DNA of 64,000 nt from Solirubrobacteraceae bacterium (GTDB lineage Bacteria > Actinomycetota > Thermoleophilia > Solirubrobacterales > Solirubrobacteraceae). The position numbers and the translations under genes are program-made. The notes beneath the pieces were generated by a model that searched no databases, was not told the origin of the DNA, and worked only from the letters and a program-made list of their open reading frames with translations. The DNA is taken from assembly GCA_017882445.1 (NCBI GenBank), contig JADGPK010000005.1, forward strand, positions 1 to 64,000, given 5' to 3'. Below, piece by piece: positions 1 through 64,000 of this stretch; position 1 is the first letter of the stretch; each line of letters begins with the position of its first letter.

Positions 1-91
1 GCTCTGCCTTGCACGTCGGTACTGGCTATGACAGCACACGCATCGACCGGCCCCGGGAACATCTTTATAGGTGCAGCGAACGTTGGACGCA

Positions 92-298
92 TTACTTCAA
101 CGGCTCGGTCGGCCATTTGGCCTGGCCGTCGATGCCCGGCACGCGCACCCCGCTGCCCTCGCACCACGGGCAGCTGACCTTGCTGGGCGTGCCGCCGAGG
201 CTCGAGATCACCTGGCCGCTGCCCCGGCAGGGCATACACTCCCGCAGCCCATGGGACTCCTCGGCCTGATCCTCGCTGTTGCTCTCGTCGCTCGCCAC
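92..298 (-). CDS. Small CxxCxGxG zinc-ribbon protein
   Basis: A 68-residue protein starting at GTG 298. It carries two CxxCxGxG-type motifs, CMPCRGSG (about residues 21-28) and CPWCEGSG (about 43-50), the pattern of half a DnaJ central zinc finger, so it should bind one zinc ion. No J domain or other domain is present, and the N-terminus is acidic (many D/E/S). The role is unknown; a chaperone-like or RNA-associated function would be a guess. Its start lies only 26 bases from the divergent glycosyltransferase start, leaving little room for two separate promoters. The motif pair makes chance coding unlikely. Confidence 0.6.
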   Translation of the reverse strand: MASDESNSEDQAEESHGLRECMPCRGSGQVISSLGGTPSKVSCPWCEGSGVRVPGIDGQAKWPTEPLK

Positions 299-324
299 GA
301 GCCGTTGAGACTAGCGTTCCCCGC

Positions 325-2298
325 ATGAGAAGACCCAGGCGAGGAGCCGAGTGGGCGATCGTGTCGGCGATCACGGTCGGCGCGGCGGTGCTGCGGCTGC
401 TGTACATCGGCAAGGTCTCCCCCGATCCGTTCTACGACGCGGCCGTGCGCAGCATGTCGATGTCCTGGCACAACTTCTTCTTCGGCGCGTTCGAGCCCGG
501 GGGCAGCGTCTCGATCGACAAGCCTCCGGTCGATCTGTGGCTGCAGGTAGCGAGCGTCAAGCTGTTCGGGTTCAGCTCGACCACGCTCAAGCTGCCCGAG
601 ATCTTCGCGGGGATCGCCGCGGTGCCGCTGCTGTACGCGGCCGTGCGCCGGATGTGGAGCGCCTCGGCCGGGATCGCGGCCGCGCTGGCGATCGCGGTGC
701 TCCCCGTCGCGGTCATCACCGCTCGCAGCGACACGATGGACGCGGTGATGATGGCGCTAATCGTGCTCGCGCTCCTCTTGATCGTGCGTTCGATCGAGAC
801 CGAGAGCACAGCCTGGCTGCTCGCCGGGGCGGCGGTGCTCGGCCTGGCGTTCAACGTCAAGCTGCTCGAGTCGCTCGTCGCCCTTCCGGGCATCGCTGTG
901 CTCGCGTTCCTCGGCCTGCCCGGCCCGGCGCTCAAGCGTGTGCTGCGCCTGTCGCTCGCAGGACTCCTCTACGTGGTGGTGGCGCTGTCGTGGCTCTCGG
1001 CCACGCTGATCGCGCCGGCACACGATCGTCCGTGGGCGATCGGCTCGAGCAACGGCAGCGCCTGGAACGCGGCGTTCGTGTTCAACGGCACCGAACGTCT
1101 GGGCGGCAAATCGCCGGAACCGCAGTTCACGGTCTACGAACCCGGGCACCGCTACCCGACGGCGACCCAGTCCGAGCGCGACCACATCCCGATCGTCCCA
1201 CCGTCCCCCACGCGCCTGCTGGCGCGAGTGGGACCGTTGTCCGGCGAGCGGCTGGGCCTCGAGCTGTTGGTCAGTCTGCTGCTGGGGATACCGGCGCTGC
1301 TGTGGGGCCTGTCCAGGGAGCGCGACACCTCCGAGCGCGCAGCCGAGGCGTCCTCGGCTCCCGCCGCGCCGCAGACGCGGCAGGCACAGCAGACGCCCAT
1401 GGACGGACCGGCGCCCGCTGGAGAGACGAACCGCGAGCGCGCCCTCGGCGCGGCGCCGGGCGCGGATCGCACGCGGATGCGCCGCGCGATCGCCGCGGGT
1501 CTGGCGGTCTGGATGCTGACGGGCATCGTCCTGTTCAGCAGCATGGCTCGGCTGCACCCGCGGTATGTCGAAGCGTTCACTCCGGTGGTCGCTGCGATGC
1601 TGGGGATCGGCGTCGCGTGGGTGGCCTCCCAACGGGGGCGCCTGCGCCTGGCGGTCCTTGCAGGCACGCTCTTGATCGTCGTCGTGTACGCCGAGCGGCT
1701 CCTCTACGGCACTCCGGCTGTGTGGTGGGTGTCGCTCGCCGCCGCGTGCGGGGCGCTCGGGTGCATCGCGCTCGCGCGTGTGCCGACGCTGACCGCCAGA
1801 GAGCGCTCGTGGCTGGCGCGGGCCGGCGTGCTGACGCTCACGCTGACGGCCGTCCTTGCGATCCCGCTCAGCGCGGACGTGACGGCGATCGAGAACGGCG
1901 TGACCGACGCCGGCTATGTGGGAGCGCTCCCCAGCGAAGAGCAGCGGCTCGTGAGCTCCTACCTGCGCGACCACCAGCGCGGTGCCCACTATGAGGTGGC
2001 TGCCGAGTCGGCGACGCAGATCGGGTCGCTGATCGTCCAGGACGCTCGGCCGGTGCTCGTCCTCACGACCTACGCCGCTCGCGTGTTCACGACCGTCGCG
2101 GAGCTGCAGCGCCTCATCGCCCACGGACGGGTCCGCTACGCCTTCCTGAACTCGTTCTGCAGCCGGCATGGCGCGTCGCTCAACCCCGCCTGCTCGGCTC
2201 CCGCCCGCTGGGTGCGCGCGCACGGAACCGACGTCTCGCGCGAGGCGGGCCTGCAGCAGCACAAGCTGCTGTGGCTGCTGCCGGGGGCCACACCATGA
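325..2298 (+). CDS. Membrane glycosyltransferase, ArnT/PMT (GT-C) family
   Basis: A 657-residue polytopic membrane protein of the ArnT/dolichyl-phosphate-mannose mannosyltransferase-like superfamily. The N-terminus has one membrane segment followed by an acidic loop with DPFYDAA (residues 34-40) and SIDKPPVDLW, the usual place of the catalytic Asp in GT-C enzymes; SDTMDAVMM lies in a later loop. An Ala/Pro/Arg-rich cytoplasmic linker near residues 335-390 separates two blocks of membrane helices, and a soluble extracytoplasmic tail follows. It probably transfers a sugar from a polyprenyl-phosphate donor; donor and acceptor cannot be read from sequence. Its TGA overlaps the ATG of the RNase D gene (ATGA), so the two are translationally coupled. 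Confidence 0.8.
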   Translation: MRRPRRGAEWAIVSAITVGAAVLRLLYIGKVSPDPFYDAAVRSMSMSWHNFFFGAFEPGGSVSIDKPPVDLWLQVASVKLFGFSSTTLKLPEIFAGIAAVPLLYAAVRRMWSASAGIAAALAIAVLPVAVITARSDTMDAVMMALIVLALLLIVRSIETESTAWLLAGAAVLGLAFNVKLLESLVALPGIAVLAFLGLPGPALKRVLRLSLAGLLYVVVALSWLSATLIAPAHDRPWAIGSSNGSAWNAAFVFNGTERLGGKSPEPQFTVYEPGHRYPTATQSERDHIPIVPPSPTRLLARVGPLSGERLGLELLVSLLLGIPALLWGLSRERDTSERAAEASSAPAAPQTRQAQQTPMDGPAPAGETNRERALGAAPGADRTRMRRAIAAGLAVWMLTGIVLFSSMARLHPRYVEAFTPVVAAMLGIGVAWVASQRGRLRLAVLAGTLLIVVVYAERLLYGTPAVWWVSLAAACGALGCIALARVPTLTARERSWLARAGVLTLTLTAVLAIPLSADVTAIENGVTDAGYVGALPSEEQRLVSSYLRDHQRGAHYEVAAESATQIGSLIVQDARPVLVLTTYAARVFTTVAELQRLIAHGRVRYAFLNSFCSRHGASLNPACSAPARWVRAHGTDVSREAGLQQHKLLWLLPGATP

Positions 2299-3497
2299 GT
2301 GGCGAGGCGCAGGCGGCTCGGCTGCAGAACCTCGCCGCCGGTGCTCGCGCCGCTCAGAAGATCGCGCTCGACACCGAGTTCATGGGCGAGGGGCGCTATC
2401 GAACGCTCCTGTGCCTGGTGCAGCTCGCGATCCCCGAGAGCATGCAGGCGACCGAACGCATCGCGGTCATCGACCCGCTCGAGGGCGATCTCGATGGCTC
2501 GGCGCTGGCGGACGTGCTCGCCGACCCGGCGATCCAGGTTGTGGTGCACGCCGGTCGCCATGACATAGCCCTAATGCGCAGGCACTTCGAGACGGAAATC
2601 ACCAACGTCTTCGATACGCAGATCGCAGCCGGCTTCGCCGGGCTGGCGGCACAGTCCTCATACGACTCGCTGCTCGCCGAGATCCTTGGCCTGCGGGTCG
2701 CGAAGACCGCGAGCTTCACCCGCTGGGACGTGCGTCCCCTGTCGACCGAGCAGATGGCCTACGCGCGCGAGGACGTCGTGCACCTGCTCGAGATGGCCGC
2801 TGAGCTCGAGCGCCGACTGTCGGAGCTCGGGCGTCTGGAGTGGGCGCGTGAGGAGTGCGAGCCGCTCGCGCGCTCCAGCGACGAGCGGGTCCCTGAGGCG
2901 ATCTTCGCCCGTCTGCCCCGCATCGCCGGGCTGAGCGCGTACGCGCGGCCGCTCGCGCGTGAGCTGGTGGAGTGGCGCGAGCAGACAGCGGCGCGCCAGA
3001 ACCGGCCTGTCCAGGGTGTCCTCAGCGACGCGACGCTCGTGGAGATAGCCAGGCGCAGACCATCCACGCAGGGGGAGCTCGAGAAGATCCGCGGCGTTGG
3101 CACGAGCGGGAACGCCAGGCGGGCGCAGGAGCTGCTGGCGGTGATCGCGCGCGGGCTGGAGCGTCCGCCCGATCCACCGCCGCAGACGCCGCGGCCGCCC
3201 GCGCCCAAGCCCGATGACGCTCCGCTCGTCGCCCTCGGCGAGGCGCTGCTGCGCGCGCGGGCGCGCGAGGCGGGCCTCGCCTACGAGCTGCTGGCGGCGC
3301 GTGCGGACCTGCAGGCGATCGTCGCGGCGGTGCGCGTCGGAGGCGAGGAGGCGGATGTGCGGACCCTGCGCGGCTGGAGACGAGAGCTTGCTGGCGCAGA
3401 GCTCCTGCGACTGCTCGACGGCGGTGTATCGCTGTCGGTCGACCACGGGGGCCGAGGCCGGCGGGTGCGGATCGACGAGCGCACGGGCGAACCCTGA
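2295..3497 (+). CDS. rnd: Ribonuclease D (DEDDy 3'-5' exonuclease with HRDC domain)
   Basis: A 400-residue RNase D-like 3'-5' exoribonuclease that trims RNA 3' ends, such as tRNA precursors. The DEDDy residues are visible: LDTEF (D26, E28), HAGRHD (D90) and YARED (Y156, D160). An HRDC domain lies at about 205-285, followed by a Pro-rich linker and an unassigned Arg-rich tail. I chose ATG 2295 because it overlaps the preceding stop as ATGA; an in-frame start at 2271 would add eight residues inside the upstream gene. It converges on pilC with 14 bases between the stops and no obvious terminator hairpin. Confidence 0.9.
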   Translation: MSGEAQAARLQNLAAGARAAQKIALDTEFMGEGRYRTLLCLVQLAIPESMQATERIAVIDPLEGDLDGSALADVLADPAIQVVVHAGRHDIALMRRHFETEITNVFDTQIAAGFAGLAAQSSYDSLLAEILGLRVAKTASFTRWDVRPLSTEQMAYAREDVVHLLEMAAELERRLSELGRLEWAREECEPLARSSDERVPEAIFARLPRIAGLSAYARPLARELVEWREQTAARQNRPVQGVLSDATLVEIARRRPSTQGELEKIRGVGTSGNARRAQELLAVIARGLERPPDPPPQTPRPPAPKPDDAPLVALGEALLRARAREAGLAYELLAARADLQAIVAAVRVGGEEADVRTLRGWRRELAGAELLRLLDGGVSLSVDHGGRGRRVRIDERTGEP

Positions 3498-3511
3498 CCG
3501 GGCCGAGGGCG

Positions 3512-4720
3512 CTATTCGATGTGCTTGTAGACTTCGAACAGCGGCAGGTACATCGAGATCACGATGAATCCCACGATCCCGCCGATGACGATGATCATGA
3601 TCGGCTCGAGGATCGAGGTGAGCGCCTTGACCGACGCTTCGACCTGTTCCTCGTAGAACTCGGCAACCCTGTCGAGCATCGAGTCGAGTGCGCCCGTTTC
3701 CTCGCCCACGCCGACCATGTGGGTCACCATCGTTGGAAAGATCGGAGCCTGCGCCAGCGGCGCCGCGATCGTCCCGCCGCGCTTGACCGAGGCGATCACG
3801 CCATCCATCGCCTCTTCCACGGCGACGTTGCCGCCCGTCCGGCCGGTGATCTCGAGCGCCTGCAGCAGCGGCACGCCGGCCGATGTCAGCGAGGCGAGCG
3901 TGCGCGACCAGCGCGCGACGGCGACCTGCTGGACGATCGTGCCGATCTTCATCGGCACGTGCAGGCGGAAGTGGTCCCACTGCCTACGTCCCCAAGTGGA
4001 CTTCTTCCACTTCAGGAAGGTCGCTATCACCAGCCCGGTCCCCCCGAACATCAACCACCAGTAGCCGGTGACCATTTCGGAGAGCATCACGGAGACCTGG
4101 GTCAGAGCCGGAAGTTCGCCGCCGAACTGCTTGAAGACGCCCACGAACACAGGAACCAGGAAGGCGACGAGCGCCATCATGACGCCGACCGCGAAGATGA
4201 TCACGAGCGTCGGGTAGACCATCGCGGATTTGATCTGGCGGCGCAGCGCCGCGTCCTTCTGCAGCTGGTCGGCCACGCGCATGAGCGCGCCCTCGAGCAC
4301 GCCTCCCATCTCGCCCGCCTGGGTCATGGCCACGAACAGGGGATTGAAGACCTTGGGGTGGCGTGCCATCGCGTCGCTCAGCGACAGGCCCGCCTCGACG
4401 TCCTTGCGCACGGCGACGATCGTTTCCTTCAGGAACTTGCCCTCCGTCTGCTCCTCGAGCACGTACAGCGAGCGCAGGATGCTCATTCCCGAGGAGATCA
4501 TGGTCGAGAGCTGGCGCGAGAAGACCGCCAGTTCGGATGCCTTGACCTTCTTCAGGAAGCCGAGCTCGATCTGGCGCGAGGAGTGCTTGTCGGCGATGTC
4601 CAGGACGATCAGCCCGCGCTGGCGGAGCTGATCGGAGACCGCCTGCTTGGATTCGGCCTCGACTTCGCCTCGGGCTTTGACGCCGGCGACGTCGATCGCC
4701 TTGAAGACGTAGGTGCTCAT
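3512..4720 (-). CDS. pilC: Type IV pilus/type II secretion inner-membrane platform protein PilC (GspF)
   Basis: A 402-residue PilC/GspF protein, the inner-membrane platform that couples the cytoplasmic ATPases to pilin assembly. It opens with the family-typical MSTYVFKAID start and has two GspF repeats (about 70-195 and 270-395), with membrane segments near 170-190, 220-240 and 375-395. The length is standard. It is the last gene of the pilB-pilT-pilC trio, 10 bases after pilT. No pilin, PilD prepilin peptidase or PilMNO gene is in the window, so those must lie elsewhere. Confidence 0.93.
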   Translation of the reverse strand: MSTYVFKAIDVAGVKARGEVEAESKQAVSDQLRQRGLIVLDIADKHSSRQIELGFLKKVKASELAVFSRQLSTMISSGMSILRSLYVLEEQTEGKFLKETIVAVRKDVEAGLSLSDAMARHPKVFNPLFVAMTQAGEMGGVLEGALMRVADQLQKDAALRRQIKSAMVYPTLVIIFAVGVMMALVAFLVPVFVGVFKQFGGELPALTQVSVMLSEMVTGYWWLMFGGTGLVIATFLKWKKSTWGRRQWDHFRLHVPMKIGTIVQQVAVARWSRTLASLTSAGVPLLQALEITGRTGGNVAVEEAMDGVIASVKRGGTIAAPLAQAPIFPTMVTHMVGVGEETGALDSMLDRVAEFYEEQVEASVKALTSILEPIMIIVIGGIVGFIVISMYLPLFEVYKHIE

Positions 4721-4730
4721 GTCCGCGAAC

Positions 4731-5825
4731 CTACGCGGCCGCCAGCGATGTCGCTCCGAGCAGGCGTCGGAGCTCCTCGGGCGTGGAGGAACGCGACTCG
4801 GCGAGCTTCTGGGTGATCTGGCCCTGGCGCACGAGCATCGCCAGCGACGCGTCCATCGTCTGCATGCCTGCTGCCGAGCTGGTCTGCAGGACGGAGTAGA
4901 TCTGGTGGGTCTTGCCCTCGCGGATCAGGTTGCGGATAGCCGGGTTCGGCACCAGCACCTCGCATGCCACCACCCGGCCGGAGCCGTCGATGTTGGGCAG
5001 CAGCTGCTGGGTCATGATCCCCTGCAGCCCGACCGACAGCTGCACGCGGACCTGTCCCTGCTGGTGGGCGGGGAACACGTCGATGATGCGATCGATCGTC
5101 TGGGCGGTGTCCTGGGTGTGGAGGGTGGCGAAGACGAGGTGGCCGGTCTCGGCCGCGGTCAGCGCGGTGGAGATGGTCTCGAGATCGCGCATCTCGCCGA
5201 CGAGGATGACGTCTGGGTCCTGGCGCAGGGCGGCCTTCAGGGCCTCGGAGAAGCTCTGCGCGTCCGAGCCCAGCTCGCGCTGGTTGACGAGGCACTTCTT
5301 GTGGGCGTGCAGGAACTCGATCGGGTCCTCGATCGTCATGATGTGCTCCTCGCGCGTGGAGTTGATCTCGTCGATCATGGCCGCCAGCGAGGTCGACTTG
5401 CCGGAGCCGGTCGGGCCTGTGACGAGCACGAACCCGCGCGGCTTGCGCGTGAACTCGTGCACGGTCGCGGGCAGTCCGAGCTCGTCGATGGAGGTCAGGC
5501 CGAAGGGGATCAGGCGGAAGGCCGCGCCGATCGCGCCGCGCTGGTAGTAGGCGTTGACACGGAAGCGGGCGTGACCGGGAATCGAGTAGGCGAAGTCGAG
5601 CTGCCAGTTGGTCTCCAGACGCTGGCGCTGGTCTCCGGTGAGAATCGAGTAGATGATCTCGCGCGTGTCCGAGGCGGACAGCTTGGGGTAGTCCTCCAGC
5701 GGCGCCAGGCGCCCCCGGACACGAACGGTCGGATTGGCGCCAGCGCTCAGGTGGAGATCTGAGGCCCGGCGGTGAACGACCTCCATCAGTAGATCCGCGA
5801 AATCGATGTCCATGGTCCCCGGCAT
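4731..5825 (-). CDS. pilT: Twitching motility ATPase PilT
   Basis: A 364-residue PilT-type hexameric ATPase that powers pilus retraction. The N-terminal PAS-like domain contains RASDLHLSAG; the core has Walker A GPTGSGKST, a Walker B ILVGEMRD and the adjacent GHLVFATLHT histidine box, all intact. The start could be ATG 5825 or ATG 5813 (MDIDFADLL); the latter matches how PilT proteins usually begin, but neither has an ideally spaced ribosome-binding site. It sits between pilB and pilC on the same strand, so extension and retraction motors are probably made together. Confidence 0.93.
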   Translation of the reverse strand: MPGTMDIDFADLLMEVVHRRASDLHLSAGANPTVRVRGRLAPLEDYPKLSASDTREIIYSILTGDQRQRLETNWQLDFAYSIPGHARFRVNAYYQRGAIGAAFRLIPFGLTSIDELGLPATVHEFTRKPRGFVLVTGPTGSGKSTSLAAMIDEINSTREEHIMTIEDPIEFLHAHKKCLVNQRELGSDAQSFSEALKAALRQDPDVILVGEMRDLETISTALTAAETGHLVFATLHTQDTAQTIDRIIDVFPAHQQGQVRVQLSVGLQGIMTQQLLPNIDGSGRVVACEVLVPNPAIRNLIREGKTHQIYSVLQTSSAAGMQTMDASLAMLVRQGQITQKLAESRSSTPEELRRLLGATSLAAA

Positions 5826-5883
5826 CGGCCGCTGGTTGGACTCCTCCGCGCGGCGGATTGTGCAGTGGACGAACGTTCGAGTG

Positions 5884-7866
5884 TCAGTTGCTGCCGATCA
5901 CGCGCGCGATCTCGGCGATCGATGTGCGACCCTGCCTGACCTTCTGAAGACCGTCGTCGCGCAGGCGCGTCATTCCCTGCCGGACGGCCACGTCGCGGAT
6001 CGCCTCGGCGGGCTTGCGTTCGAGCGCCAGCGTCTGTATCTCCGGAGTCATCTTCATGACCTCATACAGGCCCACGCGGCCGCGGTAGCCGCTGCCGCCG
6101 CAGCGCCTGCAGCCGACGGGCTCGTACGCCTCGAGCTCCATCCGCGCGTTGTAGCCGCTGTCGCGCAGCAACTTGGAGGGAATGATCGTGCGGCGCTTGC
6201 AGCTCGGGCAGAGCATGCGCGCCAGGCGCTGGGCGACCACGCAGTCGAGCGCCGAGGCGACGAGGAACGGCTCGATCCCCATCTCGATCAGCCTGGTGAT
6301 CGCCGATGGCGCATCGTTGGTGTGCAGCGTGGAGAGCACGAGATGCCCGGTCAGAGCGGACTCCACCGCCATCTGGGCGGTCTCGCGGTCGCGAATCTCG
6401 CCCACCATGATCACGTCGGGGTCGGCGCGCACCATCGCGCGCAGGCCGGTGGCGAAGGTGAGGCCGGACTTCGCCGAGACCTGCACCTGGGTCAGGCCAC
6501 TCATCTCATACTCGACCGGGTCCTCCACGGTGATGATGTTCTTCTCGGGGGTGTTCAGCAGCTGCAGGACGGCATACAGCGTCGTGGACTTGCCCGAGCC
6601 GGTCGGACCGGTCACGAGCACGGCGCCGTGGGTCTCGCGGCAGGCACGCTCGAGGCGTTCGCGCTCGATGTCCGCCATGCCAAGCTTGTCGAGATCGACG
6701 ACCACCGCCGCCTTGTCCAGTACGCGCATCACGACCCCCTCGCCGTGGACGCTGGGGAGCGTCACGATGCGCAGGTCGACGTGCCGACCGTCGACGAGCA
6801 GCCCCACTCGCCCATCCTGTGGCAGGCGCTTCTCGGCGATGTTCAGTTCGGCCATGATCTTGATGCGCGAGATCACGCCCGCGGCCATCCTGCGCTGAAC
6901 GGTCGTCACGTCCTGGAGCACGCCGTCGATCCGGAAGCGCACTCGCAGCTCACGCCCCTCGGGCGACAGATGCAGGTCGGATGCGCCACGCTCGACCGCC
7001 TGCGCGACCAGCTGGTTGACCAGCTTGATGACCGGCGCGTCGTGGGAGACCTCATGCAGAGCGACGACCTCTCCCGTGTCCTCCTCGGCCTCCTCAGAGC
7101 CCGCGGCGGACTCACCGACCACGTCTTCGAGTCGGTCCAGCCGCGAGATCAGCGCGGCGATGTCGTCGGATGGGGCGACCGCGACGCGAATCTCATAGCC
7201 GGTCATGATCGCGATGTCGTCGACCGCCAGAACGTTCGACGGATCGGCCATCGCCACCAGCAGCGTTCGCTTGTCGGCCAACGCGACCGGGACCGCCTGA
7301 TAGCGCTTGGCGACGGTCGTGCTCACGAGGTTGGCGGCGCTCATGTCGACCGAGAAGACGCCGAGGTCGAGGTAGTCGAGCCCGTAGCGCTCGGCCAGCG
7401 CGCGTGCCAGCGCCTCCTGCGAGAGCGCTCCGCTGTCGAGGAGCACGCGCTCGGGCGTGGTACCGGAGGTGCGTGAGCTGCTCAGCGCATCGTCGACCTG
7501 CTGGCGCGACGCGAGCCCCATCGCCACGATCACATCGGTCAGGTAGCGCTGCGAGGAGCCTCGCTGCGACGGCCTGATGACGCCCGCGGGCTCCGAGGAG
7601 TCGCCGGGCGACGGTGCGGCGGCGTCGACGTCGATGCGCGGGTCCGCAGCGATCGGGTCGAGCTCCACCTCGGCGCCCGTGTCGGTGAAGGGCTCCAGCT
7701 CTCGCTCGACCTCCACACGCGGAGCCTGTCCCACGCCGAGCCTGCTCTCCTTGGCCGAGGCGCCGCGCTCGACCGAGATGACCGCATCGGGGTCCGCGTC
7801 GGCCTCGCCGTCGATCCCGAAGATCGCATGCAGGTCGGGACCTGTCTGCTGGGGCACGTCGCTCAT
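5884..7866 (-). CDS. pilB: Type IV pilus extension/secretion ATPase PilB (GspE)
   Basis: A 660-residue GspE/PilB ATPase. After an acidic, disordered N-terminus (about 1-90) comes an MshEN/T2SSE_N-like domain (about 95-240), then a second N-domain and the ATPase core with Walker A GPTGSGKSTT, Walker B IMVGEIRD and LSTLHTND. Two CxxC pairs (CPSC and CRRC) form the zinc-binding region typical of GspE. Some MshEN domains bind cyclic di-GMP; here the second half of the repeat looks degenerate, so binding is uncertain. It starts 24 bases after aroE, inside the alaS-ruvX-mltG-aroE series, and drives filament assembly together with PilC. Confidence 0.92.
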   Translation of the reverse strand: MSDVPQQTGPDLHAIFGIDGEADADPDAVISVERGASAKESRLGVGQAPRVEVERELEPFTDTGAEVELDPIAADPRIDVDAAAPSPGDSSEPAGVIRPSQRGSSQRYLTDVIVAMGLASRQQVDDALSSSRTSGTTPERVLLDSGALSQEALARALAERYGLDYLDLGVFSVDMSAANLVSTTVAKRYQAVPVALADKRTLLVAMADPSNVLAVDDIAIMTGYEIRVAVAPSDDIAALISRLDRLEDVVGESAAGSEEAEEDTGEVVALHEVSHDAPVIKLVNQLVAQAVERGASDLHLSPEGRELRVRFRIDGVLQDVTTVQRRMAAGVISRIKIMAELNIAEKRLPQDGRVGLLVDGRHVDLRIVTLPSVHGEGVVMRVLDKAAVVVDLDKLGMADIERERLERACRETHGAVLVTGPTGSGKSTTLYAVLQLLNTPEKNIITVEDPVEYEMSGLTQVQVSAKSGLTFATGLRAMVRADPDVIMVGEIRDRETAQMAVESALTGHLVLSTLHTNDAPSAITRLIEMGIEPFLVASALDCVVAQRLARMLCPSCKRRTIIPSKLLRDSGYNARMELEAYEPVGCRRCGGSGYRGRVGLYEVMKMTPEIQTLALERKPAEAIRDVAVRQGMTRLRDDGLQKVRQGRTSIAEIARVIGSN

Positions 7867-7890
7867 CTCGCGCGCCCCCCCACTCGTGCG

Positions 7891-8736
7891 TCAGGCTGCC
7901 GTGTCCTCTCCGCGGGCTGCGCGAGACATGACCTCGAGCGGGGCCGTCCTGCCGGTCCACAACTCGAAGCTGAGCGCGCCCTGCGCGACGAGGATCTCGA
8001 GCCCGTCGAGCGTCCGTGCTCCATGCGCGCGGGCGGCGGCAAGCAATGCGGTGGGTTCTGAGCGATAGACCAGGTCGACGACATATGAGTACTCACCGAG
8101 CTGATCGAACGTCAAACCGAGTTGGTTGAGCTCACCACCCTCAGTGGCCGAGAGTTCGAGCGAATCGGGCTCGATTGCGCCCTCCAGCCCGACCGACGTG
8201 CAGTTGACGAGCAGGTCTGCGGGCTCGGGAGCCTGCACCGCGCGCACCCCGAGATCGCTCGCCAGCGCCTCTGCCCGCTCGGGATTGCGGTTCCAGACCG
8301 ACACCTCGGCGGCACCCGCCTCGCGCAGCCCCCACGCGGCCGCCCGCGCGCTCCCCCCGGCGCCCAGCACGAGGACGCGCATGCCGCGGGGCGATTGACC
8401 GAGCGCCCCAACGAGCCCCGGGGCGTCGGTGTTCTCGGCCGCGATCGTGCCGTCGGGGAGGAAGGTGAGGGTGTTGGCCGCCCCGATCGCTCGCGCCGCA
8501 TCGCTCGCCTGCCCGGCCAGCGCGAGCGCGGCCTGCTTGTGGGGGATGGTCACGTTCGCGCCGAGGAAGCCGGACTGTCCGAGGGCTCGGGTCGTCTCGG
8601 CGAACAGATGCGCGGGAACGGGCAGCCGCTGATAGCGCCAGCCCTCCATCCCCAGCGCCGCGAACGCGGCGCTGTGCATGGCCGGTGAACGGCTGTGCGC
8701 GACGGGCCAGCCGAGGACACCCAGCCGTCTCGTCAT
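7891..8736 (-). CDS. aroE: Shikimate dehydrogenase
   Basis: A 281-residue NADP-dependent shikimate 5-dehydrogenase, which reduces 3-dehydroshikimate to shikimate in the chorismate pathway. The substrate-binding SRSPAMHS and the catalytic Lys/Asp regions NVTIPHK and ENTDAPG are present, along with the nucleotide-binding GAGGSARAAAW. The ATG overlaps the mltG stop as ATGA. The mltG-aroE pairing is common in Actinobacteria and supports the assignment. The family length (270-290) fits. Confidence 0.93.
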   Translation of the reverse strand: MTRRLGVLGWPVAHSRSPAMHSAAFAALGMEGWRYQRLPVPAHLFAETTRALGQSGFLGANVTIPHKQAALALAGQASDAARAIGAANTLTFLPDGTIAAENTDAPGLVGALGQSPRGMRVLVLGAGGSARAAAWGLREAGAAEVSVWNRNPERAEALASDLGVRAVQAPEPADLLVNCTSVGLEGAIEPDSLELSATEGGELNQLGLTFDQLGEYSYVVDLVYRSEPTALLAAARAHGARTLDGLEILVAQGALSFELWTGRTAPLEVMSRAARGEDTAA

Positions 8737-10022
8737 TTTCGATTGCAGGTGGGCGGATGCCCGCCGTTCTTCTTCACCGCCGCCTGGTAGGAGGCGACGT
8801 TGGCTTCGAAGTCGGCGAGCCTGGTGGAGAAGACCTGCTCGCCACAGCCATCGGCGCCGGCGACGTAGTAGAGATAGGCGGCATGCGCCGGGTTGGCGGC
8901 GGCCAGGATCGAGGCGTCACCGGGATTGGAGATCGGAGTGGGCGGCAGTCCCGTGTGGGTGCGGGTGTTGTACGCCGAGTCGATATGCAGCTCCGATTCG
9001 GTCAGTTCCTGCGTGTAGGTGGCGATCCCCTTGCGGAGCTCGACGGCGTAGTAGATCGTTGCGTCGATCCCCAGCGGCATCCCCTGGCGCAGCCGGTTGT
9101 AGATCACGGCGGCGATCTTCGGCCTGTCGCTCGGCAGCTGTGCCTCCCGCTCGACCATCGACGCTACGGTGAGCAGCTGGTAGGGCGTCACGTGCAGCGC
9201 GTGTGCGCGCGCGAACTCGCTTGACCCGAAGTGTTCCTTGAAGGCGATGAGCTGCTCGCGCACCAACCGGCTCACGGGGTCGCCGGGGCTCATGTCGTAG
9301 GTGGCCGGGAACAGGAAGCCCTCGAGGTCGGGGGTGCCGTGAGGAGCGCCGTAGTGCGTGGGATCCAGCAGGGTTGAGCGCCGGGAGGCCACGCGGTAGC
9401 TCCCGCCCAGGTGATCGGCGGTGGCGATCTGCGCGATCTGTGGGCGGGTCTTGCCCTCCGGGATCACGACCTTTACGACGGTCGGAGCCTGGACGGTCTT
9501 GGCCCGGTTTGAGCCCACCAGGGATCGGACCAGGAGGAATACCGCCGCGATCACGGCCGCGAGAGCAACGACCGCGGCCAGGCGCGCCGGCGGAGAGTGT
9601 CCCGTCCTGGGCCTGCGCTCGCGTCCCGGCTGCCCGCCGAGCGCAGCCGGGACGAGCGCCGCAGGCGCCGGAGTGGTGTCGGGAAGGTCCTTGGCCGCCG
9701 GTGTGGCAGCGGGAGGCGCGGGATCCTGCGCGCCGGGTTCACCCTCGATCGCAGGCACCGCAACCGGCGGAACCGACGGCTCGAGCGCTGCCGACGGAGG
9801 CTCGGACGCGGCCTGCCCGGGCGGGGTCTCGGACGCGGCCTGCCCCGGTGGGGTCTCAGACGCGGCCGGCGCCGACGGGGCCGCGGGCTCGTCCTGCCCC
9901 GGCGCGGGGGCGGCGTCCCCCGATCGACTCGCGCGTCGACGTTCGCGCTCTTCGCGATCGCGTTCGCGATCCTCGGGGCTGCGTTCGCGCTCTGGCCGTG
10001 ATCGATCGCGAGACAAGAACAA
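8733..10022 (-). CDS. mltG: Endolytic murein transglycosylase MltG
   Basis: A 429-residue MltG/YceG protein that cleaves nascent peptidoglycan strands at the membrane. A long charged, Pro/Ala-rich cytoplasmic region (about 1-145) precedes one membrane segment near 150-170; the extracytoplasmic domain contains SMVEREAQL with the catalytic Glu, followed by AAVIYNRLRQGMPLGID. The cytoplasmic part carries a nine-residue tandem repeat (AASETPPGQ). The start at TTG 10022 is the upstream-most possibility and is not firmly set. ruvX ends five bases upstream, and the stop overlaps aroE. Confidence 0.9.
   Translation of the reverse strand: MFLSRDRSRPERERSPEDRERDREERERRRASRSGDAAPAPGQDEPAAPSAPAASETPPGQAASETPPGQAASEPPSAALEPSVPPVAVPAIEGEPGAQDPAPPAATPAAKDLPDTTPAPAALVPAALGGQPGRERRPRTGHSPPARLAAVVALAAVIAAVFLLVRSLVGSNRAKTVQAPTVVKVVIPEGKTRPQIAQIATADHLGGSYRVASRRSTLLDPTHYGAPHGTPDLEGFLFPATYDMSPGDPVSRLVREQLIAFKEHFGSSEFARAHALHVTPYQLLTVASMVEREAQLPSDRPKIAAVIYNRLRQGMPLGIDATIYYAVELRKGIATYTQELTESELHIDSAYNTRTHTGLPPTPISNPGDASILAAANPAHAAYLYYVAGADGCGEQVFSTRLADFEANVASYQAAVKKNGGHPPTCNRK
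9802..9867 (-). repeat. 27-bp tandem repeat inside mltG
   Basis: Two full copies plus 12 bases of a third copy of a 27-bp unit, with three differences between the first two copies. They encode repeated AASETPPGQ in the disordered cytoplasmic tail of MltG. The repeat keeps the reading frame, so copy-number change would alter linker length only. Confidence 0.8.
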
Positions 10023-10027
10023 GGACC

Positions 10028-10426
10028 TTAACGCGATTGGGCTGCGAGCCAGCTCTCCAGCAGGTGGGCGGCGGCGCGTGAGTCCTCGCTCGTCGTGAAC
10101 GTACCCTCCATCCGCTGGGCGAGCCGCGTGGTGAAACGCTCGTCGTGCATCTCCACCGGGATCTCCCCGCCGAGCCGCTGCGAGAGCTGGTCGGCGAACG
10201 CTCGCGTCTCACGGGTCTGAGCGGTGTCGGCGCCGCCGAGCGACAGCGGGAGCCCGACGATCACCCGCTCCACCTCGCGCTCGCGCACGAGCTCGAGGAG
10301 CCTTGCGATCCCGCGCTTGCTCGCGGGTCGCTGCACCATCTCGATCGGCGTGACGATCGTGCCGGTGGGATCGCTCAGCGCGCAGCCGCAGCGCGCGCTC
10401 CCGTAGTCCAGTGCCAGGACCCGCAC
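10028..10426 (-). CDS. ruvX: Putative Holliday junction resolvase / pre-16S rRNA nuclease YqgF
   Basis: A 132-residue RuvX/YqgF RNase H-fold nuclease, assigned in the literature to pre-16S rRNA 5' end maturation and suggested as a Holliday junction resolvase. ALDYGSARCG near the N-terminus, VGLPLSLGG, MHDERFTT and DSRAAAHLL supply the acidic active-site positions. It starts at GTG 10426. Its position between alaS and mltG is a conserved bacterial arrangement. Confidence 0.88.
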   Translation of the reverse strand: MRVLALDYGSARCGCALSDPTGTIVTPIEMVQRPASKRGIARLLELVREREVERVIVGLPLSLGGADTAQTRETRAFADQLSQRLGGEIPVEMHDERFTTRLAQRMEGTFTTSEDSRAAAHLLESWLAAQSR

Positions 10427-10494
10427 GTGCCCTCAGCCCTCGGGCGCTACTCGCCGCCGCCTGCTGCGCGCGCCCGGGTCGCGCCGCGAGCCCA

Positions 10495-13251
10495 TCAGGC
10501 CGTCAGCGCCGACTCGATCGCGGCACGCGCGGCGTCGATCGCGGCGTCGAGCTTCTCGGGATCGCGTCCGCCGGCCTGGGCCATCGTGTCCCTTCCCCCT
10601 CCCCCACCGCCGACCATCTCCGCGGCGACCTTCACCACGGCGCCGGCCTTGACGCCCCGCTTCACCAGCGCGGGCGCGACACTCGCGACCAGGTGAACGC
10701 GGCCGTCGTCGGCCGTGCCCAGCAGGATCGCGGCGTCCTTCAGGCGGCCCTTGACGCGGTCGAGCACGTCGAGTAGCGCTTTCGCGTCCGGAACGTCGAC
10801 CGCCGCGGTGAGCACGCGTGCGCCGGCGATCTCCTCGGCGAGCCGGGCGAGGGAATCCACATCCACGGAGCCGGTGCCGCTCGCGGGGCCGGACCCCTCC
10901 TTCAGCGCCTTCTCGAGCCGCTTGCGCTCCTGCATGAGGGTGTGCACCGCCGAGGGCGCGTCCTCGGCGCGCGTGCGCAACTGCGCGCCGATCTCGCCGA
11001 GCAGACGGTCGTGCTCGCGCAGCAGATCCACCGCGACCGGACCGGTGACGGCCTCGATGCGCCTGACGTTGGCCGCGCTGGAGGTCTCGCTGAGAATACG
11101 AAAGGGCCCGATCTCGGCGGTCGAGCGTACGTGCGTCCCGCCGCACAGCTCGCGCGAGTACTCGCCGTCGCCGATCTGCACCATCCGCACAACCTCGCCG
11201 TACTTCTCGCCGAACAGCGCCATCGCACCCAGGCGCCTGGCCTCCTCCAGCGTGGTGGTGATCGGTCGCACTGGGTCGTTGCGGGCGATCCACTCGTTGA
11301 CGCGGTCCTCCACGTCGCGCAGCTCCTCGGCGCTCATCGCCTGCCCGTGGCTGAAGTCGAAGCGCAGCTTGTCCGGGCCCACGTAGGAGCCTGCCTGGCG
11401 CACGTGGCTTCCCACCAGCTCCCGCAGAGCCGCCTGCAGCAGATGGGTGGCGGTGTGGTTGCACTCGGTGGCGTGCCGTGCTTGCCGGTCGACTCTCGCC
11501 ACGACCGGCGCGCCCGTGCGCAGGGCGCCCTGCTCGACGACGACGGCCAGCGCCTGGTCGTCACCGAGCCGGAAGACATCCTCCACGCGTGCGCGACAGT
11601 CTCCGTCCTCGCATTCGATCGTGCCGACGTCGGCGACCTGGCCGCCGCCGGCGGCGTAGAACGGGGACTCGGCCAGCTTGAGGAGATAGCGCGTGCCGGC
11701 CGGGACGCTCCGTGCTTGCGAGTCCTCGCCACCCTGTGCTCCCGGGCCCTCCCCAGGTTCGCGTCCGTTCGCTGAGACGCCCTGGACCGCGCCGACCGTC
11801 GTGTGCTGCTCCTCGCTCTCATATCCGGTGAAGCGCGTCGCGACGCCGCTCCCGGCGGCGAATGAGCTCGCCGCGGCGCGCGCTTGGGCCACCTCGCTGG
11901 GGGTGCCGGCAGCACCCGTCCGTCCTCCCGCGCGACCGCGCGCGCGCTGCTGCTCCATCAGGGTGTCGAAGTCCCCCTCGATCGAGAGCCCCTCCTCGGC
12001 GAGCAGCTCGCTCGTCATCTCATAAGGGAAGCCGTAGGTGTCATGCAGGCGGAAGACCTCCTCGGCGGGCACGGTGGATCGCGCCTGCGAGCGTGCCTGC
12101 TCGATGTGCGTGCGCAGCGTGGCCATCCCCTGTGCGAGGGTGCGTCCGAAGCTCTCCTCCTCCGAGGACAGCCACATGTCCGTCGCCTCGGCGTGTTCGC
12201 TTAGCTCGGGGTACGTCGCGCCCATCAGCTCACGCACGCGCTCGCCATAGCGCGTCAGGAAGCCCGGCTCGAGCTCGAGGGCGCGCCCCTGCTGGATCGC
12301 TCGACGCATGACCCGGCGCAGCACATAGCCGCGGTCCTCGTTTGAGGGCACGACGCCGTCGGCGGTCAGGAATGTCATCGCGCGCGCGTGGTCGGCGAGG
12401 ATGCGCAAGGCGCGGTCGGTGGCAAAGTCCTCGCGGTAGCGCCTGCCGGAGAGCTCCTCGCCGAGCTCGATCAGGGGCTGGAACTGGTCGGTCTCGAACA
12501 CCGACTGCTTGCCCTGCAGGATCGCTGCCAGGCGGTTCAGGCCGAGGCCGGTGTCGATGTTGTTGGCGGGAAGCGGCTCGAGCGTCGAGCCCGCGCCCTG
12601 CGCGTCGGGCTGCTGGTCGTACTGCATGAAGACCAGGTTCCAGTACTCCAGGAAGCGCTCGTTCTCTCCGCCGGGGAGATCGCCGGGCGAGCCATGCTGC
12701 TCACCGCGATCGATGTAGAGCTCCGAGCACGGCCCGCACGGGCCCGCAGGTCCCGCCTGCCAGAAGTTCTCAGAGCGCGGGCATTGCACGATCCGCGTCC
12801 GCGGCACGCCGAGCTCCACCCAACGGTCGATCGCCTCCTCGTCGGGGCCGAGCCCGAGGCCCTCATCGCCCTCGAACACCGTCACCCAGATGTCGGCCTG
12901 ATCGAAGCCGAAGACGTCCTTCGACAGCTCCCATGCGAGCGCGATGGCCTCGTGCTTGAAGTAGTCCCCGAACGAGAAGTTGCCGAGCATCTCGAAGAAG
13001 GTCAGGTGACGCGTCGTGTTGCCGACGTTGTCGATGTCGACCGTGCGGAAGACCTTCTGACAGCTGGTGAGACGCCGGGCCGGCGGTGTCTCCTGGCCGA
13101 GGAAATAGGGCTTCAGCGGGTGCATCCCCGCGACCGTCAGGAGCGCTGAGTGGTCGTGCGCGGAGGGCACGAGAGACGCCGAGGGGATCCTGCGGTGTCC
13201 GCGTTCCTCGAAGAAGCTCAGGTACCGCTCGCGTATCTCGTCAGAGGTCAT
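10495..13251 (-). CDS. alaS: Alanine--tRNA ligase
   Basis: A 918-residue alanyl-tRNA synthetase. The class II catalytic core is at the N-terminus, the editing domain has HTATHLLQAAL and CGGTH zinc-binding motifs, and a C-terminal DHHA1 domain ends with a Gly-rich GGGGGGRDTMAQAGG stretch. It is somewhat longer than the usual 870-890 residues because of an Ala/Gly-rich insertion near 445-510 just before the editing domain. It lies between mnmA (31 bases upstream) and ruvX. Confidence 0.97.
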   Translation of the reverse strand: MTSDEIRERYLSFFEERGHRRIPSASLVPSAHDHSALLTVAGMHPLKPYFLGQETPPARRLTSCQKVFRTVDIDNVGNTTRHLTFFEMLGNFSFGDYFKHEAIALAWELSKDVFGFDQADIWVTVFEGDEGLGLGPDEEAIDRWVELGVPRTRIVQCPRSENFWQAGPAGPCGPCSELYIDRGEQHGSPGDLPGGENERFLEYWNLVFMQYDQQPDAQGAGSTLEPLPANNIDTGLGLNRLAAILQGKQSVFETDQFQPLIELGEELSGRRYREDFATDRALRILADHARAMTFLTADGVVPSNEDRGYVLRRVMRRAIQQGRALELEPGFLTRYGERVRELMGATYPELSEHAEATDMWLSSEEESFGRTLAQGMATLRTHIEQARSQARSTVPAEEVFRLHDTYGFPYEMTSELLAEEGLSIEGDFDTLMEQQRARGRAGGRTGAAGTPSEVAQARAAASSFAAGSGVATRFTGYESEEQHTTVGAVQGVSANGREPGEGPGAQGGEDSQARSVPAGTRYLLKLAESPFYAAGGGQVADVGTIECEDGDCRARVEDVFRLGDDQALAVVVEQGALRTGAPVVARVDRQARHATECNHTATHLLQAALRELVGSHVRQAGSYVGPDKLRFDFSHGQAMSAEELRDVEDRVNEWIARNDPVRPITTTLEEARRLGAMALFGEKYGEVVRMVQIGDGEYSRELCGGTHVRSTAEIGPFRILSETSSAANVRRIEAVTGPVAVDLLREHDRLLGEIGAQLRTRAEDAPSAVHTLMQERKRLEKALKEGSGPASGTGSVDVDSLARLAEEIAGARVLTAAVDVPDAKALLDVLDRVKGRLKDAAILLGTADDGRVHLVASVAPALVKRGVKAGAVVKVAAEMVGGGGGGRDTMAQAGGRDPEKLDAAIDAARAAIESALTA

Positions 13252-13282
13252 GTCGCGAGGATCTTAGGCCGCGCCTTAGACC

Positions 13283-14743
13283 CTACGCGGCGATGGTGCC
13301 GTAGCCGACGACGAGATCGCCCGTGTACAGGCAGGCGATCTGCCCTGGGGCGGTGCGCTCGGCGGCCTCATCCAGCTCGACCGCCACGGCTGCGTGGCGT
13401 CCGGCTTGGAGATCGCCGGCCAGCCGGCAGGCGAAGAGGCGGCCGTGCGCGCGCACGCGCACGCTGTCCACGCAGCTTCCCTGACGATGGAGCGTCACCC
13501 CGCTCACGGCCAGATCACGCGCGAGCAGCTCACGGCGAGGGCCGACCGTGACGGTGTTCGCGCGTGCATCGGTGGCGAGCACGTACAGCGGCTCGGAAGC
13601 GGAGATCCCGAGGCCGTGGCGCTGCCCGACCGTGTAGACGTGGGCACCGGAATGCTCTCCGAGCGTGCCTCCGTCGAGGTCGACGATCCGACCGGGACGC
13701 CGACCCAGGCCCCCGTGGCGCTCCAGGAAGGCGCTGTGACGCGTGCCCGCGAGGAAGCACAGATCCTGGGAGTCGCGTCTGCGAGCGACTCCCAGCCCGG
13801 CACGCTCGGCCAGTTCGCGCACCTGCGGCTTGTGCAGCGCCCCGAGCGGAAAGCGCAGGCGCGCGAGCGACGCGGGCGCAAGCGCGGACAGCACGTAGCT
13901 CTGGTCCTTGGCGGCGTCGGTCGCCGTTCTCAACAGCGGGCCGGGCGGGCCTTCCGCCACACGCGCGTAGTGGCCCGTCGCAAGCGTCTCTGACCCCAGC
14001 CGGTCGGCCAGCTCGAGCATGGCGTCGAGACGGACCTGACCGTTGCAGCGAACGCACGGGTTCGGCGTGAGACCGGCGGCGTGGTCTGCGACCCAGCCGT
14101 CAACGACGCCCGCCCGGAACTCGGCGCGCAGGTCGATCGAGAGGTGGGGCATGTCCAGGGAGTGCGCCAGTTCGCGCGCGCCGCGAACCGCCTGCGCCGA
14201 GCAGCAGCTGAGATCGCCGTCGTTCTCAGGGTCCGACCACAGTTCGAGTGTCACGCCCACGGCCTGCGCGCCCGCCTCGGACACGAGCAGCGCCGCAACC
14301 GCGCTGTCCACCCCGCCGCTCATCGCGACGAGCGTCCGGCCGGCGCTCCTGCTCAGCGCGGCGCACGCTCGAGCGGCGCCGCCGAGCGCGCGATGCAGCG
14401 CGTCGGCCGCGAGCTCGGCCGCGTGGTGCTTGGCCGCGCTGAGACCTCCCAGCTCATCGGCGATCTCCTGCGCGCCGATCCGCGCGGCTCCGAGCAGGGG
14501 CGCGCCGCGCAGCAGCCTCACCGCGGCGCTGCCGGCCGCCACGGTGGCCCCGCAACCGCTTGCGTCGAAGCCCGCGTCGCGGATACTCCCATCGGCGCTG
14601 TCGGTGTCGAGCGCGATCGAGACGCGGATCACATCGCCGCACGCCGCGCCGCCCGCCGCGCCGGTGAACGCGTCATCCGGGGAATGACCGCGCCCGAGCG
14701 GGCGTTCGAGATGATTGATCAGCTCCTCTGCGCTCGTGCTCAC
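13283..14743 (-). CDS. mnmA: NifU/IscU-like domain fused to tRNA 2-thiouridine synthase MnmA
   Basis: A 486-residue fusion starting at GTG 14743. Residues 1-120 resemble the NifU/IscU iron-sulfur scaffold: C35-G-D37, GCG with C64, and H106/H107, but the third ligand cysteine expected after the His is Ala108. Residues 135-486 are MnmA, which thiolates U34 of tRNA-Lys/Glu/Gln: PP-loop SGGVDS (142-147), NPCVRCN and SQDLCF supply the two catalytic cysteines. A scaffold attached to the thiolase suggests local sulfur or cluster delivery, but loss of the third Cys means it may not hold a standard [2Fe-2S] cluster. No cysteine desulfurase gene is adjacent. It lies directly upstream of alaS. Confidence 0.9.
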   Translation of the reverse strand: MSTSAEELINHLERPLGRGHSPDDAFTGAAGGAACGDVIRVSIALDTDSADGSIRDAGFDASGCGATVAAGSAAVRLLRGAPLLGAARIGAQEIADELGGLSAAKHHAAELAADALHRALGGAARACAALSRSAGRTLVAMSGGVDSAVAALLVSEAGAQAVGVTLELWSDPENDGDLSCCSAQAVRGARELAHSLDMPHLSIDLRAEFRAGVVDGWVADHAAGLTPNPCVRCNGQVRLDAMLELADRLGSETLATGHYARVAEGPPGPLLRTATDAAKDQSYVLSALAPASLARLRFPLGALHKPQVRELAERAGLGVARRRDSQDLCFLAGTRHSAFLERHGGLGRRPGRIVDLDGGTLGEHSGAHVYTVGQRHGLGISASEPLYVLATDARANTVTVGPRRELLARDLAVSGVTLHRQGSCVDSVRVRAHGRLFACRLAGDLQAGRHAAVAVELDEAAERTAPGQIACLYTGDLVVGYGTIAA

Positions 14744-14758
14744 TGAGCGAGTGTACGG

Positions 14759-15610
14759 CTAGGAGTGTCGCGCTTCGTCTATCGCCTGCTCGATGGCGAA
14801 GGCATCCTGCAGGCCGGTCAGCGTCGTGGTCTGACCGCGCTTGTTGATGATCAGGATCGTCGGAGTCCCGTAGACCTGAACGCCACGGGTGATCGAGCCG
14901 AAGGACGCGACCTGGTTCGCGCGCGCTTCGAAGGCGGCGAACTTCTTCTGCAATTCAAGGCCCGACCGCTCGAGCGCGAGCCGCACCTTCGCCACGCCGG
15001 CGAGCGGAGCGATCAGATGGTGAGCCGCCTCCAGGAAGCGCAGTTCGTCGCGAACAGCGACGTCGTCGGTTCCCTTCGGGCTCCAGAACAGGATCACCGC
15101 GATCTTGCCTTCATTCAGCGCACGTTCCACGAGCGCCTGTCTGGCCGGCGTGCGACCCACTCCGGGCTGCGCTTTGATCGGGTGCTGCTTGACGGTGGCA
15201 CGTGTCGTGGCCGGTGCCTTCGACCCGACGGCTGGAGCGTGGGTGGTCGAGCTCGTCGGCGTCGCCGTGCGCGAAGGAGCGCCGGAAGCGGATGTCGTGC
15301 CACCGGTGGACGCTTGAGCGGAGCGTTCTTCCAGCTGCTTGGCGTTCTGCTGGGAGGTCGCGACGGCTCCGTGGGCTTTGGCGATCGCGCGAGTCAGCCC
15401 TCCCACGCCGGGCGCGGACCCGTGGTAGACGTTGCTCGGCGAGCCGCTCGCCTTGGCCGACGGCGCAGCGGCGGGTTCGGTCGCGGGCGTAGGGGCGACA
15501 GCCGAGCTGCTCGTGCTCGCCGGATGCCCTTGCAGCGCAAAGAACCACACGGCGACGAGCAGACCGACCGCGATGAGGGCGATCTGGAAGGGGCGAGAGA
15601 GCTGCGTCAT
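14759..15610 (-). CDS. Membrane-anchored thioredoxin-fold protein lacking cysteines
   Basis: A 283-residue protein from ATG 15610 (an in-frame ATG at 15628 is also possible). One membrane segment at about 8-26 is followed by a long Ala/Ser/Thr/Pro-rich linker and a C-terminal thioredoxin-like domain (about 165-283). Where a WCxxC motif is expected the sequence reads FWSPKGTDD, and VYGTPTILI keeps the cis-Pro loop. No cysteine occurs in the chosen reading frame, so it cannot be a disulfide oxidoreductase; a binding or scaffolding role outside the membrane is inferred. It lies between hisS and mnmA on the same strand. Confidence 0.7.
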   Translation of the reverse strand: MTQLSRPFQIALIAVGLLVAVWFFALQGHPASTSSSAVAPTPATEPAAAPSAKASGSPSNVYHGSAPGVGGLTRAIAKAHGAVATSQQNAKQLEERSAQASTGGTTSASGAPSRTATPTSSTTHAPAVGSKAPATTRATVKQHPIKAQPGVGRTPARQALVERALNEGKIAVILFWSPKGTDDVAVRDELRFLEAAHHLIAPLAGVAKVRLALERSGLELQKKFAAFEARANQVASFGSITRGVQVYGTPTILIINKRGQTTTLTGLQDAFAIEQAIDEARHS

Positions 15611-15668
15611 CTCAACCAATTTCGGCATCCTGGCGGAAAAGTTGAACGACGCATCACGCCGTGGACGG

Positions 15669-16928
15669 TCAGACCGCGCGATGGGCGCGCAGCACGGCAT
15701 GCACGACGGCGTCGCTGGCCATCGGCTCCTGGCGGCCTCCCTGCGTGTCCTTGAGCGTCGTCTGATTCCGCCCGACGATCGCCACGAAGCGGACGCCGAG
15801 CGCCGCGGCGTGACCGAGCTGGCCTTTCAGCGAGCGCCCGCCGAGGTCCATCCGGGCGGAGATCCCAGCTGAGCGCGCCTCGTTCAGCAGAGCGAAGGCG
15901 ACCGCGCGGACGTCGGCGTGCGGATCCTCCAGCGCAACAAACAGCTCAACCGGAGCCGGGGCCGCCGGCGGTGCATCGCCGGCCAGCATTATCCGCTCGA
16001 TCCCAGCCGCCCAACCCATCCCGGGCGTGGGCGGGCCGCCCATCTGCTCGACGAGGCGGTCGTAGCGTCCCCCGCCTCCGACGCCGCTCTGCGCGCCGAG
16101 AGCGTCGGAGGTGAACTCGAACACGGTGCGCGTGTAGTAGTCGAGCCCGCGCACGAGCGTGGAGTCGACCTCGTAGGGGATGTTGACCACATCCAACAGG
16201 CTGCGCACCTGTGCGAAGTGCTCGGCGTCCTCGCTGTTGAGGTGCTCGAGCAGACGCGGCGCGCCCTGCATCACCCTCTGAGTGCCGGGGTGCTCAGAGT
16301 CGAAGGCCCGTAGCGGATTCAGATCGATGCGAGCCCTCACCTCCTCCGCGAGGCTGTCCTCGTGCGCACGAAGATACGTCTGCAGACGCTCGCGGTATTC
16401 GCTTCTGCTCTCGGGGCTTCCGAGGCTCGAGAGGCGCAGCCGGACGTCGGAGACCCGCATCTCGGCGAGCAGCCTGGAGAGCAGCACGATCGACTCAGCG
16501 TCGACCGCGGGGTCCTCGGAGCCGAGCGCCTCGGCCCCGACCTGCCAGAACTGTCGGTAGCGTCCGGCCTGCGCGCGCTCGTGTCGGAAGAAGCTCGACA
16601 GGTACCACAGCTTCACCGGCCGCCGGAGCTTGTGCATACCGTGCTCGACATAGGCCCGGCAGACCGGAGCGGTCCCCTCCGGGCGCAGCGTGAGCGAGCG
16701 TCCGCCGGCGTCCTGGAACGTGAACATCTCCTTGCGCACGATGTCGGTCGACTCGCCGACGCCACGGGCGAACAGCTCGGTCGCCTCGAACACCGGCGTC
16801 TCGATCCGCTCGTACCCGGCGCCCTCCAGGATCGAGCGCGCACGGGCCTCGAGCATCGCGCGGGCGGACGCCTGCTCGCCGAGCACGTCAAACGTGCCAC
16901 GCGGCGCTTTGATCTTGGATCCGCTCAA
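15669..16928 (-). CDS. hisS: Histidine--tRNA ligase
   Basis: A 419-residue class II histidyl-tRNA synthetase. It starts KIKAPRGTFDVL after a TTG codon at 16928; that TTG overlaps the TGA of the MBL-hydrolase gene as TTGA, which decides the start. Motif 2 (SSFFRHERAQAGRYRQFWQ), the histidine-A signature LVRGLDYYTRT and motif 3 (MGWAAGIERI) are intact, followed by the anticodon-binding domain. Further in-frame sequence upstream is antisense-free overlap with the hydrolase gene in another frame and is not part of hisS. Confidence 0.95.
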   Translation of the reverse strand: MSGSKIKAPRGTFDVLGEQASARAMLEARARSILEGAGYERIETPVFEATELFARGVGESTDIVRKEMFTFQDAGGRSLTLRPEGTAPVCRAYVEHGMHKLRRPVKLWYLSSFFRHERAQAGRYRQFWQVGAEALGSEDPAVDAESIVLLSRLLAEMRVSDVRLRLSSLGSPESRSEYRERLQTYLRAHEDSLAEEVRARIDLNPLRAFDSEHPGTQRVMQGAPRLLEHLNSEDAEHFAQVRSLLDVVNIPYEVDSTLVRGLDYYTRTVFEFTSDALGAQSGVGGGGRYDRLVEQMGGPPTPGMGWAAGIERIMLAGDAPPAAPAPVELFVALEDPHADVRAVAFALLNEARSAGISARMDLGGRSLKGQLGHAAALGVRFVAIVGRNQTTLKDTQGGRQEPMASDAVVHAVLRAHRAV

Positions 16929-17611
16929 CTTCGGAGGGTCGGCGAGTCCACGGCCGCCGCGCGGGGGACGCTGAGGCGAAGCTCGCTGAGAAACGGGTTG
17001 GTGTCGCGCTCTCGCCCGAGCGTAGTGACGCCCATGTGCCCCGGGTAGACGACGGTCTCCTGCGGATAGGCCTTCAGCAGGCCCTCGATCGAGCGCTCGA
17101 GCGTCGCCCAATCTCCGAACGGCAGATCGACACGTCCGACGGACCCCTGGAAGAGCACGTCCCCGGAGAGCAGGGCCCCGGGCACGGCGTAGGTCACGTG
17201 ACCGGGGCTGTGCCCTGGAGTGGAGATGACATCGATGTCCAGGCCGGCCAGCCTCAGCCGCTCGCCCCCGGCGACGGTGTGCTCGGCCTCGTAGCTCTCG
17301 AACGGTCCAAACCCCGGCGGCACCCAGCTCATCACGTCGGCGAGCACCGGCCGCTCGACCTCGGGGCAGTAGACCGGGGCGCCTGTGGCATGGGCGATCG
17401 GCGCGACGGCGCCGATGTGATCGAAGTGACAGTGCGTCACGAGGATCGCCTCGATCTTCACCCCGAGTGCGTCGGCCGCGCCGAGCAGGCGCTCGGCCTC
17501 GTCGCCCGGGTCGACGATCACCGCCGTGGCGGCCTGGCTGTCGGCGCGCACGATGTAGCAGTTCTCCTGCACCGGACCCACCGTGAAGGTCCGCACGTCC
17601 AAAGCGCTCAT
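16925..17611 (-). CDS. Metallo-beta-lactamase-fold hydrolase (glyoxalase II-like)
   Basis: A 228-residue MBL-fold hydrolase. The metal site THCHFDHIG (HxHxDH) is present, with later His/Asp in STPGHSPGHV, LLSGDVLF and VVYPGHMG, the standard glyoxalase II-type set. It may hydrolyse S-lactoyl-glutathione-like thioesters or another small ester; Actinobacteria usually use mycothiol rather than glutathione, so the substrate is open. ATG 17611 overlaps the preceding stop (ATGA), and its own stop overlaps the hisS TTG. Cotranscription with hisS is common in bacteria. Confidence 0.88.
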   Translation of the reverse strand: MSALDVRTFTVGPVQENCYIVRADSQAATAVIVDPGDEAERLLGAADALGVKIEAILVTHCHFDHIGAVAPIAHATGAPVYCPEVERPVLADVMSWVPPGFGPFESYEAEHTVAGGERLRLAGLDIDVISTPGHSPGHVTYAVPGALLSGDVLFQGSVGRVDLPFGDWATLERSIEGLLKAYPQETVVYPGHMGVTTLGRERDTNPFLSELRLSVPRAAAVDSPTLRS

Positions 17612-17997
17612 CGCGACGCAGCCTTGCCGCCACCGCCCCGCTTGGCCTTGTTGCGCTGGCGGCGGTCGTAGATCCACTTGTCGGTGTAGTAGCTGACGAG
17701 CGTGTAGAGCACGATCACGATCGGGAACAGGCCGATCGCCTGGTTGGACTGTTTGAGGACCAGGATCACGATCAGCAGCATCACGACCGTCGCGAACATC
17801 GACTTGACGAACGCGCCCCGCCAGGTGGGCGGGCGGTCGCGCTTGTCGAGCAGCTTCTCACGCTCCCTGGCGATGTCGCTCGCCTTGCCGCTCTTCTCAG
17901 CCGCGGTCGGCTTGCGCCCCGTGCGGCCGCGCGATTCGACGACGCCGGCTGCGTTCCCGCGGTGCTTGGTCTGGCGCTTGCGTCTGGTCTGAGCCAC
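17608..17997 (-). CDS. Small basic two-helix membrane protein
   Basis: A 129-residue protein starting at GTG 17997, three bases after the ftcD stop. The first 65 residues are highly charged and basic; two membrane segments follow (about residues 70-85 and 93-110), ending in a Lys/Arg/Gly-rich tail. No family recognised. The upstream part of this reading frame overlaps ftcD in another frame and is not coding. Placement between ftcD and the MBL hydrolase, with an ATGA junction, indicates it belongs to the operon. Confidence 0.7.
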   Translation of the reverse strand: MAQTRRKRQTKHRGNAAGVVESRGRTGRKPTAAEKSGKASDIAREREKLLDKRDRPPTWRGAFVKSMFATVVMLLIVILVLKQSNQAIGLFPIVIVLYTLVSYYTDKWIYDRRQRNKAKRGGGGKAASR

Positions 17998-17999
17998 AG

Positions 18000-18905
18000 C
18001 TAGCAGCCTAATGCGTTCTCGATCACGTGGCGGGCGGGGTCGAAGCCGAGAATCGGGATGTCCTTGGGAAAGCCCTCCAGAGCCGCGGCTGGAGCCAGCC
18101 CTACGAGCTCTGCGCTCGCGACCACCCCGTACCTGCGGACGGCCTCCACCACGCTCGCGAGCGGGAGGTCGAATGGCCGCTCGACATTCATCGAGACCTG
18201 GGCCACGTCGCCGCTCAGCAACACGCCCATGGCGCGCACACCGGGCAGCCCCCGCTCGCCGCCCTCGCGGATCAGCGCGGCGATCTCCCGCGCGTCCGCG
18301 ACCGTCGCGGGCGGCGCCAGCTGCAGGTTGAAGGCGACCAGCGGCGAGCGGGCTGCGACGAGCGTGGCGCCCGCCGTGGGATGTATCCGCGCAGGTCCGA
18401 AGTCCGGCCTGAGACCACTCTCTGCCAGCGCGGCCACCCCACCGCGCCGCAACTCCGCACGGGTCCTCGCGGGGCGCGAGTCCTCGGCGGTCAGCTCGCC
18501 GTACAGGAAGACGGGCACGCCGAGCTCCTCGCCGATGCGATCCGCGATCACGAGCGCCTCGGCACAGGCCGCACCCCGCGCGCACGCGTCGAGGTAGACG
18601 ACCGGCGCGACATCCAGCGCGCCAACGTGGGGATGCTGACCGGCCTGCAGCGGATTCTGCCCAGCGCGCGCGAGCACGTCGATCTTCTCGACAGCGATCC
18701 GTGCGCCCCGCAGCAGCCCGTCGGCCAGATCGCCGGGCTGCCCGGCAAGCGTGAAGACCGATCGGTGATGGTCGCCGTCTGAATGGACATCGAGCAGCCT
18801 CACCTTCCCGTCCGCGCTCGCGAACGCGTCGCCGATCTCGGCGATCGTGGCATCCGCACGACCCTCCGAGACGTTTGGGACGGCGAGCAGGATCGGCGGC
18901 TCCAT
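18000..18905 (-). CDS. ftcD: Glutamate formimidoyltransferase
   Basis: A 301-residue single-domain glutamate formimidoyltransferase, which moves the formimino group between N-formimino-glutamate and tetrahydrofolate at the end of histidine degradation. The family N-terminus ILLAVPNVSEGR, SVFTLAG and PHVGALDVAPVVY regions are recognisable. The cyclodeaminase domain of the bifunctional animal enzyme is absent, as in many bacteria. ATG 18905 is preferred over GTG 18908. It is the first gene of the long minus-strand run; hut genes are not in the window. Confidence 0.88.
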   Translation of the reverse strand: MEPPILLAVPNVSEGRADATIAEIGDAFASADGKVRLLDVHSDGDHHRSVFTLAGQPGDLADGLLRGARIAVEKIDVLARAGQNPLQAGQHPHVGALDVAPVVYLDACARGAACAEALVIADRIGEELGVPVFLYGELTAEDSRPARTRAELRRGGVAALAESGLRPDFGPARIHPTAGATLVAARSPLVAFNLQLAPPATVADAREIAALIREGGERGLPGVRAMGVLLSGDVAQVSMNVERPFDLPLASVVEAVRRYGVVASAELVGLAPAAALEGFPKDIPILGFDPARHVIENALGC

Positions 18906-19045
18906 CACACACGAGGCTAGCCCTCCTGCAGACAGCGTGTTCCGCGCGCGCCACTCGCGCCCGGGCTCGTCTGATCGCGCTCGCCGCGCACAGCATCCAC
19001 AGGCCGCGCCGGGCGATCATGCGGCTACACTGCTGCGTCATCCGG

Positions 19046-19119
19046 GCCGGAGTAGCTCAGTCGGTTAGAGCAGCGGAATCATAATCCGCGTGTCGGGGGT
19101 TCGAGTCCCTCCTCCGGCA
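19046..19119 (+). tRNA. tRNA-Met (CAT anticodon)
   Basis: A 74-base cloverleaf: acceptor GCCGGAG (19046-19052) pairs with CTCCGGC (19112-19118), discriminator A at 19119; D arm GCTC/GAGC; anticodon stem GCGGA/TCCGC around loop ATCATAA, giving anticodon CAT; T arm GGGGG/CCCTC around TTCGAGT. CCA is not encoded in full. The body resembles elongator tRNA-Met rather than initiator (first acceptor pair is matched). A CAT anticodon modified by TilS would read Ile, so tRNA-Ile2 is the alternative. Confidence 0.92.
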
Positions 19120-19124
19120 CTCGC

Positions 19125-19241
19125 TCAGAAGAGCGGGTTGATCTCGACGGCTTCTTCGTTGATCTGCGTCGCGCTGAGCGTCAGTCCGCCTGTTCGTTGA
19201 GCTGGTTCGTGAGCACAGCGCGCCGAGGCTAGCGTCGCCAC
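19125..19241 (-). other. Short open frame between the kinase gene and the tRNA
   Basis: Directly in frame after the kinase stop, a GTG at 19241 opens 38 codons that end at TGA 19127-19125, six bases from the tRNA 3' end. The last part reads TLSATQINEEAVEINPLF, which looks like a genuine protein C-terminus with GAA codons, unlike the Arg-rich product of chance frames here. It may be a remnant of a deleted gene or a chance frame. Confidence 0.2.
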
Positions 19242-21281
19242 TCAGGCGCGTACGCGACCCGAGCCCCTCGACGTGCGGCGCGCGGAGACGTTTCGGTTCC
19301 ACTCGACCCAGGCCGCGCCGGTGCGCCCGTCTTCGGCGCTTACCAGGCACATGGCGCGCGGGAACTGTGAGATGCGACCGTCGGGCGCCTCGAGCCTGAG
19401 TGGCCCGAAGGCCGCGGGCTCAATGTCGAGCATAAGGGCTCCGAGGCCGACCTGCGCGGAGGTGATGAGCCCGTCGGCGCCGACCTGCTCGGAGGCTCTC
19501 ACGCTGTCGAGCTCGATGACGCCGCCGGCGGGCGGCTGGAGGTATCCGAGGCCGATCGGCGGTGCTCCGGGGATCCGGAACTCGACCGCGTGGAAGCGTG
19601 TGCCGTCGTCCAGGTGTCCGGCGCACCACATCCACTCGGCCGACCACCAGTCGCGCGTGCCCCACGAGTGGTCGCGCTGTCCCAGGCCGTTCAGGTCGAT
19701 CGTCTCCTGGCCGATCCGCACCGTGCCGCTGACGCTGCAGGGGATCTCGTAGCGGGTGGCTACGCGGTAGGCGTAGGGCTCGCCGAGCGTCTCCCACACG
19801 ATGTCGAAACCTGCAGAGACTGGCTCACCGCGATCGCCGCACAGGAGCGAGGCCGGATCGGCGTGGGACTCGCCCTCAGCATCGATGCGCACTCGGAAGC
19901 GCTCGAGTGCGGACTCGCACACGTGCTCCGCCCGCAGCCCTGGCCTCTCGATCGTGAGTACAGCGCCGTCTGGTAGCGGCGCGGCGAAGTCGACGATCGC
20001 CACGGTCGGGCGCTCGGGGCCGCAGATGAGCGCGGTCAGCCAGCACACACCGAGGTTCGGGTAAAGCCCGAGGCGCGTGTAGAGCCCGGTCCGGCCGTCC
20101 TCTGAGATGGCATCGAAGTACCAGCTCTCGTTCCACAGTTCCTCCGGGCCGGCGGGGTGACGCCCCTCCTCGCCGGGATCCGGGCGCGGCGCGGGGGGCC
20201 GGCCGGAGCCCGACGGCGGGAGCAGGTCGAGGGCATCGAGGTCGAGGACCTGCTGGGCGTAGCGCGCGAGGCTCGTGAGGAACATCTCGTCGCCGCGCTC
20301 CGTCCGCTCGACGATGACCGCCGGACCGACGGTCATGAGAATGCCCAGGAAGCTCTGGCGGCGGTATCCGCTCCAGCAATCCGACCAATCGAACCCGCGC
20401 ACGCCGTGGGCGCGCAGGGTGTCGTAGTACTCGCGAACAAGCTCCTGCTCGTGCCGGCGCCTGTCCTGGAGCGTAAGTGAGCCCCCGAGGAAATAGGAGG
20501 CGTCGCTCATGACCGGGCCCCAGCTGACCGTCTGCCAGTCCACGACGACAAAGCGTCGCGGCGCTTCCTGCACGCCGAACAGCATGTTGTCGAGTCGGTA
20601 GTCGCCGTGCACCAGGCCCAGCGGCGGGCGACGGTCGCTGACCCAGCCGTCGAGGCTGGCGACGAAGCGCCGGCAGACCTCCTGGTGCTCGGCCAAGACG
20701 TGGTCGCCGTAGCGCTCGAGGAACGCTTGCAGCAGCTGGCTCATGAGCGCCTGGCCGAGCACGTTCTCCTGGTTCAACCAGGGAGTGGCGCCGAGCTGAG
20801 GATCGGCGAACACCGGCGCATGAAGCTCTGCCAGCTCGCAGAGCGCCAGCCTGGCCTGCTCCACGGCGCAGCCGGCTATCTGGTCTCCCTGAACGGCGGG
20901 CGAGACATCCTCCAGCAACAGCGTGAACGATCCCTGGTCAGGATCGATCACCGCGAGATGACACTCCGCCAGCGGACCACCCACTCTCGGCGCGAGCTCG
21001 CGGTAGAAGCGGACCTCGCGGTCGTAGACGCCGAGCCCGACACCGGCCGAGCGGCTGTTCTGATCCGCCGAGGCCGTCTTGAGCACGACCGTCGGCGGCC
21101 CAGCGTCCGGTCCCGGGACGTAGTCGATGCTCACGCGGCAGCTCTCGCTCATCTGACCCGTGCCTATGCTCTCGATTCTGAAGGCATCGATCGGGCCGGA
21201 GCCCAACGCTCCTGCAAGCCACTCGCTCGTGAGGTCCTCGGGAAGCCCCAGGACCGGTGCGTCGCTCCTCATCACATGCAT
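19242..21281 (-). CDS. Two-domain protein: APH-type phosphotransferase plus lipocalin-like C-terminal domain
   Basis: A 679-residue protein from ATG 21281 (ATG 21272 also possible; both have weak ribosome-binding sites). The N-terminal half (about 1-350) is an aminoglycoside-phosphotransferase/ecdysteroid-kinase-like fold with the catalytic LVHGDYRLDNMLFG (HGDxxxxN) and the metal-binding VVDWQTVSWG. After a Pro-rich linker (about 360-385) comes a C-terminal domain with WNESWYFD and GQRDHSWGTRDWW, matching proteins I associate with DUF7064/7065 or CrtC/AttH-like lipocalin folds. It is probably a small-molecule kinase joined to a lipid-binding domain; the substrate is unknown. It is followed downstream by the tRNA on the other strand. 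Confidence 0.72.
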   Translation of the reverse strand: MHVMRSDAPVLGLPEDLTSEWLAGALGSGPIDAFRIESIGTGQMSESCRVSIDYVPGPDAGPPTVVLKTASADQNSRSAGVGLGVYDREVRFYRELAPRVGGPLAECHLAVIDPDQGSFTLLLEDVSPAVQGDQIAGCAVEQARLALCELAELHAPVFADPQLGATPWLNQENVLGQALMSQLLQAFLERYGDHVLAEHQEVCRRFVASLDGWVSDRRPPLGLVHGDYRLDNMLFGVQEAPRRFVVVDWQTVSWGPVMSDASYFLGGSLTLQDRRRHEQELVREYYDTLRAHGVRGFDWSDCWSGYRRQSFLGILMTVGPAVIVERTERGDEMFLTSLARYAQQVLDLDALDLLPPSGSGRPPAPRPDPGEEGRHPAGPEELWNESWYFDAISEDGRTGLYTRLGLYPNLGVCWLTALICGPERPTVAIVDFAAPLPDGAVLTIERPGLRAEHVCESALERFRVRIDAEGESHADPASLLCGDRGEPVSAGFDIVWETLGEPYAYRVATRYEIPCSVSGTVRIGQETIDLNGLGQRDHSWGTRDWWSAEWMWCAGHLDDGTRFHAVEFRIPGAPPIGLGYLQPPAGGVIELDSVRASEQVGADGLITSAQVGLGALMLDIEPAAFGPLRLEAPDGRISQFPRAMCLVSAEDGRTGAAWVEWNRNVSARRTSRGSGRVRA

Positions 21282-21464
21282 ATCAGCAGGAACCGATGAT
21301 TTCCGCGACCTCACCGTGACCTGCTCGCGTGCCCCCCGACCGTCTCGTGCGGGTCGCGCCTTCCTGCGACTTGCTCGTGGATATACGGACAAGACCGCTG
21401 CGACGTCGCTCTCCGAATAGACGACCTGCGGTCGCACACGAAGCCGCGAAGCGGCACTGCGCAA

Positions 21465-21950
21465 TCAGCTTCGTGCAGACGTGAGCTTTGCCTGCTGGGC
21501 GCCTGTCGAGATTCGCACGACGTCCCACGCGAGGCCAAGCCGCCCCAGGGCGTCGATCAGCCACCCACCGGGATCGAGTTGCCAGCGGGTGAGGCCGTGG
21601 TGCGCTGAGGTGGGGAATGCGTGGTGATTGTTGTGCCAAGCCTCGCCAAAGGTCGGGAGGGCGAGCCATGCAAGGTTGCGCGACTCGTCGCCCGTGCGGA
21701 AGCGACGGCGGCCGAAGAAGTGGCACAGCGAATCGATCGAAAAGGTCGCGTGGTGCAGGAACAGGATGCGAACCGCTCCACCCCACAGCAGACCCGTCAG
21801 GCCGCCGATGACCGAACCGGTCAGCGCCACCCCGAGGCCAAACGGGAACATGAGTCCCAGGAGCACCCACAGCGGGAACGTGCGGTCGACGGCGCGGAGT
21901 GCGGGGTCGGCGAGCAGATCCTTGGCGTAACGCTCGGGGCTCGCGCGAGC
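21465..21950 (-). pseudogene. 5'-truncated fatty acid desaturase
   Basis: The frame encodes only the C-terminal part of a membrane acyl-CoA/acyl-lipid desaturase: ERYAKDLLADP, a double membrane segment, LFLHHATFSIDSLCHFFG and the third histidine box EAWHNNHHAFPTSAHHG. The first two histidine boxes (HxxxxH and HxxHH) that normally lie about 100 residues upstream are missing, and cspA begins within 130 bases, leaving no room for them. Homology starts near 21950; the first usable start is GTG 21866, giving 133 residues. Without the N-terminal di-iron ligands it cannot be an active desaturase. It is probably a deletion remnant. Confidence 0.75.
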
Positions 21951-22102
21951 GGCACCACGGTAACCACCAGGTTGGCGAGACGGTCCAGCGTCTAGTGTTC
22001 GATCACGAGAGAATCGCCGGGTGATTGAACAGGCATCGGAGATCTCATGAGGGAGCGTCTCGGGCCTGCGAACCGGTTCACGGCCGGCAGGCCCGCAAGG
22101 CG

Positions 22103-22306
22103 CTACACCAGCTGGACGTTCGCGGCCTTGGGTCCCTTGTCGCCGGCCTCGGCGTCGTAGGAGACCTTCGCCCCGTCGTCGAGCGAGTGAAAGCCCTCAC
22201 CGACGATCGCACTGTGATGGACGAACAAGTCCTTGGACTGGTCATCGGGCGTGATGAAGCCAAATCCCTTGTCGTCACTGAACCACTTGACGGTTCCTGT
22301 AGCCAT
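22103..22306 (-). CDS. cspA: Cold-shock protein CspA family
   Basis: A 67-residue cold-shock domain protein that binds single-stranded RNA/DNA and melts RNA secondary structure. [19 protein letters not shown] contains RNP1, and LFVHHSAI is RNP2. ATG 22306 is set by a strong AGGAGGA ribosome-binding site eight bases upstream; an in-frame start at 22357 would lie inside the leader. The 216-base gap upstream, after the acyl-CoA ligase gene, should hold its promoter and 5' leader. Confidence 0.96.
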
Positions 22307-22522
22307 TGTGTTTCCTCCTGCGTTGATAGTGCTGCGAACGCGGAGATTGCTGAGCAAAGGCTACGAGCGCTGGCACTGCGATGTCGGGCGAATCGCCCAA
22401 CCTGAAACATCAAGGGTAGCAACGTTCCACGGCATGGCTCGGCTGCGTCCCGTCGCAGCTCGCCCTGGAGCCCGGGGTTCGCGCGTCTGCGTGTGCGTCC
22501 GGAGCACTGCAGGGCGCTGCCG

Positions 22523-24082
22523 TCAGTTGACCGCCCGCTCGCGGCCGGCCCAGTAGATCTCCCTCACGGCCTTCTTGTCGTGCTTGCCCAGGCTCGACAG
22601 GGGGATCGACTCGACGAACTCCACAGACTTCGGCGCGAGGACGCTGCCCTTCCGCTCCTTGACGAACTCGATCAGCTCAGCGTCCGTGGTCACGGCGTTC
22701 GCTTCGAGAACGACTACCGCCTTGACGGCCTCCCCCCACTTCTCGTCGGGCACGCCGACGACGCAAACGTCACGCACGGCCGGATGGCCGAAGAGCGCCT
22801 GTTCGACCTCCTTGGGATAGACGTTGAAGCCACCCGAGACGATCATGTCCTTCTTGCGGTCGACGATGTAGAAGTAGCCCTGCTCGTCGCGCACGCCCAC
22901 GTCGCCCGTGCACAGCCAGCCGTCCCGCAGAGCAGCCGCCGTCTCCTCGGGCTTGTTGACGTATCCGAGCGTCACGTTGGGACCTCGCACGACGATCTCG
23001 CCGGGCTCGCCATCGGGCACGCTGGCCAGCGCGTCGTCGGCGCAGCGCACGTCCACGATCGCCACCGGCCGCCCACAGGAGCGCAGCAGGGCGGTGTTCT
23101 CGAGCGCCCGGACGTGGTCGCGCTTGGTGAGGACCGTGATCTGCGCCGGCGCCTCGCTCTGCCCGTAGACCTGGATGAAGATCGGGCCGAACACGTCCAG
23201 CGCCTGCTCGATCCGCTCGGGGCGCATCGGCGCGGCGCCGTACGTGAGCGTGCGCAGGCTCGAGAGGTCGCGATCCGCGATGCCCGGGAGGTCGAGCAGG
23301 AAGTAGAGCATCGTCGGCACCATGAGGGTGCTCGTGACGCGCTCGTGCTCGATTGCGTGGAGGAGCTTCGCGGGATCGAACCCGCCGAGGATCACGTTGC
23401 AGCCCCCGCGCGCCCAGACCGGGAGCACATACACCATTCCGCTGTGGGTGAGGGGCGCGATGTGCGCACTGACCTCGCCCGGGCGCACGTCGAGCTCGAG
23501 CGTGGCCGAGTAGAGGGACGACAGGACGGTGCGGTGGCTGTGGAGCACCCCCTTTGGAAAGCCGGTGGTACCACCCGTGTACTGGATGATGCACTCACGG
23601 TCGGGGTCGATCGCGGGCGCCCCGGAGCCGCCGTCCTGTCCCGTGATGAGGCGCTCGAGCAGCTCGCCGCCCTCCGGCGCCGCGGCCTCATCGGAAGCGA
23701 TCGCGAACTCGATCGCGCATCCTGTGAGGAGCTCGTGTGCACGCTCGGCCATCGTCGCGTCGAACACGAGCGCGCGCGCCTGGGAGTCCTCGATCATGTA
23801 CCTGTGATCCTCGAGCGACAGACGCGCGTTGAGCGGGACGGTCGTGATGCCCGCCCACAGCGCGCCGTACATCACCTCGAGCAGCGCGGGCGAGTCGGCC
23901 ATCACGAACGCGAGCCTGTCGCCTGGCCGCAGGCCCAGCTTCTGCAACGCCCGGCCGGTCTGGCGGATCCGCCCGAACATCTCCGTATAGGTGAGCCGCA
24001 CATTGCCCTGCACGAGCGCCGTCTCCCGCGGGTAGTTGTGGGCACACGCGTCGAGCACGCTGCCAAACGACCTTCCGATCAT
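22523..24082 (-). CDS. Acyl-CoA ligase (candidate beta-keto acid--CoA ligase)
   Basis: A 519-residue ANL-superfamily AMP-forming acyl-CoA synthetase. The P-loop YTGGTTGFPKG, the TGD motif LCTGDVGVRD, the hinge DRKKDM and the C-terminal catalytic Lys in LSSLGKHDKK are all present, so it should be active. ATG 24082 has an AGGAGGAG ribosome-binding site and overlaps the preceding stop (ATGA). It is the last gene of the carboxylase operon, the position held by benzoylacetate-CoA ligase (bal) behind apc1-5 in Aromatoleum. I infer that it activates the beta-keto acid made by the carboxylase; the actual acid is not readable from sequence. Confidence 0.85.
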   Translation of the reverse strand: MIGRSFGSVLDACAHNYPRETALVQGNVRLTYTEMFGRIRQTGRALQKLGLRPGDRLAFVMADSPALLEVMYGALWAGITTVPLNARLSLEDHRYMIEDSQARALVFDATMAERAHELLTGCAIEFAIASDEAAAPEGGELLERLITGQDGGSGAPAIDPDRECIIQYTGGTTGFPKGVLHSHRTVLSSLYSATLELDVRPGEVSAHIAPLTHSGMVYVLPVWARGGCNVILGGFDPAKLLHAIEHERVTSTLMVPTMLYFLLDLPGIADRDLSSLRTLTYGAAPMRPERIEQALDVFGPIFIQVYGQSEAPAQITVLTKRDHVRALENTALLRSCGRPVAIVDVRCADDALASVPDGEPGEIVVRGPNVTLGYVNKPEETAAALRDGWLCTGDVGVRDEQGYFYIVDRKKDMIVSGGFNVYPKEVEQALFGHPAVRDVCVVGVPDEKWGEAVKAVVVLEANAVTTDAELIEFVKERKGSVLAPKSVEFVESIPLSSLGKHDKKAVREIYWAGRERAVN

Positions 24083-24891
24083 CTCGCTCCTCCTGGTGTC
24101 CTTGTCTCTGTCGGTCGCTCGCCGAGTAGGCGCAGTAACGTCAGGTCGCACCCTCGCGGCACTGGCCCGTCGCTCAGGACCACAGCGTTCGAACCCGCGC
24201 TCGCCTCGGCGGTGACCAGCGCGCCGTCGAGGCTCGCGATATCGCTGAACGTCTCGGAACCCAGCAGGGCCGCGCCGCGCCCGCCCGTCGCGCAAGCCAG
24301 CGCGGCGTAGGTGGTCTCGCTGAGACCCTGCGCGCCGACGGCCACCGCGTCGGCCCCAAGCAAGGCAAGGCGACGCAAGATCGGCTCGTGCGCACGTGCC
24401 AGCGCGTCCGACTCGAGGGCGCCGCTGTCGGGCTCCCATACGATCACACGACTCGCGCCCCGCTCGACGTGCGCGGCTGCCAGCGCGGCGACCACGTCGC
24501 CGCAGTCGAACGCGCCGGCTTCGAGGTCGATGTCGCTCTCCGCGAACCGCGAGGCCAGCCGCGCAGCCATCGTCGCCGGGCCGGTCACCGAGGCCGCGAC
24601 TATCCCGGACGGGTATATGCCTCTCAGCGTCGCGGTGAGCTCGAGCGCAGCGCCGCCAAGCACCGAGGCGAGGAGGTCGGCATCGGGCACATCCTCGACG
24701 GTGTCCACCTGCTCGGCCGCACCGCGCGCCTCGAGGTCGAGGTCGTGATGGGTCACGATCCAGTCCGGGCGCCCGAGCGCCACCGCGTCGCGCAGCGCAT
24801 ACGCCCAGCGTGCGGGCTGACGCAGGCGTTCCTCGGGCTGAGTCGCGCTGATGCGCTCCGCCACCTCCTGCAACACGAGTGCGAGTTGCAC
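24079..24891 (-). CDS. Unassigned carboxylase-operon protein (fifth gene, Apc5 position)
   Basis: A 270-residue cytoplasmic protein from GTG 24891, two bases after the HyuB-like stop; an ATG at 24924 would overlap that gene by 31 bases. Recognisable strings such as WIVTHHDLDLEARG, TGPATMAARLA and SRVIVWEPDSGALE have the feel of a TIM-barrel of the uroporphyrinogen decarboxylase/methionine synthase type, but I am not certain of the family. In acetophenone carboxylase the fifth gene encodes a loosely bound epsilon subunit of similar size, so by position this is its counterpart. It overlaps the ligase start (ATGA) and is surely cotranslated. Confidence 0.6.
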   Translation of the reverse strand: MQLALVLQEVAERISATQPEERLRQPARWAYALRDAVALGRPDWIVTHHDLDLEARGAAEQVDTVEDVPDADLLASVLGGAALELTATLRGIYPSGIVAASVTGPATMAARLASRFAESDIDLEAGAFDCGDVVAALAAAHVERGASRVIVWEPDSGALESDALARAHEPILRRLALLGADAVAVGAQGLSETTYAALACATGGRGAALLGSETFSDIASLDGALVTAEASAGSNAVVLSDGPVPRGCDLTLLRLLGERPTETRTPGGAR

Positions 24892-24893
24892 GC

Positions 24894-27047
24894 TCAGCTG
24901 CCCTCGTCCGCCGGCCAATCCCATGAGCCGAGGAAGGGCACGCCCTCCGGGGGCTGCTCACGCCGCCACTCGGCGACGAACTCGTCGTAGCTCTTCCCGC
25001 GTGCGAGCCGTGCTGTTCGCTCATCGTCGCGCGCACTCTCGGTGGCGGCTGCGTCCAGCTCCGCGCGCTCCTCGTCCCAGGTGATCCGGTACACGTTGCG
25101 CGCAACCTCGGGGCTGATGAGACCACGTCGCAGGTCGGTCATGACCGCCTGCGGATCCCGCTCGAGCGGGTCACCATAGCCGCCGCCGCCGCCGATGCGC
25201 TGGATCCAGATCTCGCCCTCCGGGATCGGGGCGGCGGGGCGGGAAGGATTGGTTACCTCGTACTCGCCGGCCAGCGGCCTGTCGGCGAGCATCGACGCGG
25301 CGTCGTAGGTGAGCCCTGGGGCGCCGTTTGCGAGCCACTCGCGCAGCGCGCCGGCGCCTCCCTCGGGCTTGACGATCGTCAGCGGATTACAGCCGCCGCC
25401 ATACCCGCCGAAGAGGCCGCCGGTGACCGGGAACCGCGCGCCGGTGGACGTGACCATGAAGGCGAAGATCTGGCTGCCCCAGAGGGCGTAGGCCCACTCG
25501 ACGGAGGCTCCGCCGCGATGCTTGCCGAAGCCGTGGTTGTCGGGCGGGATGTGGCGCCACAGGCACAGCAACGGGAGCTCTGTCTCCCGGTCCTCGGTCT
25601 CGCCCCAGTCGGCGAGCGTCGCGAAGAACGGCGCGGCGGCGTGCTCGCCGTCGCGGTCTCGGTGTGCCCCGCCGCCCATCGCGTTGATCTCGACGGAGAT
25701 GTTCGCGGTCAACTGGAGGTGCTGGGTGATCCCCCCGTATTGCAGGGTCGGCAGCATCGCGTACCAGGGCGCGATGACCTCGGTGACACCGGGATTCGAG
25801 AACAGCGCCTTGGTCAACGCGGTGTGCACCGTCGTGTTGAGGTAGAAGCCGCTGAGCATCGACAGCGACGTGGGGTGCTCACGTGTCGCGGTCAGCATGC
25901 TCCCGGGCTCGAGCTCGAAGTCGATCGCCGAGACAAACCCGGCGTTGCGGGGCAGATCCGCGAACAGGAAGTTCATGAACTCGTTGCCCACCAGCGACTT
26001 CATGGCGTGTGCCTGCCCGTTCATCGCGCGGTCGATCGCCGGCGCCGTGCCGTGCGTGCGCATGACGAGGCGCTCGCCACGCTTCTCGAACTCGACCGCG
26101 ATCTTGTAGAGGCGCTCCTCGAGCAGCGTGCAGTCGCCGAAGTGCACGGCGCGGTAGATACCGTCGGGCCACTGCGCCAGGCGGCGATGCACCTCCGCCT
26201 CGGTGTTCTCGAGCACCGTGCGCAGCGTGGCGATCAGCAGCTCTGGTGAGCGCTCGCGCATGAAGTCGTGTAGCCGACGCTCCACATCACGGGCCGCCGC
26301 GAGCTTCGAGCGGATGTCGATCAGCCACATCAGCGGATCGCGAACGTGATTCTGGAACATGTTCACGACGTCGCGACGCAGCGTGTAGTCCTCGCCGATC
26401 TTCATCGGCGGGATCCTCAGACCCTCGCCGTAGGGGTCGGTCGCCCGCGGCGCGAAGCCGCCCGGATCGATCGCGCCGTTCTCGCCCTCGTGGACGACGA
26501 CCCCCACCCAGGCGATGTGCTCGCCATCCCGGTAGAGCGGCAGGAGCAGCGTGTGGTCGGGGTTGTGCGCCCCGCCGTAGTGGGAGTCGTTGTGGTAGAA
26601 GACGTCGCCCTCGCGCACGCCGACGGTCGGCTCGTCGGCCCAGTAGCGGTTGATGAACTTGGGTACCGGAGACGCCGCGGCCGAGAAGATGTTCACGCCG
26701 CTGGAGGTGCACAGCGACAGGTCTCCGTCGCGGCTGTAGACCCCGACCGACAGGTCGCCCCACTTGGCGGCGGGCGCCGCGCTGATCTGCTGCAGCATGT
26801 CCTTGGCGCTCTCGATGATCGCCTCGACCCGGCTCTGGGCGATGGTCAGCTCGGTCTCATCGGTGATCGCGGTGAGAGCCGCCTCCTCGCGCTCGCTGCG
26901 CGGTCGGATCCGATGTTCGTTCATGATCTCGGGGTCCGGCCCGAACATGATCGGCTGGTTTGTCAGCAGGTCGTTGAGGAACGCATCGGTTTCCGGGGTG
27001 CGCGGCGCCGGCACGCCCGGCTGCTCCGTGGTGTCGGTCGCTCTCAT
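24894..27047 (-). CDS. HyuB-like carboxylase subunit (acetophenone/acetone carboxylase type)
   Basis: A 717-residue hydantoinase B/oxoprolinase-family subunit. VFYHNDSHYGGAHNPDH (about residues 145-165), DPLMWLIDIRSKLAA and NGAIDPGGFAPRA are typical of acetone-carboxylase alpha and acetophenone-carboxylase HyuB-like subunits. In that enzyme class this subunit carries the active site that carboxylates the enolate of the ketone with carboxyphosphate or CO2. ATG 27047 overlaps the upstream HyuA stop (ATGA); an in-frame extension further upstream is overlap with that gene. N-methylhydantoinase or oxoprolinase is the alternative, but the small zinc-ribbon subunit in the operon argues for a carboxylase. 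Confidence 0.82.
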   Translation of the reverse strand: MRATDTTEQPGVPAPRTPETDAFLNDLLTNQPIMFGPDPEIMNEHRIRPRSEREEAALTAITDETELTIAQSRVEAIIESAKDMLQQISAAPAAKWGDLSVGVYSRDGDLSLCTSSGVNIFSAAASPVPKFINRYWADEPTVGVREGDVFYHNDSHYGGAHNPDHTLLLPLYRDGEHIAWVGVVVHEGENGAIDPGGFAPRATDPYGEGLRIPPMKIGEDYTLRRDVVNMFQNHVRDPLMWLIDIRSKLAAARDVERRLHDFMRERSPELLIATLRTVLENTEAEVHRRLAQWPDGIYRAVHFGDCTLLEERLYKIAVEFEKRGERLVMRTHGTAPAIDRAMNGQAHAMKSLVGNEFMNFLFADLPRNAGFVSAIDFELEPGSMLTATREHPTSLSMLSGFYLNTTVHTALTKALFSNPGVTEVIAPWYAMLPTLQYGGITQHLQLTANISVEINAMGGGAHRDRDGEHAAAPFFATLADWGETEDRETELPLLCLWRHIPPDNHGFGKHRGGASVEWAYALWGSQIFAFMVTSTGARFPVTGGLFGGYGGGCNPLTIVKPEGGAGALREWLANGAPGLTYDAASMLADRPLAGEYEVTNPSRPAAPIPEGEIWIQRIGGGGGYGDPLERDPQAVMTDLRRGLISPEVARNVYRITWDEERAELDAAATESARDDERTARLARGKSYDEFVAEWRREQPPEGVPFLGSWDWPADEGS

Positions 27048-29173
27048 CGCTGCTTCTCCTTGCGCATCGTGAAGAACCCGTACTCGTCCATCCAGCCGTT
27101 CCAGCCGGGCTCGACGAGGATCGTCGTGTCGGCGGCCTCTACCACCGCCGGGCCTTGGAGCTCGTGGCCCGGCCCCAGCGCCGCGTAGTCGTAGACGGGT
27201 GTCGCCTGCAGGCCACCCTGCTGCCACCAGCACTCGCGAGCGCCGCGCCGCGCATCCTCCACGCCGCGATCGACACGCTCGCGCTCCGGCAGCTCCCACG
27301 GCTCACGCGGTATCCATGCCCGCAGGCGGATCGCATCGATCGAAACGCCGACCTCGCGTGTGAGCGCGAGATCGCTGAAACGATCGGCGTACTCGGCGAA
27401 GTAGGCCTTCAGGACCGCTGCGAGGTCATTGTCGCTCTCGATGCGCTCGACCGGGCTGGCGATGGTGATGACATTGAGCTGTCCGGTGGAGCGTACGTCC
27501 AGCTCGAGCGACGTCCGCAGCTCGTCGCTGCCGAAGCCCTCGGCGACGAAGTCCTTGACCGCCTGCTCGCGGAACCCGTCGACGATCGCGTTGAAACTCT
27601 CGTAGTCGCTGAACAGCTGCTTGGTCAGCGGGTTGAACAACGTCAACCAGGCCGAGCGCTCGTAGATTCGGAGCAGCTCGAGTCCGGCCGCGCCGGAGGC
27701 CGAGAAGACCGAGCTGTGCGGGGGGACAACGACCTGCTCCGCGTCGAGCACGCCGGCATAGCCGCAGGCGTGCAGCGGGCCGCCGCCGCCGAACGAGAAG
27801 ACCGTGAACTCGCGCGGGTCATAGCCCTTGAGCGTGACCTCGCGGAAGATCTCCGATCCCATGCGCTCGTCCACGACCTGGCGGATCCGCCGCGCCGCGT
27901 CGAGCACGTCGATCCCAAGCGGCTTGGCGATCCGGCGCTCGATTGCGCGCTCGGCGCGCCGACGGTCCAGCGGAAGCTCGCCGCCGTGGTAGCCGTCTGG
28001 GTCGAGATAGCCGAGCACGAGGTTCGCATCGGTGACCGTGGGCTCGGTGCCGCCCTGGCCATAGCAGGCGGGGCCGGGCGTCGAGCCCGCCGACTGCGGA
28101 CCCACGGCGACGCCGGCGACAGGATCCAGACGGGCGATCGAGCCCCCTCCGGCGCCGATCGCCTTGATGTCCATCATCGGCACCTGAACCCGCCAGCGGT
28201 CGATGACGGGGTTGAACTGGTAGAAGCGCACAGAGCCCTGCACGACGACGCCGACGTCGAATGACGTGCCGCCCATGTCGGTCGTGACGAGCTTGTCGTA
28301 GCCGAAGCTCGCGGCGAGATGGCGCGAGCCGTAGAGCCCTGCCACCGGCCCGGCGTGGACCGTGCGCACCGGCGTCGTGCGTGCGAGGCTGCCCATCCCG
28401 CCCGTGTTGTGTACGAGCAGGAGCTCGCCGCGGTAGCCGCGCACACGCAGATCGTCACGTAGCGCGGACAGCCTGTCGGCGGTGAACCGGTGCAGGTAGG
28501 CGTCGATGATCGCCGTCATCGAGCGGACATACTCGCCCGAGCGCTTGGACACCTCGTGGGAGAGGATCACCGGGAAGCGGCCCAGGTAGCTGCTCGGGTA
28601 CTCCTCCTCGAGGACGTCTCGAATGAGCAGCTCGTGCTGCGGGTTGACGTGGGCGTTGAGCAGGCATACGACGAACCCGCGCACCCCGAGGTCCACGAGA
28701 TCCCCTACGCGCTCACGCACCTCGTCGGCCGAGAGCGGCATCAGGACCTCGCCCGTGTAGGTGACTCGCTCGCGCACGGTCGCGATCTGCTCCGGCGGCA
28801 CGAGCGGCTCCGGACGCTGCGCGCGGGCGAGGTCACGCGTCATCGTCACCGGCAACCCGTCACCCCACTGCCGGCAGCGGCCGATGCCAACCGTGTCGGC
28901 GTGACCCATCGTCGTGATGAGGCCGAGGCGCGGCCCGCTGCGCTCGATCAGGGCATTGGTGCCGAGCGTGGTCGCGTAGCGGATCGCCTCGGTCCGGGCG
29001 AGCAGAGCGTCGGCGTCCGTGTCGAGCTCGCCTGCGATGTCCTCCACGGCACGCATGAAGCCGAGCGCCAGATCGTGATGGGTCGTGAGCGCCTTCGCGG
29101 TCGCCACGCCACCGTCGCTCCTCGTAGCGAAGCAGTCGGTGAAGGTGCCGCCGATGTCCACGTTGATCTCCAT
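27044..29173 (-). CDS. HyuA-like carboxylase subunit, second copy (709 aa)
   Basis: A 709-residue hydantoinase A-family protein with an ASKHA-type ATP-binding fold: VDIGGTFTD at the N-terminus and VTTDMGGTSFDVG near residue 305 are the two phosphate-binding loops. The C-terminal tail resembles acetone carboxylase beta. In acetophenone carboxylase the two HyuA-like subunits hydrolyse ATP, one to activate bicarbonate and one to activate the ketone. ATG 29173 overlaps the small-subunit stop as TGATG. It is longer than the first HyuA-like subunit by about 90 residues, as with the alpha and alpha-prime subunits of that enzyme. Confidence 0.84.
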   Translation of the reverse strand: MEINVDIGGTFTDCFATRSDGGVATAKALTTHHDLALGFMRAVEDIAGELDTDADALLARTEAIRYATTLGTNALIERSGPRLGLITTMGHADTVGIGRCRQWGDGLPVTMTRDLARAQRPEPLVPPEQIATVRERVTYTGEVLMPLSADEVRERVGDLVDLGVRGFVVCLLNAHVNPQHELLIRDVLEEEYPSSYLGRFPVILSHEVSKRSGEYVRSMTAIIDAYLHRFTADRLSALRDDLRVRGYRGELLLVHNTGGMGSLARTTPVRTVHAGPVAGLYGSRHLAASFGYDKLVTTDMGGTSFDVGVVVQGSVRFYQFNPVIDRWRVQVPMMDIKAIGAGGGSIARLDPVAGVAVGPQSAGSTPGPACYGQGGTEPTVTDANLVLGYLDPDGYHGGELPLDRRRAERAIERRIAKPLGIDVLDAARRIRQVVDERMGSEIFREVTLKGYDPREFTVFSFGGGGPLHACGYAGVLDAEQVVVPPHSSVFSASGAAGLELLRIYERSAWLTLFNPLTKQLFSDYESFNAIVDGFREQAVKDFVAEGFGSDELRTSLELDVRSTGQLNVITIASPVERIESDNDLAAVLKAYFAEYADRFSDLALTREVGVSIDAIRLRAWIPREPWELPERERVDRGVEDARRGARECWWQQGGLQATPVYDYAALGPGHELQGPAVVEAADTTILVEPGWNGWMDEYGFFTMRKEKQR

Positions 29174-29535
29174 CACTCGCCCTCCCCGCCCGGCTCAGCG
29201 GCGTGCGCCGCATGCTGCGCCTTGAGCGCATCGACGTCGATCTCGATGTCGTGCGTCAGCGGATGGCCCGGCGGTAGATACTCGGTCTCCACCTGAGTAC
29301 CGCATCCGGGACAGTAGAACTCGACGATCCTGCACCACCGCGGATCGGGGGCGAAGCTGAGCTCTCCGTCGATGCGCGCCGGGTAGATGTCCCGCGGATC
29401 GCGGTCGTAGAGGAGAAGCCCGCGCTTGTAGTCCTCTCGCGCCGGGCCGATCGCGTGCTCGCACACCGCGCATCTCCAGCGCTCGGACTCGAGGTCGATT
29501 TCCAGGTACTCGGTCATGCGCACGCGCGCGCTCAT
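29173..29535 (-). CDS. Small zinc-ribbon carboxylase subunit (AcxC/Apc2-like)
   Basis: A 120-residue protein related to acetone carboxylase gamma and the roughly 15-kDa acetophenone carboxylase subunit. It has two CxxC pairs, CAVC (about 24-27) and CPGC (about 76-79), for a structural zinc site, and the RDPRDIYP and LTHDIEID strings typical of the family. ATG 29535 overlaps the upstream HyuA stop (ATGA). This subunit is what separates ketone carboxylases from ordinary hydantoinases and oxoprolinases, so it is the key evidence for the operon's function. Confidence 0.8.
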   Translation of the reverse strand: MSARVRMTEYLEIDLESERWRCAVCEHAIGPAREDYKRGLLLYDRDPRDIYPARIDGELSFAPDPRWCRIVEFYCPGCGTQVETEYLPPGHPLTHDIEIDVDALKAQHAAHAAEPGGEGE

Positions 29536-31391
29536 GCTTGCTCCTCTCCCTCGAAGCTCAGGCGCTCGGCGCCGTAGTCGTCGACCACCAGCGTCCAGCC
29601 GGGCGGCACCGCACACGTCGTGGTCGGCGAGTCGACGAGCGCCGGGCCCCGAAGCGCGGCACCGGCTCCCAGTCGATCGCGCCGGTGAATCGGCGTGGCG
29701 ACGACGCCGACATCGGGCCAGCGCACCTCGCAGGAACCCTCGGGCTCGGTGACGACGTCGGCGCTGGCAGCTGCAGCGATCAGCCCCAGATCCACATGGG
29801 GCAGCTCGCGCGTGGCCTCGAGCGCGACCCACTCCGTCCCGTCGCGCTGCGAGCGCCGAGCCTCGAGCTGGACTTCGTTCCCATCGAACCCCTCGCCGCG
29901 CATGTCGCGCAGAGCGCGCACACGCAGAGCCTGCTCGTCGTACTCCTCCGCGCGCACCTCATAGCGATGGCGCACGTCGGCCGTGGAGGCGCCGAACGCA
30001 CTGAACACGGGCGAGAACGGCAGGGTCATCACGTCTCTGATCCCCGCCGCCTGAGCGATACCGGCACAGTGTGTCGCGCCGTTGCCGCCGAACGCGAGCA
30101 CAGTCGCGGATGACGGGTCTACGCCCCGCGCGCGCAGCTCGCCCGCCAGCCGCTCCCCCATCACCTCGTGCACCGTTGCGCGCACCTGCCAGGCCGCCTC
30201 CGGAACATCGCACCCCAAGGGCTCGGCGACGCGCAGCAGAGCCCGGCGTGCCGCATCGACGTCGATCGCCATGCTGCCGCCCATGAACGCCTCGGGCCGC
30301 AGGATCCCCAGCACCACGTCCGCGTCGGTCACTGTGGGCTCCTCGCCGCCGAAGCCGAAGCACGCCGGCCCGGGCTTGGCGCCTGCGCTTCGCGGCCCGA
30401 CGCGCAGCCGCTCGCCGTCGAGCCAGGCGATCGACCCTCCTCCGGCACCCAGAGGCACGAGATCCGGGAGGGGAAAGGCGACCTCGACACCCTCGACGCG
30501 GCCGTGAGCGAGCATCGACACCTCTCCCCCGCGCACGATTCCGATATCGAGACTCGTCCCGCCCATATCCAGGGTGACGAGCGTGTCGAGCCCGTACAGC
30601 CGCGCGATCGCGCGCCCGCCCAGCAGGCCGGCCATCGGTCCGGAGTTGTACGTCTTGGCCGCGACCGTCTTGGCGACGCGTGCGCAGCCCCCGTCGTTGT
30701 GCACGACCATCAGCGGTCGCCGATATCCCTGGTCACGCAGGTAGTCCTCGGCCCGGTACAGGTAGTCGGCGACATCGGGGTGGACATAGGCGTTGAAGAG
30801 GGCTGTGGCTGTGCGACGCGCATCGTCGCGGTCGGATGTGATCTCGCTTGCAAGGAGCAGCGGAACGGTGTCGAGACAGGTGTGGGGGTAGTGCTCCGCG
30901 AACAGCTCGCGCGCGCTGCGCTCGCCCGCTTCGCCGCCTGCGCCCTGACCGAGCGCAGCCACGATCCCTCGGGCGCCGTCATCGAGAAGCTCGCGAACCG
31001 CGCTCAGCATCCCCTCCCTCTCGGGGGCGCCGTCGGCATCCGCGGCCGTGCGACGGCGCACCATCTCGGCGTCGACGAACAGACCGATACCGTGATCGCG
31101 ACCGTCCTCGGCGGGGAGCTCGGGGCCCGCGATCAACCCGAGCCGCGGGCCTCTTCGCTGGATGACCGCGTTCGTTCCGACGGTCGTCGCGTAGCGCACC
31201 GAGACCGTGTCGCGCAGCATCTCCGAGACGGTCGTCCCCAGCGCGTCGGCGGCGCCCTCGATGACATCCGTGAAGCACACGGCCAGGTCGTGCGTGGTTG
31301 TCAGCACCTTGACCACGTGCGCCCGCCCATCGCGGAAGACGAAGCCGTCCGTGAACGTGCCGCCGGTGTCTATGTCGATCGTGATGCTCAA
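29532..31391 (-). CDS. HyuA-like carboxylase subunit, first copy (619 aa)
   Basis: A 619-residue hydantoinase A-family protein, first gene of the carboxylase operon. IDTGGTFTDGF and TLDMGGTSLDIG form the ATP-binding loops; GAGGGSIAWLD follows. The start is TTG 31391, backed by a GAGGAG ribosome-binding site with eight-base spacing and the family-typical MSITIDIDTGG start. It is transcribed divergently from the thiolase across a 120-bp region that contains an inverted-repeat operator. Together with the second HyuA copy it would provide the two ATP-hydrolysing sites of an acetophenone carboxylase-type complex. Confidence 0.82.
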   Translation of the reverse strand: MSITIDIDTGGTFTDGFVFRDGRAHVVKVLTTTHDLAVCFTDVIEGAADALGTTVSEMLRDTVSVRYATTVGTNAVIQRRGPRLGLIAGPELPAEDGRDHGIGLFVDAEMVRRRTAADADGAPEREGMLSAVRELLDDGARGIVAALGQGAGGEAGERSARELFAEHYPHTCLDTVPLLLASEITSDRDDARRTATALFNAYVHPDVADYLYRAEDYLRDQGYRRPLMVVHNDGGCARVAKTVAAKTYNSGPMAGLLGGRAIARLYGLDTLVTLDMGGTSLDIGIVRGGEVSMLAHGRVEGVEVAFPLPDLVPLGAGGGSIAWLDGERLRVGPRSAGAKPGPACFGFGGEEPTVTDADVVLGILRPEAFMGGSMAIDVDAARRALLRVAEPLGCDVPEAAWQVRATVHEVMGERLAGELRARGVDPSSATVLAFGGNGATHCAGIAQAAGIRDVMTLPFSPVFSAFGASTADVRHRYEVRAEEYDEQALRVRALRDMRGEGFDGNEVQLEARRSQRDGTEWVALEATRELPHVDLGLIAAAASADVVTEPEGSCEVRWPDVGVVATPIHRRDRLGAGAALRGPALVDSPTTTCAVPPGWTLVVDDYGAERLSFEGEEQA

Positions 31392-31447
31392 CCGGTTTCT
31401 CCTCGTCCCCGCTGGTCCTCTACCGCCAGCGGCACGAAGATATCACA

Positions 31448-31466
31448 CTATTGACACGGTGTCGTT
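31448..31466. promoter_or_regulatory. Operator site 1 (thiolase / carboxylase divergent region)
   Basis: CTATTGACACGGTGTC at 31448-31463 contains the perfect arms GACAC-G-GTGTC (31453-31463). The first 15 bases are identical to site 2 on the opposite strand at 34762-34748. It lies midway in the 120-bp gap between the TTG of the first HyuA-like gene and the ATG of the thiolase, so one bound repressor could block both promoters. The TTGACA here is not followed by a -10 at 17 bases, so I read it as an operator rather than a -35 box. Confidence 0.6.
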
Positions 31467-31511
31467 ATAGTTGTCGCTGCCACCGATGACCTAGAGAAGG
31501 GGAGGATCCAG

Positions 31512-32690
31512 ATGCGCGATGTATTCGTGGCGGGGGCGTTCGTGACCGCCTTCGGCAAGTACCCGGACCGTCCACTGCGATCACTCGCCCAGGACGCGGT
31601 GAGCGGCGTGCTCGCCGACGCCGCCGCGTCGCCGCAGGATGTTGACGCTGTGTTCTTCGCCAACACCGGAGAGGGAGCGCTCAACGACCAGCATTCGATC
31701 CGTGGCCAGGTGGCGCTCCAGCAGACACGCCTGCTCGGCAAGCCGATCGTCAACGTCGAGAATGCATGCGCGTCGGGCTCTACAGCCGTTCATCTCGCCC
31801 GAGCGGCAATCGCTTCGGGCGAGGCGGAGATCGCTCTCGCCATCGGCGCCGAGAAGCTCTCCCATCCGGACAAGGCCAGGACCTTTGCGGCCTTCAGCGC
31901 GGGCTGGGACGTCGAACGCTTCGGCCGGCCTGACCCGACTGCCACCCACTCGGGCTTCATGGACGTGTACGCCGCCATGGCCGTCGCCTACATGGAGCGC
32001 AGCGGCGCGACATCCGACGATTTCGCGGCGGTCTCCGTCAAGAGCCACCGCAACGGCGCGCTCAACCCCAATGCGCAGTACCGCGACCCCCTCACGGTCG
32101 AGCAGGTGCTCGAGAGCCGTCAGATCTCGGGCCCCCTCACGCTGTTGATGTGCTCGCCGATCGGCGACGGGGCCGCGGCGCTGCTGCTCACCTCGCGCGA
32201 GGGGCTGGCCAGGATCGGCGGCACACCCGAAGTCCGCGTGCTCGCGAGCGTCCTTCGGTCCGGCTCGCGCCTGGACATGAACGGAGCCGGGGGCGCGGTC
32301 GCCGATGCCTCGGCCGCCGCCTACGAGCGCGCGGGGATCGGCCCGGCCGATCTTGACGTCGTCGAGGTGCACGACGCGGCGGCTCCCGGAGAGCTCATCG
32401 CCTACGAGGACATCGGCATCGCCGGGCCCGGACGGGGGCCCGAGCTGATACGAACCGGCGCCACGGCCCTCGGCGGCCGCGTGCCGGTGAACCCCGGCGG
32501 GGGGCTGCTGAGCCGCGGCCACCCGGTCGGCGCGACGGGATGCGCCCAGCTGGTCGAGCTCACCGATCAGCTCCGCGGCCGGTGCGGGGCGCGGCAGGTC
32601 AAGGGGGCTCGGGTGGCGCTAGCGGAGAACGGCGGCGGCTGGATCGGCGGCGAGGTCGCCGCGGTGGCGATCAGCGTGCTCGCGAGCTGA
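31512..32690 (+). CDS. Thiolase, SCP2/lipid-transfer type
   Basis: A 392-residue thiolase-fold enzyme. The nucleophilic Cys is in NVENACASGS (about residue 89), and RGHPVGATG carries the catalytic His. The C-terminal motif is ALAENGGG without the second cysteine of classical thiolases, as in SCP2/SCP-x-type members. It has a good GGAGG ribosome-binding site. Divergent from the carboxylase operon and sharing its operator, it is the natural candidate to cleave the beta-ketoacyl-CoA into acetyl-CoA (or a homologue) and a shortened acyl-CoA. Its 3' end overlaps the convergent tetR gene by 20 bases. Confidence 0.85.
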   Translation: MRDVFVAGAFVTAFGKYPDRPLRSLAQDAVSGVLADAAASPQDVDAVFFANTGEGALNDQHSIRGQVALQQTRLLGKPIVNVENACASGSTAVHLARAAIASGEAEIALAIGAEKLSHPDKARTFAAFSAGWDVERFGRPDPTATHSGFMDVYAAMAVAYMERSGATSDDFAAVSVKSHRNGALNPNAQYRDPLTVEQVLESRQISGPLTLLMCSPIGDGAAALLLTSREGLARIGGTPEVRVLASVLRSGSRLDMNGAGGAVADASAAAYERAGIGPADLDVVEVHDAAAPGELIAYEDIGIAGPGRGPELIRTGATALGGRVPVNPGGGLLSRGHPVGATGCAQLVELTDQLRGRCGARQVKGARVALAENGGGWIGGEVAAVAISVLAS

Positions 32691-33369
32691 CCGGCGCCGG
32701 CCGGCCGGTTACGCCGGCGGGGTCGGCTGCCGAGGCTCCCGCGCTCCGCGCGCTTCCATAGATCGCCCGCTCCCAGATGAATTGGAGCGTCCTGGCCACC
32801 GCGCGAGGGCTGTCGGTGGGGGCGCGGCCCAGGCGCTCGACAAGAACGTTCGAGTTCATGCTCAGCAGCGCGTGGGCGACCTCGCGAGAGCGCGGAACCG
32901 ACGTCCTGCTCGACCGGTTTTCCCTGCGCAGCAGCTCCGCGACCACGTCGATGAAGTCATCGACCACGTGACGGTAGGCGCGCTCGACGTCGTGGTCGTG
33001 GAAGGAGGCCTCGTGGATCGCCCGTAGAAGATGCCCGTGAAGCGCGTAGATCTCCACGACCTGCTCGAGACCGGTGCGCAGCGCGGCAACCGGATCGCTC
33101 GACCGCTCCAGCCACGGGCCGATCGCCTGCATCATCTCCGCCTCGATGTCCTGCAGGAGCCGGAGGATCAGCGCGTTGCGGTCGGCGAAGTAGTTGTAGA
33201 ACGCCGAGCGCACCATGCCCGTACCGGCCATCACCCTGTCGACCGTCAGGTCGCGGAAGTCGTTTCCCTGCAGGAAGGCTTCGGCCGAACCGAGGATCTC
33301 CCGCTCGGCATCCGCCGGCGTTCGCCTGATGCGCCTGCGCGCGGGCGGTGAGGAGGCTGGGACGATCAT
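32671..33369 (-). CDS. TetR-family transcriptional regulator
   Basis: A 232-residue TetR-family protein. The N-terminal DNA-binding domain includes ADAEREILGSAEAFL and the recognition helix region VRSAFYNYFADRN; the rest is a helical ligand-binding/dimer domain. Gene order makes it the likely local regulator: it sits between the thiolase and the GST-like gene, with the three inverted repeats around it. As the second gene downstream of site 2 on the minus strand it could be autoregulated. The ligand is unknown; an acyl-CoA or the ketone itself are options. Confidence 0.88.
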   Translation of the reverse strand: MIVPASSPPARRRIRRTPADAEREILGSAEAFLQGNDFRDLTVDRVMAGTGMVRSAFYNYFADRNALILRLLQDIEAEMMQAIGPWLERSSDPVAALRTGLEQVVEIYALHGHLLRAIHEASFHDHDVERAYRHVVDDFIDVVAELLRRENRSSRTSVPRSREVAHALLSMNSNVLVERLGRAPTDSPRAVARTLQFIWERAIYGSARSAGASAADPAGVTGRPAPVSSRAR

Positions 33370-33441
33370 TCCAGCAGAGTAGAGAGGAGCGAAGGCCGGC
33401 GTGAGGGGGGCAGCATCTCGAGGTCCCGCGCCACCCTACGG

Positions 33442-34614
33442 CTAGGCCAGCAGCGAGGCTTCCTCGCGGGCACCCCAAACCTCGCGGTTGGCTGCACGCG
33501 CGACCCGTCTGCGAGGCCGGGCGTCGAGCAAGGGCTCGAGCGCGACCTCGTGGAAGAGCGCGCGCACCACGCGCTGCTCTTCCTCCGAGCACGCCGCGAA
33601 GGCATCCTGCAGACGTTGCAGCATGAGCATGCGATACGGGGGAACCCCGACCGACATCTCCTGGCCTCTCCACGCGAACGTCGCCATGCCGAGAAAGCGC
33701 TTGGCGACATCGTAGGCGAACACCTCTCCCTCGTCGGAGTCCTCGTGCTCGGCGAACCAGCGATCCATGAAGGAGACCTGAGCCAGCATTTCGGCGACGT
33801 GCTCCTCTCCGATGTAGGCCAGAAGCTCCCGCAGGGTCGCGGGGATCTCATCGTCGGCGAAGAGCTGCTGCGGGTAGTCGATGTACTCGCCTGCGTCGAA
33901 AGCCGGCGAGTTCATTCGCTCGACCCAGCGCCAGACCCGCCCGGCCGTCCGCTTCATGATCAGCGAAGGCTGCGGATCGCGGGCCAGATGCGCATAGAGA
34001 GGAGCCATGAAGCCGAAGTCCCCGAGCGTGGGCCGCCCCCCAAGCAGGTACGGCGCCGTCTCCAGGTGGGCATTCAGCAGCGTCAGGAATTCCTCGTAGG
34101 AGCGCTCGATCTCGGGCACTGACCGCTCTGTCACCCCGACCGCGACCGTCGCCTCTCGCAGGGCGCCGCCGGCCCACTCGAACACCTGCTCGCGCACCTC
34201 CCGACCGCCGGCCGGGGCGAGCGCGGTGGCGAGCTCCTCGGAGATGAACGGCATGTTGACCTCATCGAAGTTCCAGCGATAGTGCATGGCCGGGCGCAGC
34301 AGGCCCTCGCCCCCGAACATCTCCAGCAGGTGCGCCACGACTCGCTGCGTGGCAGTCCGTGGATATGCGGAACGCTCGGGAGCGATCTTGGTCTCGAGGT
34401 GATCGATGATGTCCACCGTGTCCTGGACGAGCTCGCCCTCCGGCGTTTCGAGCACGGGCATGATCAGACGGCCGATCTGCGGCAGGACCTCTCCTGCGAA
34501 CCGGGGATCCCCCACCGATCGCTCGACATGGTCGATGCCGTGCTTGCGCAGGTAGGACCGCGCCTTGCCCGAGTAGAGCGACAGGGGCGCGGCGTAGAAG
34601 ACATATGGGTTCAT
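33442..34614 (-). CDS. Glutathione S-transferase-like protein
   Basis: A 390-residue protein with a GST-type N-terminal thioredoxin fold (about 1-80; [21 protein letters not shown] and the cis-Pro segment [11 protein letters not shown]) and a C-terminal helical domain with [19 protein letters not shown]. It extends about 150 residues beyond ordinary GSTs. Most Actinobacteria lack glutathione, so the thiol partner may differ or the protein may be a non-catalytic relative. It is first in a minus-strand pair with tetR, preceded by operator site 2 about 130 bases upstream. Confidence 0.7.
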
Positions 34615-34742
34615 CGGCGATCCTCCGTTCGGCTGCCGAGATCCCGCGCTGGGACAGCACGACAGGTCCTGTGGGGCGAGGCCCGTCGTCGCAGGGCGGG
34701 CAGACGACGTTGGGTGGCGACCATACCCCGCATCGATCCCGC

Positions 34743-34762
34743 TGTCAACACCGTGTCAATAG
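34743..34762. promoter_or_regulatory. Operator site 2 (upstream of GST-like gene)
   Basis: Read on the minus strand this is CTATTGACACGGTGTTGACA. Its first 15 bases match site 1 exactly. It lies in the 287-bp divergent gap between the GST-like gene (34614) and the truncated SDR (34902). The palindrome is imperfect in the outer positions (ACAC-C-GTGT core). Confidence 0.55.
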
Positions 34763-34881
34763 TGACGCCTTATGGCAGCCCCTCTGCAATCGGCCGGGTC
34801 AGCCGCGCCTCGAGTCGGCCACTCGAGTCGGCCACTCGCGTCGGCCTCCCCGCGCCCCGGGGGCGCGCTGCGCGTCCCCTT

Positions 34882-34896
34882 TTGACATAATGTCAA
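34882..34896. promoter_or_regulatory. Operator site 3 (upstream of SDR genes)
   Basis: TTGACATAATGTCAA is a perfect 15-bp palindrome. On the minus strand its flank reads TATTGACA, shared with sites 1 and 2. It ends five bases before the ATG of the truncated SDR gene, so it overlaps the translation start region; a bound repressor would block transcription into both SDR genes. Confidence 0.6.
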
Positions 34897-34901
34897 TAAG
34901 G

Positions 34902-35207
34902 ATGGGCTACGACTTGAAAGGGAAGGTCGCGCTCGTGACCGGAGGGACGCGCGGGATCGGCCTGGCGACCTCGAGGGCTCTGATCGCGCGCGGGGCGTCG
35001 GTCATGATCACCGGCCGAGCGAGGGAGGATGCCCAGCGCGCGGCGGGCGCGCTGCATGACGACAGGGCGGCGGGCGTTGCGGCGGACGTGAGCGATCGCA
35101 CGGCGATGCCGCGCGCCGTCGCGGAGTGCGTGGAGCGATTCGGACCGGGCAGTGGTGGGCTCAGCCGGTCCCCAGCGCACACGGGCACGGCAAGGATCGT
35201 CGGTTGA
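34902..35207 (+). pseudogene. 3'-truncated short-chain dehydrogenase
   Basis: The frame begins as a normal SDR, with the Rossmann motif [11 protein letters not shown] and the fold continuing through [11 protein letters not shown] to about residue 84 (VERFG). It then passes into unrelated sequence and stops at codon 102. The NNAG motif and the catalytic Ser-Tyr-Lys are absent, so no dehydrogenase activity is possible. No frameshift continuation was found in the remaining bases before the next SDR. It is probably the 5' remnant of a deletion that placed the intact SDR gene close to operator site 3. Confidence 0.72.
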
Positions 35208-35229
35208 GTCGCTTGAAGAGGAGGTTCCA

Positions 35230-36132
35230 ATGACTGGATGGAAGCTGAGCGAGAAGGTCATTCTGATCACAGGAGGGGCGCGCGGGATCGGTGCGGCGAC
35301 AGCGCGCGAGCTGGCGCGCCGAGGCGCTCGCCCGGTGCTCGCGGACCTCGACGGCGCCGCGCTCGAGCTCACCGCTAAGGTGATCTCTCCCGCTCCGCTG
35401 ACAATCGAACTCGACGTGACCGACCCCGCCCAGTGCGAGGCGGCCGTGCAGCGTACCGTCGAGGCGCACGGGCGACTCGACATGGTGTGGGCGAACGCCG
35501 GCATCGCATCATTCGGCCCGCTGCAGCTGACGTCCGCGTCGGCGTGGACGCGCACGGTCGAGGTCAACCTGCTCGGCGCCTACTACACGGTGAGGGCCGC
35601 TCTTCCCGCAATCATCGACCAGCGCGGGTACGTGGCCGTCACGTGTTCGCTCGCCTCCTTCGCGCACCCTCCAGGGATGTCGGCCTACGCTGCATCAAAG
35701 GCCGGCGCCGAGGCGATGTGCAACTCGTTGCGCGCGGAGGTCGCACACCTCGGCGTCGAGGTCGCGAGTGTACACCCGACCTGGATCGACACCGACATGG
35801 TGCGCGAGGGCGACGAAACCCAGCCGGCCTTCCGGCTGCTTCGGCAGGCTATGCGCCCACCATTCAAGCGCGCCTATCCGTTGGAGCGCGCTGTCGGGGA
35901 CATCGTGGTCGGTTTCGAACAGCGCAGGCGGCGCATCTGCACCCCGAGGTTCGTTCAGCTCGCGCACCTCTTGCGCCCAACGCTCACCTCACGCGCATTC
36001 GAGCGAAATCTCCTAGCCGTGGCGCCCGAGATCACGAGCGTCTTCCAAAAGGCGGTCGCCGAGCGGGGCGTCGACTCGGCGTCGGCCAGCGACCGCGTGG
36101 CCGCCCAGCTGGGACCCGAGCGCGTGCGCTGA
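35230..36132 (+). CDS. Short-chain dehydrogenase/reductase
   Basis: A 300-residue SDR with cofactor motif TGGARGIGAA, ADLDG (an acidic residue after beta-2, favouring NAD), WANAGIASFG (NNAG variant), and catalytic Ser-Tyr-Lys in TCSLAS and YAASKAG. ATG 35230 has a GAGGAGG ribosome-binding site six bases upstream; in-frame codons before it overlap the SDR remnant. Next to a ketone carboxylase cluster, oxidation of a secondary alcohol to the ketone substrate is the obvious proposal, by analogy with 1-phenylethanol dehydrogenase. The C-terminal extension of about 60 residues is unusual for simple FabG-type enzymes. Confidence 0.85.
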   Translation: MTGWKLSEKVILITGGARGIGAATARELARRGARPVLADLDGAALELTAKVISPAPLTIELDVTDPAQCEAAVQRTVEAHGRLDMVWANAGIASFGPLQLTSASAWTRTVEVNLLGAYYTVRAALPAIIDQRGYVAVTCSLASFAHPPGMSAYAASKAGAEAMCNSLRAEVAHLGVEVASVHPTWIDTDMVREGDETQPAFRLLRQAMRPPFKRAYPLERAVGDIVVGFEQRRRRICTPRFVQLAHLLRPTLTSRAFERNLLAVAPEITSVFQKAVAERGVDSASASDRVAAQLGPERVR

Positions 36133-36187
36133 CGCGCGCAGCCCGGCAGACGACTGCATGGGTGTGAGGTGATCGCTGTGAGCGTGG

Positions 36188-39157
36188 CTAGCGGAACATG
36201 ACCGTGGAGGACGCCGTCGAGCTGGAAGCGCCGCGCTGCTGAGGGACGAAGCCCACGTGCAGGCGAATCTTCAGCCTGTGGTGGGAGCGCAGCGCGCTGA
36301 GCCCCCTGCGCGAGAGCGGGACCTTGAGCGTGATCGTTCCCGCTCTGCGGACCAAGCGGGAGGTCCTCCTCAGGCCCTTGCCGCTCACGATCACGCGTCC
36401 CGCGGCGGGAGTTTCGACGGTGAGGACCACCTTGTGGCCGACCACCCTGCGGCGGACGATCCTGATCCCGCAGCCGGCTACGGAGATTCTGGTGTTCTGC
36501 TTGACCTGAGCGCCGTTCTGGGCGGTGATGATCGTCGGCATCACAAGGGCGTGCGCGCAGAGGTTGCCGTAGGCGGCAAGCGCCGAGTGCGGCCCCATCG
36601 GCAGCGTGAGCGTGAAGCTGGTGTCAGGCACGTCGGGAACCGAGGCGAAGGTCGTGGTCGTGACCCCGTTCTTGATGTACGTGTTGCCGACCAGGATCAC
36701 CTGCACCCCAGCGTCTTCGAGCACGATGTCGAGGTCGGGGAAGGCGGCGCCGCCGTGTGAGACCAGGTAGGCCGGACCGGCGAGGCGTCCCGGCAGGACG
36801 GGCGTGCTCGCAGTCGCGCTGCCGACGTTCGAGGCGGCCGGGCAGCTCTGCGGATTCGCAGCGAACGTCGCTTCAGGGCAGGCTTTCTGGATGGTCGTGA
36901 GCCGCGAGGGCAGTTGCGTGGGCAGCTGGACGAGCACCGACTTGATGTTCGCCTGACCCGGTGGCTGGTTGATGGTCGTTTCCAGGCTCGCGCCGGCGGC
37001 TTTGGTGGCCTTGGCGCTGCTCGACGCCGCGAAGGAGGGTGCGAAGGCGAGCGCGTTGCAGTTGGTGACCTGGAACGGAGTGGAGAGGGTCTGTGTCGCG
37101 TTGCCCGTCGAGGTCAGCGTCGAGTCGGTCGCGAGCGCACCGCAGTTGGTCGGGTTTAGCAGGAAGCCCGACCGGTTCACCGACACGCTGAGGCTCCTCA
37201 GCCGCAGGGGCACACCCTTCACGATCGTCGGCAGGGTGCTCGTAGTGACTACTCGGCCGCTGTGGGGATCGACGTTGATCGCCGCGCGCGTGACCACGCA
37301 GTCACACGCCCCGCTACCGAGGTCGAACGGCCCCGCGGCCGCGGGCACCGGGATCGACAGTCCATACGGCGCGCCGTTGTAGGGGCCCGTGAGGAACACG
37401 GGGCCGGAGAATCCATATGGTTCTGAGCCGGCGCCGACCGTCGTCGCCGCCGTGCCGATCTGGCTCGCGGTCGGACAGGTCCCCGCCTGCGCCTGCGGTT
37501 CCCCGCAGAGGGTCACCGACGGGATCACGCCGACCAGCCCCGCCGGCAGCACCGTGCTCACCTTCGAGAGGTACTGCTGTCCGTCCGCGCGCACGAGGTT
37601 GAACGTGTAGGAGGTGTGGGCGCCGGCGTTGGCATTGGCGTTCGCGGTGCCCTGCTGCAGCGAGAAGGGGATCGGGGCGGAGCATCCGGTCGCCGCGAAC
37701 GGGGAGGAGCTCAGCGCGACGCCGAGGCCTGTATATGGCGTGAAGACGCCTTCCACATGCCCCCCTTCGCACGTCAGCGGGTTGGCAAGCGGCGCCTGGT
37801 TTCCGCCCTTGGACTTCATGATCGCGTCGCTGAACGGCTGCTGCGGGTTTTCCAGGAACGCCACTTCGAGCTGTCCTGTCGTGGGGTTGGCTTCGACCGT
37901 TCCCTTCAGCCTCACCGATATCCCGTACTTGGCGCTCTCGGCGTCCACGTAGATCGTGAACGGGGGCCCTTTGATCGGCAGGCCTGCGGGGGCGCCCAGG
38001 TAGACGTCGCCCGCGAGCGATTTTGCGGGAAGGTCGGCTTCGAGCGTGATTTCGCCGACCTTCGACGCGGCGGGGCACTCGACGGCATTCGCTGTGCCGA
38101 TCCCGATCTGCGCCGCGCTGCACGTCTGCAGGCCGCGTGCCGCCGCCGAGTTGAGCGTCAGCCCTTCGGGCAGCGTCACGTGCAGGTCTTTGACGTCGGC
38201 CGTGTTGATTTCTTCGGGGCCGGCTTTCTGCGCCACCTTGATTTCGGTCGTCGCGCCGTCGGGTGCGTCCGGCTGCGCGGTGTCCGGCTTGACTTCGGCG
38301 GTCGGCGCGAAGGGCTCTTCGCCGCAGCCTTCGACGCCGACCGGCGTGTGCGTCACTTCCGTCGCGACTTCTTTGGACCACGATTCGAGTTCCACGTAGC
38401 TCGTCGCGGTGGAGGAGCATTCGCTCGGCAGCGTGATGAAGTTCCCGCCGGCCCGCCCGTTGAAGTTCAGTTTCGACTTGAGCACCGCGTTTTCTTTGTT
38501 GATGTTGTCGATTTCGAAGTACTCGTGGTAGTCGCCCGAGGGGATCAACCTCGCTTCGAGCAGGGGTTCTTTCGCCCAGCTGACGAAGCCTCTGAGGAAG
38601 ACATGTTCGTTGGCGATTTTGCCTGGGACTGCTTCCACATGAATCCCGAATAGCAGCGGGATGTGTCCGAGACCCGCTTCGACTTCTTCGGGTTCGAGGT
38701 TGAAGACAGGTCCCGTGACGAAAAGATCGACCAGTTTGACAAACACTTCGAGTTCGTTCGTGCCGACTTCCGTTTCCGCCGGGCATACGTCCGCCTTGAA
38801 GTTCGCGATCGAGCACTTCGGCGGCGCCTGCGGATCGGACGCGAGGCCGGCCGCGACGTCGACGCGCACGCGCTTCAGCGGTGCGCCTTCCGGTTCCTTG
38901 ACGAGCAGCGTCGTTTTGTGTTTCAGTTCGAACGTCGTCATCGCCCACTGGGGATGACCTCCGGCCTGCGTGAAGGCTTCGGAATGGTGTTTTTCGGCGA
39001 GCTCCTTTTCGATGCTCGCGTATGTGCACGTGGTGTGTTCGCACGTGCCAGCTTCCCACAGCGACACGCCGAACCCGGCCTGTGCGACCGGCGCGGCGAC
39101 GGCGATGATCGCGCCCGCCAGCAGCGCAACGAGCGAGACGCGAGCGCGGAGCCTCAT
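36188..39157 (-). CDS. Large exported protein with four Cys-pair modules
   Basis: A 989-residue secreted protein with a signal peptide (basic MRLRAR, hydrophobic core to about residue 22, cleavage after AQA). Four related modules of the form C..CPAxSxVG..GPVYL occur at about 115-153, 346-389, 551-591 and 760-799, the last three preceded by a VxLPxGL-like strand. A basic C-terminal region (about 900-989) contains AGTITLKVPLS and ends without a sorting signal. Glu is encoded almost always by GAA, unlike the GAG-dominated neighbours. No known function; an extracellular adhesive or structural role is inferred only from export and repetition. Confidence 0.75.
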   Translation of the reverse strand: MRLRARVSLVALLAGAIIAVAAPVAQAGFGVSLWEAGTCEHTTCTYASIEKELAEKHHSEAFTQAGGHPQWAMTTFELKHKTTLLVKEPEGAPLKRVRVDVAAGLASDPQAPPKCSIANFKADVCPAETEVGTNELEVFVKLVDLFVTGPVFNLEPEEVEAGLGHIPLLFGIHVEAVPGKIANEHVFLRGFVSWAKEPLLEARLIPSGDYHEYFEIDNINKENAVLKSKLNFNGRAGGNFITLPSECSSTATSYVELESWSKEVATEVTHTPVGVEGCGEEPFAPTAEVKPDTAQPDAPDGATTEIKVAQKAGPEEINTADVKDLHVTLPEGLTLNSAAARGLQTCSAAQIGIGTANAVECPAASKVGEITLEADLPAKSLAGDVYLGAPAGLPIKGPPFTIYVDAESAKYGISVRLKGTVEANPTTGQLEVAFLENPQQPFSDAIMKSKGGNQAPLANPLTCEGGHVEGVFTPYTGLGVALSSSPFAATGCSAPIPFSLQQGTANANANAGAHTSYTFNLVRADGQQYLSKVSTVLPAGLVGVIPSVTLCGEPQAQAGTCPTASQIGTAATTVGAGSEPYGFSGPVFLTGPYNGAPYGLSIPVPAAAGPFDLGSGACDCVVTRAAINVDPHSGRVVTTSTLPTIVKGVPLRLRSLSVSVNRSGFLLNPTNCGALATDSTLTSTGNATQTLSTPFQVTNCNALAFAPSFAASSSAKATKAAGASLETTINQPPGQANIKSVLVQLPTQLPSRLTTIQKACPEATFAANPQSCPAASNVGSATASTPVLPGRLAGPAYLVSHGGAAFPDLDIVLEDAGVQVILVGNTYIKNGVTTTTFASVPDVPDTSFTLTLPMGPHSALAAYGNLCAHALVMPTIITAQNGAQVKQNTRISVAGCGIRIVRRRVVGHKVVLTVETPAAGRVIVSGKGLRRTSRLVRRAGTITLKVPLSRRGLSALRSHHRLKIRLHVGFVPQQRGASSSTASSTVMFR

Positions 39158-39315
39158 CGTGCGTGGAACCTCATGCCCACCTCTAGAGACCTCATGCCTA
39201 CCCCGACCTCCCGATGGACCGACCCGCCAATGTAACCAGCTGTTCCTGGCTTACCCCGATCAGCCCTGCGGCATTCGCGAAAGTTGCGCGGACCCCTCTC
39301 GCCTCGGCCATCCGC

Positions 39316-40707
39316 CTAGTCCCACCGCTCCGCTTCGGAGAGGACGCCCGCTATTCCCCGCGGCCTGCCTGACCGTGCCCACTGGCCATACAGCGCGAGG
39401 GCGATCAGCAGCGAAGCCGCGACAGCCGCTATCGGTTGCCCGCGGCTGAGGTCGACGGCGAGCGTGAACGCGACGACGAGAGCGCCGGCGCCGTTCATGA
39501 CGAGCGACCCGCGTAGGCGCTCCTGCTGCGAGAAGCGCGCCATCGCCAGCAGGGCGACGAAGAAGCTCATGAAGACCGACACCGCGTAGTAGAGCACCAG
39601 CACCTGTTCGTTGGCCCCGGAGGCGGTGGTCACGACCGCGGACACGATCAGAAACAGTACGACGGCCCAATACGGCGTGTGGTGCCTGTTGGTACGCCCC
39701 ATCCACGACGGGAGGATCCCGACCCCCTGTCCGTCTGAGGTCATCCGCCGCGAGAGCGCCTTCAGCAGTCCGGGGCCCGCCTGAAACGACGAGCTGGCGG
39801 CCGCCAGCAGCAGCAGCGCCGTCGTGATCTGAAAGGCTACGTACACGCCGTGGCTGCTCGTCACGCTCGCGAGGTTGCCGATCTGGGTGCTGTTCGCGCC
39901 AGGCACGCCGATTCCCAGGCGAACCGCCGTTGCGGTCAGCCCGACCGTGAGAGTCGCGACGATCCCGAGCGTCAGCCACAGGGTTATCCGCCCGAAGCGT
40001 CGCCGGCCGGCGTCGTCGAGCTGGCCGAGTTGGGCGATCGCCGAGGACGGCGCCTCCACGCCGGTCGCCAGCGCCATCGCGACAGGGAAGGAAAGCAGCA
40101 CCGCGACGTACGCAGCGTGACCGCCGCTGTGCGTGATCGTGCCGAGGTGCGCTGGGTGAGCTTGCAGCCCGCCGACGAGCACGGCGATTCCGGCGAGGAC
40201 GAACGCGACGGTCATCAAGGCGAAGATCACGCGGCCGAAGTGACCGAACCAGGTCAGCCCCGCGACCGCGACGAGCACGACGACGGCCAGCGGAATCCGC
40301 GCAGAGGCGAGTCCGGGCACGAACTGGATCAGTGCTGAGGCGCCGGCCGCTGCGCTGATCGCGATCGTCAGGACGAAGTCAACGACCAGCGCGCCGATCG
40401 GGATGAAGGCCCAACTCTCTCCGAATGCCCTGCCGGCCGCCGCCGCGGCGCCCCCGCCCTCGGGGAAGCGGGCCACGAGCTGGTGGTAGTTCGTGATGAT
40501 GAGCGCGATGATGGCGACGACGAGGACCATCGTCGGCAGCAGCAACCCGAGATCGCCGTGCAGCGCGCGCAGCGCTGCCTCGATGGCGTAGGCCACCGAG
40601 GAGACCGGGTCGGCCATCACCGCGAAGGCGAACGCGAGAAGGAGGATCGGGCGGCTGGTGAAACCGCGGCTGAAGCGCAGGCGAGCGGAGGCGAAGGAAC
40701 GGGCCAT
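39316..40707 (-). CDS. Amino acid permease (APC superfamily)
   Basis: A 463-residue polytopic transporter of the APC superfamily with about 12 membrane helices. The first helix region includes VMADPVSSVAYAIEAAL, the unwound-helix signature of this family; GGGAAAAAGRAFGES and GVEAPSSAIAQL follow. ATG 40707 is preferred because of a GAAAGG ribosome-binding site; ATG 40734 and a TTG further upstream are in frame. The substrate is unknown, probably an amino acid or a small cation, exchanged or moved with protons. It has no operon partner. Confidence 0.85.
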   Translation of the reverse strand: MARSFASARLRFSRGFTSRPILLLAFAFAVMADPVSSVAYAIEAALRALHGDLGLLLPTMVLVVAIIALIITNYHQLVARFPEGGGAAAAAGRAFGESWAFIPIGALVVDFVLTIAISAAAGASALIQFVPGLASARIPLAVVVLVAVAGLTWFGHFGRVIFALMTVAFVLAGIAVLVGGLQAHPAHLGTITHSGGHAAYVAVLLSFPVAMALATGVEAPSSAIAQLGQLDDAGRRRFGRITLWLTLGIVATLTVGLTATAVRLGIGVPGANSTQIGNLASVTSSHGVYVAFQITTALLLLAAASSSFQAGPGLLKALSRRMTSDGQGVGILPSWMGRTNRHHTPYWAVVLFLIVSAVVTTASGANEQVLVLYYAVSVFMSFFVALLAMARFSQQERLRGSLVMNGAGALVVAFTLAVDLSRGQPIAAVAASLLIALALYGQWARSGRPRGIAGVLSEAERWD

Positions 40708-40855
40708 GGATGCCTTTCGGGGTCGATCGATCATGTCGCCGACCAGGCTTCCCGGCACACCTCGAGCCAATAATAGGGTAGGCGTGCCTCGCGGCGCCTA
40801 CCCGGCGTCCAACACCCTCATGCGGCGAGCCGCCTCCCGTCCCGCGACCCGACGC

Positions 40856-41062
40856 TCACGGGTAGACCTGCTCACCGGTCTCCGAATCGACGATCCTGAT
40901 CGCCTCCACCGGGCATTCCCGCGCGGCGGCGAGGATCAGGTCGTCGGGGCCCGTGCCAACGACCCTGGCGCACTCGTCCACCTGGAAGACCCCTGGGACG
41001 AGATCCATGCAATCGCCCTGCCCTATGCAGCTGGCCTCGTCGATCGTCGGGACATAGCTCAT
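40856..41062 (-). CDS. Small ferredoxin, probably [3Fe-4S]
   Basis: A 68-residue ferredoxin. The cysteine pattern CIGQGDC (C-x5-C) plus a distal CPVEAI gives three ligands, as in [3Fe-4S] ferredoxins that feed cytochrome P450s in Actinobacteria. No P450 is adjacent; it lies 19 bases after the ferric-reductase-like gene on the same strand and could donate electrons to that redox cluster. A GAAAGGA ribosome-binding site supports ATG 41062. The longer frame upstream belongs to a neighbouring gene in another frame. Confidence 0.88.
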   Translation of the reverse strand: MSYVPTIDEASCIGQGDCMDLVPGVFQVDECARVVGTGPDDLILAAARECPVEAIRIVDSETGEQVYP

Positions 41063-41081
41063 CGTGGTTCCTTTCACTCGT

Positions 41082-41801
41082 TCAAGTCGCTTGCGAAGCA
41101 CTGGGCTCCATCTGGCCACGGGGCCGAGCGATAGGACGTTGGCTGGTGCTGCCCTCAGTCCAGGGCGCGCCTGAGGGCACGGCGCGGCCGACCTCCCTGC
41201 CAGCCGCGCCGGGCACCTCAGGCACGTTTGTGCGGCTCGCCTCCGGTCGGCTTGCGCCCGAGCGGCGGCCGCTACGCTGCAGGCGCAGCGCAAAGAGGAA
41301 CAAGACCGGCAGCGCGCTCGCGAGCATCGCGTAGCGCACGGCCGGGATGGACGCGTCCGTCCCGGCCCCCAGCGCGTGTGCGAGCGAGAGCACGTAGACC
41401 ACCACCGTGAAACGGTGCATGCGCCGCCACAGCCGCACGCCGATCCTACGGCGCACATGGAAGCTCAGTCCGAGGATCACCGCGAGGTAGCCGCCGATGA
41501 TGCCCAGCCCTGTCCACAGCGGCCGGTAGCCGATCGCGAACGGAACCAGGATGCCCTTCGCGCCTGCCTTCAACCACGGGTCGGCGGCCAGCAACAGTCC
41601 GTGCGCGCCGATCGCACCGAGCGCGATCAGCGCGAGGTGCTGGTGCAGACCCACCGCGTCGCGCCGCCACCGGGACGGGATCACCCGCGCGGCCATCGCC
41701 AAGCCGAGGATCACCGAGCCGGCGATGACGAGCATCGCCACCATCCCGGCCGAGCGACCGGCGAGCCACCATATGTAGTTGGAGGGCGAGGCCTGGGTCA
41801 T
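41082..41801 (-). CDS. Ferric reductase-like/YedZ-type heme membrane protein
   Basis: A 239-residue membrane protein with about six helices, histidines in VGLHQHLALIALGAIGAHG and RRMHRFTVVVYVLSLAHAL suitable for binding two hemes, and an Arg-rich cytoplasmic tail of about 55 residues. This is the ferric reductase/MsrQ-like family that passes electrons across the membrane. It follows apbE with an ATGA overlap; pairing of such proteins with ApbE is known in extracytoplasmic flavin-based electron transfer systems. No FAD/NAD domain is present, so another donor, possibly the ferredoxin, is needed. Confidence 0.78.
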   Translation of the reverse strand: MTQASPSNYIWWLAGRSAGMVAMLVIAGSVILGLAMAARVIPSRWRRDAVGLHQHLALIALGAIGAHGLLLAADPWLKAGAKGILVPFAIGYRPLWTGLGIIGGYLAVILGLSFHVRRRIGVRLWRRMHRFTVVVYVLSLAHALGAGTDASIPAVRYAMLASALPVLFLFALRLQRSGRRSGASRPEASRTNVPEVPGAAGREVGRAVPSGAPWTEGSTSQRPIARPRGQMEPSASQAT

Positions 41802-42781
41802 GCCGCGCTCCCCAGCCCACGCGCCGCGAGATCTCCATCAGCGTGCACAGGGCCGATCAGCTCGACGTCGCCGTCATCGTGCACAACGACCCCACCGTGG
41901 TCGGCGAGCGCCCGGCGGGCGCCCTCCGGACCGGTGAGCAGCGCGAGCTTCGCCAGTGTCTCTGCTTCCAGGGCGCTGGGCGCGAGTGCGGTCGCGCCTA
42001 TCAGGCCGCTCCAGACCGGTTCGCCGCTGGACGGGTCGATCAGATGGTGGGCGAATGTGCCGTCCGAGCGCTTCCAGATTCGAACGTTCAGGCCCGACGT
42101 GGCCACGCCGCCGCCTGCCAGGCGCAGCGTGTGGACACACTCACCCGTGAGGGGATGCTCGACCTCGATCGCGATCGGCTCGAGCTCACAGCCGACCCCG
42201 CCGACCGCTATGTCTCCACCGCAGTCCACCACGAAGCGCGTGTAGCCGCGCAGGCGGTGGGCGACCGCGTCGGCCGCAAGGCCCTTCCCGGTCCCGCCGG
42301 TGTCGATACGCAATCCCGGCGGGCGCCGCACCACGCCGCGTTCGTGATCGATCTCGATCTGGCGCCAGCGCTCCTCCGAGCACGGCCGGGCCGGCCGCCG
42401 CGCCGGCGCAGCGGCCAGGGCGACGGTGAGTGGCGCAGGCGTGCAGCCATCCTGAGAGCTCTCGTAGCCGATCGCCTCGACCTCGTCGACGAGCGTCGGG
42501 TCGACCAGGCCGCAGGAGCGCTCGGCCGCCCAGACTCCGGCCGCCACGGCGGTGCGCAACAACAGCGACGCCCTCACCTCGTAGGCCGGGTCTGCGTTCA
42601 GCGCACCCAACTCGCTGTCCGAGCGAAAGCGCGACAGACGACGCGCGAAGTCCTCGACGTAGCCACGCTCTCGCGCCGCGGCGGCTTCCGGCGGCGCCAG
42701 TGTCGGGAGCAGCGGGGTCCCGATCATCAGGCGAACGTCGCTGCCCATCGAGCGGAAGGAGGTGTCGTAAAGCGGACTCAT
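41798..42781 (-). CDS. apbE: FAD:protein FMN transferase (ApbE)
   Basis: A 327-residue ApbE-family flavin transferase, which covalently attaches FMN to Thr/Ser of exported redox proteins. FRSMGSDVRL at the N-terminus, LRIDTGGTGKGLAADAVA with the FAD/Mg-binding region, VVDCGGDIAVGG and HHLIDPSSGEP are family landmarks. No lipoprotein signal or clear signal peptide is seen, suggesting a cytoplasmic form or an undetected export route. ATG 42781 overlaps the upstream small-protein stop (ATGA). No FMN_bind-domain substrate is encoded nearby, which raises the question of what it modifies. Confidence 0.88.
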   Translation of the reverse strand: MSPLYDTSFRSMGSDVRLMIGTPLLPTLAPPEAAAARERGYVEDFARRLSRFRSDSELGALNADPAYEVRASLLLRTAVAAGVWAAERSCGLVDPTLVDEVEAIGYESSQDGCTPAPLTVALAAAPARRPARPCSEERWRQIEIDHERGVVRRPPGLRIDTGGTGKGLAADAVAHRLRGYTRFVVDCGGDIAVGGVGCELEPIAIEVEHPLTGECVHTLRLAGGGVATSGLNVRIWKRSDGTFAHHLIDPSSGEPVWSGLIGATALAPSALEAETLAKLALLTGPEGARRALADHGGVVVHDDGDVELIGPVHADGDLAARGLGSAA

Positions 42782-43104
42782 GAGGTGCGCGTGACCGGGA
42801 GGGAGGACGCGTAGCCGCCCGAAGCGCTGACCTGCTGGGAGGCTTGGGCGGGCTGAGGGGGCGCGTCGGGGGGCAGATGGACGATCACCCGCCGTTCGTA
42901 GATCCGGCGCACCAGCACCCTTCGCGGCGGCAGAGGCGTGGCGGCCGCGCGGGCGCGCAGCGCGGGATCCTCCCCCGAGGCGACTCGCGTCGCCATCAAT
43001 GCCAGCAGGGCGAGGAAGATGGCCAGCGTGGCCCATATCGCGCACAGCGCCGCGCGGCTCAGAGGCTCACGCGAGCGTCCGCGACCGGCGGAGCGGTCAG
43101 TCAT
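42778..43104 (-). CDS. Small single-pass membrane protein D of the ApbE cluster
   Basis: A 108-residue protein: basic N-terminus, one membrane segment (about 22-43), then GEDPALRARA and a Pro-rich outer tail ending LPVTRTS. The segment after the membrane helix matches the neighbouring 132-residue protein (LMxxRxxxGxDPALRA), so the two are paralogues. ATG 43104 gives an 8-base overlap with the upstream gene. No known domain. Confidence 0.68.
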   Translation of the reverse strand: MTDRSAGRGRSREPLSRAALCAIWATLAIFLALLALMATRVASGEDPALRARAAATPLPPRRVLVRRIYERRVIVHLPPDAPPQPAQASQQVSASGGYASSLPVTRTS

Positions 43105-43495
43105 CGCTGACCCCCGGCGCGCCACTGGTGCGGGTTACGATCGCAGAGGTTGCCGCGGGCGCTCCTTGCCCGACCGCGATCTGCGCGGCGCCGCCGGCCG
43201 CCGCGCCTGCGCCACTGACGCGTGTCCTCACGGTGGGGGCGCCGGAGCCTTCCGTGAGCGTCGCCGCATTCGCGGTCGCGCCGGCGCGAAGCGCCGGGTC
43301 GGCGCCGGCGCTGAGCCGGGCCATCATCAGCGTGAAGACCACCAGGAAGGTTGCGAGCGTGATCACCGCGAGCGGGAAGGCCTCCAGAAGGGGATGCGCT
43401 CGCCGCGCCCGCACCTTCGTCGAGGATGCGCGAGCGTCCTGGCGAACGTCGCTCGGAGGGGAGATCTCCCGCCTGTTGGAGTCGCCGTCAGTCAT
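43097..43495 (-). CDS. Small single-pass membrane protein C of the ApbE cluster
   Basis: A 132-residue protein with a 40-residue charged cytoplasmic part, one membrane segment (about 45-66), GADPALRAGA and an outer tail containing VRTRVSGAGAA and VTRTSGAPG, ending SDD. The TRxSGA string also occurs in the next protein upstream. SGA recalls the start of the ApbE acceptor motif (SGAT/S), but the acceptor Thr/Ser is not in place. ATG 43495 overlaps the preceding gene by eight bases (ATGACTGA). Confidence 0.68.
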   Translation of the reverse strand: MTDGDSNRREISPPSDVRQDARASSTKVRARRAHPLLEAFPLAVITLATFLVVFTLMMARLSAGADPALRAGATANAATLTEGSGAPTVRTRVSGAGAAAGGAAQIAVGQGAPAATSAIVTRTSGAPGVSDD

Positions 43496-43973
43496 CTCGC
43501 CCGCCGCCCTTGTGATCGCCGCTCTCTCCGCCACCACTCGAGCGGGTGGACACCGCTTTCGAGGAGGAGCCCGTGCCGCCGACCGAGGAGCCCGCACCGC
43601 TGGTTCGGGTCCTGACCGTCTGCGAACCACCGCCTACGGGCAGGGTCGAGCCGGACGACGATCTCGAGCCGCTGCTGGCCGTTCTCACCGCCAACGCCGC
43701 AGAGCTCGCAGCCGCTGCACCGGCGCTCGAGCCCGGCAGGTGCGCGCCGGAGGCACCCGCCCCGCCCGGGCCGCTGCCCCCAGCGTGGAGCGGGTGCGCG
43801 CGACGGTAGACGTTGACCGTCTTGCGGATGACCTCCGTGCGCACCTCGACCGGCTGCGTGCGCTGAGCGACAAGCTTTGCTCCGCCTTCGCCCGAGCCGA
43901 CCGCCAGGCCGACCAGTACGCCCAGGCCTGCCAGGGTCAGTCCTCCTGCCGTCATCATCTCGGTGCGTCGCAT
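43488..43973 (-). CDS. Small single-pass membrane protein B of the ApbE cluster
   Basis: A 161-residue protein from ATG 43973, supported by GAGGAGG. One membrane segment (about 8-26), then VEVRTEVIRKTVNVYRR and a low-complexity Gly/Ser tail with VRTRTSGAGSS and VSTRSSGGG, ending GRDD. No domain recognised. It lies between the kinase-proximal protein and its paralogue-like neighbours; all four small genes share the strand of the two-component system and apbE. The gap to the first small gene is 139 bases, so it may have its own promoter. Confidence 0.65.
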   Translation of the reverse strand: MRRTEMMTAGGLTLAGLGVLVGLAVGSGEGGAKLVAQRTQPVEVRTEVIRKTVNVYRRAHPLHAGGSGPGGAGASGAHLPGSSAGAAAASSAALAVRTASSGSRSSSGSTLPVGGGSQTVRTRTSGAGSSVGGTGSSSKAVSTRSSGGGESGDHKGGGRDD

Positions 43974-44112
43974 CGGGCCTCCTCGGTCGAGTGTCTTCAC
44001 TGTCGCTCGTCGACAGCCAGGGGCGGCCCAAGCGCAGGTTAAGAGTCGGCAAAGACTCCGGCGCACCGGCGGCCGCCCTGCGCCTCTGCGCCTATCGAGA
44101 GGGAAGCGGGTC

Positions 44113-44535
44113 TCAGTCGTCGCGCCGCGAGCTCGAGTCGCGGCCGTCGCCTGAGGAGCCGCTGTTGGAGGACGGCGAGGATTCCCCGGAACCGCCTTCC
44201 GGCGGCGAGGCCGACCTCGGCGTGCCGCTCGAGCCCGCCCCGGCCTGCGTCGGCGTCGACGAGGTCACCGTCGAGGGCGCCTGTCCGGTCTGCGTTCGGC
44301 TCGACGGTTCGCGCACGGTCGTCGACCGCGTCACCGTCGTGGTCGTGGTCGTGGTGTGCCGGGCCTTCGTGCCCGCCGGCGCGGGCAACAGCCGGAGCCC
44401 AGCCGTCAGCGGTTCGGAGGCAAGTCCGATGCGCTGGCGCACGAGCTGGCTGGTGCCCCAGGTGATCACCGCCGCGAGCGCGATGCCGAGCACGGCGATG
44501 AGAGCGACGAGCAGGGTTCGGCGGTTGGAGCTCAC
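44113..44535 (-). CDS. Small single-pass membrane protein A of the ApbE cluster
   Basis: A 140-residue protein from GTG 44535, overlapping the histidine kinase stop (GTGA). One membrane segment (about 8-26), then a Thr run (HTTTTTTTVTRSTTV) and a Ser/Gly/Pro-rich tail ending SSRRDD. No domain recognised. Direct translational coupling to the kinase suggests a partner or output of the two-component system. The long Ser/Thr tail could be glycosylated; this is inference. Confidence 0.65.
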   Translation of the reverse strand: MSSNRRTLLVALIAVLGIALAAVITWGTSQLVRQRIGLASEPLTAGLRLLPAPAGTKARHTTTTTTTVTRSTTVREPSSRTQTGQAPSTVTSSTPTQAGAGSSGTPRSASPPEGGSGESSPSSNSGSSGDGRDSSSRRDD

Positions 44536-45866
44536 CGGTCGGCCGCCGGGAACTCGAGCGCGGCCACGGCGCCGCCGCCGGGTCGGTTGGACAATCGTGC
44601 ATCTCCGTGCCAGGCCCGCACCAGAGTTCTTGCGATCGCCAACCCGAGGCCGCTCCCGGAGGGGCCCAGCCGGCCGGCTCGACCACGATGGAAGCGCTCG
44701 AAGACGAGCTCCTCCTCCCCCGGCGCAAGGCCCGAGCCACGGTCGCGCACCTCGATCCGCCCGTCGCCGCCGACCATCGTCACCTCTCCGCCCGCGGGCG
44801 AATAGTGCAGCGCGTTCTCGATCAGCGCGTCCAGCGCCCGGTCGAGATCGGCCCGCGCGCACCACACCGTTCCCGCGCCCACGGTGACCGGCGTCAGCGT
44901 GATCTGCCGCGCCTCGGCAGCGGCATTCCAGCGCTGCGCGGCTCGGCCCACCGCGAGTGACAGATCGACGTGCTCGCCCTTGAGCTCGCGATCCTCGGCG
45001 CGGCTCAACACGAGTAGCTCGTCGACGATCGCGGCCAGGCGATCCACCTCGGCTGTCCCCGCGTCGAGCTCAGCGGCGACCTGCCCGGCGACCCCCTCCG
45101 CGCCCGCCTCCTCCAGGCGCAGCCTCAACGCTGTCAGCGGTGTGCGCAACTGGTGAGAGGCATCCGCGATGAACTCTCGCTGAGCCCCTATGAGCCGCTG
45201 GTTGCGGTCGGCCATCTCGTTGAACGAGGCGCTCAGGGACCGCTGCTCGGAGCTCCCCTCGACGATCGCACGCGCGGACAGATCGCCTCCGGCGATCCGC
45301 CGCGCCGCGCTCTCCAGGCGCCTGATCGGCAGGGCCACCTGACGGGCTATCAGCCCCCCGGCGAGCAGGCCGAGCAGCAGCACGGTTCCGGTCACGAGCG
45401 CGAGCTTGGCGATCGTGCTTCGCACGGCGTGCTGCACCGCGGAGACACTCTGGGTGACGCGGACCGCACCGACGGCCCTCCCGCCGCGGACCACGGGGAC
45501 AGCGGTGGCGAGGATGTTCTCACCGAGGGTGTGGCTGGCGCGCTGGGTCTGCACGGCACGGCCCCGCAGGGCGGCCGCGATCTCCGGGCGACTGATGTAG
45601 CTGCTTCCGAGCGTCGAGGGTCCAGCGCTGTCGGCAAGGACCTGCCCGCGCGCGTTGACTATCAACACACGCCCGCGCACGGAATCTCCGCTCGAGCGCG
45701 CCAGCGCTTCCAGCTCCCTGGTGCTGGGCGGATTGACGAGGTCCGACGAGAGCGCCGCGGTGACATCGGCCTGGCTGAGGGCCTGGGAGTGGACCTCGGC
45801 GTTCACGCGGTCGCGCAGACTCAGCGCAAGCGGGACGCCGAGCGACACCACCGCCAGCACCAGCAC
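44532..45866 (-). CDS. Sensor histidine kinase
   Basis: A membrane histidine kinase with an extracytoplasmic sensor of about 120 residues between two membrane segments, HAMP, HisKA with the phospho-acceptor in DASHQLRTPL, and HATPase_c boxes ALIENALHYSP, DRGSGLAPGE and GSGLGLAIA. The first standard start is GTG 45866 (444 residues), which truncates the first helix. The frame continues upstream to the response-regulator stop, reading VSLRTRLLLSLAYV, the usual kinase beginning, and a GGAGGT site lies seven bases before a GTC codon at 45905. So the real start is probably GTC 45905 or a nearby CTG at 45899. Confidence 0.88.
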   Translation of the reverse strand: MLVLAVVSLGVPLALSLRDRVNAEVHSQALSQADVTAALSSDLVNPPSTRELEALARSSGDSVRGRVLIVNARGQVLADSAGPSTLGSSYISRPEIAAALRGRAVQTQRASHTLGENILATAVPVVRGGRAVGAVRVTQSVSAVQHAVRSTIAKLALVTGTVLLLGLLAGGLIARQVALPIRRLESAARRIAGGDLSARAIVEGSSEQRSLSASFNEMADRNQRLIGAQREFIADASHQLRTPLTALRLRLEEAGAEGVAGQVAAELDAGTAEVDRLAAIVDELLVLSRAEDRELKGEHVDLSLAVGRAAQRWNAAAEARQITLTPVTVGAGTVWCARADLDRALDALIENALHYSPAGGEVTMVGGDGRIEVRDRGSGLAPGEEELVFERFHRGRAGRLGPSGSGLGLAIARTLVRAWHGDARLSNRPGGGAVAALEFPAADR

Positions 45867-45908
45867 GTACGCGAGCGAGAGCAGCAGGCGGGTGCGCAGG
45901 CTGACGGG

Positions 45909-46628
45909 TCAGACCTCCTGCGCGGGTGCGAAGCGGAAGCCCACGCCCCGCACGGTCTGGATGTAACGAGGCGCGGCCGGATCCTCGCCGAGCTTGCGTC
46001 GCAGCGCGGTCATGTGCACATCGAGCGTCTTGGTCGATCCGAACCAGTTCTCGTCCCAGACATCGCTCATCAGGTCCTCGCGCGTCACGACCTGGCCTGC
46101 GCTTCGGGCCATGCGCGCGAGCAGATCGAACTCCTTGCGCGTCAGCGACAACTCGCCGCCATGCAGCCACGCGCGGCGCGCGGCGACGTCGACCGTCACA
46201 TCTCCGACGGTCAGCCGAGCGAGCGGCTCGCTTTGGCGGCTGCGCCGCAGCACCGCGCGGATCCGGGCGATCACCTCGGCGGCGGCGAACGGCTTGACCA
46301 CGTAATCGTCGGCCCCCAGCTCGAGGCCGACCACCCGGTCGATCTCGCTGCCGCGCGCGGTAAGCATGATGATCGGAACCTGAGACCTGGCCCTCAGCTC
46401 GCGCGCCAGCTCGCGGCCGTCGCCGTCGGGAAGCATCAGGTCGAGCAGCACGATGTCGGGCTCGTGCTGCTCCAGCGCGGCGCGAGCCTCAGCGACACTC
46501 CCCGCAACGGTCGGCACAAAGCCCTCGCGGGCCAGCGCGCTGGAGAACGGTTCCGAGATCGACACCTCGTCCTCCACCAGCAGCACGCGATCGCCGCCGC
46601 TGCTCGGGTAGAGAACCGCGCCGCCCAT
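45909..46628 (-). CDS. OmpR/PhoB-family response regulator
   Basis: A 239-residue response regulator. The receiver domain has the acidic pair LLVEDE, phosphorylated Asp in VLLDLMLPD, Thr in IMLTARG and Lys in VVKPFAAAE; the winged-helix C-terminal domain includes LTRKEFDLLARM and LDVHMTALRRKLGE. I chose ATG 46628 as it leaves the normal spacing to the receiver; upstream in-frame codons lack domain homology. It pairs with the kinase just downstream and is a likely regulator of the ApbE-linked small proteins. Confidence 0.92.
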   Translation of the reverse strand: MGGAVLYPSSGGDRVLLVEDEVSISEPFSSALAREGFVPTVAGSVAEARAALEQHEPDIVLLDLMLPDGDGRELARELRARSQVPIIMLTARGSEIDRVVGLELGADDYVVKPFAAAEVIARIRAVLRRSRQSEPLARLTVGDVTVDVAARRAWLHGGELSLTRKEFDLLARMARSAGQVVTREDLMSDVWDENWFGSTKTLDVHMTALRRKLGEDPAAPRYIQTVRGVGFRFAPAQEV

Positions 46629-46944
46629 CTCACGATGAATGTAGTACTTCGGGCTTTCACCGCGGGCTCTCGCACGAGGCCAAGGCCCGAGCCCGCGGCC
46701 GTCAACTCGCCGCCGAACGATTGCTGTGACGATTTTCTCGCAAGATGCGCACAGCAATCTCGAAGGTCCCTTGCAATCGGCTTCGGCCCGTCCTAGATTG
46801 TCGCCAGACGCGGTTCGGAGTCGTCAAGAGCGAGGCCACTGAGGTGTGAGGCCGCGCCACCCGCCGGAGGGCCTTACGGCCTGAAGGGAACGGGTTCCTC
46901 AAACGGCTCGGGGCCGCGTCGTTTTGTTGCGGCATACTCGCGCG
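46629..46944. other. Divergent intergenic region, response regulator / dtd
   Basis: This 316-base gap must hold the promoters of the two-component operon (minus) and dtd (plus). I see no gene in it. The dtd-proximal part contains short hairpins, GGGCC-TTAC-GGCCT near 46873-46888 and GGAACGGGTTCC near 46889-46902, that could belong to a leader RNA, but I cannot match a known class. Confidence 0.4.
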
Positions 46945-47361
46945 ATGCGAGCGCTTGTGCAGAGGGTCAGCCGGGCCGCCGTGCGAGTGGACGGTCGGAC
47001 GGTTTCGGCGATCGGCCCGGGATTGCTCGTGCTGCTGGGCGTCGCGCTCGAGGACGACGCCGCCGCCGCGGACCGCCTGGCCGAGAAGGTGCGAGCGCTT
47101 CGCGTCTTCCCGGACGCCGCCGGGCAGATGAACGAGGCGCTTGGTGAGCGCGAGATCCTCTGCGTGAGCCAGTTCACGCTCCACGGCGAGACCAGACGGG
47201 GCAACCGCCCGAGCTTCATGGCAGCCGCCCGCCCCGAGCAGGCAGAGCCACTGTATGAGCGCTTCTGCGCTCGATCGGGGGCCAAGCGCGGCGTGTTCGG
47301 CGCACACATGGACGTCGAGCTGGTCAACGACGGACCGGTGACGCTGCTGCTCGAGACGTAG
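46945..47361 (+). CDS. dtd: D-aminoacyl-tRNA deacylase
   Basis: A 138-residue DTD that removes D-amino acids (and Gly from mischarged tRNA-Ala). It has MRALVQRVSRAAV at the N-terminus, catalytic SQFTLHGET and the cross-subunit GNRPSFMAAA motif. The length is slightly under the usual 145. ATG 46945 is the family-typical start; an earlier in-frame ATG would add seven residues without homology. Confidence 0.95.
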   Translation: MRALVQRVSRAAVRVDGRTVSAIGPGLLVLLGVALEDDAAAADRLAEKVRALRVFPDAAGQMNEALGEREILCVSQFTLHGETRRGNRPSFMAAARPEQAEPLYERFCARSGAKRGVFGAHMDVELVNDGPVTLLLET

Positions 47362-47431
47362 ATCGCGCCGCGCCGCACTCGGGTCGCAGCGACCGCGCAG
47401 GCACCGCCGGTGCGGGAGCGAAGATCTAGGC

Positions 47432-47914
47432 ATGGCTCAGCCCTCCGACATTCCCGCCGGTCGCATTCCCGCCGGTCGCGATCGGCTGCTGCCGTGGATC
47501 GCAGCCGAGCGCGCCTTCAGGACGGTCGTGCTGCTCGCCGTGGGACTCGTGCTCGTCAGCCATCCCCACGCCAACTGGGCTTCCGAAATCGCCAATCTCG
47601 CGCAGCGGCTCGGACTGGATCCCAAAGGCAACTGGATCCACAAAATCATCGAAAAGGTCAGCAAGATCCACGCCAACCAGGATGTCGTGTTCGGCGTGGC
47701 CGCGATCGCCTACGCGGTGCTGGAGGGAGCGGAGGCCTACGGGCTGTGGACCCGCCGACGCTGGGGGGAGTGGTTGACGGTCCTCGCCACCTCGCTGCTG
47801 TTCGTTCCAGAGGTCTGGGAGCTCACGAAAAGCACGACGCTGCTGAAGGTGGGCGCGCTGCTCGTCAACGTCGTGGTCGTGGCCTACCTGGTGTGGCGTC
47901 TGCGCAGCGATTGA
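47432..47914 (+). CDS. DUF2127-like membrane protein
   Basis: A 160-residue membrane protein with about four helices, resembling DUF2127 proteins: RAFRTVVLLAVGL, a central amphipathic loop, VLEGAEAYGLWTRRRWGEWLT and a last helix pair. The GxE..GLWxRxxWGEW string is the family hallmark. Function unknown. It has no operon partner; the 200-base gap after it leads into the antiporter leader. An imperfect ten-base direct repeat (ATTCCCGCCGGTCGC) duplicates PAGR residues near its N-terminus. Confidence 0.78.
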   Translation: MAQPSDIPAGRIPAGRDRLLPWIAAERAFRTVVLLAVGLVLVSHPHANWASEIANLAQRLGLDPKGNWIHKIIEKVSKIHANQDVVFGVAAIAYAVLEGAEAYGLWTRRRWGEWLTVLATSLLFVPEVWELTKSTTLLKVGALLVNVVVVAYLVWRLRSD

Positions 47915-48018
47915 GCCGGCTCGGCGGCGTGGTGCGCGTCGACCGCGCGTGCGGACGCTGGGCCGGCCCGCGAGGACGCCGGTGGGCTAGGCTGCATCGC
48001 GAGCGATGAGGCTCGCTC

Positions 48019-48077
48019 TAGGGGTCGGAGACACAGCCGAGCAACCGCAACCGCGGCGACGCCGCTGATGGCCTCTA
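48019..48077 (+). ncRNA. Structured leader upstream of cation/proton antiporter (candidate riboswitch)
   Basis: TAGGGG (48019-48024) can pair with CCTCTA (48072-48077), enclosing hairpin TCGG/CCGA (48025-48040), a single-stranded GCAACCGCAACC stretch and a perfect hairpin GCGGC-GAC-GCCGC (48053-48065). A further hairpin GCGAGC/GCTCGC precedes it (47999-48016). The three-way arrangement 40 bases before the antiporter's ribosome-binding site suggests a regulatory RNA. Ion-sensing classes ahead of Na/H antiporters (nhaA-I, Na/Li riboswitches) are the natural comparison; I cannot confirm a match. Confidence 0.4.
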
Positions 48078-48114
48078 CGACAATCGTCCAACGACGCATC
48101 GTGGAGGTCTGCAG

Positions 48115-49290
48115 ATGGAACCGATCGAGCTCGCTGCCATTCTCACCGGCGCGGCGTTGCTCGCCAGCATGGTCTCGGTCGAGGTCGGCATCTCGGTCGC
48201 GCTGGTCGAGCTCGCGCTCGGGATCACTCTCGGCAACACGTTCAACCTCGATCCGAATGCGACCTGGCTCGTGTTCTTGGCCGGCTTCGCCTCGGTTGTG
48301 CTCACGTTCCTCGCCGGGGCGGAGGTCGACCCGGACGATTTCCGCGAACGCTTCGGCGCATCGATCGCCATCGGCGTCGTCTCCTTCGCCGGGCCGTTCG
48401 TCGCAGCGACGCTGGTCGCGCTCGGTCCTCTGGGCTGGACGACGAAAGCGTCGCTGATCGCGGGCACCGCCCTGTCGACGACCAGCCTCGCCGTCGTCTA
48501 CGCCGTGCTCGTCGAGACCGGGCTCAATTCGGTTCGCGTGGGCAAGCTGATCATGAGCGCCTGCTTCGTGACCGACATGTGCACGGTGATCGCACTATCG
48601 GCGATCTTCATCAAGCCGACGATTTGGTTCCCGGTGTTTCTGATCGTGTCGGTGGCGCTGATCGTGCTCCTGCCAAAGTTCTCCCCTTGGTTCTTCGGGC
48701 GCTACGGCGATCGCGTGATCGAGCCGGAGATCAAGGTCGTGTTCGCGATCCTCCTCCTCCTGATGGTCCTCGGCAAGCAGGCAAACGGCCAAGCGGTGCT
48801 GCCCGCGTTCGTGCTCGGCCTCGTGATGTCCCGCCACTACCAGCGCCACCACGAGGAGCAACGGCGGCTGCGGGTCGTGGCCTTTGCGTTTCTCACGCCG
48901 TTCTTCTTCCTGCGCGGCGGAATGAATGTCTCGCTCGCGGCCGTCGTGGCCAATCTCGGCGTGCTCGGCGTGCTCGTCGCGGCGAAGATGGTGCCCAAGC
49001 TCGGGCTCGTCTACCCACTCGCTCGCCGACACACAGCGTCCAACGCGACGTTCACGACGCTGCTGATGAGCACCGGGCTGACCTTCGGCACGATCAGCGC
49101 GCTGTATGGCCTGACGGCGCACATCATCGACCGCAGCCAGTTCTCGCTGCTGGTCACGGTGGTCGTGTTGTCGGCGATCATCCCGACGGCGATCGCGCAG
49201 CGCTGGTTCTCACCGCTTGGGCCGGGCGGAGGGCTGCACGCCCCCGTGCCGCCTGAGCCGTCGGAGATCCTGATCGGCGAGTCGAGCTAG
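48115..49290 (+). CDS. Cation/proton antiporter (CPA2, KefB/NapA-like)
   Basis: A 391-residue membrane antiporter with about 12 helices. LTFLAGAEVDPDDFRERFG, GTALSTTSLAVVYAVLVETG and FVTDMCTVIAL (the Asp equivalent to the NapA/NhaA ion site) identify the CPA2 family; there is no TrkA-N domain, so it is more like Na/H antiporters than KefB/C. GGAGGTCTGCAG gives a good ribosome-binding site. It exchanges Na+ or K+ for H+ across the cytoplasmic membrane; ion specificity is not resolvable. It is preceded by a structured leader that may sense its ion. Confidence 0.88.
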   Translation: MEPIELAAILTGAALLASMVSVEVGISVALVELALGITLGNTFNLDPNATWLVFLAGFASVVLTFLAGAEVDPDDFRERFGASIAIGVVSFAGPFVAATLVALGPLGWTTKASLIAGTALSTTSLAVVYAVLVETGLNSVRVGKLIMSACFVTDMCTVIALSAIFIKPTIWFPVFLIVSVALIVLLPKFSPWFFGRYGDRVIEPEIKVVFAILLLLMVLGKQANGQAVLPAFVLGLVMSRHYQRHHEEQRRLRVVAFAFLTPFFFLRGGMNVSLAAVVANLGVLGVLVAAKMVPKLGLVYPLARRHTASNATFTTLLMSTGLTFGTISALYGLTAHIIDRSQFSLLVTVVVLSAIIPTAIAQRWFSPLGPGGGLHAPVPPEPSEILIGESS

Positions 49291-49374
49291 GAACTGGACG
49301 AACGGCAGCCGATCTCCCAAGCGGGCAGCAGAGCGACCTTGGCGCTTGCACGCCGACCTGATAGACCCCGCCGA

Positions 49375-50433
49375 ATGGGTGCACCGGAGAGCTCGCCTAC
49401 CCCGCCGCGTCGGAGCGGACGCAGACGCGCGGGCTTCGTTCTTGCGGCGATCCTCCTGGCGGGGCTGATCGGGTTCGCGCTCTCGCGCCTGGACCTCCAC
49501 CGCATCGGCCATGACCTGATCACAGCAACGCCCGGGTGGATCGCGCTGGCGCTCCTGCTGATGGCGGCATCGCTGGTGTTGCGCTCGATCTCCTGGCACC
49601 AGACGCTGCGCGCCGCGCTGCCCGATACGCCGATCGCCTGGGTGCTGGTCGCGCGGGCGACGATGATCGGCGTGATGGCCTCGGCCCTCTTCCCGGGACG
49701 AATCGGCGAGCCCTCGCGCGTGCTCGTGCTGACGCGCAGGCTCGGCGGGCCGAACAGGCACCTGCTGCCGGTCGTGGCCGGCACCGTGTTCTCGCAGACG
49801 CTCATCAACCTACTCGCGCTGGGGGTCCTCGTGGCGGTGACCTTCACGGGCGCGCCCCTGCTGCACGGTCATCTGACGGGGATCGCGAGCGCCCTCGCCG
49901 TCCCGCTGGCGGTGTGCGTGCTCGTGATCCTCGGACCCCGCCTGCTCGCGCTGGGACGGCGCTCGCGCTCGATGCGCGTCGCGCTCGCGGCCAACGCGAT
50001 CGGCCGGCTGCTCCGCCTGGCGCGGCGAGGCCTGACCGTGTTTGCCCGTCCGCGCTACGGGGTCACCGCGATCGCCAGCCAGCTGCTGGCATGGGTGCTG
50101 CAATGGCTTGCCTGCTACACGGTCCTGCTCGCGCTCGGCCTCCAATCTCATGCGACTCTGGTGACGGCCGCCGCGATCCTGCTCGCGGTCAACCTCAGCG
50201 CGATCCTCCCGGCCACGCCTTCGAACGTCGGCGTCTTCCAGGCCGCCTGCCTGGTCGTGCTCGCCGCCTACGGCGTCAGCGCGGGACAGGGCCTCGCCTA
50301 CGGGATCATCCTGCAGGCCGTTGAGGTTCTGACCGCGCTCGCGCTCGGTGTCCCGGCCCTGCTCGCCGAGGGCCTGAACTGGCGGGACATCCGGCCGAGC
50401 CGAGTGCCCTCAGCCGCGGAGCGCGCGGAGTGA
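49375..50433 (+). CDS. YbhN/UPF0104 membrane protein (HpnL-like)
   Basis: A 352-residue LPG-synthase-TM/UPF0104 protein with about eight helices; ALFPGRIGEPSRVLVLTRR and LPATPSNVGVFQAACLVVL are the family signatures. Such proteins are proposed lipid flippases; HpnL of this family sits in hopanoid clusters. Here it converges on hpnH with a 24-base 3' overlap, which supports an HpnL-like role in moving hopanoids or their precursors, though it is on the opposite strand. ATG 49375 is preferred to the upstream ATG 49339. Confidence 0.75.
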   Translation: MGAPESSPTPPRRSGRRRAGFVLAAILLAGLIGFALSRLDLHRIGHDLITATPGWIALALLLMAASLVLRSISWHQTLRAALPDTPIAWVLVARATMIGVMASALFPGRIGEPSRVLVLTRRLGGPNRHLLPVVAGTVFSQTLINLLALGVLVAVTFTGAPLLHGHLTGIASALAVPLAVCVLVILGPRLLALGRRSRSMRVALAANAIGRLLRLARRGLTVFARPRYGVTAIASQLLAWVLQWLACYTVLLALGLQSHATLVTAAAILLAVNLSAILPATPSNVGVFQAACLVVLAAYGVSAGQGLAYGIILQAVEVLTALALGVPALLAEGLNWRDIRPSRVPSAAERAE

Positions 50434-51411
50434 CTGCCGCAGCGAGCGCGTGGTCTGCAGCACTGCGGACGGCTCGTAGCCACAGGCTGCCATGCAGTTC
50501 TCGCAGCGCGGGTCCCTCCCACGCCCGTAGGAGCTCCAGTCTGTCGTCTCGACGAGCTCCTTGTAGGTCTTGGCGTATCCGTCGGACATCAGGTAGCAGG
50601 GGCGCTGCCAGCCGAACAGCGAGTAGCTCGGGATCCCCCAGGCGGTGCAGTCGAATTCGACCTTGCCTTCGAGGAAGTCGAGGAACAGGGGGCTGTGGTT
50701 CAGCCGCCACCGCTTGCGCCGCCCGTCGGCGAACGCCTCGCTGAAGAGCTTGCGGGTCTGCTGCACCCCCAGGAAGTGCTCCTGGTCGGGTGCTTTCTCA
50801 TACGCGTAGGCGGGCGAGATCATCATCTCGTCGACCTGCAGGTCGTCGTTGAGGAAGTCGAGCACCTCGCGCACCGTCTTGGGCGAGTCGTGGGTGAAGA
50901 ACGTGGTGTTGGTCGTCACGCGGAAGCCGGCCGCCTTCGCCGCTCTGATGGCCGAGACCGCCTTGTCAAACACGCCCTCGCGCTCAACCGAGGCGTCGTG
51001 GCGCTCGCGCAGGCCGTCCATGTGGATCGCCCAGGCGAAGTACGGGCTCGGCTTGAAGTTCGCGAGCTTCTTCTCCAGCAGGAGAGCGTTCGTGCACAGG
51101 TAGACGAACTTCTTGCGCTTGACGAGCTCCGCGGCGATCAGGTGGATCTCTGCGTGGACCAGCGGCTCGCCGCCCGCGATCGAGACCATCGGCGTGCCGC
51201 TCTCCTCGATCGCCGCGATCGCCTGCTCGACGGGCATCCGCCGGCGCAGCTCGTGCTCGGGGTGCTGGATCTTGCCGCAGCCCGAGCAGGCCAGGTTGCA
51301 CTGGAAGAGCGGCTCGAGCTCCACGATCAGCGGGAACTTCTCGCGTTTGGCGAGCCGCTGGCGCATCAGGTACCAACCCATGCGCGTGCTCTGCCGGATC
51401 CGAACCGCCAC
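50410..51411 (-). CDS. hpnH: Adenosylhopane synthase, radical SAM HpnH
   Basis: A 333-residue radical SAM protein. CNLACSGC (CxxxCxxC, about residues 38-45) binds the [4Fe-4S] cluster; a C-terminal CENCMAACGY adds further cysteines (SPASM-like). HpnH joins the 5'-deoxyadenosyl radical to diploptene, giving adenosylhopane, the first step of C35 hopanoid side chains. MGWYLMRQRLAKREKFPLIVELEP is near the family norm. It is last in the hopanoid run, ten bases after hpnG. Confidence 0.93.
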   Translation of the reverse strand: MAVRIRQSTRMGWYLMRQRLAKREKFPLIVELEPLFQCNLACSGCGKIQHPEHELRRRMPVEQAIAAIEESGTPMVSIAGGEPLVHAEIHLIAAELVKRKKFVYLCTNALLLEKKLANFKPSPYFAWAIHMDGLRERHDASVEREGVFDKAVSAIRAAKAAGFRVTTNTTFFTHDSPKTVREVLDFLNDDLQVDEMMISPAYAYEKAPDQEHFLGVQQTRKLFSEAFADGRRKRWRLNHSPLFLDFLEGKVEFDCTAWGIPSYSLFGWQRPCYLMSDGYAKTYKELVETTDWSSYGRGRDPRCENCMAACGYEPSAVLQTTRSLRQSLRALRG

Positions 51412-51421
51412 GTGGCCTACC

Positions 51422-52009
51422 TTAGACGCCGGGCGTCAGGTCGTGAAGGGCTCCCGCCACGCGACGCAGCGCCCATGCGGCGCGCAGCGCCCCGAAGGCG
51501 GCCTGCGGGCGCATCAGCTCATGCTCAGGGCTGTCGAGCACGACCCGCACGACGCCGAACGGACGCCCGCCCGCACCCGCCGCGAGCCACACGGACTCCA
51601 TATCCACTGCGATCGCTCCGCCCGCGTGCAGGTCCGCACGTCGCTCGCCGAGGGCAAGACGCGAGACGCAGACCACGTTCCCGCTGCGCACCTTCAGCCC
51701 CTGCCCGGTGAGCCGCACGATGAGCTCACCCGCGAGGTCGCACCGCACGCGCTGCTCGCGGTGGCCTTCATCGCCCGCGGCATAGACCTCCTCGGCCACG
51801 ATCACTTCCCCGGGTACAGACGCAGCGTCGAGCCCACCGCAGAAGCCGAGCACGAGCATCGCGCTCCCCGCATGCACGGCCAGCTCCGCGGCCGCGGACT
51901 TGGCACGCTCGGGCCCCATGCCGGTCTTGCGCACCAGGGCGCCCCGTGCGCCCGAGGAGATCAGCACCGCCTCGACCCGCAGGGGAGCCGCAACGAGAAG
52001 GCCCCTCAC
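51422..52009 (-). CDS. hpnG: Hopanoid-associated phosphorylase/nucleosidase HpnG
   Basis: A 195-residue PNP/UDP-family protein from GTG 52009, which overlaps the hpnE stop (GTGA). GFCGGLDAASVPGEVIVAEEV and VDMESVWLA are the nucleoside phosphorylase landmarks. HpnG removes adenine from adenosylhopane to form ribosylhopane, following HpnH. It is shorter than the typical 220-250 residues; upstream in-frame codons overlap hpnE and show no homology, so I keep the GTG. Confidence 0.85.
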   Translation of the reverse strand: MRGLLVAAPLRVEAVLISSGARGALVRKTGMGPERAKSAAAELAVHAGSAMLVLGFCGGLDAASVPGEVIVAEEVYAAGDEGHREQRVRCDLAGELIVRLTGQGLKVRSGNVVCVSRLALGERRADLHAGGAIAVDMESVWLAAGAGGRPFGVVRVVLDSPEHELMRPQAAFGALRAAWALRRVAGALHDLTPGV

Positions 52010-53502
52010 GCGGGCGTCCTCGCGGAGCCCGCGCGGACCTGCGCCGAGGACGACGGGCCGGCGCTCGCCGCTGCGCTGTGGCCCTCTGGAGCGATGCCGA
52101 GCTTCTCCAGCGCGCGGGCCGCCGCGGCATGCCCGCTGAGCACCGCCCCCTCGAGCGTAGCCGGCCAGCCGGTGGCGGTCCACGCGCCCGCCAGCAACAG
52201 GCCCGGGAGCGCGGTCTGAGGCCCCGGGCGCAGCGCGGCGACGCCGGGACCCGCGCGAAAGGTCGCGGCGTGCTCGCGGGTGACCAGGAAGCTCTCCACC
52301 TTCGCCCGGCGCGCGCGCGGAAGCAGCTGCGCGAGCGCGGGCAGGTAGCGCTCGCGCAGGGCGTCCACGCTCATGCCCATCTCCCGCTCCGCGGCTGACA
52401 GCGACACGGCCAGATATTGACAGCCGGCGGGCGCCCCGGCCGCCGCGGTGCGATCGAAGAGGTACTGAACCGGGGTACCCACGCCGGCCGCGAAGGACTC
52501 GCTGCAGACGGGTCGGTCATAGACGACGTGCAGGTTGACGATCGGCGAAGTGCCGAGCGCCTCGAGGCGGCTCGCGCGCGCCCCCAGCAACGGCTCGAGC
52601 AGCTGTGCGGCGCGCGTGTGCGGCACCGCCACGATGACCGCCTCGGCGCTCAGGCCGCTGCTGTGTCCCTCACCGGCCCGCCCGCCGGCGGTGTCACCGG
52701 CGGCGTCCGCCCGATCTGGCTCTGAGCCTCTGTCTGTGCCTGTGCGCCCGTGCACCTCGAGGCCGCGCGCGATCGTCTCCAGCCGCTCGGCGCGCCAGCC
52801 GAGCCTCACCTCCACACCGGCTCGGCGGAGCGCTGTCTCGGCCGGCCTGCCGATCGTCTCGCCGAGCGTGCCCCGGTGAAAGCCGATGTCGCCCGCGTCG
52901 GCTCCCGCGAGCAGACCGGCGCGGAACACGAACGCGCCGAGCGCGAGCGACGCCTGCGAGGCGGGAAGGTTGAGCGTCGGCAGCGCGATCAGGTCCCACA
53001 GCGCTCCCACCGCCTCCGCGCCCTGACCGTGGCGGGCAAGCCAGTCGCCGAGCGTCTGGCGATCGAGCTCCTCCTCGCCCAGGTTCAAGCGCATCAGACC
53101 GAGTGCGGCGCGCGCGGCGCCGAGGCGCTGGAGCAGCGTCAGATGCGGGTAGCGCGCAAGCGCACCCGCCATATGCAGGGGAGCGGGCAGCGAGCTGCGC
53201 CGCAGGAGCGCTGCCCGAGCGCCGGGCTTCAGCACCGGGATCTCCAGGCGCGGCTGCACCGAGACCAGGTGATCGCTGTCCAGACGACGAAGCAGCGCGC
53301 GATAGGCCACGCAGCAGCGCAGGAAGACGTGCTGGCCGTTGTCCATCTCCAGGCCGTTGCGATCGAACGAGTAGGCCGCCCCGCCGAGCCTGCGCCTGAC
53401 CTCGAGGAGGGTCACGCTCGCGCCTGCGGCGGCGCAATCGAGTGCGGCGGTGATCCCGGCGAGGCCCCCGCCGACCACGACGACTCGGCGATCGGCGGTC
53501 AA
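52006..53502 (-). CDS. hpnE: Hydroxysqualene dehydroxylase HpnE
   Basis: A 498-residue FAD-dependent amine oxidase-like enzyme that reduces hydroxysqualene to squalene. The FAD-binding VVVVGGGLAGITAAL is at the N-terminus, MDNGQHVFLRCC follows, and LLAGAWTATGWPATLEGAV closes the fold. It starts at TTG 53502 overlapping the hpnD stop (TTGA). An Asp/Gly/Ala-rich insertion near 278-305 is unusual. With HpnC and HpnD it gives the bacterial three-step squalene route. Confidence 0.92.
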   Translation of the reverse strand: MTADRRVVVVGGGLAGITAALDCAAAGASVTLLEVRRRLGGAAYSFDRNGLEMDNGQHVFLRCCVAYRALLRRLDSDHLVSVQPRLEIPVLKPGARAALLRRSSLPAPLHMAGALARYPHLTLLQRLGAARAALGLMRLNLGEEELDRQTLGDWLARHGQGAEAVGALWDLIALPTLNLPASQASLALGAFVFRAGLLAGADAGDIGFHRGTLGETIGRPAETALRRAGVEVRLGWRAERLETIARGLEVHGRTGTDRGSEPDRADAAGDTAGGRAGEGHSSGLSAEAVIVAVPHTRAAQLLEPLLGARASRLEALGTSPIVNLHVVYDRPVCSESFAAGVGTPVQYLFDRTAAAGAPAGCQYLAVSLSAAEREMGMSVDALRERYLPALAQLLPRARRAKVESFLVTREHAATFRAGPGVAALRPGPQTALPGLLLAGAWTATGWPATLEGAVLSGHAAAARALEKLGIAPEGHSAAASAGPSSSAQVRAGSARTPA

Positions 53503-54455
53503 CCGCCTGCTCCGAGCATCCCCCGCGCGGCCACCCAGGCCTTCTCGTGCGCAGGCAGCGACACACGCCGGCGCGTCGCGGCCTCGGGGTCCTCCTCGAT
53601 GCGGTCGAGCAGGCGGCGATAGATGCCGGCCATCGCCAGCACGCACGCGGCGCTGCGACGGTCGAGCAGCGGCGCGAGCGCCATCCCGCGCTCGAACCAT
53701 CGCCGCGCGCGATCGGCCTCGAAGCGGAGCAGCGCGGCGAGCCGCTCGACGTCGTCCTGTTGCCGCGCAGGCGAAGCGAGCGCCCCCGCCGCGCGCGCGA
53801 CCGCGACGAGCTTCTTCGGCCCACCCGGCTCTTCGCTCCGCGCGATCAGGCCGAACCGGCGGAGGTCCTCGCCGGGCAGATACACGCGCCCGTTCTCCGC
53901 GTCCTCGCGCACGTCGCGCAGGATGTTGGTGAGCTGCAGCGCGACACCGAGATCGTCGGCCATCGCTTCGGCGCCCGGCACGTCGCCCGGGGCGCCGCGC
54001 AGGCCGAAGATCGCCAGGCACACGCGCCCGATCGCACCGGCGACCCGGCGGCAGTAGAGAACCAGCTCGTCGAAGCTCTCGTAGGTCACCCCGGTGACGT
54101 CCATGCGCACACCCTCGATCAGCTCGCCGAGGGCGCTGGGCGGCAGCGGGAAGCGGGCGTTGGCGTCCGCAAGCGCCAACATCACCGGGTCCCCCGGCCC
54201 CTGCGCCGGCGGGGCCGCGGATTCGAGCGCCGCGAGCGCCCGCGCCTGCACGTCCAGGCGGCGCAGCTTCTCCTCTGTGGCGAGCGTTCCATCGCCGATG
54301 TCGTCCACGCGGCGGGCGAACGCGTACACCGCGCACATCGCCCGGCGCCGCTCGGCGGAAAGCAGGCGGATGCCCCAGAAGAAGTTGGCGGCCTCGGTGC
54401 GCGTGACCGCCTCGCAGTGACGGTAGGCATCGGCGACGTCCACCGCCGTGCTCAC
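53499..54455 (-). CDS. hpnD: Presqualene diphosphate synthase HpnD
   Basis: A 318-residue trans-isoprenyl diphosphate synthase (phytoene/squalene synthase family). The two Asp-rich motifs are ARRVDDIGDG and ALQLTNILRDVREDA, and NFFWGIRLLSAERR is the usual N-terminal segment. It condenses two farnesyl diphosphates to presqualene diphosphate. ATG 54455 overlaps the hpnC stop (ATGA). Confidence 0.92.
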   Translation of the reverse strand: MSTAVDVADAYRHCEAVTRTEAANFFWGIRLLSAERRRAMCAVYAFARRVDDIGDGTLATEEKLRRLDVQARALAALESAAPPAQGPGDPVMLALADANARFPLPPSALGELIEGVRMDVTGVTYESFDELVLYCRRVAGAIGRVCLAIFGLRGAPGDVPGAEAMADDLGVALQLTNILRDVREDAENGRVYLPGEDLRRFGLIARSEEPGGPKKLVAVARAAGALASPARQQDDVERLAALLRFEADRARRWFERGMALAPLLDRRSAACVLAMAGIYRRLLDRIEEDPEAATRRRVSLPAHEKAWVAARGMLGAGG

Positions 54456-55315
54456 GCCGGCCTCTCACGACGCTCGATCAGCGTGGCGGCGAGAGCCACG
54501 GTCATCCGGGCGCGCCCCGCACGCGGCACGCCCGCCAACACGTCATAACCGGCGCGCTCGATCGCCTCGGCGGCGGCCCGCCCGCCGGCCACGAAGGCGG
54601 CCACCGCGAGCCGCGCCCGCCCGTGCAGTCGATCGATCAGTGGTGCACCCGCGGTGAGCAGGGAGCGCGCGCGGGCGACCTCGAACGCCAGCACCTCGCG
54701 CAGCGGTCCACCGGCGTGCGCTTCGCCGAGCTCCGCCTGAGAGCAGCCGAACCGGTCGAGGTCCTCCACAGGCAGATAGACCCGTCCGCGCGCCAGGTCC
54801 TCGGCGACGTCCTGGCAGTGCTCGATCAGCTGGAGCGCCGTACAGATCGAGTCCGACAGGGCGACCTGTTCGGGGCTGGAGGAGCCGAGCACGCCGAGGA
54901 CCAGCTCGCCGACCGGATCGGCGGACAGAGCGCAGTAGGCGCGCAGCTCTTCCCAGGTCTCATAGCGAGTGACGCGCTGGTCGACGCGATTGGCCTCGAT
55001 CAGGCGCGCGAACGGCTCGCGTGCGAGCGAACGCCCACGCAGCGTCGCCTGCAGTCCGACGAGCAGGGGATGCTCGGCGCGACCCTCGAACGCCCGATCG
55101 AGTTCCTCTGCCAGCCAGTCCAGCGCCGCCAGGCGGTCGCCGGCGGCCGAGTCGCCCAGCTCGTCGGCCAGGCGAGCGAAGCCATAGATGGCGAGCAGAT
55201 CGCTGCGCACGCGCCGGGGGAGCAGCCGGCTTGCGACCGGGAAGTTCTCCGTCCCGGCCCGCGCCATCACCGCGTCGGCGGCGGGGACGTCGATCGGACG
55301 CTCGCCTATGAGCAT
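54452..55315 (-). CDS. hpnC: Hydroxysqualene synthase HpnC
   Basis: A 287-residue squalene synthase-family protein converting presqualene diphosphate to hydroxysqualene. ENFPVASRLLPRRVR is the HpnC N-terminal signature, followed by ARLADELGD (first Asp-rich motif) and LIEHCQDVAED (second). ATG 55315 overlaps the shc stop as TGATG; earlier in-frame codons fall inside shc. Confidence 0.91.
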   Translation of the reverse strand: MLIGERPIDVPAADAVMARAGTENFPVASRLLPRRVRSDLLAIYGFARLADELGDSAAGDRLAALDWLAEELDRAFEGRAEHPLLVGLQATLRGRSLAREPFARLIEANRVDQRVTRYETWEELRAYCALSADPVGELVLGVLGSSSPEQVALSDSICTALQLIEHCQDVAEDLARGRVYLPVEDLDRFGCSQAELGEAHAGGPLREVLAFEVARARSLLTAGAPLIDRLHGRARLAVAAFVAGGRAAAEAIERAGYDVLAGVPRAGRARMTVALAATLIERRERPA

Positions 55316-57378
55316 CACCCCTGACGCTCGGACGGGCAGGCGAAACACGCCTCCCGGTCGCGAGTGCGGTGCAGGCAGCGGCCGAGCGCCATCATCGGAA
55401 ACGCCAGGCGGTAGAGGTGGTAGTTGATGTAGTAGTCCGACGGAAAGCCCGTGCCGGTGTACTGCGGCTCATCCCACCCGCCGTCGGAGCGCTGGGTGGA
55501 CACGAGCCACGTCACGCCCCGCGCGAGGGCCGGCGAGCGCTCTCCGGCCGCGTGCAGCGCCAACAGCGCCCACGCCGTCTGGGAGGGGGTGCTCGGACCC
55601 CGTCCGATCCATTCGGGGTCGTCGTAGGAGCGCGGGTCCTCGCCCCATCCCCCGTCATCGTTCTGGTGCTCCTCTAGCCAGCGCACCGCCCGCCGTATGC
55701 ATTCGTGCGACGGATCGACTCCGGCGGCCAGCAGACCCGGGAGCACAGCTCCGGTGCCGTAGACGTGATTGACGCCCCAGCGGCCGAACCACGATCCCCC
55801 GTCCTCCTGGTGATCGATCAGCCACCGCACCCCGCGGCGGGCCGCGGGGGTGTGGCCGAGGCCGAGCACCGCGAGCATCTCCACCGTGTGGGCGGTCACG
55901 TCGGCGCTCGGCTCGTCGATCACCTCGCCGAAGTCCAGGAACGGAAGCTTGCGCGCGAGTGCGCGGGTGTTGTCGGCGTCGAAGGCCGCCCAGCCGCCTT
56001 CGGAGCTCTGCATCCCTTCGACCCAGCGCAGCGCCCTCCCCACCGCCCCGTCTATCCGCCTACCGATCGCGGCCGCCCGAACGGACGTCTCCCCCACCGC
56101 GGGTCCCGACCCCTCCGTCCGCTCGCTCCCCGCCCGGATCGGGGCGCCGGCGGCGACCCGGTCCAGGGCGAGCACCACCTCGGCAGTGTCGTCGATATCG
56201 GGATAGTTGACGTTGGCGAACTCGAACGCCCATCCCCCGGGCTCGAGGCTCGGCCTGGCCACAGACCAGTCCCCCTGCTCGGTGACCTCCTCGCCGAGGA
56301 GCCAATCGGCGGCGCGCACCATCGCGGGATGGTCGCCCGGCAGGCCGGAGTCGCTTAGCGCGAGCATCGCCAGCGCCGTGTCCCACACGGGCGACTGGCA
56401 CGCTTCCAGTCGTCGGCTCGCGCCTGCCGGCGCACCCACGCCGCGTGAGTCGTCGTTGCCCTCGACCATGAACTCCTCGAGGCCCTGCAGGCCGCGGCTC
56501 ATCACGGGATGATCAGGTGGATAGCCGCCCAGCTGCAGCGCCATCAGCGAGTAGACCCATGGCGGCTGGATGCCGCCCCAGGAGCCGTCGGCCTCTTGGC
56601 GGCGAACGATCCAACGCTCCGCCCGCGCGACCGCCAGCCGACGCAGGGCGCGAATCGGGCGGCGCTCGTAGGCGCGCAGGACGCTGTCGAGACCGCGCAG
56701 CAGGGCGACGAGCAGCGCGGCCCGCCGACCGGACGAGCGGTCGCCACGCCCCATGCGCCCGGCCATCCCGGCCGCATCGGGGTCGCGCAGCTCCTCCAGG
56801 TCGAACGCGAGCGCGTGCACGGGCCGGTGTGCTTTCACGAGCGACACCGCCACGATCGTCTGGCGCGCCCAGCAGGCGAAGTCATAGACGTTCAGTGGGA
56901 TCCACGGGGGCAGCAGGATGATCTCGGGCGGCAGCGCCGGCACGCGATCCCACGACCACAGCCCGAACAGGGCGAGCCACAGGTGGGTGAACACGCGCGC
57001 GCCCTCCAGGCCGCCTTGTGAGCGGATGAACTCGGCCGCCGCGCGCATGTGCTCGGCCCCGGTCGGGTCGCCGGCCAGCCGCAGCGCGCAGTACGCCTCG
57101 ATCGTCGTGGACAGCTCGCCGGGGCCGCCGTGGAAGTTCGCCCAGGTTCCGTCGGCGCGCTGCTGGGAGCGGATCCACGCCGCCGAGCGCTCGGTCTCCT
57201 CGGCGCGACGAACGCCCAGGAACTCGCGCAGGAGTATGTCCTCGGCGTCCATCGTGACGTTCGTCTGCAGCTCACCCCGCCACCAGCCGGCGTCATCCTG
57301 CAGCGACAGCAGGCGCCGGGACGCCCGCTCGAGCGTCACCTCAGCCTCGCTGCGAGCCTCGACGGTCAACGACGCCAT
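55315..57378 (-). CDS. shc: Squalene--hopene cyclase
   Basis: A 687-residue squalene-hopene cyclase, slightly longer than the typical 630-660. The catalytic DIDDTAEVV (DXDD motif, about residue 390) and several QW repeats (WVEGMQSSEGGWAAFD, WLEEHQNDDGGWGED, WLVSTQRSDGGWDE) are intact. It cyclises squalene to hopene/diplopterol at the membrane. An insertion near 405-440 (PIRAGSERTEGSGPAVGETS) explains part of the extra length. It starts nine bases after a glycosyltransferase gene and begins the core hopanoid genes. Confidence 0.96.
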   Translation of the reverse strand: MASLTVEARSEAEVTLERASRRLLSLQDDAGWWRGELQTNVTMDAEDILLREFLGVRRAEETERSAAWIRSQQRADGTWANFHGGPGELSTTIEAYCALRLAGDPTGAEHMRAAAEFIRSQGGLEGARVFTHLWLALFGLWSWDRVPALPPEIILLPPWIPLNVYDFACWARQTIVAVSLVKAHRPVHALAFDLEELRDPDAAGMAGRMGRGDRSSGRRAALLVALLRGLDSVLRAYERRPIRALRRLAVARAERWIVRRQEADGSWGGIQPPWVYSLMALQLGGYPPDHPVMSRGLQGLEEFMVEGNDDSRGVGAPAGASRRLEACQSPVWDTALAMLALSDSGLPGDHPAMVRAADWLLGEEVTEQGDWSVARPSLEPGGWAFEFANVNYPDIDDTAEVVLALDRVAAGAPIRAGSERTEGSGPAVGETSVRAAAIGRRIDGAVGRALRWVEGMQSSEGGWAAFDADNTRALARKLPFLDFGEVIDEPSADVTAHTVEMLAVLGLGHTPAARRGVRWLIDHQEDGGSWFGRWGVNHVYGTGAVLPGLLAAGVDPSHECIRRAVRWLEEHQNDDGGWGEDPRSYDDPEWIGRGPSTPSQTAWALLALHAAGERSPALARGVTWLVSTQRSDGGWDEPQYTGTGFPSDYYINYHLYRLAFPMMALGRCLHRTRDREACFACPSERQG

Positions 57379-57387
57379 GCGGGAAAG

Positions 57388-59013
57388 CTAAGTCTTTTTC
57401 GTCGCGAAGGACACCCGCGCAGCTCGTGAGCGTCCCGGCGCACTCGCCGAGGCGCTCGGAACGCCGGCCCTCACGAGCACCTCCGGGTGCGCAAGCGTGA
57501 TCACTCCCCTGCGTAGAGCGCTCTCGCTGACCACCCGCGGGATGGGCGAAATGAAGCGGTAGATGATCAGGCCGTTGACGCTGCGACGGTCGAGCAGGTG
57601 AAACCCGGGGGCCGGAGGACTCCCCGCGGAGGCGCGCAGCGGGGCGTAGCCGGTCTCGTCGATCTCCGTCACGCTCACGGTCCTGCCGCTGGCGAGTTTG
57701 TGCAGCCCCGGCAGGTAGTACTCGAGCGGCGCGGCGCCGAGCTCGACCGTCGTGATCGCCCGATCGCCCGAACCGGCGCGCAGCACTCGCGCGACTCCCC
57801 GCCAGTCTCCCCGCTGCAGGCGCGGGCTGAAATCGACGTCGAGCGAGATCACGAGGAACGCGAGCGCGATCGTCGCGCCCAGCGCGACCCCCGCGCGACC
57901 GGTCGATGGGGAGGCGACGAGGACCGCTATCAGCGCCGTGACCGGGATCATCGCCGCGACCAGGTTCCGCGGGGCGAGGTAGTCGGCGCCGACCGCCACC
58001 AGCACGACCGGTATGAGCACGCCGCAGGCGGCGAGCAGCAGCGCGATCAGGGCGCCGCGCTGCTCGCGCTCGCCTCGGTCTGAGCCGTGCGCGTCGGGGC
58101 CCGCCGGGCTCGCGCTCGTGCGCGAGACGCCCGCCGTCGAGGGCTCGAGCATCCGCCACAGCGCCAGCCCGATCCCTGCGAGGATCGGCAGCGCGACGAG
58201 CAGCTCCACTCCGTGTCCGAGCGGCGCGCCGGAGTTGCCGGTGAGGTAGTACTGCGGTATTGCTCCGAGACGTTCGGAGATGGGCCATCGACCGATCCAC
58301 TGCGTGCCGTGCCCGCCCTGGGCTGATATCAGCGGAACCAGCGCCAGGCCGACGATCACGAGCGCGCCGCTCGCCCCCAGGGCCGCGCGGCGTCTCGGCT
58401 GCTCGCGCGCCAGCCACAGCACCATCGCCACCAACAGGAAGACCGCGAAGTAGTGGCTGAGCAGGGCGAGAGATCCGCTCACGGCGAAGGCCGCCATGCG
58501 AACGGGCGTGGGATCGCGCTCGGCGCGCAGGAAGCACAGCATCGCCAGGGCGCCGGTGAACACGAACAGCGCGTAGGCGCGCGCCTCCTGGGAGTACCAG
58601 ACGAAAAGGGGATTGACGGCGACGAGCGTCGCGCACAGCACCGCGGCTCGCCGGCCGGCGAGCTCACGCCCGATCATCCAGGCGACGGGGACGGTGGCGA
58701 TCCCGGCGAGCGCGGAGGGCAGGCGCAGCGCCACCTCGCCGCTACCCAACACGCGCGAGTCCGCCCACACCAGCACGTACCACAGTGGCGGCGTGTTCTC
58801 GGTGCGGGCGACGCCCCGCAACGTCGCCCACAGGCTCGGGTGAAGGACGCGGAGCGGTGTGAACGCCTCGTCGTACCAGAAGCTCTGCAGGCCGAGCGTC
58901 GAGAGCCGCAGCGCCGCCGCAAGCACGATCAGCGCCGCCAGCGGCCACCAGCGCGGCAGGCGGGCCGTCGCGCCCACGGCCGGCGCGGCTCCGGCGTGCG
59001 CGACGCTGCTCAT
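57388..59013 (-). CDS. Membrane glycosyltransferase, GT-C type (ArnT-like)
   Basis: A 541-residue polytopic protein with the GT-C pattern: a first helix, then GLQSFWYDEAFTPLRV (catalytic Asp loop), ENTPPLWYVLVW, and NPLFVWYSQEARAYALF. About ten helices and a C-terminal extracytoplasmic domain follow. ATG 59013 overlaps the preceding stop (ATGA). It directly precedes shc by nine bases, so a role in glycosylating a hopanoid or another membrane lipid is possible; the donor is probably a polyprenyl-phosphate sugar. Confidence 0.8.
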   Translation of the reverse strand: MSSVAHAGAAPAVGATARLPRWWPLAALIVLAAALRLSTLGLQSFWYDEAFTPLRVLHPSLWATLRGVARTENTPPLWYVLVWADSRVLGSGEVALRLPSALAGIATVPVAWMIGRELAGRRAAVLCATLVAVNPLFVWYSQEARAYALFVFTGALAMLCFLRAERDPTPVRMAAFAVSGSLALLSHYFAVFLLVAMVLWLAREQPRRRAALGASGALVIVGLALVPLISAQGGHGTQWIGRWPISERLGAIPQYYLTGNSGAPLGHGVELLVALPILAGIGLALWRMLEPSTAGVSRTSASPAGPDAHGSDRGEREQRGALIALLLAACGVLIPVVLVAVGADYLAPRNLVAAMIPVTALIAVLVASPSTGRAGVALGATIALAFLVISLDVDFSPRLQRGDWRGVARVLRAGSGDRAITTVELGAAPLEYYLPGLHKLASGRTVSVTEIDETGYAPLRASAGSPPAPGFHLLDRRSVNGLIIYRFISPIPRVVSESALRRGVITLAHPEVLVRAGVPSASASAPGRSRAARVSFATKKT

Positions 59014-59501
59014 CGCGGACAGATCCCTCGCGAGGCCGGCCCGAAGCAGCCGTAGCGCAGGCCGCGCACGTCGTCTTCTGCTTTGGCCCGCAGGTACCAG
59101 CCTCCATGCACGGCGCGCCGCCCATCCACGACCGGCCCCCAGATGGCCAGGCACAGCTGGATCCTCGTTTTCGGCGGCCCCGGGCTCATGTTGCCGCAGA
59201 TCACCTCGCGCTGGCTGCTCGTCGGCCCGAGCAGTTCCTGCTCGATCGAGAGGTTGTGGTAGTCGTGGCCGGTGTAGGCGCGCCACGTGCGCATATCGGC
59301 GATCAGGCGCCCGTTGACGTGCGTCTGGCGCACGACGTCGTTCAGCGTGGCGGTCGCGAGCAGCACCCCGACGAGCACCAAGAGCGTCGTCTCGATCAGC
59401 CGCATGCGTCCCGCGCCCGGGAGCTCGATCGCGCGTGGGCGCAGCCGTGCCGGGAGCCGCTCCCACGACTCGCGCCCGGCGGGTGTCGCGGAGTCGCTCA
59501 T
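59010..59501 (-). CDS. Small membrane-anchored protein with four outer cysteines
   Basis: A 163-residue protein with one membrane segment (about 35-55) and an extracytoplasmic domain of about 105 residues holding four cysteines (VICGN, QLCLA, YGCFG, GICPR), enough for two disulfides. No family recognised. It is sandwiched between two GT-C glycosyltransferases with ATGA overlaps at both ends, so it is probably an accessory subunit of that glycosylation step. Confidence 0.7.
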   Translation of the reverse strand: MSDSATPAGRESWERLPARLRPRAIELPGAGRMRLIETTLLVLVGVLLATATLNDVVRQTHVNGRLIADMRTWRAYTGHDYHNLSIEQELLGPTSSQREVICGNMSPGPPKTRIQLCLAIWGPVVDGRRAVHGGWYLRAKAEDDVRGLRYGCFGPASRGICPR

Positions 59502-60880
59502 TCGACCGGCGCCAGGAGCGGCGAGATCTGGTGCAGGATGAACAGCGCCTGCAGCGCGAGCGTGGCCGCGAGCAGGCGCCGGTCGCGGGCCATGACGGCG
59601 AGCGGCAGCGGCCACAGGATGTACCAGGCCAGAAGCCACGTGCTGGTCACCGAGATCGCCAGCAGCGTCCATCCCGCGGCGGCGACCCAGTCGTAACCGC
59701 GCCAGGTCCGCCACATCAGGTGGGCGACGATCAGCACGAGCAGCGCCTTGAGCAGGTCGTGATCGATCGGGAACACCCCGGGCTTGCCGAACAGGTGGGC
59801 GATCTCGGTGGCGAAGCTGTCGGTCGAGACGAATGCCGCGTCGCGGTTCAGCGCGGCCACCAGGTCGATCCCGTGCACCCCGAAGGCCGCATAGCCGACG
59901 AGCGCGCCGATGATGAGCGCGGCGAGCGCTCCGAGGATCGGGGCCAGGCGGCGCCTGGAGATGATCATGAACGGGAGCAGCACGGCGACCGTGGCCTTCA
60001 CCAGCGCGCCGGCCACGACCCAGGCCGCCGCTGCAGCCTCCCGCCGCCATGAGTGTCCCGCCGAGCGACTCCAGGTGTCTCCGTCTCGCGAGGAGGGTCC
60101 CGCTGGGAGCGTGAGGCTGACGGCCGCCATCATCGCCACAAGCATGATCAGGTCGTTGTGGGCGCCGCCGAGCCCGTAGATCACGTACAGCGGATTGGCG
60201 CCGAGCGCGAGGATCGCCCACACCGGGTCGAACCCGCGGCTGCGCGCGCAGCGCCAGGTGAGCGCCAGCGTTCCCGCGCTGGCGAAGAGCGCCTCGAGCT
60301 TCATCCCCCACAGCGCGCCCTTCACGCCGAGCGGGGCGAGCGGATAGGAGAGCAGGGTGTAGAGCGGGCCGTAGGCCGTCGCGACATGCCTCCAGTCGTG
60401 ACCGACGTACTCATAGACGGGATCGCCCGCGATCGCCGCCGGGCCGTGCAGGTAGGGGTTGATCGCGTGCTCGACGCCCATGCGCGCATAGGCGATGTAG
60501 CTGAAGACGTCGGTCGAGAGCAGGATCGGACCGGCGAACACGGCAGCGTGGAGCGCCCCGATCACGATCAGCGCCGAGCGTTTGGAGATGAGCTCCTGCC
60601 CGGCGTGGCGCGTGAGCGCGAGCAGCGCCGCGTAGGCGCAGGTCATGACCAGGATCGCGATCAAGAAGACGCGATAGCCCAGGTGCTCGCCGACGCCGTG
60701 CAGCCACCCGGTGATCTGCGGCGACTTGGGTATCAGCGCCGTGTGCCCGGCCGCGCCGTCGATGACTATCTCGGCGGTGGCGAGGACCAGCAGCAGCGCC
60801 AGCAGCCAGGCCAGCGCCGGCGTCAACCACTCAAAGCGGGGCCGGGCGGGAGCGCGTTCGCTCTGCGCGGCGACGGTCAC
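59498..60880 (-). CDS. Membrane glycosyltransferase, GT87/mannosyltransferase-like
   Basis: A 460-residue polytopic protein with about 11 helices. STDVFSYIAYARMGVEHAINPY and VYEYVGHDWRHVATAYGPLYT match the DUF2029/alpha-mannosyltransferase-like GT-C group; YGLGGAHNDLIMLVAMMAA is a further family string. It starts at GTG 60880. It lies 13 bases after the aldehyde dehydrogenase and overlaps the small Cys protein (ATGA). Confidence 0.78.
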   Translation of the reverse strand: MTVAAQSERAPARPRFEWLTPALAWLLALLLVLATAEIVIDGAAGHTALIPKSPQITGWLHGVGEHLGYRVFLIAILVMTCAYAALLALTRHAGQELISKRSALIVIGALHAAVFAGPILLSTDVFSYIAYARMGVEHAINPYLHGPAAIAGDPVYEYVGHDWRHVATAYGPLYTLLSYPLAPLGVKGALWGMKLEALFASAGTLALTWRCARSRGFDPVWAILALGANPLYVIYGLGGAHNDLIMLVAMMAAVSLTLPAGPSSRDGDTWSRSAGHSWRREAAAAAWVVAGALVKATVAVLLPFMIISRRRLAPILGALAALIIGALVGYAAFGVHGIDLVAALNRDAAFVSTDSFATEIAHLFGKPGVFPIDHDLLKALLVLIVAHLMWRTWRGYDWVAAAGWTLLAISVTSTWLLAWYILWPLPLAVMARDRRLLAATLALQALFILHQISPLLAPVE

Positions 60881-60893
60881 GAAACGGTGAGGC

Positions 60894-62396
60894 TCACAGC
60901 GCCGTCCACACGGTCTTGGTCTCGAGGTACGCGCTGAGACCGTCGTGACCATGCTCGCGACCGATGCCCGAGGCCTTGAAGCCCCCGAAGGGCGCCGATG
61001 GATCGACGAGCCCCCAGGTGTTGACGTACACCGAGCCCGCGCGCAGCATCGCGGCGAGGCGGTGGGCGCTTGCGACATCGCGCGTCCACACGCCGGCGGC
61101 GAGGCCGTACTCCCCATCGTTTGCGCGACGCGCGACCTCCTCGAGCGTGTCGTAGGGGGAGGCGACGAGCACCGGCCCGAAGATCTCCTCGCGGGCGATG
61201 CGCAGCTCATCGGAGGTGACGCTGAACAGCGTCGGGGCGACGAAGTAGCCGCCGCTGTCGGTGAGCGCGGCTTCGCCGCCCGCGAGCAGCTCGGCGCCCT
61301 GCTCGCGGCCCGAGTCGATGTAGCCCATCACGCGGTCGCGCTGCTCGGCCGAGACGAGCGGCCCGAGCTGGGTCTGCGGATCGAGTCCCGGTCCAAGGCG
61401 CGCGGCCTTGGCCTGCTCGGCCAGCGCGCCCATGACCTCGTCGAAGCGCTCGGCCGGCACGAACAGCCGCGAGCCCGCGTTGCAGGCCTGGCCGGAGTTG
61501 AAGTAGATCGCCTGGTAGGAGCCCTGGATCGCGGCCTGGATGTCTGCGTCCGGCAGGATCACGTTCGGCGACTTGCCACCGAGCTCGAGCGTCACGCGCT
61601 TGAGCGCGCGTCCGGCCTTGGCGCCGATCTCGCGCCCCACCGCGGTCGAGCCGGTGAAGGCGATCTTGTCGATGCCCGGATGATCGACGAGCGCCGCGCC
61701 CGTCTCCCCGTCGCCCGTGAGCACGTTCAACACGCCGGGGGGAAAGCCGACCTCGAGCGCCAGCTCGCCGAGCCGCAGCGCGGTCAGGGGTGTCTGCTCG
61801 GCGGGCTTGAGCACGATCGTGCAGCCCGCGGCGAGCGCCGGTGCGATCTTCCACGCGGCCATCAGCAGCGGGAAGTTCCAGGGCACGATCTGGGCGCAGA
61901 CGCCGACCGGTTCGCGCCGCGTGTAGCAGAGCATGTTCGGCGCGCCCACCGGCAGCACGCCGCCCTCGATCTTGGTGGGCCAGCCGGCGAAGTAGCGCAG
62001 ATGCGCGACCGTTCCCGCCACGTCGACGTATTGCGCCAGCCCGACGGGCTTGCCGTTGTCGAGCGACTCGATCTGCGCGAGCTCCTCGGCGTGGTCTTCG
62101 AGCGCCTGTGCAAGCGCGAGCATCAGGCGCTCGCGTCCGGCTGGCGGCAGAGCGGCCCAGGATCCCCCGGCGAACGCCTCGCGGGCCGCGACGACCGCGC
62201 GCGCGACGTCCTGGGCGCCGCCATGGGCCACCTCGGCGATCTCGCGCCCGGTCGCGGGATCGAGCGTGGCGAAGGTACGCCCGTCGGCCGCCTCGGGGCG
62301 CTCCGAGCCGATCAGCAGTCGATGTGTCCGGGCGATGAACTCGCGCGCCGGGGCACCCAGCGCCTCAGGAAGGGTGTCTGCGGAGATAGTGGTCAT
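60894..62396 (-). CDS. Aldehyde dehydrogenase (NAD(P)-dependent)
   Basis: A 500-residue ALDH-superfamily enzyme. VPWNFPLLMAAWK, LTGDGETGAALVDHPGIDKIAFTGST, VTLELGGKSPN with the general-base Glu, and FNSGQACNAGSR with the catalytic Cys are intact. It resembles betaine/phenylacetaldehyde-type ALDHs. It may be the first gene of the run that leads into the hopanoid genes; oxidation of a hopanoid side-chain aldehyde or an independent detoxification role are both possible. Confidence 0.92.
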   Translation of the reverse strand: MTTISADTLPEALGAPAREFIARTHRLLIGSERPEAADGRTFATLDPATGREIAEVAHGGAQDVARAVVAAREAFAGGSWAALPPAGRERLMLALAQALEDHAEELAQIESLDNGKPVGLAQYVDVAGTVAHLRYFAGWPTKIEGGVLPVGAPNMLCYTRREPVGVCAQIVPWNFPLLMAAWKIAPALAAGCTIVLKPAEQTPLTALRLGELALEVGFPPGVLNVLTGDGETGAALVDHPGIDKIAFTGSTAVGREIGAKAGRALKRVTLELGGKSPNVILPDADIQAAIQGSYQAIYFNSGQACNAGSRLFVPAERFDEVMGALAEQAKAARLGPGLDPQTQLGPLVSAEQRDRVMGYIDSGREQGAELLAGGEAALTDSGGYFVAPTLFSVTSDELRIAREEIFGPVLVASPYDTLEEVARRANDGEYGLAAGVWTRDVASAHRLAAMLRAGSVYVNTWGLVDPSAPFGGFKASGIGREHGHDGLSAYLETKTVWTAL

Positions 62397-62482
62397 GGCG
62401 GGAGCCTACCTCGCACCGGCAGCTCGGCGAGCAGGCGTCCGACTCGGCGATGCGCAGGCTGTTCCCGCAGCGCAATCAGCGG

Positions 62483-63367
62483 CTATCCCGGGACCGCGAC
62501 CATCGGCCGCGGGCGCCCCACCTCGAAGCCCTGCGCGTAGTCCACGCCGTAGCTGCGCAGCATGCTCATGGTCGGCGCATCGCCGACGAACTCGGCGATC
62601 GTCTGGCGGCCCATTCCCCGGACGACTCCGGCGAGCGCCTTGACGACCAGCTGATCGGTGCGCGAGACCGCCAGCCGGCGGATGAAGTCGCCGTCGATCT
62701 TCAGATACGTGAAGGGAAGATGCTTGAGGTATTGGAAGGAGCCGAAGCCCGCGCCGAAGTCATCGAGCGCGACCGCGCAGCCGAGCGCCAGCACGCCGGC
62801 GCAGAACGCCTTGGCGCTCTGCATGTCGGAGATGGCCGCGGTCTCGGTGACCTCCACCACCAGCTGCGAGGGGTCGGCCCCGTGTTGCTCGAGCCGACGC
62901 TCGATGTGCGCGAGCATGAAGCCGTCTGTGGCCGAGACGGCCGAGACGTTCATCGCGATGGCCGCCCCGTTCCTTCCGTGCTCCCCGGCGAGCAGAGCGG
63001 CGACCTTGTCCAGCACCATCCGGTCGATGTCCCTGATCAGCCCGTAGCGCTCGGCCGCGGGAAGAAAGCTTCCGGGCGCGACGAGACTCCCGTCGGGTTC
63101 GTCGGCCAGGCGCAGCAGCGCCTCGTAGTGGGAGACCATGCCGTCGCCGAGCGAGACGATCGGCTGGAAGTGCAGCACGAACAGGTCCTCGGCGAGCGCG
63201 CGACGCAGGCGCGCGAGCCACGGGCGCCGGTGCAGCCCCGCGGGGGAGCAGAACCCTTCCTCGAGCGCCCGCGCATCGACCAGGCCCCGGTAGCGCCCCT
63301 GGCTCGGCCAGGCCGGCGTCCTCAGGAACAGGCGGGGCGTGGCTCGGGTGGTTGAAGAGCTCTGCAT
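62483..63367 (-). CDS. EAL-domain cyclic di-GMP phosphodiesterase
   Basis: A 294-residue stand-alone EAL protein. HYEALLRLAD contains the EAL signature; AMNVSAVSA, VVEVTETAAI, ALDDFGAGFGSF, YLKIDGDFI, TIAEFVGDA and YAQGFEVGRP supply the metal and substrate ligands, all conserved, so it should hydrolyse c-di-GMP. A short N-terminal segment of about 65 residues has no recognisable sensor. ATG 63367 is chosen over 63439 because upstream codons lack homology. Confidence 0.9.
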   Translation of the reverse strand: MQSSSTTRATPRLFLRTPAWPSQGRYRGLVDARALEEGFCSPAGLHRRPWLARLRRALAEDLFVLHFQPIVSLGDGMVSHYEALLRLADEPDGSLVAPGSFLPAAERYGLIRDIDRMVLDKVAALLAGEHGRNGAAIAMNVSAVSATDGFMLAHIERRLEQHGADPSQLVVEVTETAAISDMQSAKAFCAGVLALGCAVALDDFGAGFGSFQYLKHLPFTYLKIDGDFIRRLAVSRTDQLVVKALAGVVRGMGRQTIAEFVGDAPTMSMLRSYGVDYAQGFEVGRPRPMVAVPG

Positions 63368-63454
63368 CTCCGCGAAGGTGTTTCGACGGCTCGGCGGGCT
63401 CACCTGCGGCGGATGCCCGCGAAGACGTTCGCCGGCCACCGGATCGGGCGCGCC

Positions 63455-64000
63455 TCAGAGGCGCTCTGGCCTCGAGTAGGGCCTGCGCGCGCGGTCTGAG
63501 ACCACCAGCAGCAGCGCCACGAGCACGAAGTTCATCACCACCGAAGAGCCTCCGTAGGCGACGAACGGCAGCGTGACGCCCGTCAGCGGGATCACTCGCG
63601 TGACACCCCCGACGATCACGAACACCTGCATGGCCACCACGAAGGACAGGCCGGTCGCGAGCAGCTTGGAGAACGAGTCGCGCGCGAGGACCGCCGTCTT
63701 CAGCCCGCGTGCCACGAGCAACAGGTAGACCAGCAGCAGCGCGGCGGCGCCGATGAGACCCAGCTCGTTGACGATGACCGCGTAGATCATGTCGCTTTCC
63801 GGCACCGGCAGGATCGAGCGGCGCACGACTTCGTGGTTCGCGAGTTCGACGGGGTATGTCAGCAGCGACTGGTCGAAGCCTGTGCCCAGCAGCCCGCCGT
63901 CGGCCTGCGCGAACAGCGCCTGGGCGAGCTGGTAGCTGCCGCCGGGACTCCTGTACAGCGCGGGGTCGAGCGGGTGTTCCCAGGCGAGGAAGCGGGCGTG
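63455..64000 (-). CDS. FtsW/RodA/SpoVE-family peptidoglycan polymerase (C-terminal part)
   Basis: The frame runs off the right edge, so only the last 181 codons are seen. YQLAQALFAQADGGLLGTG and FDQS, ESDMIYAVIVNELGLIGA, GVTRVIPLTGVTLPFVAYGG are the SEDS family signatures in order, with four membrane segments. The family polymerises lipid II glycan strands with a partner class B PBP. Which of FtsW, RodA or SpoVE is meant cannot be settled from this part. It starts beyond 64000. Confidence 0.9.
   Translation of the reverse strand, partial: HARFLAWEHPLDPALYRSPGGSYQLAQALFAQADGGLLGTGFDQSLLTYPVELANHEVVRRSILPVPESDMIYAVIVNELGLIGAAALLLVYLLLVARGLKTAVLARDSFSKLLATGLSFVVAMQVFVIVGGVTRVIPLTGVTLPFVAYGGSSVVMNFVLVALLLVVSDRARRPYSRPERL

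What the first reader, a model, noticed from the sequence alone, without database searches (positions are those of the whole stretch)
13283..14743. NifU/IscU-like scaffold fused to MnmA with the third cluster ligand lost
C35, D37, C64 and the His pair at 106-107 follow IscU numbering closely, but the cysteine after His is Ala108. C127 in the linker to MnmA is the only other nearby Cys. The fusion suggests direct transfer of sulfur or a cluster to the thiolation site, yet the site is non-canonical. It may mark an MnmA that uses an iron-sulfur cluster or a distinct sulfur relay.
Basis: partly seen in the sequence, partly recalled or inferred. Interest (0 to 1): 0.5.

Follow-up and report, generated by a model that had tools for sequence, protein, structure and literature searches.

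The report
IscU-derived domain fused to tRNA thiolase
A tRNA-sulfurating enzyme in an actinobacterium carries a fused iron-sulfur-scaffold domain that keeps four metal-binding residues but has lost the cysteine that normally receives sulfur, a change shared by its relatives and repeated in several lineages, which suggests the domain is now a dedicated helper of this one enzyme rather than a general scaffold.

Summary
On the minus strand, 14743-13283 encodes one 486-aa protein: a NifU/IscU domain (6-120) fused to MnmA (137-484). E. coli IscU C37/D39/C63/H105 are kept as C35/D37/C64/H107; C106 is Ala108. In 80 of 80 intact homologues from the window's order and family f5 the four residues are invariant and position 108 is Ala, Gly or Val, never Cys. 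C127 is private to this protein (1 of 50 in the order) and lies at the far end of a helix in a confident model, so it does not replace the lost ligand. More distant relatives keep the third Cys but lose the His, or lose most ligands, or shrink the domain to a remnant. A sister clade has an IscS-NifU-MnmA locus with the same missing Cys. The MnmA part is the known C-type (CC-CxxC-C), so a [4Fe-4S] MnmA is expected without invoking the fusion. In ISCU2 the four kept residues bind Fe(II) in the free scaffold and the lost one is the persulfide acceptor (published). Best reading: an IscU turned into a metal-binding desulfurase-docking domain dedicated to MnmA, no longer a cluster scaffold. Function untested.

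The parts
13283..14743 (-). Complete ORF, NifU/IscU-like domain fused to MnmA, 486 aa, GTG start, stop included
   Evidence: AlphaFold2 model pLDDT 95.7, pTM 0.93
14384..14728 (-). NifU_N / IscU-like domain, residues 6-120
   Evidence: Pfam PF01592 E 1.3e-20; IscU structures Z 18-21
14639..14641 (-). Cys35, equivalent of E. coli IscU Cys37
   Evidence: 80 of 80 intact homologues in order + f5
14633..14635 (-). Asp37, equivalent of IscU Asp39
   Evidence: 80 of 80
14552..14554 (-). Cys64, equivalent of IscU Cys63
   Evidence: 80 of 80
14423..14425 (-). His107, equivalent of IscU His105
   Evidence: 80 of 80
14420..14422 (-). Ala108 at the place of IscU Cys106 (the persulfide acceptor in ISCU2)
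   Evidence: 0 of 80 Cys; Ala in 46 of 50 of the order, Gly in 29 of 30 of f5; acceptor role from PMC11021402 passages
14363..14365 (-). Cys127, not conserved, end of helix 103-127
   Evidence: 1 of 50 in the order, 0 of 30 in f5; model
13292..14335 (-). MnmA (tRNA 2-thiouridine(34) synthase) domains, residues 137-484
   Evidence: NF001138 336 bits, cut-off 284; 2hma Z 36.3
14201..14206 (-). Cys180-Cys181, the CC of C-type MnmA
14045..14056 (-). Cys230-x-x-Cys233 (TPNPCVRCN), the CxxC of C-type MnmA
13757..13759 (-). Cys329 (DLCFL), third catalytic Cys of C-type MnmA
10495..13251 (-). alaS, directly downstream, same strand (neighbour, gene-order relic)
   Evidence: PF01411 E 2.4e-160

Best explanation
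An IscU-type scaffold, ancestrally encoded between iscS and mnmA, was fused to a C-type ([4Fe-4S] class) MnmA and became its private partner. It kept the four-ligand metal site that free IscU uses to bind Fe(II) or Zn(II) (Cys, Asp, Cys, His) and lost the Cys that accepts persulfide and starts cluster assembly. The domain most likely docks the cysteine desulfurase (SufS in this genome, IscS in the sister clade) next to MnmA; its metal site holds the docking surface and may draw the donor's sulfur toward MnmA, so that sulfur goes to MnmA instead of into a scaffold-bound cluster. Shown by sequence: fusion, kept and lost residues, their conservation, operon ancestry, C-type MnmA. Inferred: metal binding, desulfurase docking, direction of sulfur flow.
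For: C35/D37/C64/H107 are invariant in 80 of 80 intact rows although the domain's mean top-residue frequency is only 0.65-0.71: a used site, not a ruin. The same four without the third Cys occur in 12 of 12 rows of a sister clade, each with an IscS-type gene next door. Passages of PMC11021402: free human ISCU2 binds Fe(II) by Cys69, Asp71, Cys95, His137 (the kept set) and Cys138 (the lost one) is the persulfide acceptor. Passages of PMC4243993: calculated Zn site of E. coli IscU by C37, D39, C63, H105 without C106. The order iscS-nifU-mnmA is seen in f6, f10, f11, f22, f28 and in Negativicutes, Deltaproteobacteria and Clostridiales loci. The window genome has a separate sufC-sufD-sufS-sufU-sufB set for general Fe-S assembly, and its SufU keeps C-D-C-C.
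Against: No metal, cluster or desulfurase binding was measured. In f7, f9 and f15 the site is wholly or partly gone while MnmA stays, so the site is not needed for MnmA catalysis everywhere. In this genome no IscS-type desulfurase was found, and whether an IscU-like domain can dock SufS is unknown. A cluster could still be held by two Cys, Asp and His.
Confidence: 0.42

Rival explanations
1. Sulfur carrier. The domain works like SufU: Cys35 (SufU Cys40/41) takes persulfide from SufS and passes it inside the same chain to MnmA; the metal site with His107 stands in for the third Cys of SufU.
For: SufS is the only cysteine desulfurase recognised in the window genome and aligns best to SufU-partnered B. 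subtilis SufS, sharing its HPHD motif. Passages of PMC10216065: Cys40 of M. tuberculosis SufU is the acceptor, and that SufU has only Cys31, Cys40 and Cys67, with Cys31 as a zinc ligand. C35 is invariant.
Against: By fold the domain is nearer IscU (Z 18-21) than SufU (Z 14-15). The genome has its own SufU. In the sister clade f22 the neighbour is an IscS-type desulfurase. There is no Cys at the place of Cys31 (by counting nine residues back from C35).
Confidence: 0.25
2. Cluster donor. The domain assembles a non-canonical cluster with 2 Cys, Asp and His ligands and inserts it into the CxxC-C site of the fused MnmA.
For: The MnmA part has the CC-CxxC-C motif of the Fe-S class and needs a [4Fe-4S] cluster if the class assignment holds. 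Fusion suggests a donor-acceptor pair.
Against: Persulfide acceptance by the lost Cys is the step that starts cluster assembly on ISCU2 (PMC11021402 passages). C-type MnmAs without a fused NifU domain abound, and f7 and f9 keep C-type MnmA with a ruined domain, so the domain is not needed to load MnmA. The SUF set is present.
Confidence: 0.16
3. Structural leftover. The domain only stabilises MnmA or helps tRNA binding; the site residues are on the way to being lost.
For: f7 has a remnant of about 75 aa (hhalign 97.3%, E 1.7e-11, best of 30 column-shuffled controls 6.6%); f9 and f15 have lost most ligands.
Against: In the window's order, f5 and f22 the four residues do not vary at all (92 of 92 intact rows).
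Confidence: 0.15

Closest known systems
IscU / NifU N-terminal domain (PF01592, TIGR01999)
   Same: Fold (Z 18-21), C-D-C-H site, place in an iscS-nifU-mnmA gene order in relatives
   Different: Third Cys lost; below the IscU equivalog cut-off (58 bits against 192); fused to MnmA; no scaffold role shown
SufU (zinc-dependent sulfur acceptor, TIGR01994)
   Same: C-D-C metal site; M. tuberculosis SufU likewise does without the third Cys (PMC10216065 passages)
   Different: Sequence and fold nearer IscU; His107 in place of the compensating Cys31; separate SufU present in the genome
C-type MnmA (CC-CxxC-C; Shigi et al. 2020, known here through reviews)
   Same: All motif cysteines present; equivalog score above cut-off
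   Different: Carries an N-terminal IscU-like domain

Membership tests
IscU/NifU cluster scaffold | NifU_N sequence and fold | tested here: met
IscU/NifU cluster scaffold | three conserved Cys (E. coli C37, C63, C106) | tested here: not met
   A108 at the C106 place; 0 of 80 Cys in close relatives
IscU/NifU cluster scaffold | Asp39 and His105 equivalents | tested here: met
   D37, H107, 80 of 80
IscU/NifU cluster scaffold | assembles and transfers an Fe-S cluster | not testable with these tools
   needs biochemistry
C-type MnmA | CC, CxxC and C motif | tested here: met
   C180-C181, C230/C233, C329
C-type MnmA | MnmA equivalog score | tested here: met
   NF001138 336 bits, cut-off 284
C-type MnmA | binds a [4Fe-4S] cluster and is oxygen sensitive | not testable with these tools
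   shown for T. thermophilus MnmA according to PMC8584467 (passages)
SufU | SufU family model score | tested here: not met
   TIGR01994 27.8 bits against cut-off 92.5; note that the genome's own SufU scores 89.6, also just under
SufU | persulfide on the first Cys from SufS | not testable with these tools
   needs biochemistry

The most novel reading that the evidence does not exclude
An IscU has been turned from a scaffold into a metal-loaded persulfide steerer: it still binds Fe(II) like free ISCU2 but cannot take the sulfur, so the desulfurase's persulfide is handed across the docking site straight to MnmA. Once IscU is dedicated to MnmA its sulfur-acceptor Cys becomes useless or harmful and is lost, seven times on the tree if never regained.
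Probability: 0.22. Interest if true: 0.68.

Novelty: new variant of a known kind. Interest (0 to 1): 0.5.

Why it matters
How sulfur reaches MnmA, and whether MnmA uses a cluster or a persulfide, is openly disputed (PMC11784392, passages). Here nature has run a deletion series: the same MnmA with a full IscU partner, with the sulfur-acceptor Cys removed, with nearly all ligands removed, and with the domain cut to a remnant. Comparing these natural variants would separate docking, metal binding, sulfur acceptance and cluster transfer.

Tried and rejected
C127 as a replacement ligand: rejected.

Loss of IscS as the cause of the lost Cys: first looked good. At a cut-off of E < 1e-100, chosen after seeing the scores, IscS-type hits were in 1 of 53 genomes of the order, 3 of 42 of f7 and 0 of 42 of f5, against 17 of 18 in f8, 17 of 19 in f9, 5 of 8 in f10, 2 of 2 in f11 and 15 of 15 in f6; 23 of 25 genomes with Cys108 have one, against 22 of 132 without. 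But the independent-pairs test had too few pairs (median p 0.5), f9 has IscS and no Cys108, and f22 has an IscS-type gene next to nifU in 12 of 12 loci and no Cys108, so I dropped it as an explanation. In f5 a divergent NifS-like gene scores up to 1.4e-99, so 'absent' there depends on the cut-off.

A single Cys loss shared by f5 and the order is not rejected (p-AU 0.21). A switch of MnmA from CxxC to DxxC in lineages with a ruined domain: not found; of the loci tabulated only the E. coli control is DxxC. Coordinates of the model were not available, so no distance between the NifU site and the MnmA site is given; the helix argument on C127 rests on the secondary structure. Literature: no paper on a NifU-MnmA fusion was seen in four searches of a library limited to openly licensed PMC papers; domain databases on the web were not consulted.

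Rows dropped before counts: L173, L176, L170, L216 (cut by contig ends), L205 (frame broken upstream of MnmA); L008 (frame broken) and L020 (f7-like) are in the named set of 12, which is not part of the 80. Of 193 genomes of the class with a match, 165 had their locus read; the rest were not listed or not fetched. The trees use 58 and 67 chosen rows.

Full report
What is there. The minus strand 14743-13283 encodes one open frame of 486 aa with a GTG start 15 bases after the stop of the upstream gene. Pfam and NCBIfam read it as NifU_N (6-120, E 1.3e-20) plus MnmA (137-484, equivalog NF001138 336 bits, cut-off 284). AlphaFold2 gives pLDDT 95.7 and pTM 0.93 (37-row alignment); the model's N-domain matches IscU chains at Z 18-21 (4eb5_C Z 20.9, rmsd 2.1, 133 aligned) and the rest matches MnmA (2hma Z 36.3, rmsd 2.0, 341 aligned). 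alaS lies 31 bases downstream.

Ligands. Aligned to E. coli IscU from the K-12 record, C37, D39, C63, H105 and C106 face C35, D37, C64, H107 and A108. H106 of the 'His pair' is not conserved.

Relatives in the class. A search of 199 genomes of the class found P0001-like proteins in 193; one named close relative is called Solirubrobacterales (L003), which NCBI places in Thermoleophilia. I read 165 of these loci. In the window's order (families f1-f4; 50 intact of 53 rows) and in f5 (30 intact of 32) the four residues C35, D37, C64, H107 are invariant, and position 108 is Ala, Gly or Val with no Cys. C127 occurs in 1 of 50 and 0 of 30. In f5 a Cys at position 75 is present in 30 of 30 rows; its role is unknown.

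Other families of the class differ. f6: nifU and mnmA are separate genes and the 12 NifU rows read (of 15 genomes) have the full C-D-C-H-C. f10 and f11: 7 of 7 keep C-D-C and Cys108 but have no His. f8: 6 of 11 keep Cys108, Asp37 is kept in 6 of 11, none has the His. f9: Cys35 in 15 of 15, but no Asp37, Cys64 or Cys108. f7: the domain is cut to about 75 aa without the site (32 rows); the remnant is nonetheless homologous to the NifU domain (hhalign probability 97.3%, E 1.7e-11; 30 column-shuffled controls reached at most 6.6%).

Relatives outside the class. Of 149 genomes of the phylum searched, 20 loci were fetched. Family f22, sister to the class on the MnmA tree (f22 plus class 100/99, class alone 99/91), has nifU fused to mnmA in 9 of 12 loci and separate but adjacent in 3, with an IscS-type gene beside them in 12 of 12; all 12 NifU domains have C-D-C-H and Ala (10) or Gly (2) at 108. 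f15 has a fusion that branches elsewhere on the tree and lacks Asp37 and Cys108 in 5 of 5. f28 has separate genes with the full ligand set (2 of 2). If Cys108 was never regained, the 67-row tree needs seven losses; plain parsimony gives five changes. So loss of the sulfur-acceptor Cys in MnmA-attached NifU domains is recurrent, though the exact number is not settled.

Gene order. iscS-nifU-mnmA stands in loci of Negativicutes, Deltaproteobacteria and Clostridiales and in f6, f10, f11, f22 and f28, which is the likely source of the fusion. The window genome has no IscS-type hit beyond SufS (best 2.5e-43 with the IscS profile; SufS confirmed by TIGR01979), and it has a sufC-sufD-sufS-sufU-sufB set. 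The genome is 94.9% complete, so absence is likely, not certain.

MnmA type. In one search all 70 class loci have the CC, CxxC and C motifs, the C-type that reviews say binds a [4Fe-4S] cluster in T. thermophilus (PMC11784392 and PMC8584467, passages). This, not the fusion, is the reason to expect an Fe-S MnmA here. f7 and f9, with a ruined NifU domain, keep the same motif, so the domain is not essential for loading MnmA. f6, f15 and f22 were not tabulated for this motif.

Mechanism. Passages of PMC11021402 say that free human ISCU2 binds Fe(II) tetrahedrally by Cys69, Asp71, Cys95 and His137, and that Cys138 takes the persulfide directly, with none seen on other Cys in the C138S variant; passages of PMC4243993 say calculations on E. 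coli IscU allow a Zn site of C37, D39, C63, H105 without C106. The kept and lost residues here split along that line. I therefore read the domain as a metal-binding desulfurase-docking module dedicated to MnmA. The main rival is a SufU-like carrier through C35. None of this is shown by experiment.

Literature. Four searches listed no paper on a NifU-MnmA fusion; the library is limited to openly licensed PMC papers. All cited papers were seen as passages only.

Noticed in passing
L281:1009-4650 (G048, family f9): One open frame of 1214 aa joins a molybdopterin oxidoreductase (residues 62-761) to a NifS-type cysteine desulfurase (834-1203); eight f9 genomes show an IscS hit inside a frame of 1152-1312 aa. 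The domains were checked in this one only.
   Followed up: partly
window 14759-15700, minus strand: 313-aa ORF just upstream of the fusion, with no Pfam hit and no PDB sequence hit; its C-terminal part looks thioredoxin-like by eye.
   Followed up: partly
family f5, position 75 of the NifU domain (P0001 numbering): A Cys is invariant in 30 of 30 f5 rows (8 of 50 in the window's order), on the helix after Cys64; it could be an alternative ligand or thiol.
   Followed up: no
L315 (G000:C11:52000-66000): SUF gene set sufC-sufD-sufS-sufU-sufB in the window genome, with SufS as the only cysteine desulfurase recognised.
   Followed up: yes

What the first reader, a model, noticed from the sequence alone, without database searches (positions are those of the whole stretch)
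22523..31391. Complete acetophenone-carboxylase-type operon (apc1-5 + bal order) in an actinobacterium
Six coupled genes occur in the order HyuA-like (619 aa), zinc-ribbon small subunit (120), HyuA-like (709), HyuB-like (717), a 270-aa fifth protein, acyl-CoA ligase. Seen: intact ATP loops in both HyuA proteins, CxxC pairs in the small subunit, HNDSHYGGAHNPD in HyuB, junctions of ATGA/TGATG/2 bases. Known (from memory): acetophenone carboxylase of Aromatoleum uses two HyuA-like, one HyuB-like, one ~15-kDa and one ~34-kDa subunit, followed by benzoylacetate-CoA ligase; acetone carboxylase has only one HyuA. Inferred: an ATP-dependent ketone carboxylase with its own CoA ligase. Here it adjoins an SCP2-type thiolase and an SDR, so a full secondary alcohol to acyl-CoA route is encoded in what looks like an aerobic lineage.
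Basis: partly seen in the sequence, partly recalled or inferred. Interest (0 to 1): 0.78.

Follow-up and report, generated by a model that had tools for sequence, protein, structure and literature searches.

The report
Acetophenone-carboxylase-type operon in soil actinobacterium
Six joined genes encode a complete, five-part, ATP-driven enzyme of the acetophenone carboxylase type, which fixes CO2 onto a ketone, plus its CoA ligase; the kind is known, but this one sits in an untested branch with a different active-site pocket, so its natural ketone is probably not acetophenone.

Summary
In detail: six coupled minus-strand genes at 22523-31391 in the order apcA-B-C-D-E-ligase. Four products match the four subunits of the solved Aromatoleum core complex (5L9W) better than acetone carboxylase, caprolactamase or N-methylhydantoinase. 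The fifth, which has no family hit of its own, is a real ApcE homologue: profile search, AlphaFold (pLDDT 82) and Foldseek link it to the uroporphyrinogen-decarboxylase fold and to the deposited ApcE structure 9FOU. Zn cysteines, the beta metal site and both ATP sites are intact. A divergent thiolase and a TetR gene are conserved beside the nearest relative's operon, as expected for ketone -> beta-keto acid -> CoA ester -> thiolysis. Acetophenone as substrate is not supported: trees place the window in a separate clade (100/99) with clade-wide changes of the substrate pocket, and no box or Bcr-type benzoyl-CoA route was found in the genome. The 'secondary alcohol' step is weak: the nearest SDR is a remnant and the intact one is not conserved beside relatives. 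Apc-type operons in Actinomycetota, including Solirubrobacterales, were reported before. Verdict: a new member of a known kind, in a clade whose substrate is open and testable.

The parts
29532..31391 (-). apcA-like gene: Apc-alpha' (second HyuA-type ATP-binding subunit), 619 aa, TTG start
   Evidence: phmmer to 5l9w 'alpha subunit' chain E 5.9e-99; NF042960 385 bits, below the equivalog cut-off of 1250; alpha' clade in tree
29173..29535 (-). apcB-like gene: small Zn-ribbon subunit, 120 aa; C22, C25, C75, C78
   Evidence: 5l9w_C E 2.6e-40, 57% identity; PF08882 E 3.2e-35
27044..29176 (-). apcC-like gene: Apc-alpha (HyuA-type ketone-kinase subunit), 709-710 aa
   Evidence: 5l9w_B E 1.1e-185 vs Acx 5e-101 and N-methylhydantoinase 9e-101; trees
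24894..27047 (-). apcD-like gene: Apc-beta (HyuB-type) subunit, 717 aa; putative metal site D98, H161, D164, H186
   Evidence: 5l9w_A E 3e-94 vs Acx 9e-45; residue mapping; the four ligands conserved in all Apc-type rows
24079..24891 (-). apcE-like gene: epsilon subunit, 270 aa, URO-D fold, GTG start
   Evidence: profile of ApcE homologues 41.1 bits, E 3.8e-11; hhalign 97% vs <=1.7% for 200 control ORFs; AF2 pLDDT 82.4; Foldseek to 9fou ApcE E 6.9e-6
22523..24082 (-). acyl-CoA ligase gene (bal position), 519 aa
   Evidence: PF00501 E 5e-81 and PF13193; YTGGTTGFPKG motif and C-terminal GK in the sequence; ligase gene near several relatives' operons
31512..32690 (+). divergent thiolase gene (SCP2/BbsB-like), 392 aa
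   Evidence: PF22691 and PF00108; NF053628 BbsB 221 bits, below cut-off; 651 bits to the thiolase beside L098's operon
32671..33369 (-). TetR/EthR-type regulator, likely local regulator (inferred)
   Evidence: PF21313 EthR_C E 2e-11; counterpart beside L098's operon 264 bits

Best explanation
The locus encodes a five-subunit, biotin-independent, ATP-dependent ketone carboxylase of the Apc type and the CoA ligase and thiolase that process its product. By analogy with Apc, the alpha subunit would phosphorylate the enol of a ketone and alpha' would make carboxyphosphate from bicarbonate. CO2 would join the enol at or near the beta-subunit metal site with help from the URO-D-fold epsilon subunit, giving a beta-keto acid. 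The ligase would form its CoA ester and the thiolase would split off acetyl-CoA or a homologue. Shown here: homology of all five subunits, intact motifs, gene linkage, and membership of a separate clade with its own pocket residues. Inferred: the reaction, the division of labour, and that the ketone is not acetophenone.
For: Each core subunit matches its 5l9w counterpart far better than Acx, caprolactamase or hydantoinase. The fifth gene is an ApcE homologue by profile (41.1 bits; reciprocal), by predicted fold and by family alignment that finds 9fou at 2.5e-97 (that alignment contains close ApcE relatives, so it identifies the family, not the window protein alone). Zn cysteines and the metal site are conserved. 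A ligase and/or thiolase gene lies near many relatives' operons, which suits a beta-keto-acid product and not hydrolysis. Separate clade in alpha (UFBoot/SH-aLRT 100/99), alpha' and beta (SH-aLRT 99). Pocket signature: Aromatoleum clade mostly L/M-F/Y-N-P-I/V-Q-T/S, window clade T-I/V/M-H-P-I/V/M-H/D/S-L/I/M in all 17 rows. No BoxB, no BoxC above cut-off, no HGD-D/Bcr in the genome.
Against: No member of this clade has been tested to my knowledge. No NCBIfam equivalog cut-off is reached by any subunit. The alpha' residues that Weidenweber et al. used to assign bicarbonate (Glu248, Lys281) are Asn249 and Asp282 here, so the role of alpha' is less sure. Several alpha pocket positions (T73, V273, P277, I325, D336, I337) equal those of the genome's own hydantoinase-type protein, which differs only at H274. 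A relative, L059, keeps the core genes but shows no epsilon.
Confidence: 0.75

Rival explanations
1. It is an ordinary acetophenone carboxylase: same substrate as Aromatoleum, in a divergent host, feeding benzoyl-CoA.
For: Same gene order including apcE and the ligase; best PDB matches are all 5l9w chains; thiolase is BbsB-like at 221 bits.
Against: Separate clade at 100/99; five of seven mapped ketone-pocket residues differ, and the change is clade-wide; no box or Bcr-type benzoyl-CoA route found in a 95% complete genome.
Confidence: 0.15
2. It is an ATP-dependent hydrolase of a cyclic amide (hydantoinase or lactamase type) that kept extra subunits.
For: The alpha pocket is nearly that of the genome's hydantoinase-type HyuA; hydantoinases share the alpha and beta folds (PMC5214803).
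Against: Hydrolases lack the small subunit, alpha' and epsilon (PMC5214803), all present here; nearest characterised relatives are carboxylases for every core subunit; CoA ligase and thiolase beside it suit a beta-keto acid.
Confidence: 0.05
3. The fifth gene is not a subunit but a separate URO-D-fold enzyme (methyltransferase or decarboxylase) that happens to lie in the operon.
For: Fold is shared with URO-D and methylcobalamin:CoM methyltransferase; some relatives' operons show no epsilon.
Against: The fifth position after apcD recurs in most relatives with a detectable epsilon; in A. aromaticum ApcE must be added back for activity (PMC4729919), and 9fou is ApcE itself.
Confidence: 0.05

Closest known systems
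Acetophenone carboxylase ApcABCDE and Bal of Aromatoleum aromaticum EbN1 (PDB 5L9W core, 9FOU ApcE)
   Same: Same five subunits in the same order followed by a ligase gene; Zn cysteines at identical positions; metal-site residues conserved; ApcE homologue with URO-D fold.
   Different: Separate clade; most ketone-pocket residues changed; alpha' has Asn/Asp where Apc has Glu/Lys; epsilon 270 aa and lacking about 25-30 N-terminal residues; divergent thiolase and TetR genes instead of the ethylbenzene genes.
Apc-type operons of Rubrobacter xylanophilus, Solirubrobacter soli and Paraconexibacter AEG42_29
   Same: Actinomycetota with Apc-type operons, so the setting is not new (PMC5214803, PMC11737030; L053 and L030 here).
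   Different: R. xylanophilus (L053, identified by its contig length) and S. soli (L030) fall in the Aromatoleum clade, not in the window's clade. Paraconexibacter's sequence was not examined.
Acetone carboxylase AcxABC
   Same: HyuA/HyuB/small-subunit core; metal ligands H, D, H align.
   Different: One HyuA only, no epsilon; the fourth metal ligand Glu89 is Asp98 here. The genome has its own Acx-type set on contig C104.
N-methylhydantoinase, 5-oxoprolinase and caprolactamase
   Same: Share alpha and beta folds.
   Different: No small subunit, alpha' or epsilon; much weaker matches.

Membership tests
Apc-type ketone carboxylase (apcABCD(E) clusters, criteria of PMC5214803) | Gene order apcA-B-C-D(-E): alpha', small subunit, alpha, beta, epsilon | tested here: met
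Apc-type ketone carboxylase (apcABCD(E) clusters, criteria of PMC5214803) | Subunits group with Apc and apart from Acx and Hyd in trees | tested here: met
   only the genome's own Acx/Hyd proteins and one related sequence served as outgroups
Apc-type ketone carboxylase (apcABCD(E) clusters, criteria of PMC5214803) | Four Zn-binding cysteines in the small subunit | tested here: met
   C22, C25, C75, C78
Apc-type ketone carboxylase (apcABCD(E) clusters, criteria of PMC5214803) | ASKHA ATP motifs in both alpha and alpha' | tested here: met
Apc-type ketone carboxylase (apcABCD(E) clusters, criteria of PMC5214803) | R/KERiDsxG fingerprint in alpha and not in alpha' | tested here: inconclusive
   alpha has RERVTYTG: R-E-R and G are kept, the Asp is not; most relatives keep the Asp
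Apc-type ketone carboxylase (apcABCD(E) clusters, criteria of PMC5214803) | ApcE homologue present | tested here: met
Acetophenone carboxylase in the strict sense (substrate acetophenone) | NCBIfam equivalog cut-offs for ApcA, B, C, D | tested here: not met
   385/1250, 163/250, 686/1500, 344/1500 bits
Acetophenone carboxylase in the strict sense (substrate acetophenone) | Ketone-pocket residues of the Aromatoleum alpha subunit | tested here: not met
   five of seven mapped positions differ; clade-wide
Acetophenone carboxylase in the strict sense (substrate acetophenone) | Carboxylates acetophenone with 2 ATP | not testable with these tools
   needs an enzyme assay
Acetone carboxylase | Single HyuA subunit, acxABC order, no epsilon | tested here: not met
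Hydantoinase / lactamase (hydAB) | Two-gene cluster without small subunit | tested here: not met

The most novel reading that the evidence does not exclude
The window's clade is a second functional class of five-subunit ketone carboxylase, found in Actinomycetota, Bacillota, Pseudomonadota and Verrucomicrobiota, that works on a ketone other than acetophenone (its pocket carries a conserved His) and whose alpha' site uses the canonical Asp instead of the Glu/Lys pair on which the bicarbonate-kinase assignment in Aromatoleum rests.
Probability: 0.55. Interest if true: 0.55.

Novelty: new member of a known kind. Interest (0 to 1): 0.38.

Why it matters
As of the 2017 structure paper only one Apc had been characterised, and it states that no substrate-site consensus could separate the branches. 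The clade-specific pocket and alpha' signatures found here give a simple rule for telling Aromatoleum-like acetophenone carboxylases from a large sister clade that could easily be annotated under the same name. They also make two open points testable: which ketones the sister clade carboxylates, and whether alpha' really is the bicarbonate kinase. Recognising an orphan protein as ApcE shows that the operon is complete and that highly divergent epsilon subunits can be found by profile and fold.

Tried and rejected
Direct phmmer of the fifth protein against PDB found nothing useful, and pairwise BLASTP to ApcE was marginal (25 bits, E 0.001); only profiles and fold comparison were decisive. I first thought the URO-D fold of ApcE might be new; Foldseek then showed that ApcE itself is already solved (9fou, released 2025-12-24), so that claim was dropped. 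No paper in the held library links acetophenone carboxylase with uroporphyrinogen decarboxylase, and no publication for 9fou was found there. The original Apc biochemistry paper is not held. A VIA-align second look gave Z 18-20 for URO-D and 18.6 for 9fou, which cannot rank one above the other. Substrate guesses from neighbours (flavin monooxygenase, nitroreductase, PucR regulators beside relatives) were too varied to name a ketone. The fifth proteins of group II (L028, L033, L034, L043, L049, L062) connect to ApcE only weakly by single-sequence scores (up to 23 bits) though the two profiles align at hhalign 97%.

Full report
OBSERVATION. The six reading frames exist exactly as described, on the minus strand of 22523-31391: 619, 120, 709/710, 717, 270 and 519 aa, with junctions ATGA, TGATG, ATGA, a 2-base gap and ATGA. 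An AGGAGG sequence precedes the ligase start. The window is contig C54 (95 kb) of a 3.27-Mb, 94.9% complete genome in 234 contigs. Its family code also contains Solirubrobacter soli (contig of identical length), so the host is a Solirubrobacteraceae-level member of Thermoleophilia, Actinomycetota. The closest relatives of the operon are in the same family, which argues against binning contamination.

CORE SUBUNITS. Each of the first four products finds its own chain of the Aromatoleum Apc core structure first: alpha' 5.9e-99, small subunit 2.6e-40 with 57% identity, alpha 1.1e-185 against 5e-101 for acetone carboxylase and 9e-101 for N-methylhydantoinase, beta 3e-94 against 9e-45 for acetone carboxylase. 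No NCBIfam equivalog cut-off is reached. The four Zn cysteines sit at the same numbers as in Apc (C22, C25, C75, C78). The beta site that binds Hg in 5L9W corresponds to the Mn/Fe site of acetone carboxylase (H150, D153, H175, Glu89; PMC5543143, PMC10865871). In the window it is D98, H161, D164, H186. These four are conserved in all Apc-type rows, while the genome's own acetone carboxylase has Glu at the first place.

FIFTH SUBUNIT. The 270-aa protein has no hit in Pfam, NCBIfam or PDB by itself. The proteins at the same place in related operons fall into a family whose more typical members pass the Pfam gathering score for URO-D (PF01208: 27 to 122 bits). A profile of this family finds the window protein at 41.1 bits, E 3.8e-11, with non-epsilon ORFs at 9.7 bits or less. 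Hhalign gives 97% against at most 1.7% for 200 control ORFs. In reverse, a profile of the window protein and its three nearest homologues finds only epsilon proteins. AlphaFold gives pLDDT 82.4, pTM 0.83 for the window protein and 91.5, 0.91 for the Panacagrimonas homologue. Foldseek matches the former to URO-D structures and to 9fou, 'Acetophenone carboxylase subunit epsilon ApcE' (E 6.9e-6), and the latter to 9fou at 1.2e-24, 37% identity. The fold of ApcE is therefore known since the 9fou release of December 2025; what is new here is only that this orphan protein is an ApcE homologue.

WHICH APC. Trees of alpha, alpha' and beta agree. Apc-type sequences split into a clade A with Aromatoleum, Panacagrimonas, Rubrobacter and Solirubrobacter soli; a clade W with the window, other Solirubrobacteraceae, Nostocoides, Sulfobacillus, Brevibacillus, a Verrucomicrobiota genome and several Pseudomonadota; and a few deep rows. 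In the alpha tree W has bootstrap/SH-aLRT 100/99 and A 100/100. The residues that line the proposed acetophenone pocket (L81, F281, N282, P285, I333, Q344, T345; PMC5214803) read L/M-F/Y-N-P-I/V-Q-T/S through nearly all of A but T-I/V/M-H-P-I/V/M-H/D/S-L/I/M in all 17 rows of W; in the window T73, V273, H274, P277, I325, D336, I337. In alpha' the residues E248, D274, K281 are E-D-K throughout clade A and N/S/G-D-D in clade W. Because the assignment of bicarbonate to alpha' was tentative and rested on these polar residues, it should not be carried over to clade W without a test.

PATHWAY. A thiolase gene lies 120 bp away, divergent, and with the TetR gene it is conserved beside the operon of the nearest alpha' relative (651 and 264 bits, L098). 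Ligase or thiolase genes lie near many other Apc-type operons. This suits ketone -> beta-keto acid -> CoA ester -> thiolysis. The alcohol dehydrogenase step is not supported: the SDR at 34605-35207 holds only the first 80 residues of the domain, and the intact SDR at 35152-36132 is a generic one with only weak counterparts (under 100 bits) near a few relatives' operons. The host is aerobic by three COX1 homologues. No BoxB, no BoxC above cut-off and no HGD-D/Bcr protein were found, so a benzoyl-CoA product would have no such route; other aromatic-CoA routes were not tested and the genome is about 5% incomplete.

NOVELTY. Apc-like clusters in diverse bacteria, including Rubrobacter, were described in 2017 (PMC5214803). 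An Apc core operon was reported from the Solirubrobacterales isolate Paraconexibacter in 2024 (PMC11737030) and apc1-4 from Rhodococcus ruber (PMC6498646). A. aromaticum uses Apc aerobically as well as anaerobically (PMC4729919). The finding is thus a new member of a known kind. As noted for A. aromaticum, the genome carries all three branches of the family: Apc-type on C54, an acetone-carboxylase-type set with its own small subunit on C104, and a hydantoinase-type pair on C11. Within the host's family, 12 of 146 genomes show a strong Apc-type small subunit (140 bits or more) and, apart from the window's own genome, none of the sampled members of the genus does, so the operon is patchy.

LIMITS. 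All functional statements are inference from homology. Residue mapping rests on pairwise HMMER alignments and one MAFFT alignment. Outgroups in the trees were few and on long branches.

Noticed in passing
L059 (and L035, L041, L044, L050): Apc-type core genes of clade W without any detectable epsilon gene in the fetched locus; L059 is from a one-contig genome that has a second Apc-type operon (L061) with its own epsilon-like gene.
   Followed up: partly
window 34605-35207: Truncated SDR: only the first ~80 residues of the domain, then a foreign tail, immediately before an intact SDR (35152-36132); remnant or assembly fault.
   Followed up: partly
window 21465-22100: Short fatty-acid desaturase fragment (end of the PF00487 domain) just downstream of the operon, possibly a remnant or frameshifted gene.
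   Followed up: partly
window 19242-20960: Ecdysteroid-kinase-like/APH domain fused to DUF7065 and DUF7064, on the same strand downstream of the operon; role unknown.
   Followed up: no
window 50410-57378: Hopanoid cluster: HpnH, HpnD-like, HpnC and squalene-hopene cyclase.
   Followed up: partly
window 60894-62396: Aldehyde dehydrogenase nearest to phenylacetaldehyde dehydrogenase StyD (635 bits, cut-off 850), in the same window but about 29 kb from the operon.
   Followed up: no
[quoted passage not shown] aromaticum.
   Followed up: partly
L028, L033, L034, L043, L049, L062: A second, very divergent group of fifth-position proteins in clade W operons that connects only weakly to ApcE by sequence; its fold was not predicted.
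   Followed up: partly
L102 4937-5779 and L059 4904-5560: Nitroreductase-family gene after apcD in two Solirubrobacteraceae operons, with a PucR-type regulator at the other side in L059.
   Followed up: no
window 36188-39157: 989-aa secreted-looking protein with no Pfam match.
   Followed up: no
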